The position numbers and the translations under genes were made by a program. A DNA stretch of 64,000 nt from Bugula neritina (taxonomy: Eukaryota > Bryozoa > Gymnolaemata > Cheilostomatida > Bugulidae), in the NCBI GenBank assembly GCA_964035545.1, contig OZ037765.1:2640501-2704500 (forward strand), read 5' to 3'. Positions 1-64,000 of the stretch are shown in pieces (the first letter of the stretch is position 1; the number at the start of each line of letters is the position of its first letter). Below the pieces are notes generated by a model that searched no databases, had not been told where the DNA came from, and saw only the letters and a list, made by a program, of their open reading frames with translations.

Positions 1-3000
1 ATAATGATGATTCACAGCAAAGTTTGACCTTTGGTTGACCTCACATCTTCCAGACTCTCCATGGACAAACTCTGTAAACAGTAAGCGATAACTAATCAAC
101 AGTCACAAAGTTACAAAGACAATAAAATAAGCAAATTTCAAATTGCTCTGTAGTATTATATTGTACAGGATTGAATAATTTACAGTTCAATTTCTTAGGA
201 ATATACAGCTTGTTATGCAAAAATAATTTATGAATCTGATGTAAACATTAAGAAAAAATTTTATCGCGAGGCAACAAAAAGTTACAATTAAATAATAACT
301 GTTGCTTCAGCTTGTGTTCTAGCAGTTAAAGCTTTGGTCCAGTACAACACGAGTCAGACTGCAGTCATCATAAAGCAATTGTGAAATTTGAAGTTGGTTT
401 AAAATATATTCTAAGTATTCCTAATGGTTTATAATGAGACCAGTAATTTTGCTTAATGCTGCTGTGATATAATTTACAAATTTAATAGAACACGCCCAGT
501 TATACAGCACAAAAAGTAGACATAATAAAACTGTATTATACTAGAATCAATTGTCATGTTGATGTGATATATTACTATCATCACTTATATTCTCACCAGG
601 ATGTGGATTAGGGGGAGGGAGGGGTGGAGAGGGAGAGAGAGAATCACGTCCCTTCAACACTCCATTAACCTCTGGTCAAAGATAAACAAAAGTTTTTGAA
701 AGAAGAAAATTGCTCATCATAAATGCGACACATATTGAAAAACCTGCAGCTAAAAAAATAAATACACAACATCAAAATAAAATTTTCAGCTACGAAATTA
801 ATAAACATAATTATATTATTATTAAATATTTTTAAGTGGTTTAGATGGTTATAGCTGTTTTATATTCAAGGTTAACACAGTTCGAAAGTTTAAATATTTA
901 GTTTCATTACTCGTTTATGCAAACTGTACATGAAATAGGAAACAAATGCATATCTGTATTATTCTGCAAATTGTGCTGGGTTGAAGTAACACTATTCACT
1001 ATCCAATAACTGGACCTGTCTTGAATATAATTCACTTTATTTAAAAAAGGTAATAATACTATAAATGTACCTGCTAGTTCAACATGATTAGCTTTGAAGT
1101 TGATGTCTTTATGTTTAATGGTTCTGAAAGTGTATCCAGTATAGGCAATTGCAACAGCGAGCAATACTGTTAAACTGGTAAGCATAAAAATGACAATAGG
1201 CAACACCCAATTTGATGACTCATCCCTGTCTAGTTTGTCTGTTTCACCATCACCTGATCGATTAGATACTTGATTGAGAAATGTACAAGAACATTGTGAT
1301 GAGGGACAACTGGCCGTAACATTGTTTGGATCAATTTCTCCTCCAATGTAATACACAGTTTTGGCTTCTTGCTCAAGTTCCCCATTGGTAACAGAATATA
1401 CATGCTTATATACAGCCTGGTTTCCAGATTTAACAATGTTATAAATTTTATAGTTCACTTTGCCATCACCTGTTGAAAGAAATGGTAAATAAACTTGTGC
1501 ATGGCTGTTTACAAATGTTGGGATCTTTGTTTTATGCAACAGTTCAAGGAAATGCTTTTTTCCAGTAGCATCTCCAAAAAGCCTGGTACAATTTATTGAA
1601 TTAAATTCTTGATAACAATAAGATTCTTTAGTAGCATTTTTAATAGCATATGCTACCACAAGTCCGTTCATGACATTATGTTTACCAACAACATTCTCAA
1701 AATCTAGGTATTCACCATTAAAACCTGGTTGAGACAGGAACTGTGAGTTTAAATCACAGGGCGCATCCTTAGCTACGGCAGGGTGATAACTATTTGGAAG
1801 AAAGCAATTGAAGAATTGCTGCCAAAAATGTATAAAAACTGAGTTGTCCTTATTGTTAGTAGGTTTTTGATTATGCAAAAACTCTTTAAAATAGTTTTTT
1901 CCTTTTCTCGTCCATGTGTACAAATTATCTTTCAACGAAAAAGTTAGCGACCCATAAACAAAATCTTGAAATCCATCAATGACATCAAGACGATTGCCCC
2001 AAGTTTCACCTCCAATTAAAATGATTCCTCTGGCTTTCCAGTCCGGAACGTGTTTTGAAATTTTTTTTATCAAGTTCCTAATAAATATGTTTTCTGCAAA
2101 AATAATAATGGGCCGAAGCAGCTTGTTGGTTCTAGCTAATCTGTTTATATTGAGAGCCATCGCTTGTAATTCGTCGTTTGAATTCTGAGCTGCCATTCGA
2201 AATGAAATACAAACTCTATTTGCTTTAGCATGCTTTTCTATCATTTGAGCACCGGTTTTACCATAGACAGTTTTGTCATGAATCAAACCAGTGTTGTTCC
2301 AACCATTCTCTAAAATGAGCTTAATGATAAACTTTGCCTGTTCTTCGTCATTAGGCACATTTCGGAGAAAAGTTGGGTGCCAAAGACGGTCACTCAACCA
2401 TGTGCTCGTGCTTTGGGAAGAAATTTGAGGAATGTTGTACAGACTTAAATAAGCTTGGAGAACAATAGAGACCCCACTTGATGTGTCTCCTAGAAAGACC
2501 ACAAAGTCATTGGGGTCAACATGGTGTTCGTTACCCTGAGGGTCACTGAGAACTGCGGAACTCCCAGACTTAAAAATGCTGTTTAGGATTTTATGAGAAC
2601 CAAGGATACCGTCGCAGGTATCAATAAATAATGTACTAAAGTCAATGTCAGTTATGTTTTTTATCTGTTGCACAGCGTAATAGAATGACTGCATAGTAAC
2701 AAAACCATTGATTGACACATCGGGGCCACAACTGTGCATGCCTTCTTTTACACTTACTCGGGATGTGTAGCCAATGATGTATTTAGACTTGCCTCGAATA
2801 TAAATGTAGGGATCTCTGTCCTTTGTGCAATGGGCACAATTTGTCTTGCATCTAAAACCGCTGTTCTCTGGCAGAAGACTTATTGGATGCTCATAATACT
2901 GCCACGTACGATTATAAAAATAAGTTCCCAAAACTTCATAATTCCAGTTAGTTGCTAATGCAAGTTGAAATGCCGGTTCATGGTTGTTGTTGACAATATC

Positions 3001-6000
3001 TCCATTGCTCTTGAATCTGGCTTCTACTGTTTGATTTGCTACTTTAGTTTTTATGTCCAAATGCTGAATTTGATCAAATATTTCTGAGTAAAACAAATCA
3101 GTATTACTCAAAATCTCACACGCTCCCGATACATTGCCACAATGCTTACTGTGCGTGTATTTAAAGGCTGCTAGGAAACTTACAACTGCTTCTATCATCT
3201 GCTGACCAAAGTCTGTTTCATTTTCAAAATCACAAGTGCCTGCTGGAGCACACTGCTTCTGAAAGTCAGCTATCATTTTATCAATACTTTGTAAACCACT
3301 TTGACTACCTTGGCGGCGGTGCCTAACATACTCCTTCAGCTGATGATTGGGTTTACTGTGTGGAACAATAGTCAGAAGAGTTGGTTTGTTTATTTTGTTG
3401 TTACGAGACAATCTAGACAATACTTCTGTTGAGCTACCAATTTCATCAGATACCAGAAACACCTTCTGGGCAGCAGCAAGCGTTAGGTCTTCCAAGTATG
3501 AGTCAAGGATTTCCAAGGCTACAATTCGAGTTGAGTCAAATCATTTTCACTCATTACAAAGTAAAAAGAAAAAATATTTTAGCTTTTAGCAAAATCAAAT
3601 TAAATTGAAAAATCATTGGTGGACACAGGCACACACCTCATGTGCACATGCTAATTTTAAAGACAAAAACTTGAATATGTCTCTATTAGAAACAGAATTA
3701 CATTGCACCATACAAACTTACCTCAAAACTTATGTGCACACAGCATCTTAACTAATCTAGTATGTAACTCAGTGTACTTTTATTCAATTACTTACAAAAT
3801 TAAATCAATAGTTTAAGCTTATATTAAGGCAACTTACCTGTATACTTTTGCCCAAAGTAAATAATGCCTTCTGCATTGTTGTAAGTAATTTCTCTGGCAA
3901 TACCCTGGTAGTAAGATTTCCTGTCCGGAGGGCTCACATCTACTTGAACTTTCCCCGAGAAGCAAATACCCTTGGACTCGCCGTATGCCTGTATAGCTGC
4001 AGCGCTACTCCTACCATACTCATTATCAGTAAACACCAGCAAAAAGTAGGACCAAGCCATGTCTATTGCTGCATCTACTATAGCCTAAAATAAAAATAAT
4101 AAAAATATCAAAATCAGTTGCGTTTGATAAATATAAACAGACAAACGCTTTTAAGCGAGTGCAAAAGTCACATAACTAAGTAAAAAAAAGTAACTGAGTA
4201 AAGATAGTAACAAAGCCAATAACTATTAGAAAAAGATCATCACTTAAAAACTCTCTACTGCATTATAAAGTACTTTATATAGTTCTCAAGAATATGGGTG
4301 TACCCAAAACCTACCCTGCATTGAAGATCATCTGTGGTGGAGGTACGAAAGAGAGTGTGATATCTACTCTTATCATTTAGCTCAGCAAGGGTTGCAGAAG
4401 GGGTTATCAGTGGCACCCTCGTATCGTTAAGAAACTGAGCTACATGCATTGCATTAGAACTTAGACTAGGTCCCAAGAACCCTGAAATATAAACTCGAGT
4501 GTGAGCAATATCTGTATAGCTTTAAAGAATTCTCTACATGGATAATGTATTACTATGAGGCTAACCTTGATATAAAGGATTAGAAAGTGGGTCTTCCTAA
4601 AAATAAATTCAATTTATAGTACAAAGATTTACTACGAGTAGTATAACAATCATATGTTAAAACCTAGTCTAAACTTGTGAGGAAATTGTATAATTCTCTT
4701 TCAAGATATAGAAATTTCATACACAGTGCCAAGGAAAAATAACTAATTGAAATAAAATGCTTCATTCAACAATAGATAATACAATAGAGTACGCATGATA
4801 TATTATAGGCCTACTAAAGTTGAATGATCAAGTAACAATTGCTGTTGCAACCAACAATGCACGTGAGCCAATCAGAAATGCTTTTTTACTACTTGTATGC
4901 TGTGATGTCTAAACCATAGTAGTACATTAGATTCTGTATAGTTTATGAAGATTTACAACAAACTAATTTAATTTCAATTTATTCTTACATAATACTTGCT
5001 GCTTTCAGCATAAATTTTAGTATTACACAAACTATGTTTAGAAACCTTTGAGTAAAATAGACTGCTATCCACAAAAGTTTACCGTTTTGCTATCTTTCAA
5101 ATCTACAAACCAAAGCTAATTGTACTTTCTATTTTCTCAAATTGATACTAGAAGAGACAATCCATATTACTAAAGCTGTTGATGGCTTTGTTCTATGGTC
5201 TATGCTTTAGAGTTTAGTATATATAAGTAAAAAATCAGCTGCCAACTTTAAGCTTTGCTGGATAATAATAATAATGTGGTATTTTATAGAGTTATCTTCT
5301 CAATACCCATTCTTATAATTATTCACATTAAATAGGGATTCTACGCCCCCTTAATTTTGGTTCACTTTTGCTTACTCATTGCAAATTGGTCTGAACTAAC
5401 TGACATTTCCGAATTTCGGCCGATTGTTCTAGACTCCCTTTGTTTGACCAGTATAAAAGAAGGCCCATTTTAAGCTTCCATTTAGTTGAAGATTGGAGCT
5501 CACACTGGAAGGAACTCTACTACATAATAAATCTCACCACACAAGACTCTCTTATCTCTTATCACTTGCAAGGAGTTATGTTCTCTGCCTGATTATATTC
5601 AATAACCCACAGGTTACTACAATAATTATTCATAGCACAGCCCTCAGTTATTCGCCTCTATTATCAGCAAATGAAATAAAAAACTGACATTTCACTTTTC
5701 AGCACACACAATACAATGCCACGCATGGTTGAAAGCATAAGCCATGCTTACGAAGACATCTATATTTGCTTTACTAATTCATGCAGTATTCTATTACGAA
5801 GCTACTGAAAATATTCAAGTTTGACTGTAATAGTTTTTTAATTACCAAGCAACAGAGAGTTTTCATTCTCAGGAGTGGATAAGCTATGAGGGGTAGATAA
5901 GCTGTCAGGGGTGGATAAGCTGTCAGGGGTGGATAAGCTGTCAGGGGTAGATAAGCTGTCAGAAGCGCTGCTCAAACAAATCTGCTTGTTTGTCCACAAG

Positions 6001-9000
6001 GAAATGGGAATATTCAGTGCTGACTGTCTCACTGCCAGAGTTTTGTTCTTGCATATGTTCTCTATCACCAGGTCTAAACATATATGTCACTGTGTAACAT
6101 AGATGTATATACTGTCACTGTGTAATATAGACATATATATGTCACTGTGTAATATAGACATATACTGTCCCTGTATAATATAAACATGTATACTGTCACT
6201 CTTTAATATAAACATATATACCAACACTGTGTAATATAGACATGTATACTGTCACTGTGTAATATAAACATATATACTGTCACTGTATAATATAGACATA
6301 TATACTGTCACTGTATAATATAGACATGTATACTGTCACTGTATAATATAAACATATAAACTGTATGCTAAATAATATAGAAATAAATGTATACTATCAC
6401 TATGTAACATATAAGACATATAAACTATCACTGCAGTGATATAGTGGCAGTTTATATGTCTATATTAGACACGTCTAATATAGACATATAAACTGCCACT
6501 ATATAATAAAGACATATATGCTATCATTGTATAATATAGACATATACTGAAAACTGTCACTGTATAATATAGATATATAACCAACACAGTTATAATAGGT
6601 TGTAATTTACAACAAATGTGTAATTTACAATAGAAAGGTAGGTGATAAACTATAGACAGTAGCAGCACTGCAAATTACTCTTAAATCTTGAAAAGAAGCA
6701 TCAGTAGGTGGAGGTAATCTTCAAAGGAAGCTGTACAAGGAAATTTATATTTCCAAAGATTACAGTAATGATTAATTGACAGAACTTATTCCTAGACATG
6801 CAAAGAACTAACATCTATGCTGATCAACGAAAGTAGGATAATAGTTAGCTTGTACTACAACAGGGAGACAGGTTTTGATGACTGAACTTTAAGTTTACAG
6901 TTATTGCCTGTTCTAAGAACCAGCTGCTGTAAACATAGTAAACAGTGATGCTTGTTAGAAAGAAAATAATGAAATTGTTAGAAAGATCAAAAATTTTTAT
7001 AAAATCATATTATCTAGAAATTATTGTAAAAAACTACAAAATAAAATATTAGGAAGTTGTCTTTGAATCATCGTATTATCTTAACATATGTAAGGCTATA
7101 GGATGTGTTACCATTGTACTGTAAAAGTATGGAAATTGCCTGGTAACAATAGTTTGCAGTAGCTGGTGAATTCCCTTAGCTTGCTCAAGGATCACAGATT
7201 ACCATTTTAATATTAAGCAAATGTAAGTCACACCCTTTGATATACAATGAAACAATTGGAATTGCTTAGGAAAGTTTACCTATCCCATATCTTTTACCAT
7301 TTGTCAACAAACAGTTTCTTTATTTAAATAAATATCATGTAATCCTAAGCTTGCTTTAATACTTCCTTGTTAAACATTGCAAGCGTTTTCAGTCAGAAAT
7401 GGAATACAATTTTGTAAAACACAATTTTCCAAATCAGCATCCTTGATATTCTCTATAAGTAAGGCAATATAACTGCCTTTATTTTTAAACTAATGATCCA
7501 TCGAAGGCAATACATAACCATTGAAGCAATAACTTGAAAGAATTCAAGACTATTACAATATTGCTATAATTACTAGTAGTTGCATTATGTTGTATATTAG
7601 GTACTTGAATAAAGCTACTTAATACAGATGTACACATGTTACAACCTTTCTTTTATTTGAAACCATTACCATCTGATCATTATTTTTATACTTATTTCAG
7701 TTATTAAATCGAAAGAGGTTCAGCTCATAATGAAATAGAAAGCTAGAATATTTTCAAAATATATTCAATGAGTGAAATAAAAATTTTTACTAGTGGGAGC
7801 TTCAATTGGAATATAATTTGCATATATTTGTGAATATTTGTCAACGAAATATTTACCAAATGTTGTATAATAACCTATTGTGAAGAAATCCCCTTCAAGA
7901 TGTATGCTAAAACACCGAGACTGTTCATATTAATAAGTAAAGTCAAAGTCTTCATAGTTTTTCTTCATAATATACAGCTGCCAGGAGTAAGAAGGTTATT
8001 TGATTTGGTTAGTAATCTCTAGAAAATGTTATTGATCATACTGCAATCATGTTATTCTACTTCTCAGTGCAAAGTTGCTGACTGCACTTTATTTTTTATC
8101 CAATTTTTTAATGCCTGAGAGATTATGACTCGTGTCTAGTTTTTCTCTAAAGAGTGAAGAGCAATCTTTTATATACAGTAGAAGCTGAAATCTCTCTAAG
8201 TTAAATATTTCTGTATACATGTAACAAAATATGTGAAAGAGTAGCAGTTTTAGAACCTAAAGTATTACACATAGGTAAGACAAAAAGAATTATGTAATTT
8301 CTTTGTTGTGCATAGACTGCTATCAGTTCTGTAAAGATATCTAGAAATGCCCACCCTGGTTGATGATAACAAAGGAAACTCTGTAGTCTATGATATATAG
8401 TCCTCACTGTTAACAGTTGGTAAGGCAGTTGTATATGGAATGGACTGTTATAATGAAAGAACTACATAATATTATGGTGTGCTATAAATGATACACATTT
8501 ATGCTAGGCTGTAGTTTATGTCAAGTTACAATCACTGCAGAAGATGATCCAATGACGTCTGCTACTGCAGAAGATGATCCAATGACGTTTGCTACTGCAG
8601 AAGATGATGCAATGACGTCTGTTACTGCAGAAGATGAGTTCTGATGAAGTGACGTCTGCTAATGTATCATGACTCACCGTAAGTGATGCCAGGCACTGCC
8701 AGCTCTGTCTGGTTACTATTGACTAAACTCAAGACATACTCTGCTGCCAGAGCTAGAGACAGCGCTGAGGGATTTACGTCAGCTGATGGTGCACAGGTTG
8801 CTGTTGGGTTTAACTCTAGTAAAGCTACTAAATGAACTCTATCAGTTTGAGAATCTGAAACAGGAAAAAAAGTAAATTATAGAAAATATGTCACGCCATT
8901 TATTGTGGCAGTAATCAGTTATTGGAAGCTTGTTAAACAGTCAAATTTTCTTATAACCACAAAATGCATACTTTTCTTTACACCAGCAAGAGTTCCACAT

Positions 9001-9600
9001 GGCTTGGAGCGGTGCCTGATTACGTAAAAGTGTAGACTAGACCAAAACTTCTATCTACTGAGCTATGCTCATCATTTCGATAACCCGATCTTTTAAAGAT
9101 GTAATCTTTTCAAAAAAGCACTTTTCACAAATGTATAAACGCTTTATCTACCAAACTATACTGGCTCTGGTTTAAATTTTTAAATCGCAAGAGATTGTTC
9201 ATGGCTGATGATGCCACATTAAAGTGGAGCATTAAACTATAGTTTTTAATAATTTTATATTTATAATATCTAAAATTAAACAATTACAGTTTTACTGAAG
9301 AGATAATTATATTTATCAATGTGAATGCATTTTGTCAATTAGTTACTGTTTATTTAAAAAAGCATAAAAATAGCTTAGATGTAAAATAATATTTTGTGTC
9401 ATTTCCTAGTAATAAGCATTCCTTATCAAAATGTGGTAAATAAACATCAATATCTGGTCAGATTAATATTACCAGTAGAATAGTAAAGACATAAATTACA
9501 AACCTTTACAGATCGCAGCTTCAGTGCCTTCAACAGTTGAGACTACGATGATTACTAGTATGTGGATACTAATAGAAAGAGTGTTACAAGTTTGCAGCAT
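1..9600 (-). CDS. Double Venus-flytrap single-pass receptor, paralog A (3' end beyond left edge)
   Basis: Exons (minus strand): 9600-9504, 8854-8678, 6073-5846, 4481-4315, 4084-3838, 3518-1071, 671-597 and 71-1 (open at the edge); 1170 codons so far, with phases agreeing at every junction. Residues 1-27 form a hydrophobic signal peptide. Residues ~36-530 are a first mGluR/ANF-receptor-type ligand-binding domain ending in a short Cys motif (CKTNCAHC). Residues ~552-1056 are a second complete flytrap, with GDTSS, the IPQIS..STSTWLSD segment, VPNDEEQA and TVYGKTG. A short CPSSQCSC cluster follows, then one membrane helix at ~1076-1101 and a cytoplasmic tail whose exon 7 is Ser/Pro-rich (SPSPPLPPPNPHPG). 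There is no 7TM region. Expected role: cell-surface receptor for a small ligand, probably an amino-acid-like molecule (inference). A kinase or cyclase domain beyond the left edge cannot be excluded. Exon 3 carries an in-frame minisatellite. Confidence 0.85.
5270..5650 (+). mobile_element. Possible solo LTR or stray TATA promoter in receptor A intron 3
   Basis: A TATA box (CCAGTATAAAAGAAGGCCC, ~5448-5466) is followed about 30 bp later by an initiator-like TCCATTTAG and ~60 bp further by AATAAA (~5526). The surrounding GC content is above the local average. Promoter plus polyadenylation signal in a few hundred bases is the layout of an LTR. Neither clear TG..CA ends nor a target duplication could be fixed, and no second copy occurs in the window. 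An enhancer or a lone promoter remains possible. Confidence 0.3.
5871..5961 (-). repeat. In-frame coding minisatellite in receptor A exon 3
   Basis: Five 18-bp units encode SDSLSTP/HSLSTP repeats inside the first flytrap. Paralog B has unrelated, shorter sequence at this point (ETEQCLHSSDVEVDN). The insertion sits just before the NSLLLG motif, the place where mGluR ligand-binding domains carry a disordered loop. Confidence 0.9.
6083..6590. repeat. AT-rich minisatellite beside receptor A exon 3 acceptor
   Basis: About 13 degenerate units of ~32-34 bp built on TATAGACATATATACTGTCACTGTGTAA. The array starts within ~10 bp of the exon 3 3' splice site (6074), and its units resemble the sequence of that splice site. 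Confidence 0.85.
6600..8530. other. Receptor A intron 2 remainder
   Basis: AT-rich intron sequence. No exon, repeat or element supported. Confidence 0.6.
8535..8665. repeat. 30-bp minisatellite next to receptor A exon 2 donor
   Basis: About four units of CTGCAGAAGATGATSCAATG + ACGTCTGCTA, ending ~12 bp from the exon 2 5' splice site. Each unit carries a TGACGTC (CRE half) motif. The same array occurs at the equivalent place in paralog B. Confidence 0.9.
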
Positions 9601-10300
9601 TTTCTCAGCTATTAGCATAGCTACCCAACTATGTTACTTACGTGTAACAAAGTGTCTATAAGCAGTGTGATCATCAAATGGTTAGCAATTCACAGAGGGA
9701 ATTATATGGCTCATGCATGATTGGTTAAATATAAATATAAACATACTTTACATATTTTTTCACTTCATACAAAGACAGGCCCCTAAAAAGCTTTACAGCA
9801 ACTTTGTGTCTCAAATTAAACTCTTTTTTTGTGAAAGCAACCCAGCTGCTTTAAAACTATTAATTTGTGAAAAATAGTAAATAGAAGAAATAAATTAAAT
9901 CATTTTGTTTATATCAAGATTTTAACTACCCAGGGATTTTGTGATGATAGGTTAATACAACCTAGACATAGCTTTAATAACAGCATCAAAGGATGGCATA
10001 TAATTGTTTGTAAAACCTCAAAGTTACCAGATGCCTTGTTGAAGTTCTCTTTATTGTAAACTTTCACTTAATTAAGTAAGTAATTTATGCTAAGTTTAAA
10101 TAGTATGGATTAGTGAAGTTCATAAGTTTAGACTGAGAGTTTAAAGCTATCAGCACCGATCTTGTGTCACCCCATTTCACCATCCTGTAAAATCATGCCT
10201 CTAGCTCCTAATTAATACTAAATATTGATGCTTGTGCTTCTTTTTAATTAATTCTGTTCGCTTGCCTAATGCAACAATCTTTGCATAATACTGTTATAAA

Positions 10301-10380
10301 ACTTTTGCCCCCCACTTGAATCCGAACTCAAGACCTCAGGCTTGCAAGCAGGCGTGCTAACAATTACACCACAGGGACCT
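10301..10380 (-). mobile_element. tRNA-derived SINE-like head
   Basis: On the minus strand the segment has a tRNA-like A box (GGTGTAATTGTTAGCAC), the core CGCCTGCTTGCAAGCCTGAG and a B box (GAGTTCGGATTC). The anticodon arm does not pair correctly, so it is not a functional tRNA gene. Near-identical cores occur at 16524-16600 and 16862-16945, which makes this a dispersed family. It sits between the two receptor genes. Confidence 0.6.
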
Positions 10381-11487
10381 CTGGCTAACCTTAATCAAGA
10401 AGTTGAGATCATAAGACGTTGAGTAAGTGGCTGTTCAAGTCAGATATAAAAACTTATTAATTATTATTTATTATAGCAGATTAAAAGTCGAACAATTAAT
10501 TTTAGTAAAATGTCTAAATGCTAATTTGTGGAGTATAAAAGTTAAAGCAAGTATACTGCATATAAAACAGTACACACCAAAGGTAACAATGTTACTTATT
10601 GTATCTAAATGTGCTGTGTTCATCATGGAATCCTGATTGATGTTAGTATTCACTTGTCAATACAGAATTTATGCTGCATGGCAAAAGATGGTGCAAGTGT
10701 TGAAATAAGCAGAAGAGTGAAAGTTATTAGACCGTAAAAAACAAGTGCTAATATGTATCTAACGCCTACCTTTGTAATGAATCAACTTTTCTACCCTGAG
10801 GTAATATTTTAACAAGGAAATAAACTTTAGATGCAATTAAACATTAAATGAAAGCACAATAAATCTTAAAGGAGATCATTGCATCACATCAGGCAAACTT
10901 TTAAAACTTATTTTGCTAAATCCAAGGCTTTAATGAGAAACTTAAAACAAGAAATACTTTTATACATTGTATTTTAATATATCACATTTGCACCTTGTTT
11001 GGTATAAGTACATTTTTTAGTTTTAGCTAAACAATACGTTTAAAGCTAATTCCTTACTAAACAGAATTATTGCAACCTAAATTTACCAGTAAAGTGAAAA
11101 AGGACATGTAAAGCCAATTTCCAATTGAAAATTCTATATTATTGGCATTTTGTAAACCTTTTTTCATGAGTTGAATGTGTGGATGCATGGAAAAAGTTGA
11201 AAACTTTTGGCTAAGATGAAGAATGTGACAAAAAGTTATGTTTTAGTCTACACTTCAAACCAAATGCAAAGAACATTTAATAAACTTAGACTGTTGAGAT
11301 TTTTCAATTATTGCACTTGAGTGTAATTTAGTTTTATATTAAGCCTTTTCAAGGATTAAATTGCCTAAAACATAATATTATAATGAGAAATTTGATAGCT
11401 AAAAATTAGAATTTGTTTTTAAATGTGTTATGCTTATTTTACATGTACTTCTAGGTATTCAAAAATTTTTAAAGTTTTAATAATTTT

Positions 11488-11493
11488 TTATTA
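11488..11493 (-). terminator. Polyadenylation signal, receptor B
   Basis: AATAAA on the minus strand, ~370 nt past the TAG at 11860. Confidence 0.5.
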
Positions 11494-11859
11494 TTTTAGA
11501 ACCAAATACCATCAAAAATTAAATTGAAAGAAACTAGCCTAAATTAAATTAGAGTAAATGACACTAGTAATTGAAATAATATACCCTAACATAGTTGAAT
11601 TTTTTTTTAAATCATTTGAAGCATTGTAGTGTAAAAAAAAATACCGAGATTTTACATGCGTGAAGAAGCTGCTACAAAATATTTTATATTCATAAAAAAT
11701 ACTATTACATTAAAATCTGATTGAAGCTTTGTAAATCACCATCTTTAGGTATGTAGATGATTTGTACACATAATTATTTTTAAAACAAGAAAAAACTCAA
11801 ACCAAAAAAACTTGCAAAAACTGTAACTGCTATTACTACTCCTAATCTATTGTCTGTAG

Positions 11860-14800
11860 CTACATCCCTTTGTCCCAGATTTTACTCTCAGACTCTTCCG
11901 TTAATGGAAGCGGTTTGCTTACTGCTGAAATGTTTTCACCACATGGTCTAGAGATATTTAGACTCAGACTATTCTCATCAAAACTCTGCTGCCTTTCGGG
12001 CTCTTCTGGCAGCAAATTAGCATTATTCCCGGCAGAACTCTGCTGCCTTTCGGGCTTTTCTGGCGCCGGGCTTGTCATGCTCGTTTCCTCTATCATCACT
12101 GAATCAAAAATTCCATCAATAATATCTGGTTGGTTTGCAGCATTTGAACATATGTGCTGAGCTGAGTTAGATTGAAGCATGTTTCCTAAAAGGAAGAAAA
12201 TTCAACATCATGATGATAAAAAATCGCACAGTTTTATGAAATAGTAGTGTACCTGTTGTAATAATACATTGCAAAATAATGATATTTATTTTATGTTGCC
12301 TAATTTACAGCAGCTAGATTTAGTATAGTGTTAAACTAATCTGATGAAATCAACTTTTTAAATATTTAGTCAAAAATAAAAGTATATTCTTTTAAACTAA
12401 TTGATTCATGAATCATTAAGCAAAAATTTTGCACATTTAAATGGCGCTTGCATTGTTAAACTAGATTTACCTTTGTGAGAACTAGTCTTCTCGCCCTTAT
12501 TCTTGAGATGAAATGCTTTGTACATAATAACTCCTGCTAATACTAACAAAACAATGACGAGCAAAAAGCAAAATATGAGAAGCTTTGGTATAGCAGCGTC
12601 TCCATTATTTCTCTGATTGCTTTGCAAAGAATTTTCTTTCAAATCTCTACAAACTGCTAAAGAGCAGTCACTGGGAGAACAGAAAGACCGCTGTAAGGCG
12701 CCATTTTTGTAATACGACGGAGATACTAGAGATTTCAAGACTCCATCGGACACCTGGTAAACTTGACGGTAAGTTACTGTTGGCGTTTCACCAGATTGTA
12801 CAAGGTTATACAACTCGTAATTTATCTGCCCTTCTCCTGAAGGAAGAAATGGCGAGTACAATTTGGCATGACTGCCTGCCTTTACTGGGACTTTTGTTTC
12901 TTTCAAAAGGCGAACGAATGTTGCTTTACCTTCATCTGTAGTAAAAAGTTTAGCACAGTCTGTCATATTCGAACAGAACTGTTCTCCGTATTTTGCCTCA
13001 CGAATAGCATATGCAGTGGAAAGTCCAGCTGTCATAATATGTTTTGCTTTCCCACCTTCAAGCTCATTACCATCAAAAACCTCTGTCAGTGAGTTGTATG
13101 GTGGAATACACGGCTCACTGCTAGGATAATTTTTCTCAATTCTACAATTGAATGTCTTTTGCCAGAAGTTAATAAAGTAGGGATCTTTTCTACGAGTGTC
13201 TGGTGACTGTCTTTCTATAAACTTTCTGAACTGATTTATGTTACTACTGTCTGTCCAATTATAAACATTCTGAGCTAACGATATGGAGATGGTGCCTTGA
13301 AACAAATTACTTGTGCGTTTGATTATTTCCTTGTTGTTACTCCACGTATCACTAGCAATAAAAATGTTCCCTCGAATGCCCCAACTTGTATCAATTGTTT
13401 GGATAGATTCTAAAATGGAATATAGCTTGGATTGTTCTGCAAATAATATCAGTGGCCTGGGGAGTGCGTTATCTGCCCCTTTTGACTTTAACTTAAAAGC
13501 TAATCTCTTAGCAAAATCTTCATAAGCAATCTCTATTTTATGCGAAAAATCTATACAAATTCCTTGTTCAGCAGCGTATAGCTCTATTCCTTCGGCGCCT
13601 GTTTTACCATAGGCGGTGTCTGTATAAATAAGGCCAATTGAAGTCCAGTTACTCTTAACAGCTAACTCTATCATAAACTTTGCTTGAGCACTATCCTCTG
13701 GCACAGTTCTTAGAAATGAAGGGTTACGGTCTTTGTCAGTTAGAAGCGTGCTTGTACTCCCATATGATATCTGCTGTATTCCAAACGGAGCTAAAAATGA
13801 TTGAATGATCATTGAGATGTCACTAGACGTGTCTCCAATGAATACAACAATATGGTCAGGTGGGTAGACATGTTTAGTACCGTCACTTTCCAACAAATGT
13901 ATTTGGTTATCAGCTTGGAAAATACTACTCATTGTACTCAAGGTTAGCAGTTTAGCATAGCATGTGTCTAAATAGAGAGTGCTAAAATCTATGCCAGTAA
14001 TAGCTCTCATTTTTTCAACTGCATAGTAAAATGCTTGCATCCGAATGAAGAATGTTGAATCGATGTCGTCACGACATTTTGCAGAGTCATTTGTGCTTCC
14101 ATGAAGCGGTCCGGATCCAGCGATAATAAAGGTTGATGAATGTTTGATAAAAACATAAGGAGACCGCTTCACAATATGCTGACTTGGATATTGAACGCAC
14201 CGCGAGTTAATGTTTGGTAAAATGTTTTGAGAAGTCATGTTCCAGGATCGAGAATGCTCATTATCTTCGTAGGTGCCAATATGATGGTCTACATTTAAAT
14301 CATACAGTTCATATAAAGGTGAAGACACATATTCAAACTCATCGCCGGTCATTTGAAACCGCTTGAAGGAATCCTGATTATTGGTTGTAAATATTTTAGA
14401 GCTGTTGCGGATACTGTTGTGTAAGCGTGAGTAGAACAGTGCGTAGTTGCAGAGCAAGGAACACCCGGTGTCATTGCGTTGTGCTACTTCCTTAAAATTT
14501 GTGAGCAGCTCTACTACAGTTTGCATCACGTTAGTCGATTCTGCGTTGTTCCATAAACTTTCTTCCCCTTCTTGACAATACCTTTTGAATCTGTTCATCA
14601 TATTGTTGACAAACACTAAACCACTCTTTCTACCAGAGTACCGATCAGTCACATGCTTTACAAAACTTTGAGAAATTGGTGCTGTTGGAGTCAACACAGC
14701 AAGTATGTGGAGTTTAGACAACGCTTTTGGATATCTCGTCTTTCTGTCTTCGTTTATTGTCAATTTCTCAGAAGTCAAAAACAGTTTTGAAACAAATGCT

Positions 14801-17800
14801 GTATCATAGTTGATGTATTCTTGGCTCACCAATAGTTGAAAGTACATTTCAGCCATATTGGAACCTAAAAATCAAATAGAATGTAGTAAACATTTTAATG
14901 CGCATGCCCAATAACAAAGTATATTTACCTAATTGGCAAACAAAGACTTTAAAGTTAATTGACACAATCAAAATGTTTATAGACCTGCAACTTGATAGCC
15001 TCATTTCAGAGTTGCTACGGTCATGATTTCTAACTGTAAAAATCTTGATGACTGTGCTTAGATCTAATCACACAGCAAACAAAATAATTCCTTTCATTTA
15101 CTTTTTTGTATAATCCCAAATGACTATTTGTTTTATTACCACAAACACTGGAATAGGTTTGAAAACCAACTATAATGCATAATTCAAAATAGAGGAACAT
15201 ATGCTTAAAAGCAATTACTCATACAACTATAAACATTTCTAAAACGATATTTGTTTATAATAAAAATTAAAACAGCTGTTCACTAAGAAATATGAAATGA
15301 TTTTGATAAATTTAGCAATAGCCAAATTTCTGAACTGGGAGAGTAAAAAGCTGTAATCTAAAAGTGTACCAGTTTCGAGGTCTCCAAAGTAGATAGAGAC
15401 ATTTGCATGGTGTTTGGCAATATCTTTTGCCACAACTCTGTAGTACGACTGAGGGTCAGCTGGATTTGTCTGAACTTTGAACTTTTCTGCAAAGCATATG
15501 CCTCGCTCATTTCCGTATTCTTCAATCGCTGCTGCTCCTTGAACACCAACGTCGTCATCAGAGTAAAGGAGCAAGATGTAAGACCAACCTTGCTTTATGG
15601 CTGCATCAACTAGAGCCTAAAATAGCAAACATACTATATAAATACATTAAGAATCTTGAACTCAAACCTACACACCCTAGTTGAAGCTCAAGACTGAAAT
15701 AATATTAAATTTCTCCAAACAGCAAACTACTCCAAGCTGAATTTATATAATAAACCATAAATCTACCTTACATATATATAACAGTTAGGCATAAAAATTT
15801 GCAACTCTCTGCTTAAATTTAAAATAGTACAGATTTTTGTACCCTACAGATTGGTTTAAACCATGCTTTATGTTTAAGCTTGCATGCAATGTTTTTACAA
15901 CCAACAGTACCAAACACCTGCACACACCTGGCCTTTGGTGATATCAGAAGGAACTGTTCTAAACACTGTGCTGTACTTGCTCGTGTCTGTCAATCCTGCA
16001 AGTGTTGCTGTGGGTGACAAGATGGGAATTCTTGTGTTATTAAGAAATTGGCCAACTGCCACAACATTACTATTCTCAAGGGGTCCAACAAAACCTTCAA
16101 TAAATAAATAAAAGTCATTTATTTGAATTAAAGAATGAAATAGATGATATACTGCAAACTTTTAGCATTTCATTAACATAAGAGATTTGCCAATATATCA
16201 ATGTTAGGTGAGTTTAGCATTACTATTTAAGCTTTTACTAAACAAATATTACTGAAATCAAAATGGTGGTTACTATAACATTAAAGTACCAAAACTTTTT
16301 ACTATATAGGTATACATGAAATCTAGAAGTCAGCGAAGTTATGTAAAATTTATTAATAAAATTTTCAACAAATTCAAGGTTGAAATCTAAATACCAAACT
16401 TCATAAAAACTAAACTAAAAAAGTTGCTAAGAAATGATGAAAAATTAAATAGAAAGCAGGATGTTTGGAAACCACGGTGCTATATTAATTATCACATCAT
16501 TGTTTATGTAGTGTTGAGTTTACCCAGCGGCCCAGTGGTGTGATGGTTAGCACACTTGCTTGCAAGCCAGAGGTCTAGGGTTCGATTCTCAGTGGGAGTA
16601 ATTATTTTTTAGTTTAAATTGTGCAATCACAGGGTATATTGCTTCTTCTTAGAATCCTTAGCTTACTGTACAGTATTTACTTAGTCAATACCTCTAATAT
16701 AGCTACAGCTCTATAACTGTGATGAAAATCAGAAATTCGATTCCTAATTGTTGATTATTAGTAAAGTCTACCTGATTCCTACTTAAACATGATGGTAAAC
16801 ACCTTTATTTGAAGATGTAGCTGAGAACGGGGAACTTAAATTGTCCCTGTAGTGTTGACTCTACTCAGTGGTCGCAGTGATGTAATGGTTAGTGTGCCTG
16901 CTTGCAAACCAGAGGTCTGAGGTTCGAATCCTACTTGAGGCAAAAGTTTTTATAACCTCTATTACTAACTTGTGGCATTTACATCACAATTTTGCACAGA
17001 AGCTTTTCAGCCAAACCATCTATTACACCAGCTATCATGAGTAGATGTTTAGTGATTTATTAGAGCAGAAGCTCTGTATAAGGCAGCAACCAGCGCCATT
17101 TCAGTGTTGTGTATCAACATGAATGATGTTGATGCAGAAACGAGATTCATTATCGCAGTATATAGCAATGGAGTAATATTATATTTTCCACTGACACATA
17201 CCTAACTTAAATAGCTGAGATTGTAATAATGTAGAGTATATTCCTTTAGCAAGTAACAACCTGGTGTTACAGGATTGAGAGTTTGAAAGTTATAGCTTCC
17301 AGTAATGTTTCCGCTCGCTCATATAATAAACAAAATGGCAGACAATGTAATAATACAGAGTATTAGTACCTAGTAGTAGAGAGTTGTCTACTTCTACATC
17401 TGATGAATGTAAGCATTGCTCCGTCTCAGCGCTATTCCATATTGTGGCAGGCAAGTGTTGGGCGGCGGACCTTATAGCCATACTTTGGTTGTTGGTTTGA
17501 ATGCCAAAAAATTCAATACCTACAATCAACCATTCTTTTTAGGATAGAGTGAATATGAATGAGAAAATGTTTTATTCAGTGTTATTTAGAGTCTATTCAA
17601 GTCTAACTAATTTCTTTTAGTATTTATAGCCAGATAACTTGCATGCATGACTTTGATTCAGTAGTAATACTACATGTGTTATGTAGTAGTACTAGTATTA
17701 GTAGGCCTTATAGTAAGTTCCACTGCTCTTAATATACATTAACTATATAATAGTTACAATGTTAAAGTAAAAATATACATATTTGGCATATATTATATCA

Positions 17801-18958
17801 TAGAAAAAATAGGAAACTTAAAATATCACAATTTTGTTATTCAAATAAGTTTGGATCATTTTGAAAATAAAAACTTATAAAATACAGTCTCATGGCTGGT
17901 ATTCTGTAAATCTATGAAGTGTTTTCAAAAGCATCTACTAATAACATAGTAGTGATGTCATATATAATGACTGCCTTAAGATTTGGTATATGTAATATAT
18001 TATATAATATATATGTATGAATAACAGACATAAATTAAATTATATAGAGTACAGTATGAATTGCCAAACAGCATGATAGATGATGCATTGAAAGAAATTA
18101 TTGATGAATTAATTTTATAACTAGATAAAAGTTCAAGGCTAGACTGTGATCTAGGAATGGGTTTACAAAATATTAAATAAAACACATATGCAATCAACGA
18201 TTAATAACCCCAAGCCAAGTGAAAGTAGAGTTGACATGAGCTCTACTGCAATGACGTCTGCTACTGCAGAAGATGATGCAATGACGTCTGCTACTGCAGA
18301 AGATGAGTTCTGATGCAATGACGTCTGCTACTGCAGAAGATGATGCAGTGACGTCTGCTACTGCAGAAGATGATGCAGTGACGTCTGCTAATGTATCATG
18401 ACTCACCGTAAGTGATGCCAGGCACTGCCAGCTCTGTCTGGTTACTATTGACTAAACTCAAGACATACTCTGCTGCCAGAGCTAGAGCCAGCGCTGAGGG
18501 ATTCACGTCAGCTGATGGTGCGCAGGTTTCTGTTGGGTCCAACTCTAGTAAAGCTACTAAATGAACTTTCTTTGAACCAAAATCTGAAAGTTATAAACAA
18601 AATTATTACAGCGAGTACAAGCTTCTTCATTATAGGTGCATTATAAGCTCAGCTAACTTCTTGAAGTAAAAACTTTAAGGGGAAAATTAGCTCAGTTACA
18701 TTATTTCTAAAACTGAAGCCTAAGCTGGTTTATAGAGCATGATGAAAACTAATACACATGCTCTTCAAACCTCAAACCAAGTTACATTGCCTAAAAGATG
18801 GACTTTACTATAACACTTGCCATGCTTGATTTATTTGTACCGTGAAGCAAGTTTATAGCAATTATGTGTATAATCTCACCTGTACACGATCCATTCACTG
18901 CTTGCAGGGAACTGACCAAAGTGATGAGATGGATAACTGAGCAAATGAATTTCTCCAT
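11860..18958 (-). CDS. Double Venus-flytrap single-pass receptor, paralog B (complete)
   Basis: Exons (minus): 18958-18880, 18583-18407, 17519-17370, 16094-15928, 15616-15370, 14864-12471 and 12185-11860 (TAG). Together they make 3540 nt = 1179 aa plus stop. Exons 2, 4 and 5 match paralog A in length (177, 167, 247 nt) and all phases agree, so the two arose by tandem duplication. Order: signal peptide (1-22), first flytrap (~28-500), second flytrap (~515-1000) with GDTSS, ISYGSTSTLLTDK, VPEDSAQA, TAYGKTG and ASDTW, one membrane helix at ~1032-1056, then a 123-residue tail. The tail has a duplicated EKPERQQS/EEPERQQS motif and no recognisable enzyme domain. The first flytrap has lost the mGluR ligand tyrosine (DDDVGVQG where A has NEYGRSS). 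The 3' splice site of exon 4 (TTGAAG) is weak. The gene lies head-to-tail with paralog A, whose start is 2.3 kb away. Signalling partner unknown; a co-receptor or ligand-binding subunit is possible. Confidence 0.87.
16524..16600 (+). mobile_element. tRNA-derived SINE-like head
   Basis: Same family as the copy at 10301-10380: GTGTGATGGTTAGCACAC, then CTTGCTTGCAAGCCAGAGG, then B box GGGTTCGATTCTC. It lies in receptor B intron 3. Similarity to the next copy begins ~20 bp upstream (GTAGTGTTGA), so the element is longer than the tRNA-like part. Confidence 0.6.
16862..16945 (+). mobile_element. tRNA-derived SINE-like head
   Basis: Third copy of the family: GATGTAATGGTTAGTGTGCC, TGCTTGCAAACCAGAGGTC, B box GAGGTTCGAATCC, then a GGCAAAAG end. 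It lies 340 bp downstream of the second copy in the same orientation in the same intron. Confidence 0.6.
18246..18392. repeat. 30-bp minisatellite next to receptor B exon 2 donor
   Basis: About five units of the same 30-bp sequence as 8535-8665. The spacing to the exon 2 donor is identical and the intervening bases are the same (ATGTATCATGACTCACC). Confidence 0.9.
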
Positions 18959-19827
18959 ACTGAGCTACTTTCAGCTTGTAGTAGCTGCTATATTATAGTA
19001 ATGCTGGAGAAAATGTAGATGTTGAATCCAGAGTGAGCAATGAAGCAAATAATAAAGCTTGTAGTCTCATGTTAAAGAGGAAGTAAAGTAGATGAAGCAT
19101 TAACATATATAGAATTTCGAAATACCTTTGCAGCAAGCTTGCAGTCTGCAAACAAACATGTGACTACTGGTTTTTTTGGGGAACTACAATAACAATCATA
19201 TAGCCAGTTTCAGGTTTTGCATCAACAGATGTAATTTTGCATAAGATTGCATGGTGTTGGTATATTATGTATTACCAGTTTTTTTATTAATGTTTTTAGA
19301 CTATGTTCCATCAACACATGTATCATCAGTTTATATTAATATTTAAGGCTTTCGAAGAGCTGGCACAACTCTACCTATTGTGTTTGTATCATAAAAATTA
19401 GCTTAATAGAAATACTATCAGCTCAAATAATTTAATGGAGCAAAACTAAGCAAAATGCATTTCTTTCGAGAGCTTTGGCCACCATGTATTTATATTAACA
19501 TATGCTGACAAATCATAATTTACATTCAAATTTACAAAAAGCATTACATCAATTCCGTAATGAAAAGAAAAATAATTACAAAATTTAGGGCAGTGAAATT
19601 AATTGTTTAATAAATATGCCAACTTGTAATACCAGGTAAAAACATGACCAGAGGTAAAAGTAAACAAATGTTATATACACAGGAATATTCAAATGTTTGC
19701 ACATAGTGTGAGGTTAGATTATACAAAATATAACATGAATAAATAAGACAACAAAATTTGGTATCTCGTGAATTTATACATTCAATACATGCACTGGTAG
19801 ATTCTTCTCACTGGCCTAAAATACAAG
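18959..19827. other. Intergenic region, receptor B start to HDAC3 end
   Basis: 870 bp that must include the receptor B promoter and the HDAC3 3' UTR. No other feature seen. Confidence 0.6.
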
Positions 19828-26865
<7,038 letters not shown>

Positions 26866-27789
26866 TTACTATTCTTTATGTTGACTTCTTCCAGAGCTGA
26901 TGACCGATTCACTACCAGGAAATAACGTTGCTAACACTGTAACACAAAAAACACAAATGGTAACCTGGATTTACTTGAGAATAACTGAGTTACTAGCCGA
27001 GTCTTAGTATTTAATTAAGTGTTTCAGATTATCTGAAGGGGAAGCTATTACATTCAATTGTCTCAGTGTGATACGCTAAATATAATTGACAGTTGCAAGG
27101 AATATTACAATAATTCAAATAATGCACTACAGATAACTTTTCAACACTTGGTGGTTTGGCAATCTACAATTTTTCTCTGATTAGTAGAACAAGTGAAAAA
27201 TTTAATAATATAAAACTAAGAGTAATAAAATACTGATTAAACCCTAATCAGTTCATGGAGGTTATATCTAGTCATTCCCAACCCACTGGAAGTACTCAAA
27301 GAGATAACGATGATTCAGAAAAATTTTTAATGGAGTGCCCAAACTTGTAGGTAATTAGAAAAATTAATATTTGGTTACACAGTTGGTGCCACAACCAGAA
27401 TCTTTGGTCAATTTCAACTGGTCTGAGTGCTTACTGAGTTAGAATAATAATGTGGTGGTCACTGTTAATTTATGATTTGATACAAATTAATCTCATTACT
27501 AGTGGTGATGATAACTTCACACAACTAGGTAATTTCTTTCTAGCCACCACTTTTTTCAAGCTGAGAAAACTGAAAACCCTAACTCAAAAACTTAATTGCA
27601 TTTGCAGTTGATGAACAAGCTTAAACTACTGGTACTAATACTACCAGTGGATCTGACATGCCATAGGCATATGCAAAATAATTATAGGTATTGGAATTTG
27701 CCATGCCAGATTTAGTGGTACTAGCAGCTTAGTTTCAATAACATTATCACTAAGATTAACTGAAACTCAAACTAATCTACTAAATTTAG

Positions 27790-28150
27790 AACTAATAATA
27801 GTAATGGGTCATAGTCATACTCATAGCAATGCTACCAGTACCAGTAGACGTAGTTGAGAACTAGAAGTAGGACTATTGTAACTACAGAATGCTATCAAAA
27901 AAAGCCAATAACTTAAACTAATTACTTATAAAGTTAAATTAAAGTAATTAAATGTAACAGCAATGGCCAATACGGATACCAATACTAATAGTAATAGTAA
28001 TACTCATACTGATTGACTGCTGATGCACTAACTCTAAGTGATAAGTCTAACACAAACAGTAGCACTAACAGTTATAGTGTGAGTGATGCTGATGTCATAC
28101 TCGTAGTGATACTCATACTGATAGTGACTACGCTAATCTTACTCGTACAC
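27790..28150. repeat. Cryptically simple AGT/ACT-rich sequence
   Basis: Dense, irregular mixtures of TAGTAATAG, ACTCATACTGATAG and similar words without a fixed period, between HDAC3 and NCAPG. The same texture recurs at 39580-40145, 43680-44180 and 50270-51250. Confidence 0.6.
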
Positions 28151-28568
28151 CTGTATTTATATAAGCTTATACTCAACTTATAGTTAGATTCAGTATTCTG
28201 TTGTCGTTGAACTTAAAGTTAATGATTTTGATTTAGTTTTACTTTTTAGTTTTTATCAAATAATTATTTTTTTTTACTAAAAATAAATTACTAAATTAGC
28301 ATTAAAACTAGATTTAGTATAAGTAAATTGTTTACAACTGAAATATAAAAGTAAAACTTGAACAATCATTTAATTTCATGTTGAAATTGTAAAACTAAAA
28401 GCTTTACAATTTCAATTTGAAACTGAAAGTAAAACTTAAACACTAACTCTTAGAGTTACTGTTAGCAACCACTTCAATGCAGTATTTATATCTTAATTTA
28501 TGGTTTGAGTGTTGTAGCATTTTATTCTTAAACTGTTACAAGTCAGCTTTAGTAGCATATTAATATAT

Positions 28569-28574
28569 TTTATT
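28569..28574 (-). terminator. Polyadenylation signal after the orphan exon
   Basis: AATAAA on the minus strand, 32 nt past the TAA at 28606. Confidence 0.5.
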
Positions 28575-28605
28575 GAAGAAGCTTCAACGCGAATGAGCAT
28601 TATAA

Positions 28606-28704
28606 TTATATAGATTTAGCAAGAAACTTGGTTTTGAAGGGGTGAACTTCGATTTTTACCTCCTCATCGAAGCACACGAGTTCTCCATTATTCGGGTCGG
28701 AAAA
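28606..28704 (-). CDS. Orphan terminal coding exon
   Basis: On the minus strand a strong 3' splice site (AGTTTTTCTAATACAG ending at 28705) opens a 32-codon frame, FSDPNNGELVCFDEE then VKIEVHPFKTKFLAKSI, ending in TAA. An AATAAA signal sits 32 nt past the stop (28574-28569). The stretch is visibly richer in G, C and CpG than its surroundings. Splice site, open frame, stop and polyadenylation signal together look like a genuine last exon entered in phase 0. No partner exon is obvious nearby. Candidates are an alternative last exon of NCAPG (exons 8, 9, 10 and 14 end in phase 0) or the end of a gene whose other exons I missed. A GT at 28659 could alternatively make it a 45-nt internal or 5'-UTR exon of HDAC3. 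I do not recognise the peptide. Confidence 0.4.
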   Translation of the reverse strand, partial: FSDPNNGELVCFDEEVKIEVHPFKTKFLAKSI

Positions 28705-29048
28705 CTGTATTAGAAAAACTATTGAGTAATAGACAGAAAAATATAGAGAAAACAACTTCTATTTAAAAGAAACCCTTCCAACATAAAACTGAAAATTCAT
28801 TATACAGTTACAGGCACTACATGCTTGCTATTGAGCATAGCCAAGTCTTATTTATTAGCTGTAGGTAAAAGTTATCATTGATTCAGTCATTATTTCGAAG
28901 CAACTTAAAAACTAATGCTTATACTAGGGGGTTGCTAATTATTAAAGAAATTTTAAATACAATCTCTCATGATAAATATATGTATTCGAATTCAAGAAAA
29001 AATTTTCAAGTGAAAAGTGTTAAAATATTATACAATAATGTATAACTC

Positions 29049-29054
29049 TTTAAT
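29049..29054 (-). terminator. Polyadenylation signal, NCAPG
   Basis: ATTAAA variant, 86 nt past the TAA at 29140. A canonical AATAAA lies further on at 28856-28851. Confidence 0.4.
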
Positions 29055-29139
29055 AAATGTACAGCTCAATTTACAGAAAGCTAAGAAGTGCATAAAAAAC
29101 AAAATAATTCAAGTAGTAAATTCAGTGTAGAACTTGTGC

Positions 29140-32100
29140 TTAATCACTATCATCCAGTTTGGGTATTTTTGTCTTTTTCCTGCCTTTACTTGAGGATGTT
29201 TCTGTACCACTACTGCTGCTGCTAAAATATTCAATAAAACACTTGTGATACATGACAACTGTTTATACAGGGCCCTATTATTAGCAACTCAACAAACAGA
29301 TATCTACTATCTACTAACCCATCATCTGTAAGCATTGATGCCTGCACTGAACCGTTGATACGAGATCTGGCCGTATTGGCTGCAGATCTCTTGAGTCTGG
29401 AGGTAGCAAGAGAAGTTGTATCCAACACAGTGCTGTCTATTTCCTCAGCGACAGCATCAACATCGCCTGCAGTCTCTTTTGCTGCTGCTTCAACTTCCAC
29501 ATTGTCATCTGCAATACAGGAAACATATTTGTGTGTGTGCGTGAGTGTGTGTGTGCATGTGTGTGAAAATAATATACCCATGTAAGACTGTGTACGAGTA
29601 CATAATAGCTAATAGCTTGATTGCATAAAAGGCAAAGAAAGTCATTTTTTGCTATAATCTGTATTTGCTGGACCAGAAAGAATTACATGTTTGACCAAAA
29701 TGTGTGAAGTCATGATCAATTTTGTGTTGCAGTATATGATACACCTTTGGAAGTGTGTGAGAAAGCTCTATAACAACAGTTAAACTTTAGTCTAGATACT
29801 AATTAGCTTGAATATTTGAAATTAGGACAAAGTTTGTGGCTTCTAGTAGTTACTGGTGGATAAGATGGAGCAATATATAAACTCTAAGTATAAATAAGCC
29901 AAAACATACCATACTTAGACATACATACACTACACACACACTGAATATATTGTACTATGTTTGCATATTACACGAATGAACTCACCTGCAGTACTATCAA
30001 TAGAGACATGTTTTGACTTCAGTTCATCGACCTTCACCTTGAACTTGTCAATACTCTTCAGAGATACCTTGTCTTTTACGACCTGAAAAAACATAGTTTA
30101 GTTAATGGCCAGTAAGTTCATGCTAGCGGAATAGTCTATTAATTAGTTGTCTGTCATCCATAAATGTGTCTACACAATATATTTTCTACAACCAACTAAC
30201 TACCAGCTCAACTATGAATCATTAGAAACGTCTGCTGAGGTAAATAGTATCTGATGAGAAGTTGTCCTATCTACATTTACCTGGTATTACTTAGTTTACC
30301 TTATTCTACTGGCACTTATGTTACCTAATTCTTAGAGTGGCGGAATCTTGCTTGAGCATGACATAACCTTGGATCAAAAAATAAAAATCTCGACAGGAAA
30401 TATGGTCTAGAATTTACCCAGTAAATGCCGTGGGTTTGAATCCCAGTGGTGCCAGTAATAATATCCCAAAAAGCAGCCGATCATAACTGCTCCTGTATAA
30501 AGACATACACTGTTCACTTAACAAAATTGATCACCATCAGTTCCCACAGATGGAGATGTTAACCATACTTGAGTTCACAGTCTAAGCTATTGGGAGGGTG
30601 AAGGGGCGTACCTGAGTGAGTTGTATAGAAAGGTTGCTAAGATCTCTGGCTAATAGCTCGTTATCCTGACTCAGCTGTAGCATTGTGAGAGCCTTAGCAA
30701 GTACGACAACTCCATACATGTTATCTCTCTCGATAATCTCATTACATATCTTCACAGCAAGAGAGTCATGTGACGTCATGCCAGACAGCGCGCTCTGGTC
30801 AGCAACTTTCTTGACCTGCGTGGGATCCGTTAGCTGCACGAGTAGCTCCACGACGTTTGATTCGTCGATGTCAGACAAGGGACTAGTGGCTGGTGCGTCA
30901 AATATCACCTGCAGTGTTGGTATGAAGGCTTCTTCCACTTGCACCTGGTTGTCCCTACAAGAAAGGTGAAGTGACAGTTTGTGTTTATAAGGTGAAGGAC
31001 AAAAATTCCTCCTGGATAAATCAGAATTCGGTTTTCAAGATAATATTGTGACAGAAGCTAGAAACGCCAGAAACACTCACTTTTTTGTTAGACAAATAAA
31101 AATAAAATAAATATAAGAAAATCTAAGTAATCGAAAATATTCTGAATCACTGATCTATTAGATCAAACAATGAAGAAAGTCCCTTTTCATATACTATATA
31201 CAAAGAGCAGACAACTGACAATAGTCAGAGAATACCATTCACAATCTCTCAGTAGTTACCTGCTGCTGAACGCGTATACAGGGAAGAAAACTCCAAGACA
31301 GTGTCTCAGTCTGACATCCTCCTCGGTGACCGGGTTGTACCAGAGAATGATGAGTCGGGAGAGCAGCTTACTCGAGACGATTCTGGTGGTGAGCAGTAGT
31401 TTGGACAGCCCTTCCGCACACAGAGTGCGGATAGTAGAGCTGTCGTCCTCCAGGAAGTTGACGAGCATCTGAATCAGGTCGTTGGCAGATCTATGGATAT
31501 CCAAAACTTCAGCAAAATATATAACATCTGATAGATAACCTCACAGAAACTCAGTGAAACTGCTTAAGAGACCGGGTGTGGCATAGACTTAATCAAAAAA
31601 TGAAATGAAAAACAACCTTGTGAAACTCTTGGTATAATTTACTCTGGGCAAAGCAAAATACAAAGAATAGGAGCAATAAGCTAGCTATCCCAGTATACAT
31701 GGCATGGGCAGAGGTTCAATTTTAGTGCTGAAATCATACCATGGCACTCAACAGTTGATTGTTATAAGCTTGGCTTCTTACAAAAAGAGGCCATAGAAAA
31801 TTGGGTGCAAACCCTTGAAAATTGTCAATTACTACTTGCAATAAATAAAAGGCATTGAAAAACCCAAATGGTCTGATTTTACTACGAGATCAGCACTATA
31901 AATATAATACAATACAATAGTGCAATGTAGAGCGGGATGCAGTAAAAGTAATTCCGCTATTTTCAACTCTTATATAAAAATGCAACACCCAAAACACACA
32001 CAGGGCGAGACACCTGTTGTATAGAACTAACCTGTAGACCTGAGACTCAGTGCTGTCTGTTGACGTATCCCCCTCCTTAGTGAAGACATCATTGTCTGGA

Positions 32101-35100
32101 GGAGGATCCACATCCTCTTTATCTCTTCCCTCTTCTACTTCATCAGAGTTCGGAACGGAGTTGTCTAACTTTTCTGAAGAAAACCAACAGTCAACAGACT
32201 ATAAACTTTATTATGCCTAGTGAGTAGCGGCCCACAAGAGGGGCTTAAGTTTTGAAAAATCAGTTTAACTAACTAGTTTAACTAAAACATTACTTCATGC
32301 ATACAACACTGTTTAGCATACGGTACTGTCTAGCACACAACACTGTATAGCACACAATACTGTTTAGCACACAACAATGTCTAGCAGACGGCACACAGAC
32401 CTGGTTCATCTGATGCGCTGCCAGACTTGGAGTCTTTCTCCTGGAAACATTCTAGCCCGTGAACCATTATGATGTCAAACAGAGATTCAATGGCTGACAC
32501 TTTGATGGCCTCGTCATCCAGTTGACAAATCTGTGAAAATACACAACTAAGAGAATTCCGTGTAAGCTAACAGTTGGTAAACAAGAGGACACAACTCTCA
32601 CAGCGTAAAATAGCGGGCAAAGATTGAAGATCTATACCCTAACCACATCTCAAACAAAAAAACAGACTAGATAGAAAAATGAAAAAGTAAATGAAATTAT
32701 GCTAAGTTCTACTTTTCTAACTGAAAAATTACTGATTGAAACATCAATTTAAAGCCAAATTTCAATCGATAATATACGATATACAAACAGAGAACTCTGT
32801 ATACCCTCCAACAAAGAAGATATAACTACTCAAAGCCACTCGGATTCATTGCACTAAAATAAGAGATGTGAGGTGATGCATAATATCCTAGCTGCTGGAC
32901 AATGAGAAGTAACTTCTCAGCTAATAAAAGTTAATATATTATAAACAAGAGAATAAAAAATTAATCAACATGACACAAATTGATATAAATGAGGAAATTT
33001 TTAAGTAACTTCAATAATTCCAATTTAATAAATTTTGGCAGAACCGAATTAATAAACAATCTTTGCTAATTTACAATACCTGTAAGAAAATTGGTAGGAA
33101 CTTCCTTGCCACCTCCTGGTCACAAAGTGCACAGAGACCGAGAGCTTTGATAGCCTGTTTTCTGATGGCTGGACAGCTGTGTGGTATGGAGGCTATGACA
33201 AGCTCCTCCATATATGATCTTATAGTGTCAGTCATAGTGGACATGTCCCCACTCGTCATCAACTCCACAAATATAGTGAGGCACTTCAGGGTAGTGGCTG
33301 CATCAGTTCGAGTCTGTGAGATATCCATAGAGAACAATATGTGAGTATCCGGCACTACTCTAGTCAGTTATTATACTCAGTGAGTACTACTGTAGTCACA
33401 GTTATACTCACAGAACACAATTGTAGTCACAATTATACTCACTGAGTACTACTCAAGTCACAGTTATACTCAGTGAGTACTACTATAGTCACAGTTATTA
33501 TACTAACTGAGTACTACTGTAGTCATAGTTATACTCAGTGAGTACGACTATGGACACAGTTATTATACTCAGTGTAGTCACAGTTATTATACTCAATGTA
33601 GTCTCAGTTATTATACTCAGTGTAGTCACAGTATACTCACCTCAGCAGGCACAGTCACTGGTTTAGGAGTCATCTCCTCTGTTAGCGCCTTCTTACTCTC
33701 CTCCAGTATCTCTATTTTCTCCTTGACCTGAGCCGCTGTGGCGAAGTCCTGCTGGGCCACCGCCTCCGCCATCAGCTCAGACAACTCGTTGAGATTCATT
33801 CTGACTTTGGCCAACTGAAGATAAGTAAAACGTGTTTATATGATATACTCAGACTATACATGTGTATATACTCAGACTATATACGTCTTTCATATGTATA
33901 TACTCAGACTATACATGTGTCTCATATGTATATACTCAGACTGTACATGTATTACAGACTACAACTCATAGCATGTTATAACAGAGACTAAATAGTTTTT
34001 TTCTAGAAAGAAAAAACAATAAGTTAAACCTATTCTGATTAGGTTTGCTAATAAAATTGCTGCAAACCATATATAAATATCTAAAATGATATATTTATGC
34101 TGAAAAATAACAATAGGACAGTAAAACGTCATTTAATCAAAGGATTGGTATGCTATAAAAATTGAATATATAAAATGATATATATACCATGTATGAAAAA
34201 AACAAAACTGAAAAAATGTTTTATTTTTCTGTTCTGCCTTGTTACACACAGCATACGGATGTGCTGTAGTGCATAATCAACTAGGTAATGAGATTACCTT
34301 CGAATATAAAAGACGACATTTTAATGAAAATTTAACTTGAGCAATCTACAAGACACCAAATTATACAGTCACTTAGGAATGACAACTCCCATTTGAGGGC
34401 AAATACAAACAGGAAATAAATTGGTCACCTTGTATTTGAGTTGATGAAGCGTGTCGGGGTCTACAGATACCTCCTCTGTTACATTGGGCATTTGAATATC
34501 GGAGATGATGGTAGCCACCTCAGCCACCCTCTCCTGAGGCACCCAGAGTACTTGCTCCAGGCAATGCATAAGATGTGGAGCCAGCGATAGACTGAGGTTG
34601 TCATTGCTAAGCAAATTCTTACACAGCGTCAACACGCTGTTCCTAAAATAGTAGCATAGCTTTCTATAGAACACAGGCTAAGTGAATTAACATTACAGTC
34701 AAATGAAACAGTTTCCAGAAAAATTTTATTTCTCAGAATATTTTAATGTTTATTGTTGCAAATCAGCATTCTGTAAGGAGTATAAAATAAAATATACATA
34801 CGAACTACACTACTATAAGTTTAGGATTGAACCTAAACTTTCCTTTCATTGGACACTATTGCAGCTTTATTACGCACAGTCAAAGCTTGCTAAACACCAG
34901 TAACCCACCTGCTAACTAGGAGTAACTCACCTACTAACTGACAGTAACTCACCTAACTAACAGTAACTCACCTACTAACTGACAGTAACTCACCTACTAA
35001 CTGACAGTAAGTCACCTGCTAACTGACAGTAACTCATCTGCTAACTGACAGTAACTCATCTGCTAACTGACAGTAACTCACCTACTAACTGACAGTAACT

Positions 35101-38100
35101 CACCTACTAACTGACAGTAACTCACCTACTAACTGACAGTAACTCACCTAACTGACAGTAACTCACCTACTGACTGACAGTAACTCACCTACTAACTGAC
35201 AGTAACTCACCTACTAACTAACAGTAACTCACCTACTAACTGACAGTAACTAACCTACTAACTGACAGTAACTCACCTACTGACTGACAGTAACTCACCT
35301 ACTAACTGACGGTAACTCACCTACTAACTGACAGTAACTCACCTACTAACTGACAGTAACTCACCTACTGACTGACAGTAACTAACCTACTAACTGACAG
35401 TAACTCACCTACTAACTGACAGTAACTCACCTACTAACTGGGTCAGAGATGTCAAGGTACTGTATGCACTGAATGAGCTGCTGCATAATATACTCGGTAG
35501 TTGCCTTCTCTTCGTACTTAGACTCATCACTAGAGAGCGTAGCGGCTAGCCTGTGAACCAAGAATATATATGTTATATAGGATACTAGAATATATATGTT
35601 ATATAGAATACTAGAATATATATGTTATATAGAATACAAGAATATATATGTTATATAGGACACTAGAATATATATGTTATATAGAATATTAGAATATATA
35701 TGTTATATAGAATAATAGAATATATGTTATATTGAATACAAAAAGATATATGTTATATTGAATACTAGCATATATATGTTATATAGGATACTAGAATATA
35801 TATGTTATATAGAATAATAGAATATATGTTATATTGAATACAAAAAGATATATGTTATATTGAATACTAGCATATATATGTTATATAGGATACTAGAATA
35901 TATATGTTATATAGAATATTAGAATATATATGTTATATAGAATAATAGAATATATGTTATATTGAATACTAGAATATATATGTTATATAGGATACAAAAA
36001 TATATATGTTATATAGGATACTAGAATATATATGTTATATAGGATAGAGGAATATATATGTTATATAGAATACAAGAATATATATGTTATATAGAATACT
36101 AGAATATATATGTTATATAGAATACAAGAATATATATGTTATATAGGATAGAGGAATATATATGTTATATAGAATACTAGAATATATAATAAGTTATAGT
36201 ATATACACAACAGTATATGAAAGTCTGCTTACTTAATACAATATTTGCACAGTATATAACATGAGTGACTTACATTAAACAGTTTTTAATTCAATGGAAA
36301 AGTAAGTAATACTGAGCTGGTTTAGTTTTCACCTTCCAATATGTATGTAAAACATTACATATAATAGCTATGCAGTGACAAAATACAGCGGAATATCACA
36401 AGCAGGGATAACCTACGATGTAATGTAGCTCATAAACAACTTTGCATCGGGGGTTATCTTCTCCAAGTTCTCGAATGAGGATTCCCCGAGTTTGCTAACA
36501 TGTGCCAGCAGCACGCGGTAGTAGAATGCACCTTCACAGGTTAGCTTCTCTTTTATTATCAGATGTCTGCAAGACAGAGAGAGTTGGCGTAGTTTTACTC
36601 ATTGGCAGAGTGACAGAGTGACAGAGTGACAGTGTAACAGAGTAGCAGAGTAACAGTGTAACAGAGTGACAGAGTAACGGAATGACAGAGTAACAGTGAC
36701 TGGGAGAAGATAGTTGAGCAATAGAGTTAGTTATTAGGTGAACTACCAGGTGAACTATCAGGTGAACTATTAGGTGAACTATCAGGTGAACTATTAGGTG
36801 CAAATCAGGTGAACTATTAGGTGCAAATCAGGTAAACTAGCTGAAGGACAGATAAAATTGGTGTTCAAAGCAGGAAGTGTTAGTAAAACTAGGGACATAA
36901 GAATACACTCCGTGAAAAACTGATGTAAAAACACGCTCAATGAAAACTAATAAAAATAAGAGAAAAAGTTAGCTACAAGTTTCATTCATGTTTTTTCACA
37001 ATGATTCCTAACATTCAATTCCAGCCCTTGAAACAGAGAAACTCTTATTAGGGTAAGTAAAACGTTACGTACTTTTCATCGAGTAAGTCGAATCCGTCCA
37101 GTATTTCCTCGACAGAAACCTTAGATATGATGTGATTCACTGACCTCTCACAGATCTCCCCACTGCTCATAGTGTCCAATCCTCCTAAGAGGTCGAGCAC
37201 ATTGGCTTGATAGTGAGTCAGCCATGCCTGGAGCAGCTTGTCAGCGCAGACTTTCTGCACGTTCGCTGTCAAGTGAAGAGTATAGCATAAAAAGAATACA
37301 TACTGCACATGCTATAATATGAAAGGGCAAATGTCACAATTTATAAAGCTGATGTCATAATATAGAGTAGATGCTGCAGTTTATATAGTATATGCTGTAA
37401 TATATAGAGTCTACGTTGTAACACAAAGAGTGTATGCTGTAATATAGAATGCAGCTAGAAGCTATGTATGCCATAGAACTTGCTATGCTGTGCATTTCAC
37501 ACTACAATATCGTACATAACAATATGGTAGATAACATTCTAATACATCTCTCCACTCTTTAGATATGAATTCTACTAAAAAAATTGTATACGTGTAAAAC
37601 TTTCATTAAAATGTTTTGGATCATCTAACAAACAAATATGAAGTAAAATATAATCAACATTTTTTTAGTTCTAGTTTCCTAGTACTAAAATATATAAAAT
37701 GGTAACAAGCCTGGGGAAATTCTAGAACATATTCATAAGACTACCTGATCTATCGGCAAGGCCGTTCTCCAGAAGTGTGAGTCTTTGAGAGATTGAGAGA
37801 GCTTTCACCGAGACCTTCTCCGCTAGCACAGTATACGCCGTTTTACGTATGACCTCATTCACGTCTCTCGTCCTCTCTATCATTCCGAGGAGCGTGCGTT
37901 TGGTCGGGGCAATGCACTTGAGACACTCCACTCGTACTTGCCAGTTGGGGTCCGAGCTCATGAGGAAGAGGAAGGCTGCAAGGAGAGATCATGTTCTAAA
38001 CTAGGAAATGAAAGACATAATAAAACTATACAATATAATAAGCTGAAGCGCCTTATAATATAATATCATGCATTACAACGCATTATAATAGAATGTAGTG

Positions 38101-40245
38101 ATAATTAACGCTGCATAACATCATTTTAAACAGCATATCAGTAAAAACATATGAACAGATAATGTGGGTATCTTCACAGAATTACCAAATATTATATCAG
38201 GAATCAACTTGTTTGCACTCAAAACGTACTTGAGTAACTCTGGTCTTTCAAAACAAGAATCTAAATATACATTACGTAACTCAATTTTTGACGAAAAACT
38301 TCCTTAAATGCTAATGTTGAAATACCTTTGATGATAGGGCAGTGTTTGTCAGAGGGGTCTTGTAGTCGACAGAGGGCGGTTATAGCGTGCACCCTCACAC
38401 TGGGAATCTTGTCACTCAGTCTAGCGTGCATACACCTGATGATGTCATCACACAAGTCGTTGTCCAACTCCCCGTTCCCGATGTAGTCGACAGTAAGAGC
38501 AATAATCTGACACACTCTATACCGGATAGCTTTGTGATTAGCTTCATGCGACTGTTAGGTGAAAGAAAAAGACAATTCTAAAAACCCTCGTCTGCAATCC
38601 GACACACACAACTGTATGCAATATTAAAAACATGAAAACAAAACTTGATAAAGATGTGCTACAATTAAGAAAACTAAACTTGTTCTAACAATATCACACG
38701 TACTTTTACACCGCTTTTCCACATTGAAAGCTATTTTATTGTGCAACTTAATGTTCTGTATATTAGTGAATATATGATAACTATGATATATTATGCACCC
38801 GTAGTGAGGTCATGACCTTTACAGCACAAACTCACTTAGCAGCATGGAGTATCAGTATCTAGTTAACTGATCTGATCCGATAGAAAATATATTGAGTAGG
38901 TTTTTATTTTTCAAGAAGCCCTATTCAAAGAATATTGAATTTACTTTACAAAAAAAATGTGCCGTCATTTTCATCGGTCACAGTAGTCTTACCTTGAGCA
39001 AGAAATCCATGGTATCCTTGAACAGGCCAAACATTTGTTTGTCATTTCCAGCTTTAGCGATAGTCTTGGCAATAAATCGCACCAGCCTCTCAACTGTGGG
39101 CTCTGGCTTATTCTCCACCAAAACATACTTCATGAAATGAATGAAATCCTCATTTAAATCTCCCTTACCATCCTAAAATGAATTTCTAAAGGAAATGAAA
39201 TACTGAACAACAATGAATAGGGAGCAAAGCTGTATCTTACAATCATGTTGTGCAAACTGCATTTACACTTGACATTTATTATTCTAAATTTCTTTAACTT
39301 TTTTAATCTTTTGGTATGAGTCACCTTTACTCGTAAATTAAACTATTTAGATACTAGTAGAAAAAGGAAAATCTGCTTTATTTAGATGTAATCAACTCAA
39401 AGCAAATAATGTTGCCTATGTTGATACAATACTTATTAGCGCCTTGAATTTATAACTACATAATGGTGGGTTGAATTAGTTGTAAGTACAGTTGTAATTA
39501 AGCACAAGAAAATAAGTAGATAATGAGTTTGTTTCAACTTGAGCTTTATTTTTAGGTTCACGTTAATGTTATACTAATACTTATTGACTCATTAGTGATT
39601 ATCTCTTTCACTTTTATCAACTTTAAGGATATATTTCAGTTTGAACTACACTGAAAGTTAGTGTTACTCAGAGTGAATGTGAAACTGAGAGTCAGTTTGT
39701 GTTACACTTTGACTTACTGTTAATGCTACTCTTAGTGTTACACTTGAAATTAAGCTTAATCTTACAGTTACACTTACTGTTAATTCTTTAGACTTTAAAG
39801 TTTAAGTTTAACTTGATTCTTAATCCTTAACTTTCAATTATTGTAATTAGTCACTACTCACTAGACCTAGTTACTGTTGGTATTAACTATTATACTTTCA
39901 CCTTGACTTACTCAGCGTTGCTGTTAGACTTACTCTTAGTCTTAGACAGTAACTTAGAGTTACAGTTACTGTTAGTCACTTACTCTTAGTTATACTTATA
40001 GTAGTACTAGTAGTACAACTACATACTCATAAGTCAAAGTGGCATTACTGATTACTCATTAGTCATTAGCGACTGCGATAGTCATACTCATACAGTCATA
40101 CTCATACTGAGTGATACTCATACTCATAGTGATAGTGAGATAGTCAGATACTTACATTGTTGTGTAGGTCAAAAAGACTTCCCATAAGCTTTTCATGAAG
40201 ATGAGTGCTAAACTGAGCTTCAGCAAAAATTTCTTTTACTCCCAT
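29140..40245 (-). CDS. NCAPG: Condensin complex subunit 3 (CAP-G)
   Basis: Seventeen exons (minus): 40245-40156, 39172-38993, 38551-38326, 37975-37745, 37265-37073, 36566-36417, 35550-35431, 34642-34429, 33814-33641, 33313-33080, 32530-32401, 32173-32032, 31490-31260, 30954-30612, 30082-29986, 29508-29319, 29221-29140 (TAA). They sum to 3027 nt = 1008 aa; human CAP-G is about 1015. This is the HEAT-repeat regulatory subunit of condensin I, needed for mitotic chromosome compaction. Diagnostic stretches: SHEANHKAIRYRVC and LSDKIPSVRVHAITALCRLQDP in exon 3, SSDPNWQVRVECLKCIAPTK and VLAEKVSVKALSISQR in exon 4, IRKQAIKALGLCALCDQEVA in exon 10. Exon 12 encodes an acidic linker (DEVEEGRDKEDVD). The C terminus is basic then acidic (SKGRKKTKIPKLDDSD), as is usual for condensin tails. 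The phase chain closes across all junctions. Exon 7 is bracketed by minisatellites on both sides. ATTAAA lies 86 nt past the stop. Confidence 0.96.
30404..30470 (+). mobile_element. Degenerate tRNA-like fragment
   Basis: Only the B-box half (GTGGGTTTGAATCCCAGTGG) is convincing. It is probably a worn SINE head inside NCAPG intron 14. Confidence 0.35.
33362..33640 (-). repeat. Minisatellite starting at the NCAPG exon 9 donor
   Basis: Units of 25-45 bp built on GTGAGTATAACTGTGACTAC + AGTAGTACTC (minus strand). The array starts at the first base of intron 9, whose donor is GTGAGTATA; several units keep a GTGAGTATA match. Confidence 0.85.
33837..33957. repeat. Short minisatellite by the NCAPG exon 9 acceptor
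   Basis: About five ~20-30-bp units of TATACTCAGACTATACATGT in intron 8, starting ~20 bp from the exon 9 3' splice site. Confidence 0.75.
34903..35430 (-). repeat. ~22-bp donor-bearing minisatellite at NCAPG exon 7
   Basis: Roughly two dozen units of AGTTAGTAGGTGAGTTACTGTC (minus strand). The first is the exon 7/intron 7 junction itself (exon end GTTAGTAG, donor GTGAGTTAC at 35430), so nearly every unit is a copy of a 5' splice site with its preceding exon bases. Confidence 0.93.
35567..36188. repeat. ~26-bp AT-rich minisatellite upstream of NCAPG exon 7
   Basis: About two dozen units of AATATATATGTTATATAGAA + TACTAG fill most of intron 6. They end within ~17 bp of the exon 7 3' splice site. 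Confidence 0.92.
36598..36835. repeat. Two short tandem repeats in NCAPG intron 5
   Basis: An 8-bp-type repeat (GAGTGACA/GAGTAACA, 36598-36700) is followed by a 12-bp repeat (AGGTGAACTATC/T, 36735-36835). Confidence 0.85.
39580..40145. repeat. Cryptically simple AGT/ACT-rich sequence
   Basis: Occupies much of NCAPG intron 1 up to 10 bp from the exon 1 donor. Words such as TTAGAGTTACAGTTACTGTT and ACTCATACTGAGTGATACTC alternate in both orientations. Confidence 0.55.
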
Positions 40246-40669
40246 CGTGGTATTGAATGTGATGCATCAACTTCACATCGACATTACGAATCTCGTACTT
40301 ATTAACATTGAATTATTATTGTTTTCGAGTCCGTACACCAGAGTGTCATTGATTTGAATAACCTTCGGAATACCGCGGTTAAATCTCAAGATCTGAGCCT
40401 ATACATTGAAAAGTTAGTGGTTTGATGAGTAAACAGCAACGAACCGAAACTATCATGATGTTTGACTTTTTGGGCTATGATTTAGGCATTGAAGCAATTA
40501 GAAAGCTAGTTTCCGTCACTCCGGAGCTATTAAATATGTCCCCTTTCTTACAAACACTCTAATTTCAATTTGTGTCGACTTTTATTTTATTCTTTGCCAA
40601 TACATCACCGTATTTGGTTGATGTTAACGTTCAAGTTTTATATTTAAAGAAAAAGAAGAACATTCTAAG
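40246..40669. promoter_or_regulatory. Divergent promoter region between NCAPG and CACTIN
   Basis: Only 424 bp separate the NCAPG ATG (minus, 40245) from the CACTIN ATG (plus, 40670). The segment holds more CpG than nearby DNA (CCGCGG near 40372, TCCGG near 40520) and no TATA box that I can see. It must contain both transcription starts unless untranslated exons lie inside the opposite gene. Shared bidirectional control of two housekeeping nuclear genes is an inference from spacing. Confidence 0.6.
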
Positions 40670-43600
40670 ATGGGCAAACATAAGGATAGGCGTCACTCTC
40701 GTTCACTGTGAGGCTTAGAGTTAGGCGAAATATAATTTTAAACTAGAAGATTTCTCTTTCAGTTTCACTTTTAGTTTTACTTGTTCGGCTTGTTGTGCTT
40801 TTGCAATTGGAAATACTTATAACTATAAGTACTAATTATAAGTAATAGAAACAGTAATACAATTTTGATATTAAATTCAATCCAAATTGATGCTCATAAG
40901 TAATAAATATAATTATGTGATAATTTGATGGGATAAATAATTAATTAAATATAATCATTGTGATAATGATATTGATTATTATCTTGATCTTCATCTTGTT
41001 AAATGTTAATCAGTATAAGTATTACTTAAAGTTAAGCTACTTGTTAAGGCTTGTCAACAATAAAGTGTAGCACGAACAGTAACACTAACTGCAAGTGTTA
41101 CAGTCTGTACTGGTACATTACACTTTGACTTACTCATACTGTTGGTGTTAGACTTGGTCTTTCAAACTCAAAATTAGTGTCACTGTTCAGGTTTCGAAAA
41201 TTTTTTTGTAATAACTTAGTTATTAATTAAAAGTAGAGCTAGTACTAGTAGTAATACTATTAAATTTATTTAATAATTGATACTTATACAAGTTATACTT
41301 ATATATTTGTGATTATACAAGCAAATCTAAAGATATTCGTGCAAGACATAATCAATGTTAATGTAAATTCACTTTTTTAAGATTTAGCCACTTAAAAGCA
41401 TTAGTGATAATTATTTTCCACTTTTCCTATTACTATTAGTATTAGTGTTATATCTCACGATAAATATCCTAACATTGTCATTTTCATTTTGACTGCAAGA
41501 AGTACAAAACAAATTAAGGTTGATATAGACATTAAAACATAATCACTATTAAACAGTAATACAAACACTGGTATTTACATGCTTGAGTTCAACTTCATGA
41601 TCTTACACCCAGTCTCATAAACTAACTCTCAGCACTTACTCTCTAGGAATCTTTAGATTATTTGTTATATTTATGTCTATATCAGAAAAATTTATTTTGG
41701 AGTTACATTAACTTGATAAATTGTTTTCATTTTATTATATTTATCTTTTATGTTTCCACCAAGTCTTCTGTATTTTAATAATTTTAAATTATTAGTAAAT
41801 TTTTATTCCAGAATAGTAATAGTAGGCCTGAAATAATTAATATTTGTACATATTGTACGTATTTGTATTGATAACTCCATTTGTATTTTAAAGTATTATT
41901 GACTTGCAATAAAAATAATATGTTGAAACTTGACAGTGACTGTCGAGTTGTAATTGCCAGAGTTTATGTGACTGAAACTGAAGAAAATAGGAAAATCATC
42001 ACTATCAAACAAACACTCAATATTGTTACCAGGGAGCTTACCTCAAGTTATTAATATTGCTCAGTTAATTTGCTATGCTATAAATCATTCTACAGACTTG
42101 CATCATATGGCCACACACGCACAAACACGCCTAATTTTTTTTTAGATAATTTTTAATAAGTTTTCTATGTAATTTCTTGCACTACAAATCACCACTTTCG
42201 TCAAACTTACTTTTTTAATGTTACTCATTGTCAACACTGTTAAGGTTTCTCCACTGAGCATGATGTGTTTATCGTCTAGGAACAGTTGTTTTCAATTCTG
42301 TGCTATTTTTAGATCAAGGGAAAGATCTCGATCTCCTAACAAATCACGGGACGACTTCAACAAGCATCGGTATGTTTGTGAAGTTTCTATTTTAAAAATG
42401 TAAGATACCAGAAACAATATTTTACTTCTAAATACATTGTTTTTTTTTTGTAATCGTTGCTCAATATTACATCACATTATCTGATTTTACTGTTAGGTAT
42501 GTCAGATAAGCAAGTATTAAGATATCAGATTTATGAAATTCTTTCTTGGAGTTGTCTTCTCACTACACTAGAATTGATCACTTTGAATGTTATTACTCCA
42601 TAAAATCTAATTTTGCTATAGGATTTCATTCATTAAAAATAAAACTATTGAAATTGGAAGATGATTCATTACTCACTAAAGCGTGAAAATGTTTTTGTGT
42701 GTTGATTAAACAACCAAAAAAGAATATTTGACGTTGTAATAATAATTTTTAGAAATATCAAAACTTTATATAATAAAAATATGTTATACTCTTATTGCTG
42801 ACAATTATATTATAATATTATGTATTAGTTTATGATATAGTATGTTCCCTATTGTATAAAATACTGAAATTCTGTAATAAGATGTTTTTAAGCATGTAAA
42901 GGGAAGATAACTGCAGAAGATGTGCTTTTTATCTCCTGCTGGGTTCAAAAATGTAGAATTTTATTTAGCTTGAGCTTATAATATTTATTTTACATTGTTT
43001 TGTTTACTGAGTAGACAATTTCTTATATTAAACAAAATTTCAAGAAATACTGTAATTCAAAAATTATATCCTTGCTCCACATCTATATAATCTATATATG
43101 TGACCAGTCGCGACAAAACCGGGGATGTGGCGGCGTTTATAAAGTGTAGTAAATGAAGGTTTAATTTGGAAATACTTAAATTTGATATTAATTTCCAGTT
43201 TTTAGGTTTTGAACTTTTCTAATACAAAAAAATCCAAGGATTTCAAAAATCATACTTTTGTAAGCATTTGATGATTCCTTCAGCTCTAAAATTGCACTTA
43301 AAGTTGGTAACTAAGGCGTTCAATTTTTTAAATGATGAAAAAATTGGGAAGTTATCAAACAAAGAAAGAAGACAATTTTAGTCATTTTCATAGCGTGAGA
43401 TCTTGCAAATTTATTTTTTATCAAATGAATTTAGCTTGCACCTCTTTCTTCGCATTGTCAGAAGCATCGTATTTAAAATCTAAGGCTAGTTTTAGTTTTT
43501 CATCGTGTTCCATCCAAAGTTAGCTTTTAAGTTACTGAGCTGTTTTGCCCTTTGGTGATAAATGCTAAACTTAATCTTTATCTTTAGCGTTCAAGCTTGA

Positions 43601-46600
43601 AAATCACAACAATACAGGTAATTATACTCAAAACCATCATTTACGCTACTAACTTAGAATTGTTGCCAGGATTATTTGTAGTTATCAATTTATTAATATT
43701 CATACTGATACTATCACTATGACTAGGACTAGGAGTATGTCGATTCTATACTATTACTAGTAACTATTTAAATGACTCACAGTTTGAGGTACGGTTACTC
43801 ATAATGATAATCATAATGAATATCATTCATAATTTACTGATACTGGTATTTGGCAGTAAAACCAAATGTAGCTCATTAATATTAATACTAATAGTAATAG
43901 TATAAGATTAAGTAATGATTAATAATTAAATTCACTATTTGAGTCTGACTCTGAGTTTCGCCTTACTTATAGTTGCTTGACTTACTTGAAGATGCAATCA
44001 CGTTAGACCACTAGATTAGTGTAAGCACTTGATACTCATACTGATAATATTATATTTGTTGATTTATTCTATAGTTGATATTTAAATTTACATTCACATT
44101 GGAGTTACTCTTAGTAACTTTTAGTTTTAGCCTCTGTCTTAGATTTTGTCAATACAGTTACTGATTACTATTAGTATTATTATTAACATTAGGCCTACTA
44201 GTCAAACTACCATTTCCTTTTGTGATTTTTAAATTAGCTCAAAGTTTGATTTAAAATATAATGATAAAATCTTTATCACATTATGCACGCTCACAGTTGC
44301 TGTCAAAACTCAATTGATAATCCTATTTATATTGATAAAAGCATCACCTCTAACCAAATTGAAATGGTAAATGTGATTAAATGTAAATGAGTATAATGAT
44401 GAAATATTAATGCGAGTTCATGGTGATTCTATAGTTGACTGACTTAGTTCTTCAGTAAGTTACTTTTAGTCTTATTTAGTGAGTAGTAACACTAACTGAA
44501 TGCATAAATACTCTAAACTTTTTTATTTGATTATAAAGGATGAGCAAACATTTATTCATATTTTAAAGTAATTTATTGAATTCAAATTGATTTTTATAGT
44601 AAATGTCTTAAATATATTCAGTTGCACTTAGCTAGCTTTTTTACTCGATTAAATGCCTGAGTGGTTAATAGTTATCGAAAGACATTGCTTCAAAATTGCC
44701 AATTGCAGATATGCTAGATATTCAAGTGCATAATGTGTAATTTTACTGATAATACTATGTTAATATAGAATAATCCGATATTCTGTACATTTTAGAAAGT
44801 GGACTTATGAGAGCATTAGAGTGAAGACTTATACCTACACAACTCTATTACCTATCAATCTAACACTTCTAATGTAGAATTTTGGCTTGCAAAGTTATGG
44901 CTTCTGCTTATTTCATTCATAAAAAAGGTTTGCAGTCTTTTAATGATGTGCTTGAAAATTTTCAACAATTTTTTAATTTAAATTGTTCTGTTTAATTCAA
45001 TAAATTTAAATGTTGATAAAATGCAGGATGACAATTAACTGCTGCCACAATAATACCACAAGAGTGTTTAACCAACTAAATTTTTATAATATAAAGTTCT
45101 GCGTATAATTTCTAATCAAGCTACCGTTTTCTTTTGTTATTTAAAGAAGTCAACATTGTACTTGCAGCTCTGGAATAGACAATAGATGAGTAGATTGGCA
45201 GGATGGATGTCAAGTAGCAGCATCTATAATTGCTAGAAAATCAGCTGATGATAGTGATGAAGCTTTTGCCACATACATGATGTTATGTGTCCATACTCCG
45301 TAAACTCATATTATGGAGACCAAGGACGTAGAAAGATGAAAAGTGCCTTTTTTGCAAAAACCGTAGAAGCTACCTAATTTTCTTTTCTTGATTAGAGTTA
45401 ATTCAAGCATAATGGTTGTATTCAGGCTGGATTTTTTACTGCATTTAATTAGTTTTTTAAAATAATGTATTTGATTTTTTAAATGTGAATATTAATGCCT
45501 AATAAAACTCAAAAGTTCTAATAGCTGATTTTATGTTTATATTTTCAACACCTCAGCCAAATCAATTGCTAAATTTAGTTGCCGTTAGAGATTATAAAGA
45601 TATTTATGAATGAATCTCGAATGATCTCATAATAGTCAAATAATTTTCTCATAAGTGTTCTACTCATTAAGCAATAACTATGGAACAGCACAGCTCAATA
45701 GCTGCAGTTTGACATATTACACAATATATTAGAGGAGAGGAAGATATTCAACGTATAACAGGAAGCAGCTGCCATTTTGTTTTATATGACTTCCTGCTGA
45801 CTTGGATGCCTAATTTAAATATCTCAACACACAAACTTGCTGAAACATCCTCTTCTTTGCTGGAATTGTTAAACTTTTCAATCATTAAACAAAGTAAAAA
45901 GCAAATTGACAAATAAGTTAGACAAAAGGTTTGGCGACCATATTTGACCTAATTTTATGTTGAGGCAGCATGAAATTTAGTTTAACAGAAAGCCCAAACT
46001 TTCACAATTATTTTGATACCAAATTTGTCACTATTCCTATTATACAAAGACCCGTTGCTAAGGCTTGTAAATTGTAAACAAATAATTCTCAAATTATTCT
46101 AGAGTTGCCAACTTTAAATGCGATTTTCTCGAAACAGTAATTTAGAAATTCTAAAAACGTTAAAGTTTTTAAATACTAATATCTCGAGTTCTATTTATGC
46201 TAGAGACTTCAAATAAAGTGCAAAATGTTCGAAAAAGTCTGCTCTATCACTCCACAGTAATAACTAGGTTTTCAACATTTTATATACATCCCTTGTTTTG
46301 TGGTGCCAGGTCACATATAATAGTAATGATGGCCGTGAGAAGCACAGCATAAATGCTAATCACTCATGTTCCAAAGTCATTGGGCATAGTGGCAACTAAC
46401 AAGACTAAAGCCACCCTTTTTTATTTTGATAAAGAATTTAATACTGTCACGTTTATTTTTTTGCTGTGGAGTGATGGTTGTCAATCTTGGTGAGATTTGA
46501 ATTTGTTACAGCTGCCAGATCATGATGTTTTTCATAACCAAAAGCCACATATTGTGTTACAATACTTGAACTCATGGCCTTCTGATATTTTTACTGGTTT

Positions 46601-49600
46601 CTGGCTAAGCATGTTCAAGGCTGCAGAAATTGCTTGCTGTTAATTTGTTTCATTTCCTAACGTCCTAAGATGTTGATAAATGTTTACAAAATAACATATA
46701 CGGTTACCAACCAATTGGAAGTAAACTGTTTCCCTATATTATTACTTTGTAACATTGTAGTTCCTCTGAGAAGAAAAAGTCCAAACACATGACTAAACAC
46801 AGGTTAGCTGGCTTACACATTCTACTGTGTAGTTGTTACAACACTGTAGCTCATGTCTGTATTTTAGGGTTGTAACTTGGCTGGAAATATTATTTGATGA
46901 CTTCCCTGCTCATTTATATAACAGAGCGAAAAAAATAGCTGTAAAAGTCATTGGCTTATCTTGGATGTGTGTATAATAAACATGGAATGCATCTGAAATC
47001 TATTAAAAATCTATAACCTGCATGTCAAGTTGTCTTTCTAATTTATACAAACGTTGCAAGCATAGTTATGTAGTATTATGTCAATAAGCTTTATTCAGTG
47101 TAGAACCTGTTACTAGATTGAGTCATTGAGAGTGACTAACAGTACGTACATAAAGCACTAGCCTATTATCTGAAAGTTATTTTCTGTTACAGCTTGTATA
47201 TCAACAATGCTATAATACACCAGTGTGTAGAGATTTTGTATTGATAATTTGTTGAAATAATGAACTGCCTTGTAAAATAAATCGGATTTCAGTTGAAGTT
47301 TCATCTGCAGCTTAGTAGTACAGTAAAATATATACTGGTATCCAGAGTGGTCAAATCTAAGTGAACTGCATGTTTATTGGTGTGTTTGTAGATACTCAGA
47401 TTCTGACTCATCAAATGATGGTTCTAGAGAGAAGAGACACAAGTGAGTAGATTACCCTTCAATATGATTCAGTTAAACAAGTATGCCAGTATGGCTTCCC
47501 CATCAGCCAATGTGAGGGATAAATGATAAGCTTTATTGCTAAAATGGTTTTACCATTCAAGAATCATCTCAACTTGGTTTTAATATTTTGTTTAATAATC
47601 TGAAATGTCCTACACATAATTGAAGTATATGGTTGTTTTATGTTATAGCAGTGAAAATAGGGTGATTTATTGAATGATGAAATAAGTATTATGCAAACTT
47701 CAAGATGCAGTGGACGAGTGACAAACACCATAATACTATGTTTGAACATGAACAGCTTCCTATACCACTACAGCTATATAACAGATACACTTTAAGCAGA
47801 TATACTATACTATACAATACTAATTGAAGCTTCAAAGTTTGATAAGTTTTAAAAATTAAGCTTGCTGCTTATGAAATATAAATCTAAATATCGGAACAAA
47901 AATAAGTCCAAACTTAAAATGCAAGCTTTGCTCTTGAGATTGACAACAATGTTAAAAGTGAATTTAAAAGATTAAAATTGAGCACAACATCACCATAGAA
48001 ACTAATATTATATATAAATTACTCGGTGAATGAAAAAAGATTGTAGTTTAGCAGAAAATCCACATAGGTTGCATATAGTTTATATTAATAAACTCTTACA
48101 TAGTTTAAAAGTTTGGTGATTTCCGTTCTGGGAATGAAACAGGATGAGCTGCAACCCCCTTAAGGAAGTACGTGATTGAGAGCTCGGGCAAAGCCATTAG
48201 TCTACAGTTGATGTCACTTTTAGCTGAATTTCTCAGCACATATCCAAGAGTATTGCTGCCGTAGGGTCTAAAGTATATTTGATTTTGAGCCAAATGATTG
48301 AAAGATGAAGAATTGGCTATGGCGAGGGTTTCCACACATTGGTCTAGGTAGTTTCCTTGGAGTTTGTGCAATGCACTAAGTTCTGACTGGAGCTCGTCTT
48401 TAGTAAACGTTTCGTCAAGCTCATTTAAAAACTTCTGTTTGAAGTGTTTATATATTCGGATATCAGCACCATTTAATCTTGCAATAAAGTTATTGATTTT
48501 TCGAGGATGATTTGCTTTTCTTGTTGAGTGACCATTTTGAGCATTCTGCTTAAAATATACAATGTCTGCCAACTCCCAGTTAAATTTCTTGCGTAGTAAT
48601 ATGAGAGATTCATCAAAATATTCGGTTATAATTACAATATTCATAACTCTGTCAAGTTGTTGAATGAGATTGTCAACATTTGCTGTATCCATCTTTTCCA
48701 TAGATAGTCCAAGGTCAAATGCCTGTAGATTACTTACAGGGAGCCCGCTGCTGCACCTACCAGTTGCCTGGATGCTGTCTATATAGGGGCTGTACATAAT
48801 GTTCTCAATGCTTGTGTTGAAACAACGTATGCTGTGCATGTTGTAATATGCAAATGCTGATTTGAACAATGACACTGGGTCTCGCAGTATAGTAATAAAC
48901 TTAGCTTCTGGTTTCATAATGATTTTCATTTCAGCCTCATGGAACTTGGAATGGTGAACCAAGAAGTCATATTTAGTTATACCTTTCTGTTTAGTCACAA
49001 ACTCCTCAGCATCAAATGGTAACGGCCAAAAGAATGAAGCCTTGAAAGCTGGTAGTGCTATTGTGAGATTTCGAAGTATTGCATATCTAAGCAGTATGTT
49101 TTGTATTGTGCTACTGCCAGTCTTGTGAGTTTTTAGGAGTAGAACCGACCGGACAGACTCGTTTCCTTCCTTAGTATATTTGGATCTTGCCTTTGCAAGA
49201 TCTTTGAAGTTTAGTATTGCATTAACTTGTTTGAGAGAAAGATTTCTATCCTTATTTCTATACTTTTTAAAGATATCTCTCCTGCTGCCAAATTGCAAAC
49301 TGTTCAATACATGTGATGGTTTGAATGCAGCGACTGATGCTCCTGAAGTCTGTCGCAGTTCATTATACTTATACAGGAGGAATACTCCATCTGCTAGTAA
49401 CATACACAATAGTATCTTTATACACAGTTTAAGTTTATTTTTACTCATCTTTTTCTTTCCGCTCAGTTCAGTTGTATATACCTTGGTCACAAACTACCAC
49501 CCTAAAAACAAAAACACACGCTACTTTAACTTATAATTTTACTTGTGTGAAATTTAAGTCATGACATATCTCTACCTGCTAGTAATTTATTGTATGAAAA

Positions 49601-52600
49601 TTGGGGTATCAACACCAACCGATACTTCTACAAATTTACCATCATTTTGAGCAAGCTATATCACAATGATATACCTACTAAGTAATCCCATACTTGGATC
49701 CATCAGATTGCACTTAGTACATTCAATAATTAAAGACAATTAACCTAATTAAAGATTTCCAATTCATGCTGAGCTCCTACATTATTTGATAAGTTTAGCA
49801 GTTCAAGTTTACACTGTTGTACTATGCTCTGCCAGCATGTTTATCATGTAGTGGCTACTATATAGAAAACATTAGCCTAGACTCTGTCACTAGTGTATAC
49901 GGTTATAATGATGTGATATGACCTGTGGTATTCCTACTCTAATAACAAGCCAAGCCTAATTATTTAAGGTATGTGTAACTGAATTTTGGTTAGAGCTGAT
50001 GGCATTAACCTCTTACAAATCATTTCCAATTTAAATGACCTAAACCATATAATTATGCTTTTTAAAGTTAATAACCAGTAATGACAAGTTGACAAACTAG
50101 AAGCTTTAGCTTGCCAGAAGCTCAATAACTGCTGATGAACTCGGTATGAAAACTTAGCTCCAAACTCAGCCATAACATTGTGAAATTCAAAATGTACACT
50201 CAACTTACTACTTGGTCCTATAGTTATAGCGATAGTAATCAACGTATTTTATTATACAAACTATACTGATATAGTTAGTAATACAATAGTAATTTACAAA
50301 TTATACTTATATTTTATACTATCACTATTGGTACTACATTTAATTCTACTATGACTAGTTGTGTTTTTATATTACTATTAGACTATCACCATTAAACTGT
50401 TGTGTAATATTAATATCATTATTAATACTATAGTCAACAATTTTAAAAGTATCACTTTTAGTATTACTGCTTTATCAAGTGTTAATATTCATACTCATAC
50501 TGTAAGTATTAGTAGTAATCTTATAGTATTACTATCAGTTATACTTGTGTCATACTACTTAGAGTTAGTCTAATCCCTAGTGATAATAATAATAACTTTA
50601 ATGAGCATGATAATTATAATATTATTTAATAATTATTATTAAACTTGATACTTGGTTTAAAAATGATACATCATCAGTGGTAATCATTATGATAATCATA
50701 ATAGTTTGATGTAAAAGAATAGCAAAACCAACATAACAAACTGAGAATAAGTCTAACACTAAGTCTAACTTCTAGTACTACATTTAGTTCTAGTTTCTAC
50801 TAATCATACAACAGTAATCAGTAATCATGTAATAACTAAGAGTACGTCTAATGAGTAATTTCACTGAAACTGATTCTGAAAGTAAAACTGAATTTAGTTC
50901 AACTTACTAAATTTAATATTAATAATATTGATTATATTCAATACCTTTCAATTTCTTTGACTAATTGCTTAGTAATAGACTAATACTAGTAATAGTAATA
51001 TTAATAGTAATAGTGATAATAATACTAACAGTGATTCACTATTAGTATTACTAATAGTGATTCACTATTAGTATTACTAATAGTAATAGTAATACTATTA
51101 GATTTAGTATTAATACTAATACTAATAGTAATAGTAATAGCATTACTAATACTATTAGTATTACTACTACTATTAGTATTATTAATACTAATAGTTAGAC
51201 TAATAGTAATAGTAAAAACTTACATTTATAGTAGATGTAATCAGTGACAGTAACACTAACAGTAACCGTAATTCAAATTGTAAACCACTCAATCGTAGAC
51301 GATAAACGTAAATTTAATCATAAATGATCATAATGACTATCACTATGAGTGTGAGTATCAGTATGTAGATATCTATAATGATTTTTAAAAAATGAGCAAA
51401 ATAGAATAAAAAATACATGTCATTGTCTGGATAAAGGAAAAATGTATGGTCATAACTCATCAGTAAAACAGTAAATGATTACAGTTACTGACAGTAACTG
51501 AGTTAGTGTTACTTGAAGTTGATGAGTAAAAGTAATGCTACGTCCAAGACCAACGGCAATTTGAATTTCAATTGTTGAACCAAACGTTAGCATTTCAAGA
51601 TAACATCATGTAGATTAAAAGTATTCATGTGTCATCAAGTGAATTTCGAAAATGTATACCTGACGTTCTGCTAACAGACAATACGCGTTGAGATGATGCA
51701 TATTGTTATCGTGTTTATTAACTAAACCGTAAACAGGCTCACGTAGTTTTAGTGTAGCCTGTGTGAGCTGCAGCGTTCATTAAAATAATAAACCTACACG
51801 ATACGGTCCAATCACAGCGCCTAATAGGCTCGGTGTGGGAGGCGTGGCCTATACTACTATCACGTCATGGTCGTTAAAATGAATTGAATGCTCCATTTCA
51901 GGGGTTATAGTGAATATTTTTATAGCAACCGTTGCACTTTTCCTTTATGTTTGATCTAACAAACGAAATTCGGATCTATCAATTTTTGTTTCTTACGCAG
52001 ATAAACCTATTAGAAGTAGCAGCAATTAATACTATTATTTAATATTTAATCATGAACTCGCAACTACTTTCAACAAACTCCACATTAATAATTCCCTCTT
52101 TCTCAGCATTGCCTCTACTCAGTTTTCTGCTGCATGGCAGGCAACATTACCGCTGACACTAAGATGTCAAAACACCTTCCTTTAATTTTACAACAAATTC
52201 TATTGACCTACACCTGTAGGAGCTTCTGTGGTGGCTTAGTTTTAACAACCACAAACATATGGCAGCGGCCAAGAACAGAAAAGATTGATCTTGCACAAAC
52301 CCCAATCTCTAGTGAATATTTTAATAATTGCTGCTCGATTTTATTTCTTGTTTGAATTATATTATTTATTATAAGCAGAAATCAGGACTTGAGTTGCAAA
52401 TACAAGTCCCTTGTTATGCAGTCTTATTGATTATACTAGTCTTAGGACCTGTTTGCTTTTGCTGTAGTATTTATGCATTTTCTACTTTCTTATGCTAATC
52501 AATGTCCATCTCAGCTTACTCAAAATTCATCCCACATTGTCCCAATAAAATATCATGCTAAACACAATGGCCATGCAATTATATATATATAGTTTTGTGT

Positions 52601-55600
52601 GCAACCTTTCTTTGTTGAGTTTTATTATTGAAAGTTGCTTTGCTTTGTGTTTGCTTAACAAAGCTGGCCTTAGGCAGCATAATGTGTTTCCACTCTTACT
52701 ACGTACAACTGAAGGAATAAACACATTCTTAACTCAAAAACGAATTGCACATTAGACTAGCTAAAGACATACTATACATCACAGTATATCAAAGTCAGGG
52801 TGTAATGTAGTGTACTATCATATAATGGACATCCTAATGTATGTTGACCCAAGTTTTGCTATGCAAGTACTATAAGTAACTACAAATGTGTGTACTCATC
52901 AATTCCTAGTGGTTTTATTTCAATTAAGGGACTAGTAAAGTTCTTGGCACATCTAATACACGACTGAGGTGCTGACATATCTAATACACAACTGAAAAGT
53001 TGACACGTTTAATCACTAACTGGGTTAGCTGACCAACTCCATATACTGTATTCTGTAACTCACAAGTGCATGCTGAGCTTTTAGGAGTTGTCTACCTGAA
53101 CATAAGCAATAGAAGCCTGGCCTCACTGTATTGTAGTTAAACTGATAGCATGAAGTTGCCCCCCCCCCAACTATGTATGCGGCTCATGTGGCCAAGGTAG
53201 GGTCCTAGGCACAAGATAGTATGGTTGGATATGTAATCAATCATCCTCTTTCTTGCAACATTTGCTTGAATCAGTTTAGCTCGTGTTCCTTGAAATCCAG
53301 ATGTAGAATACCAAGTCCTCATATCATGTGATTAGTGATATCACCTGTTCCTTATATTATATATGTACTAGTATATCTACTCAATACTCTAGTCAGCCCT
53401 ATGTGCTACTAGTTCAGCTCTATCAGGGGAGATAACAACAGTATTTTGTGTTTATTGGGTTAGTTTTACTCAACCTGTCTTTCATAAAGTTTATTATCAT
53501 CATTTGAGATCAGTGTTAGACATATTTATTCAATCCACACAATATAATTTGATTGGTTTTATTTGAATTAAAAGGGAGACAACTCTCATATCTTTCAACA
53601 GGAAAATACTTTTAGAAACTTGATACAAATTTCCTCGATTCTCGACAAGTGTTGCTTGCTTGTTATATCAATGTAGCTATTTACTTTGTTCAATCACAAA
53701 TTGCAAACAGTCATATAATAATTATTTTAAAAACTTGGAATGGTAAACATCAGTCTGCCTACTTCCACAGAACCAGTTTTAATTTCAGAAAAGAAGTTTT
53801 TTTAAGAAATTTTTTTGTGAAAAAGCAAAATTTTCTAGCATTAATTGTATTAGATTTATTTTTTATAGCTCATCTATTAAAGCAAATGTATGCAAGTTTT
53901 AGTACATTGAACAGTAGATGGTAATCTTCAACAACAAATAATCAACAGGGAGTTGTTTTCTATTTTGTAAACTGGATAATATTCCATCTTGTTATGTTTG
54001 AAGGAAAGGGAAGAGCAGGAAGAGACAGCGACAGTCACGTTCTCCTTCGGCAGACTACGATGAGAGGCGGACTATGGACGTGGAGATAATGAAGGAAGAG
54101 CACAGGTGTGTGTGTTTACTATACTTACACTTATATACAGGTGTGTGTTTACTATACTTACACTTATATACAGGTGTGTGTTTACTATACTTACACTTAT
54201 ATTATATACAGGTGTGTGTCTAATATACTTACACTTATATTATATACAGGTGTGTGTTTACTATACTTACACTTATATTATATACAGGTGTGTGTTTACT
54301 ATACTTACACTTATATTATATACAGGTGTGTGTTTACTATACTTACACTTATATTATATACAGGTGTGTGTTTACTATACTTACACTTATATACAGGTGT
54401 GTGTCTACTATACTTACACTTATATTATATACAGGTGTGTGTTTACTATACTTACACTTATATTATATACAGGTGTGTGTCTAATATACTTACACTTATA
54501 TTATATACAGGTGTGTGTTTACTATACTTACACTTATATTATATACAGGTGTGTGTTTACTATACTTACACTTATATACAGGTGTGTGTCTACTATACTT
54601 ACACTTATATTATATACAGGTGTGTGTTTACTATACTTACACTTATATTATATACAGGTGTGTGTCTAATATACTTACACCTATACTATACACAGGTGTG
54701 AAGTATGCTCAATAGTATACTGTAGTTCTGTCAACGTTGTAGGAGGCAAAAGGAAATGATGAAAGCATACGAAACTCCTGAGGAGAAACGAGCTCGCCGA
54801 TTGGCCAAAAAGGAGTTGAAAGAACGGAAGCGTAAATCTGAGATGGGTTGGGATAAAGAAACTTTAGTGAGTTTTTTAGTTCAGCGGAATTATAATTATT
54901 GAAACTGAAGCTATCAACATTAAATTGAATTTGTTTTGGAGTATTTGAAGTAGGAATATTTCTACATGAGTTCATTTGTGACAGTGTAGATGGTAAATAT
55001 GGTGTAGGTGTACACACTACACACACTTACAAGGTGCTCTGCCGTGTAATATATTCTATCGAAACAGCATGTTTTATAGTAAAACATATACATATTTCAT
55101 GTACGCTGAGTAAAACATTGCTTTCAGCAATACACCAATGAGGACAACCCGTTTGGAGATCACAACCTTACTGCAACGTTTGTATGGAAAGCTAAACTGA
55201 AGAGAGAGGGTAAATCCTTAGAGGATGCCGAAAAACACAGCAAAGCTACAATGGGGGAAAGCAGGGTGAGTTTTTCCTGGGATATACAGTGTAAAGCAGC
55301 AGAGTTTTAGTCTTTATTTTGATATTCTGACAAAATTTAAAACTTTTTGATGAGTGTTTCAGCATGAAAAGAATTGTTCACTTTTTTTGACATCACCTAA
55401 GAATTTCAACTCGACATGACTTAACTGCTCAATTTGTATTTTAGTTTTATACGTTGAGTTGTAATAAGTATCCACCACTATGCCACCAACCTTTGTTTAT
55501 TGCGTGAGTTAGTGTATCCTTTCTTATATGTCAGAATTAGGTTTTAAATCAGACTCTAGAGGTAAAGTATTGTATAAGTATTTTGTTTTAATTAAGATTG

Positions 55601-58600
55601 CCACTCCAATCATTGCCAGTCATATTAATACGCCATAACCACATGGTTGTGGGTTGGTACAGCAGTGTGTGGGGACAACTCCTTATACCCTCAGATCCTC
55701 TGGCTGGTACACCAAAGTCATTTCTCAGACTAGAAAATGTGTTCAAATTTTCTTCTTTATTTTAATTTTATAGAATTTAGGCCATAGTGCCAACATGGTT
55801 TGTGGGAAGTTCGTAGCCCACCTGAGTCTTAAGCATTGGGCTTTTACAGAATTTCCAACTATTAACAAGTTTGAAAGTTGTTTTCTCTAGATATTATTCA
55901 TATAAATATATATTCTAGAGAGAGCTGGAGAAGGTGAAGAGGAGACAGCATGAGCGGGAGATGGAGAGGGAAGCGAGAGAGAAAGAGAGAGAAATGGAAC
56001 AGAGAGAAAAGGAATCTGACTATTATTCTGCTTGGGAAAAACAAGAAGATACGGTGAGATACTTTTTATAGTAAAACTGTACTGTAATGTGTTGACAGGG
56101 AAGGATATAGAGAGGGTGTTTGATAAGGTATATGTGTATATGCTGGTGTCTGCCGAGGGGATACGGCAGGGATATATCAGTGCGTTTGTTAATGTATTAG
56201 AGAGGGTAAAGTATAGGGGTATATGTATATCTGATAGACTATTCTAGGGGTACATAGTGTAGATATATATGTATGTATATTAGTGTAATATAGGAGGGTA
56301 CAGTGAGGGTATATCTGTATATATATGTTAGTGTGTCTTTGTATGTGACTCCTGGTTTAGTTATTCTCTCGTTCTCTCTTGCCAGTTCCATCTGGACCAA
56401 GCAAAGGAGAGATCTCGCATCCGTATTGAGGATGGTAGAGCTAAGCCCATTGATCTCTTAGCCAAGTACATCAATGCAGAGGATGATGACATGTCTGTAG
56501 AAATGCATGAACCCTACACATATCTAGAGGTCAATAAACAACATCCACTCACACTACCGGAATGATAAAATATATATAAATCCATTTGTATAACTATATT
56601 GTTCCAATAGAGTTTCTTCATTGTTGTTTTGTTACAGACGATATTTTTTTAAATATTCAGTAAGCGTGAATAATTGTTTGCATTGTGTTTTATTCTTAAT
56701 ATCAAAACATTTAATGACTTGATAATTATAATTGCCTGTTATTTTTGCTAGTTGCCAGTTAATTAATAGTTCCTTTTGCTTGTTGCATATGTAAAATGAA
56801 AATTATGCTCTACATTTTAAAATTTTTAACCAATTACTTATACATATATAGTTGTTTAGAAAGCAATTAGTGTTTAGAACTCATTTGTAATATCTTTGAT
56901 CTCTTCTTTGCTTCCAGGGTCTCTCTGTGATAGACTTAGAAGATTTGTTAGAAGATATCAAGGTGTACTTAGAACTTGAGAAAGGGAAGAACCAGGACTA
57001 CTGGAGAGATATCACCACGGTTACGGAAGATCAGTTGTCACAGGCCAGACGTCTGCATCCCGGGTCGTCTGCTTATGGTTCGTATATTCCATAATGTTTT
57101 TATGACTGTGAAAAAATAACTCCTTGAATTTATTTAAATTTATTAAAGAGTTTTCTCCTCATTTGTGATGTATTATAGCCTGGTTTGCCTCCTTTTTACT
57201 TTGGTGTTTGCCTATTGCTGCTCTACAGAAGTGAGAGACAGAAGGGAAGGAATTCACACTGCTGTTAGCTCAGACGTTGAATCCATATTCAAAGGAAAGA
57301 CTCTGAAACAGCTCTCCTTACTGGAGGACCAGGTGAAGAAGAAATTGAAAGGTACAATTCGTTAATCATTACGCATAAGAATATTTTCCAAAACAATAAA
57401 TAAATTCGCAAATAATTTCAATATATCTTATAATATATTACTAGTAACTGTTCTGTGATCTTCTAAAATTGCTTATTTGTTTATTTGATTATGTTATTAG
57501 TTTCGTAATTCATAATGGGATTGCAAATGGTTTGAAAATGTAATTGAAGCTGCATTTTACAAAGATATAATCTTTATTTTTTCTAAACTTTTTTTATATA
57601 TATTGTTTTTAAGTTGTGTATAGCAGTAATTTACTTTGGTTTTTAAAGCTGATCTGCTCTGAATTGGTCAAACTTGTATAGTATGTTGGTATATGTACCA
57701 CCAGGTGGAGAGGGAGATGTTGAGGTTACATTTACCTCTACAGTGTGTTTGTATATCTACTACCAGGTGGAGAAGGAGATGTCGGCTACTGGGAGTCACT
57801 GTTGCAGCAGCTGAAGGCTCACATGGCATTCACCAGACTAAAAGAGCAGCACCAGTTTATTCTGAAGAAACGACTCGCCAAGCTGAGACAGGAGGTACAG
57901 ATCTTCTCTTTATTTCAGTAAATTCATTCTTTGAATGTCTTTCATTGTATAATTTTTGCCTCTTAAATACAGGCATTGAATATTCTTAGCTAAAAGACAT
58001 TTATTTTTTAAATATGAATTCACTTATAATATTTCAGAGCTAAAAGCATTTTTCTTTAATTTCATCTTTTTGAGCTGTTCAAACAACTGTTTCCTCATTA
58101 AAAAATTCTTTACTGATATTAGGCTATTTGTTGTGTCAACCAAAATCTCAGAAAAAGTTTCCTAATATATTCTTAAGTGTAGATCTTATAATTTCTATTG
58201 TGGCTTTTGCTGCATGTATTATGCATATTGGACTATAGTATTGTATAAGGGGTTACATTCACATGCATATCCTCTCCAGCTTGCTCTGGGGAAAGCCCTG
58301 CTCTACACAGGTTTATCTAAACGAGAGTACATTCCACTGTCCTAGTATTAACTACATTGTTTTACTAATTCTCTCAGCAAGCCTTAGAGTCCGTAGACTC
58401 TCCAAAGATTAAGGTTGAGGAGTCTCAGGAATTTAAGGAACCGCCCGCTCCGAGTGGTCCCTCTACTAGTCAACTGGCAGATAGTAAACCCTCAACTTCA
58501 GCAGAGTTGGCCGGGTAAGCGAGTTGTCATACCATCAGGTTTACAGGTTTTCCTAGTGCTTAGGGAAGTTGCCTTCTTTACTAGTAGTCTGTAGTATAGG

Positions 58601-61410
58601 TTTTGTTCTTCCCCAATTTGGGTATACAGTATACATAGTGAGTAGTATACAGTATACATAGTGAGTAGTATACAGTATATATAGTGAGTAGTATACAGTA
58701 TACATAGTGAGTAGTATACAGTATATATAGTAAGTAGTATACAGTATACATAGTGAGTAGTATATAGTATACATAGTGAGTAGTATACAGTATACATAGT
58801 GAGTAGTATACAGTATATATAGTAAGTAGTATACAGTATACATAGTGAGTAGTATATAGTATACATAGTGAGTAGTATACAGTATACATAGTGAGTAGAT
58901 ATACAGTATACATAGTGAGTAGTATACAGTATACATAGTGAGTAGTATACAGTATACATAGTGAGTAGTATATAGTATACATAGTAAGTAGTATACAGTA
59001 TACATAGTGAGTAGTATACAGTATACATAGTGAGTATATATACAGTATACATAGTGAATAGTATACAGTATACATAGTAAGTAGTATACAGTATATATAG
59101 TGAGTATATATAGTATACATAGTAAGTATAATATATACTGTATCACATACTCAGTGAGAAGGAAGAACCTTCACCCGAAGAGCCGGAAGATGGAGAAGCT
59201 GAAGACGTGGAAGATGAATATGACGAGGGAAGATGTTCACCTAAGCTCCTCACTCTTTCAGAGGTAGAGGAGGGGCTGTTGATTTATAACCCTGAAGAGG
59301 ACATGAAGCGTCTGGAGATGCAAAGGCTATCTCTACGGAATACAGGGAAGGTTCAGGTAGGCTAGCAACTAGTGACTGTCTAATGCCCTGTTCACGCTAC
59401 AGCTACAAGTGCACTACTGTTACTCCTATTACATTATGGTTATATGATTTTAGGCCTCAGTGTTTGACATGTCTAAATGCTTTAGTTGCTAATTTATTTC
59501 ATTAGCTGTTGCTGAGTGTTGATTGGATGAGTTTTTCCCTCTCGTTTCGCTTGCTACTAGCCATGATTATTTTTAACAGCTAACTTTTCTGTGTAGTGTG
59601 AGCAAGTCTTTACTCTACAATATTTTCCATTTTTCAGCAGAATCACTTTGTTTTCTTTTTTTTATAATTTTGGTATGTTTAATAGATCCATTAATTATAG
59701 TTTGTTGTGCTTTGAAAAGTTTCTACAATATTTCTATGTACCACACTCTACTGTATAGTACAGAACCAGCTCCTAGTACAGCATTGAATAGTTTATCTCA
59801 CTAAATACAGACTAAGAACTGAGACTAACAATACTCTGCTCTTGGGAGCTGTACACTTTCTTCAAGCTTAGCCTGGTTTCTACGTGTTGCAGACTGATGG
59901 GGACGGGGCGCTGGTGCAGAGAGCGAAGGAAGGGATGGCAGGAGACGAAGTTAGGTTCTCCGTCGAGTACAACTTGGAGCAGCAAAGTTTTGTGTGGAGT
60001 GACAAGTACAGACCGAGGAAGCCTAGGTTCTTCAACAGAGTTCACACTGTGAGTGACATTCTCCCCCGCCTCCTACCTCATCACTATGTGGTCCACAGTT
60101 TTGTGTAACTTTTGTGAAGTTTTCTCACTGAATTTCCCAATTGTTTCAGGGCTTTGAGTGGAATAAATACAACCAGACTCACTACGACATGGATAATCCT
60201 CCTCCGAAAATAGTCCAGGGGTACAAATTCAATGTGAGTGGTTTTCTCCCCTTCATTAATATTTTCATTCATAATATTCTAGCTAAGAATACATTTATAC
60301 TTTTTCTAAAAAATGTTCTATCTGTAGTATTCCTGTAATATAATGTATTGTAGTAACTGCAGATGGTAAAGTTATGAAAATTATATCCCACAGTATAAGT
60401 TGTTTTTATTAAGGCTCTAAAACCTTTCCTTGGTGCTCAACGGAAATTTAAATAGAAGCTTCCAAATTCTATAACATTATTTGTGGTTGAATTCCTGATT
60501 TAGCATAACTTGTAAGTTTTGAAATTTGGCCAATAACTACATGCGTTGAATTCTTGGTGTTTAAATAGTAATAGAGCAACGAAGTTGTTACTGAAACCCC
60601 TTCTAGATTTATTTGAGTTGAATAGATGTGTTTGTTAATTATATAACTGACTTGCAATGTTTTACAGATATTCTATCCGGATCTGATAGATAAAGCCAAC
60701 ACTCCGCAGTATTCAGTCATACCAATAGAAGATGACAAGGATTTCTCTGTCCTCAAGTTTGCAGCTGGTCCCCCCTATGAGGTACTTCTGTTACTCTATA
60801 CCAACTGTTCTGTTTCTCTGTTCTTTTAACATTATATAAGGGTAAAGGGTTGCTATGTGGTGGGTAAGGGGTTCACTATATGGTGGGTAAGGGGTTACTG
60901 TATGGTAGGTAAGGGGTTACTATATGGTAGGTAAGGGGTTACTATATGGTGGGTAAGGGTTACTATATGGTAGGTAAGGGGTTTGCTTCACAAGAGTAGT
61001 GGACTCAACTCCATAAGAGTTTTAATCTGATATATAGCAGAAGTTTTCTCAAGTCCTCATCACCAAGTTTTAAATTCTTCTCTGAATTTATATTTAATTT
61101 TTTTAGTATTGTATTAATACATAATAAAAGGTAAACATAAAATACATTGATGGTGGCTTTAAACTAAATCAAATTGAATATTTCGCATGCCACAGTTATG
61201 AGGCCTCAAGCCTTCTTTTGTAATATCTTACCATCTGTAGACGATGTAAATATATACTGTTTATACATAATCAACTTATTTCAGGACATTGCCTTCAAGA
61301 TAGTGAACAGAGAATGGGAGTACTCCTATAAACATGGCTTCAAATGTCAGTTCCAAAATGATATCTTCCAACTGTGGTTTCACTTTAGGAGATACAGATA
61401 CAGGAGATGA
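40670..61410 (+). CDS. CACTIN: Cactin, spliceosome-associated protein
   Basis: Seventeen exons: 40670-40707, 42313-42369, 47392-47442, 54004-54105, 54743-54866, 55128-55265, 55919-56053, 56386-56529, 56918-57077, 57229-57351, 57767-57894, 58378-58514, 59155-59356, 59893-60048, 60150-60233, 60668-60781, 61285-61410 (TGA). They total 2019 nt = 672 aa. Residues ~1-85 are an Arg/Ser/Asp-rich (RS-like) N terminus (MGKHKDRRHSRS, RERSRSP). The Cactin mid domain follows from about residue 95 (ETPEEKRARRLAKKELKERK, GWDKETLQYTNEDNPFGD). The conserved C-terminal domain ends in FNIFYPDLIDKANTPQYS, AGPPYEDIAFKIVNREWEYS and FRRYRYRR. Known roles: Cactus/IkB signalling in Drosophila and pre-mRNA splicing fidelity in yeast and human. 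A low-complexity Glu/Asp linker (59155-59230) joins the domains. The gene spans 20.7 kb because introns 2 and 3 are large and hold an inverted-repeat element and a nested sulfotransferase. The polyadenylation signal is at 61915. Confidence 0.96.
43099..46315. mobile_element. 3.2-kb inverted-terminal-repeat element in CACTIN intron 2
   Basis: The left end reads TGTGACCAGTCGCGACAAAA then CCGGGGATGT. The right end, reverse-complemented, reads TGTGACCTGGCACCACAAAA then CAAGGGATGT. Both ends are directly bordered by TATA (43095-43098 and 46316-46319), a plausible 4-bp target duplication. A further pair of inverted matches (TTAAAGTTGGTAACT near 43297 and its counterpart near 46110) shows that similarity extends several hundred bases inward. 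No intact transposase frame is visible, so it looks like a non-autonomous DNA transposon. Superfamily not assigned. Confidence 0.6.
43680..44180. repeat. Cryptically simple AGT/ACT-rich sequence
   Basis: Same texture as the other blocks, here within the 3.2-kb inverted-repeat element in CACTIN intron 2. Confidence 0.4.
48105..49448 (-). CDS. Galactose-3-O-sulfotransferase family enzyme (Gal3ST-like), nested antisense in CACTIN intron 3
   Basis: Single coding exon of 447 aa. The chosen ATG (49448) is the first in-frame Met; a TAG lies in frame upstream and a 3' splice site (TTTTTAG at 49508-49502) precedes it, so the 5' UTR is spliced. It is a type II Golgi protein: short basic cytoplasmic tail and membrane anchor at residues ~6-26 (KLCIKILLCMLLADGVFLLY). 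The PAPS 5'-phosphosulfate loop is LLLKTHKTGSSTIQNILLRY (from ~103). The 3'-phosphate site is ITILRDPVSLFKSAFAYY (~185-202). Both are characteristic of Gal3ST enzymes such as cerebroside sulfotransferase, which transfer sulfate from PAPS to the 3-OH of galactose on glycolipids or glycans. Length is typical for the family. The exact acceptor cannot be told. The CDS lacks introns, unlike every neighbour. That is compatible with a retrocopy, but the family often has a single large coding exon. Confidence 0.9.
   Translation of the reverse strand: MSKNKLKLCIKILLCMLLADGVFLLYKYNELRQTSGASVAAFKPSHVLNSLQFGSRRDIFKKYRNKDRNLSLKQVNAILNFKDLAKARSKYTKEGNESVRSVLLLKTHKTGSSTIQNILLRYAILRNLTIALPAFKASFFWPLPFDAEEFVTKQKGITKYDFLVHHSKFHEAEMKIIMKPEAKFITILRDPVSLFKSAFAYYNMHSIRCFNTSIENIMYSPYIDSIQATGRCSSGLPVSNLQAFDLGLSMEKMDTANVDNLIQQLDRVMNIVIITEYFDESLILLRKKFNWELADIVYFKQNAQNGHSTRKANHPRKINNFIARLNGADIRIYKHFKQKFLNELDETFTKDELQSELSALHKLQGNYLDQCVETLAIANSSSFNHLAQNQIYFRPYGSNTLGYVLRNSAKSDINCRLMALPELSITYFLKGVAAHPVSFPERKSPNF
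50270..51250. repeat. Cryptically simple AGT/ACT-rich sequence with near-palindromes
   Basis: CACTATTAGTATTACTAATA + GTGATT is repeated twice at ~51040-51090 and forms near-perfect hairpins. The remainder is TAGTAATAG-type words on both strands. It lies in CACTIN intron 3 upstream of the nested sulfotransferase. Confidence 0.6.
51655..51900 (-). promoter_or_regulatory. Candidate promoter and 5'-UTR exon for the nested sulfotransferase
   Basis: A GC- and CpG-enriched island in AT-rich intron sequence. It contains a CCAAT/ATTGG box (GGTCCAATCACAGCGCC, ~51807-51823) and a CRE-like CACGTCA near 51861. On the minus strand a possible 5' splice site AACGTCAG|GTATAC lies at about 51660. It could feed the 3' splice site at 49502 just upstream of the sulfotransferase ATG. 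There is no direct evidence of transcription. Confidence 0.3.
54106..54695 (+). repeat. 16-unit AG|GT minisatellite at CACTIN exon 4 donor
   Basis: Sixteen units of 33 or 38 bp, GTGTGTGTTTACTATACTTA + CACTTATAT(TATAT)ACAG. The array begins at the first base of intron 4. Each unit boundary reads ACAG|GTGTGTG, which copies the exon 4 donor context (CACAG|GTGTGTG) and also ends in a pyrimidine-poor 3' splice site. Confidence 0.94.
57692..57790 (+). repeat. Duplicate of the CACTIN exon 11 acceptor
   Basis: TACCACCAG|GTGGAGAGGG at 57696-57714 and CTACTACCAG|GTGGAGAAGG at 57757-57776 are copies 62 bp apart. The second is the functional site by phase. Use of the first would shift the frame. Confidence 0.7.
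58609..59140. repeat. ~23-bp minisatellite in CACTIN intron 12
   Basis: About 22 units of AGTATACATAGTGAGTAGTA + TAC, reaching to within ~15 bp of the exon 13 3' splice site. The unit's ATAG|TGAGTAG resembles the real junction CTCAG|TGAGAAG. Confidence 0.9.
60838..60985 (+). repeat. ~20-bp minisatellite in CACTIN intron 16
   Basis: Seven units of GGTAAGGGGTTACTATATGG, starting ~55 bp past the exon 16 donor. Each unit has a GGTAAGG donor-like core. Confidence 0.85.
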
Positions 61411-61914
61411 GCAGTTTCACTTTGCCTTCCTTCATAGTTGTCTTTATGATTCGAAACAGAACACAATTTTTTAATACTGTTTCTTAGTACAGCAATAATA
61501 TGTTTGAACTTTTGTGAGTGTACGGAAAATTATTTTTATAGAATTATTTGTCTGTTTGTCTCACATAATCTAAACAAACATCATTTAAATTTTTTTTTGC
61601 AGACATTTTGGTTTTAATTAGTGACAAGGAAGAATTATTGTTGCACATTATTTTGTCAGTTCACCTTTAAGTCATAACAAACTTGCATTCTTAATATTCT
61701 TAAAGTATTTACCAAGTTTGGATCATCTGCACAAATTGGTATCGTCTTGAGAATATATGAGTTTGTATTTACTTGTACACAATACCTTCTTGTAAATAAT
61801 GCTTGGAATACTGTACTTTATTTCCCTTGTATCATGTTATATTTACTGCTATTACCTTACAATGAGAACATAGGTTAACATAGAGCAGGTCAACTATACT
61901 GTATAAAGTTTATT

Positions 61915-61920
61915 AATAAA
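61915..61920 (+). terminator. Polyadenylation signal, CACTIN
   Basis: AATAAA followed by a T-rich element (CTGTTTTATTTGG), ~505 nt past the TGA. Confidence 0.65.
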
Positions 61921-62342
61921 ACTGTTTTATTTGGTCATTTGCAAAGAGATGTTGATTACTTCCCTATTCATTTATTATAAGTGTTTGCTATACAATAAGT
62001 GAAGTCCGTCTAACGTACTGTTCAAAAAGTCATTATCCCTTAGCACTAATAGTTTACTCCAAAAACAAATTTTGTATTTTTTGTCAGAAAATCAAATCTG
62101 TTATGTAATTTGGTTAGTCAAGAAAGTAACCACTGATGGCAATAAGACAGAATATCAGTAACTCATGTAATTATTGCATAATAATTAGATAGTCAATAAA
62201 CTCTTCCACTTATAATGAAGCACTAGTTTATTCATGGTTTAAATGGAGCTGAAAACTGAATTATTTAGGATGCTAGCAACATAATTTGATTCAAAGTATC
62301 ACAGGAGCAATTATATCAGATGTCATTCCATAACATCTCTAA

Positions 62343-62672
62343 AGGCCTGGCCACACGGTCGTGAGAGAAAATTTGAGGGAATTCAAACGAAATCGTCTTC
62401 ATTGGGTGTACACAACGAAGACGATGGACGACAATCACAATCAATAATAAGCACCATTTGATTGGTCAATAGAATTTTAGCAACAGTGATTATTTCATAT
62501 CTATCACGTTTCTCTGTTTGGCAATTTTCTGTTTGCATCTCGTGCAAGACTCATTCACTGACTATTTATTATGTGTTTTGTCCTACGGTGTGTGGCTAGT
62601 CATAACGATAGGATAACTCACGAAAATCGTCACACAATTTTGTGTGATTCTCACGAGGGTAAGGCCAGGCCT
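62343..62672. mobile_element. Harbinger-type MITE
   Basis: A 330-bp element with inverted ends AGGCCTGGCC...GGCCAGGCCT. The inverted repeat continues as ACACGGTCGTGAGA on the left and TTACCCTCGTGAGA on the reverse-complemented right. It is flanked by TAA on both sides (62340-62342 and 62673-62675). A TAA/TTA 3-bp target duplication is typical of PIF/Harbinger elements. There is no coding capacity. It lies in the convergent intergenic region between CACTIN and the collagen-C4-like gene. Confidence 0.8.
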
Positions 62673-62978
62673 TAACACTGGGTCTAGCAGCGAAGGACCC
62701 AAACCCATGGCTAAATGCACAGTCCAATTCAGTGTTCTTTTCAACATAAGTTGTATTTATTCCGTGTTTATAAATTATTCATTCACTTTTATTTGCCCTG
62801 TAAATCAGCTCTCCAACATAGCACTAAAAGTATAACTTCTCAATATATCAACTCTAACGGAGTTCATTCACGAGACACGGTTTTGTATCCTACAAATATC
62901 AGCACATTCTATATAAACATTTTGTTGAGGCTTATAAGAGAAAAATGGTTTTGCTGTTGGCAGTTATTTTATGTTGCT

Positions 62979-62984
62979 TTTTAT
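62979..62984 (-). terminator. Polyadenylation signal, collagen-C4-like gene
   Basis: AATAAA on the minus strand, ~164 nt past the TAG, with further copies close by. Confidence 0.5.
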
Positions 62985-63147
62985 TAGTTTATTTTTATTG
63001 CTACTTGAAACTTAAAAATGTTTCAATAAAATATTTTTGATATAAAAATATATAAACTTGTTATTTACGAGAAAATCAGCAACATAGTTGAAAAGGCTGT
63101 TAGTATTAAGTATTTCAGTATTAAGCATTAGATTAAGAAAACTTCAG

Positions 63148-63901
<754 letters not shown>

Positions 63902-64000
63902 CTAAAACAAGCCAAACAATAAATTTGTTGAAGTTGTAATACTTTTGCATTTTTATTTTGATATTCTATTTAAACAATAATTTATAAGCACTAAAAGAAC

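Follow-up and report, generated by a model that had tools for sequence, protein, structure and literature searches.

A predicted family of Bugula neritina membrane receptors with two serial mGluR-like flytraps and one transmembrane helix

Most work on how closure of a Venus flytrap (VFT) produces a signal has concerned dimers with a seven-transmembrane (7TM) or enzyme output. The window analysed here, a stretch of 64,000 nucleotides from Bugula neritina (contig OZ037765.1), raises the question of what kind of receptor carries two flytraps in series and neither of these outputs. Two flytraps and one transmembrane (TM) helix were originally predicted for both genes of a tandem pair, A and B, and the absence of a following 7TM, kinase or cyclase region for B; by Pfam and hydropathy, all of this holds for A and B and for a third intact gene, C. 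The explanation favoured here, at about even odds (roughly 0.5 for the whole), is that these genes encode class C-derived type I receptors in which at least one flytrap binds an amino acid or a close derivative of one, the other acts as its regulatory partner and the tail recruits adaptors or internalises the ligand.

Gene B occupies 18958-11860 on the minus strand and, when spliced from sequence, comprises seven exons encoding 1179 aa, with the stop inside the window. Exon 1 (18880..18958) provides the ATG and a hydrophobic leader (open reading frame, GT donor, hydropathy), exon 2 (18407..18583) the start of VFT1 lobe 1, exon 3 (17370..17519) a part of VFT1 carrying a loop Cys, exon 4 (15928..16094) a part of lobe 1 and exon 5 (15370..15616) the passage into lobe 2, the last two according to PF01094. 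The remainder of VFT1, the linker, the whole mGluR-like VFT2 (12688..14163), a Cys stalk and the TM helix (approximately 12523..12591, by hydropathy) are predicted for exon 6 (12471..14864), with inner coordinates taken by hand from the exon table, and exon 7 (11860..12185) would encode a cytosolic tail without catalytic domain, ending in the stop. Gene A, also on the minus strand, had been placed within 1-18958; it runs from 9600 to 1 and its last exon extends 146 bases past the window into the left flank, giving seven exons and 1193 aa. Its ATG and hydrophobic leader (hydropathy) lie in exon 1 (9504..9600), the start of VFT1 in exon 2 (8678..8854), a further part of VFT1 with the loop Cys and then five in-frame 18-nt repeats (DSLSTP-like) in exon 3 (5846..6073), lobe 1 of VFT1 in exon 4 (4315..4481, PF01094) and the passage into lobe 2 in exon 5 (3838..4084). 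Exon 6 (1071..3518) holds the VFT1 remainder, a Cys linker, VFT2 (about 1315-2814), the stalk and the TM helix (about 1141-1209), these inner coordinates again being set by hand, and the first part of exon 7 (1..71) begins a predicted cytosolic tail, whose stop lies in the left flank. All introns of A and B are GT-AG, and both genes have exon end phases of 1,1,1,0,1,1; the exon joins of A, B and C are predictions from splice sites and open frames. In the predicted layout of A and B the leader is followed by VFT1 and, after a short linker with Cys, by VFT2, which a short stalk, likewise with Cys, joins to the single TM helix and the short tail.

Leader and single TM helix are predicted in A and B from hydropathy windows above 1.6, a threshold below which the leader of C falls. 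For the last exon of A the acceptor at 71 was chosen because the tail that it yields is hydrophilic, as in B and C; the Pfam result is the same with the other candidate tail. That other acceptor, near 760, was considered as a remnant of class C TM1-TM2, adding an ICL1-like FKANHVEL and a hydrophobic, slightly TM2-like GAAGFSICV... stretch, and was rejected: the 73-residue piece gave 0 PDB matches at E<=10 and the protein with that tail gave no 7tm_3 by Pfam. Hidden 7TM exons near A and B were likewise dismissed, none being seen by eye in minus-strand frames of 1-1100 and 9600-12600. The genome-wide search agrees, with 15 matches to 7tm_3, of which some are fragments of a single gene and none lies near A, B, C or two further loci, D and E, in a search that runs exon by exon and that a finely split 7TM could escape.

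Pfam finds two ANF_receptor stretches in each of the spliced proteins A, B and C (whole-protein E 1.8e-53 for A and 3.3e-57 for B) and, at E<=10, neither 7tm_3, kinase or cyclase nor a cysteine-rich domain family. Both flytraps had been called complete, and for VFT2 this is clear, the best PDB match in B being mGluR3 at 1.1e-31. The case of VFT1 is more mixed. In C it matches PF01094 positions 3-310 of 353, which strengthens completeness, and hhalign places the C-terminal half of VFT1 collinear with VFT2 at a score of 35, against 19 for the best of 20 column shuffles, with E 6e-4 and a probability of only 28%, whereas the best PDB matches of B VFT1, T1R3 and mGluR5 at about 1e-15, cover its first half only. 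The PDB matches listed for the two flytraps of B are to mGluR, CaSR and T1R, and no NPR-type VFT is among the best 60 of 107 (VFT2) or the best 60 of 92 (VFT1). An AlphaFold2 model of exon 6 from a two-row alignment failed, at a pLDDT of 34.9.

Genes A and B would belong to a family of several genes for type I membrane receptors, derived from class C (mGluR-like) ectodomains. Gene C, on a different chromosome, has the same seven exons and phases; D, a divergent copy, and E, a tandem cluster (E1, E2), show the same domain order. At least four separate loci are present in the genome, two of them tandem, and this family size is a lower bound. It could be argued that these are recently truncated class C GPCRs or functionless genes in decay, given the in-frame stop of D directly after the TM helix, two D exons that cannot be joined in frame by eye, and the in-frame repeat expansion of A. 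Decay of some family members is possible on account of the stop in D; as an account of the family it is highly improbable, for in A, B and C the reading frame stays open over 1158-1193 codons, every splice site is in place and the phases are the same, although the exon 6 proteins share only 30-32% pairwise identity, and three flytraps retain pockets beyond chance.

The two tandem genes share in exon 2 a 92% identical tract, almost wholly covering that exon in both, while their other six exons are 43-58% identical (DNA), and this tract is a predicted product of gene conversion. Together with the number of loci and their tandem arrangement, it is the kind of evidence expected of chemosensory or self-recognition receptors that are specific to this lineage and have diversified through duplication and gene conversion. 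This reading is judged very unlikely, since only one conversion tract between A and B was seen and some of the amino-acid pockets show conservation instead of variation. With regard to the origin of the double flytrap, VFT1 and VFT2 share 19% identity in hhalign, and the genome's own mGluR scores 123 bits with a VFT2 profile, against at most 41 for any separate VFT1 exon. A recent internal duplication of one flytrap is rejected on these values, which leave fusion or an old duplication.

Ligand pockets were compared at S151/T174/D194/Y222/D301 of mGluR3 (S165/T188/D208/Y236/D318 of mGlu1). With the flytraps numbered within each chain, the residues are STDYD in A1, B2 and C1 (5/5), STDYE in A2 and STDYK in D2 (4/5), and NTDVE in B1 and ATTYA in C2 (2/5), so the full set is kept in 3/7 flytraps; the genome's own mGluR has STDYE. 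Retention of 5/5 at 19-24% overall identity has a hypergeometric P of 0.0002-0.0008 in A1, B2 and C1, a value that depends on the alignment. VFT2 of B has, in addition, equivalents of R68 and K389, the latter matched only there. The kept residues suggest amino-acid ligands for the predicted pockets of the family: at least one flytrap per chain would bind an alpha-amino acid or a close derivative, probably glutamate-like for VFT2 of B. A, B and C have one complete pocket each, A nearly both, B in VFT2 only and C in VFT1 only, and a chain may therefore pair a binding flytrap with an altered one. The flytrap whose pocket is damaged in B and C would act as regulatory partner on the same chain, much as GB2 serves GB1 in the GABA-B receptor. 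Such complementary losses fit the original proposal that one polypeptide mimics the class C dimer; the loop Cys of VFT1 points also to dimers of whole chains.

VFT1 carries this Cys, which is of the mGlu1 C140 type, in all of A, B and C, VFT2 in none of the four examined (A-D). In mGlu1 it is proposed as an inter-subunit bond (PMC8310541). Chains of the A-C type would accordingly dimerise through VFT1, possibly by way of the loop Cys, a step weakened by the two Cys in the VFT2 loop of E1 and E2; D VFT1, by eye, is a further exception in having none. The same Cys, together with the presence of class C GPCRs in the genome (the 7tm_3 matches above), might be read as the mark of a co-receptor that pairs with such a GPCR and modulates its 7TM as obligate heteromer subunit. 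This seems unlikely: VFT2, not VFT1, adjoins the membrane, and the geometry would therefore not match a GPCR partner with one flytrap. In the favoured scheme closure would be transmitted mechanically, the conserved lobe-2 Cys of each flytrap being tied to the Cys linker that follows in place of the mGluR cysteine-rich domain. Class C GPCRs carry that domain after the VFT in all but the GABA-B type; in A, B and C it is replaced by short linkers with one Cys in B against three in A and C, and between VFT2 and the TM helix only few Cys are read. The equivalent of mGluR3 C240 in lobe 2 is found in 7/7 flytraps aligned (A1, A2, B1, B2, C1, C2, D2), and its mGluR2 counterpart, C234, bonds to C518 of the cysteine-rich domain (PMC12394075).

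Measured against class C GPCRs, these proteins have the mGluR-type VFT and lack the cysteine-rich domain and the 7TM. They resemble mGluR3 and mGluR5 in VFT sequence, most intradomain Cys, alpha-amino-acid pocket residues and the lobe-2 Cys, and differ in having two flytraps per chain, few Cys instead of the cysteine-rich domain, and no 7TM. NPR-C, with its one flytrap and peptide ligand, differs from A, B and C in both respects and shares with them the single TM helix and short tail without cyclase. It is single-pass with a large ectodomain and a 37-residue tail, and can activate Gi despite having no cyclase (PMC3268021). In the original account natriuretic-peptide receptors have a kinase-homology/cyclase region, which leaves this receptor out of consideration. 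SmGBP of Schistosoma is a truncated mGluR-like, membrane-associated binder without 7TM, with one flytrap and only an N-terminal hydrophobic segment, and a 7TM-less form of human mGluR3, for which anchoring by a single C-terminal helix is predicted, has one flytrap and is a splice variant rather than a gene family (both PMC3206071). Venus kinase receptors are, like A-C, invertebrate single-pass VFT receptors, one of which in recombinant form was activated by L-arginine (PMC2680970); they combine one GABA-B-like flytrap with a tyrosine kinase, whereas no kinase follows the TM helix in A, B or C. Among the receptor adenylate cyclases of Trypanosoma brucei most members have two VFTs and one TM helix on one chain (PMC6027212), in a protist family with the adenylate cyclase in the tail that A-C do not have. 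BvgS and EvgS also carry tandem VFTs on a membrane protein, and are bacterial histidine kinases. The precedents found are either single-flytrap (NPR-C, SmGBP, VKR) or non-animal (trypanosome cyclases, BvgS). The original remark that no named family has this layout is partly supported: no described metazoan family with two flytraps, a single TM helix and no effector appeared among the open-licence PMC papers listed, and outside animals the remark has to be narrowed by the trypanosome cyclases.

Two serial flytraps without 7TM or enzyme output would make a natural family in which sensing is separated from the GPCR machinery, and the complementary loss of pockets supplies natural cis 'heterodimers' for testing binding against modulating domains. 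Should it occur in other phyla too, the family would constitute a class of animal amino-acid receptors that has no name yet. The fuller proposal of a new animal receptor class, with a sensing and a modulating flytrap in cis, single-TM output, an adaptor tail and an expansion for chemosensation or recognition, is tentative and well short of even odds.

The output of the chain would depend on its tail, which has no enzyme and should therefore recruit adaptors or internalise bound ligand. Exon 7 ends in a stop in A, B and C, the tails of A and B measure about 95 or 124 residues, and pairwise tail identity is 21-24%. With no Tyr in the tail of B and two each in those of A and C, no common signalling motif is found. 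Short, poorly conserved tails, the absence of an effector domain, the precedent of SmGBP and possible sorting motifs in some tails would all suit a scavenger or decoy that takes up or buffers the amino-acid ligands bound to it and passes on no signal, as in NPR-C clearance, the two flytraps raising capacity. This alternative is considered rather unlikely, because a damaged pocket out of two in B and C would waste capacity, the tail of B has no Tyr, and the Cys that would couple closure to downstream parts is kept throughout the aligned flytraps. The motifs in question are YxxI-like in A (YSDI) and C (YETI), noticed by eye and presumably endocytic, and a PxxxPR-like stretch in what are presumably the tail exons of E1 and E2.

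On the observed layout, pocket letters and cysteine positions, the best-supported reading of genes A and B is that of amino-acid receptors in which a binding and a modulating flytrap would share one chain, the chain would dimerise, and flytrap closure would be transmitted via Cys-tied linkers into an enzyme-free tail; the first three are read directly from sequence, and binding, dimerisation and signalling are inferred. Both genes lie on the minus strand. Gene B comprises seven exons (18958 to 11860) encoding 1179 residues; exons 1-6 of gene A are located between 9600 and 1071, and its exon 7 starts at 71 and ends 146 bases outside the window, giving 1193 residues in total. The pair had been bounded at position 1, which does not hold for A, as its last exon runs on into the left flank (L013). 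Introns are GT-AG throughout and the exon end phases (1,1,1,0,1,1) are common to both genes. In the splice models, Pfam and hydropathy give both proteins a leader that is hydrophobic, a pair of PF01094 stretches and, close to the C-terminal end, a single strongly hydrophobic segment, followed by about 95 residues in A and about 124 in B, which bears out the predicted order of leader, two flytraps, one membrane helix (TM) and short tail.

A and B belong to a family. In the 215.8-Mb assembly (295 contigs), where the window occupies C1:2640501-2704500, 13 of the 32 PF01094 matches fall, by our own assignment, in two-flytrap loci (A two, B three, C three, D one, the C5 cluster four). Gene C (C2:5.80 Mb; 1158 residues) has seven exons and phases as in A and B, and by hydropathy its leader is less hydrophobic than theirs. 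In gene D (C3:3.64 Mb) pieces of the first flytrap (VFT1) and a Cys linker were recognised by eye, followed by a second flytrap (VFT2; 295 bits against the VFT2 profile of A-C) and a TM; there are extra introns and an in-frame stop directly behind the TM (5020-5080 of the D locus, L017), and D may be subject to decay or assembly errors. No in-frame join of two VFT1 exons of D was found by eye. The C5 cluster (L027, L030, L031; C5:2.03-2.05 Mb) holds copies E1 and E2 (C5 ~2.03-2.04 Mb), known from partial exon models. In E1 a piece matching PF01094 positions 109-188 precedes a downstream piece matching 74-118, an order which therefore points to two flytraps in series; a Cys linker lies between them by eye, and more VFT2 pieces in order and then a TM follow, the VFT1 label being given by order, with weak scores (~10 bits) to the VFT1 profile. 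E2 has VFT2 and TM, with a PF01094 match at the VFT1-like position 107-201 farther upstream. The cluster is judged from these models to consist of tandem, more distant two-flytrap single-TM genes. One or more related flytrap genes resembling those on C5 occur at C2:15.67 Mb, and tandem flytrap genes at C9:4.80-4.83 Mb, of natriuretic-peptide-receptor type by eye and with PF01094 on one exon, stand outside the two-flytrap family. Ordinary class C receptors are also present in the genome, e.g. at C1:29.37 Mb with a 7TM match ~13 kb further.

The original prediction assumed two complete flytraps per chain; VFT2 is clearly complete by sequence comparison, and VFT1 is taken as complete though diverged. 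The top PDB match of VFT2 of B is mGluR3 (E 1.1e-31, 460 residues aligned); matches of its VFT1 to T1R3 and mGluR5 (~1e-15) are limited to the first half, and single-exon Pfam matches of VFT1 in A and B end about half way through the profile. In C it is VFT1 that holds the best PF01094 stretch, which covers profile positions 3-310 of 353. A comparison of profiles aligns the C-terminal half of VFT1 from A, B and C collinearly with VFT2 at score 35 (E 6e-4, probability only 28%; the highest score among 20 column shuffles was 19), and hhalign of VFT1 against VFT2 gave 19% identity over 214 columns with a probability of 97%.

According to excerpts of PMC2680970, mGlu1 S165, T188, D208, Y236 and D318 hold the alpha-amino-acid group. 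They correspond to mGluR3 S151, T174, D194, Y222 and D301, of which all except D194 are named in the part of PMC3206071 consulted. One MAFFT alignment, comprising both flytraps of A, B and C, VFT2 of D and the genome's own mGluR, with VFT1 of D and both E flytraps outside it, reads STDYD in VFT1 of A, VFT1 of C and VFT2 of B (the last with R68 and K389 also matched), STDYE in VFT2 of A, NTDVE in VFT1 of B, ATTYA in VFT2 of C and STDYK in VFT2 of D. A glutamate residue in the fifth position is probably acceptable, because the genome's own mGluR also reads STDYE. From these letters plausible pockets would be present in both flytraps of A, only in VFT2 of B and only in VFT1 of C. Retention of five out of five residues at 18-24% overall identity to mGluR3 has a chance probability of 0.0002-0.0008; two out of five in VFT1 of B and VFT2 of C is unremarkable (P 0.22-0.26). 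Glutamate is suggested as ligand for VFT2 of B alone, since it is the only one of the seven flytraps matching K389.

Excerpts of PMC12394075 describe Cys234 of mGluR2, which sits at the base of helix F, as bonded with Cys518 in the cysteine-rich domain and as connecting pocket with output. Its equivalent is kept in all seven aligned flytraps despite loss of the cysteine-rich domain, and each flytrap is followed by a short segment with few cysteines (A and C have three behind VFT1, B has one); such linkers may have replaced the lost domain in pocket-output coupling. Cys140 in a disordered loop of mGlu1 is a proposed inter-subunit link (PMC8310541, in part). In the MAFFT alignment the VFT1 domains of A, B and C each carry a cysteine in this loop, offset relative to the mGluR3 column as in the genome's own mGluR; the four VFT2 domains of genes A-D carry none there. 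The suggestion of VFT1-mediated dimerisation is confined to A, B and C, because VFT1 of D has by eye no loop cysteine and there are two in the VFT2 loop of both E1 and E2. Directly behind the loop cysteine of A, still inside the VFT1 loop, there are five 18-nt in-frame repeats (DSLSTP-like; within 5846-6073).

Pfam (E<=10) detected no 7tm_3, kinase or cyclase domain in spliced A, B and C, none of the 15 genome-wide 7tm_3 matches is close to any of genes A-D or to the C5 cluster, and in all three spliced genes exon 7 encodes a hydrophilic tail and then a stop, in agreement with the absence of effector domains first claimed for B. In E1 and E2 the exons presumed to encode the tail contain by eye a PVP(M/A)PR stretch, and tyrosines are also present; PxxxPR is a motif of SH3-binding type. 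As no feature of the tails proves signalling, the chief alternative to the receptor reading is that these proteins serve in clearance or as decoys. Among animal proteins, NPR-C (PMC3268021), SmGBP and the 7TM-less mGluR3 splice form (PMC3206071) and VKR (PMC2680970) have, in the parts of these sources consulted, a single flytrap in contrast to two in A and B, whereas trypanosome cyclases (PMC6027212, in part) and, reportedly, BvgS/EvgS share two flytraps but are not animal. No two-flytrap single-pass animal receptor was found among the matches listed from open-licence PMC literature, a set to which most subscription papers do not belong, and for this reason novelty of the layout in animals is stated only as likely.

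Between A 8534-8838 and B 18263-18567 identity is 92% across nearly the whole of exon 2 and a portion of intron 2 that includes its 30-nt repeats, and the remaining six exons share 43-58% DNA identity; beyond the tract and its repeats, blastn gave a single other short match (56 bases, exon 5). Recent gene conversion is the probable origin of this tract. tRNA-like repeats close to a CCTCTGG box (16500-16640 and 16880-16950, minus strand) are by eye possible tRNA-derived SINEs. Further minus-strand genes in the window are a histone deacetylase gene (20290-25531; weak Pfam match on one exon under the family cut-off, the rest by eye), a condensin subunit G-like gene (30582-38554; PF12719 Cnd3 on one exon, extent by eye) and a single-exon galactose-3-O-sulfotransferase (48105-49493; PF06990, E 3.4e-56).
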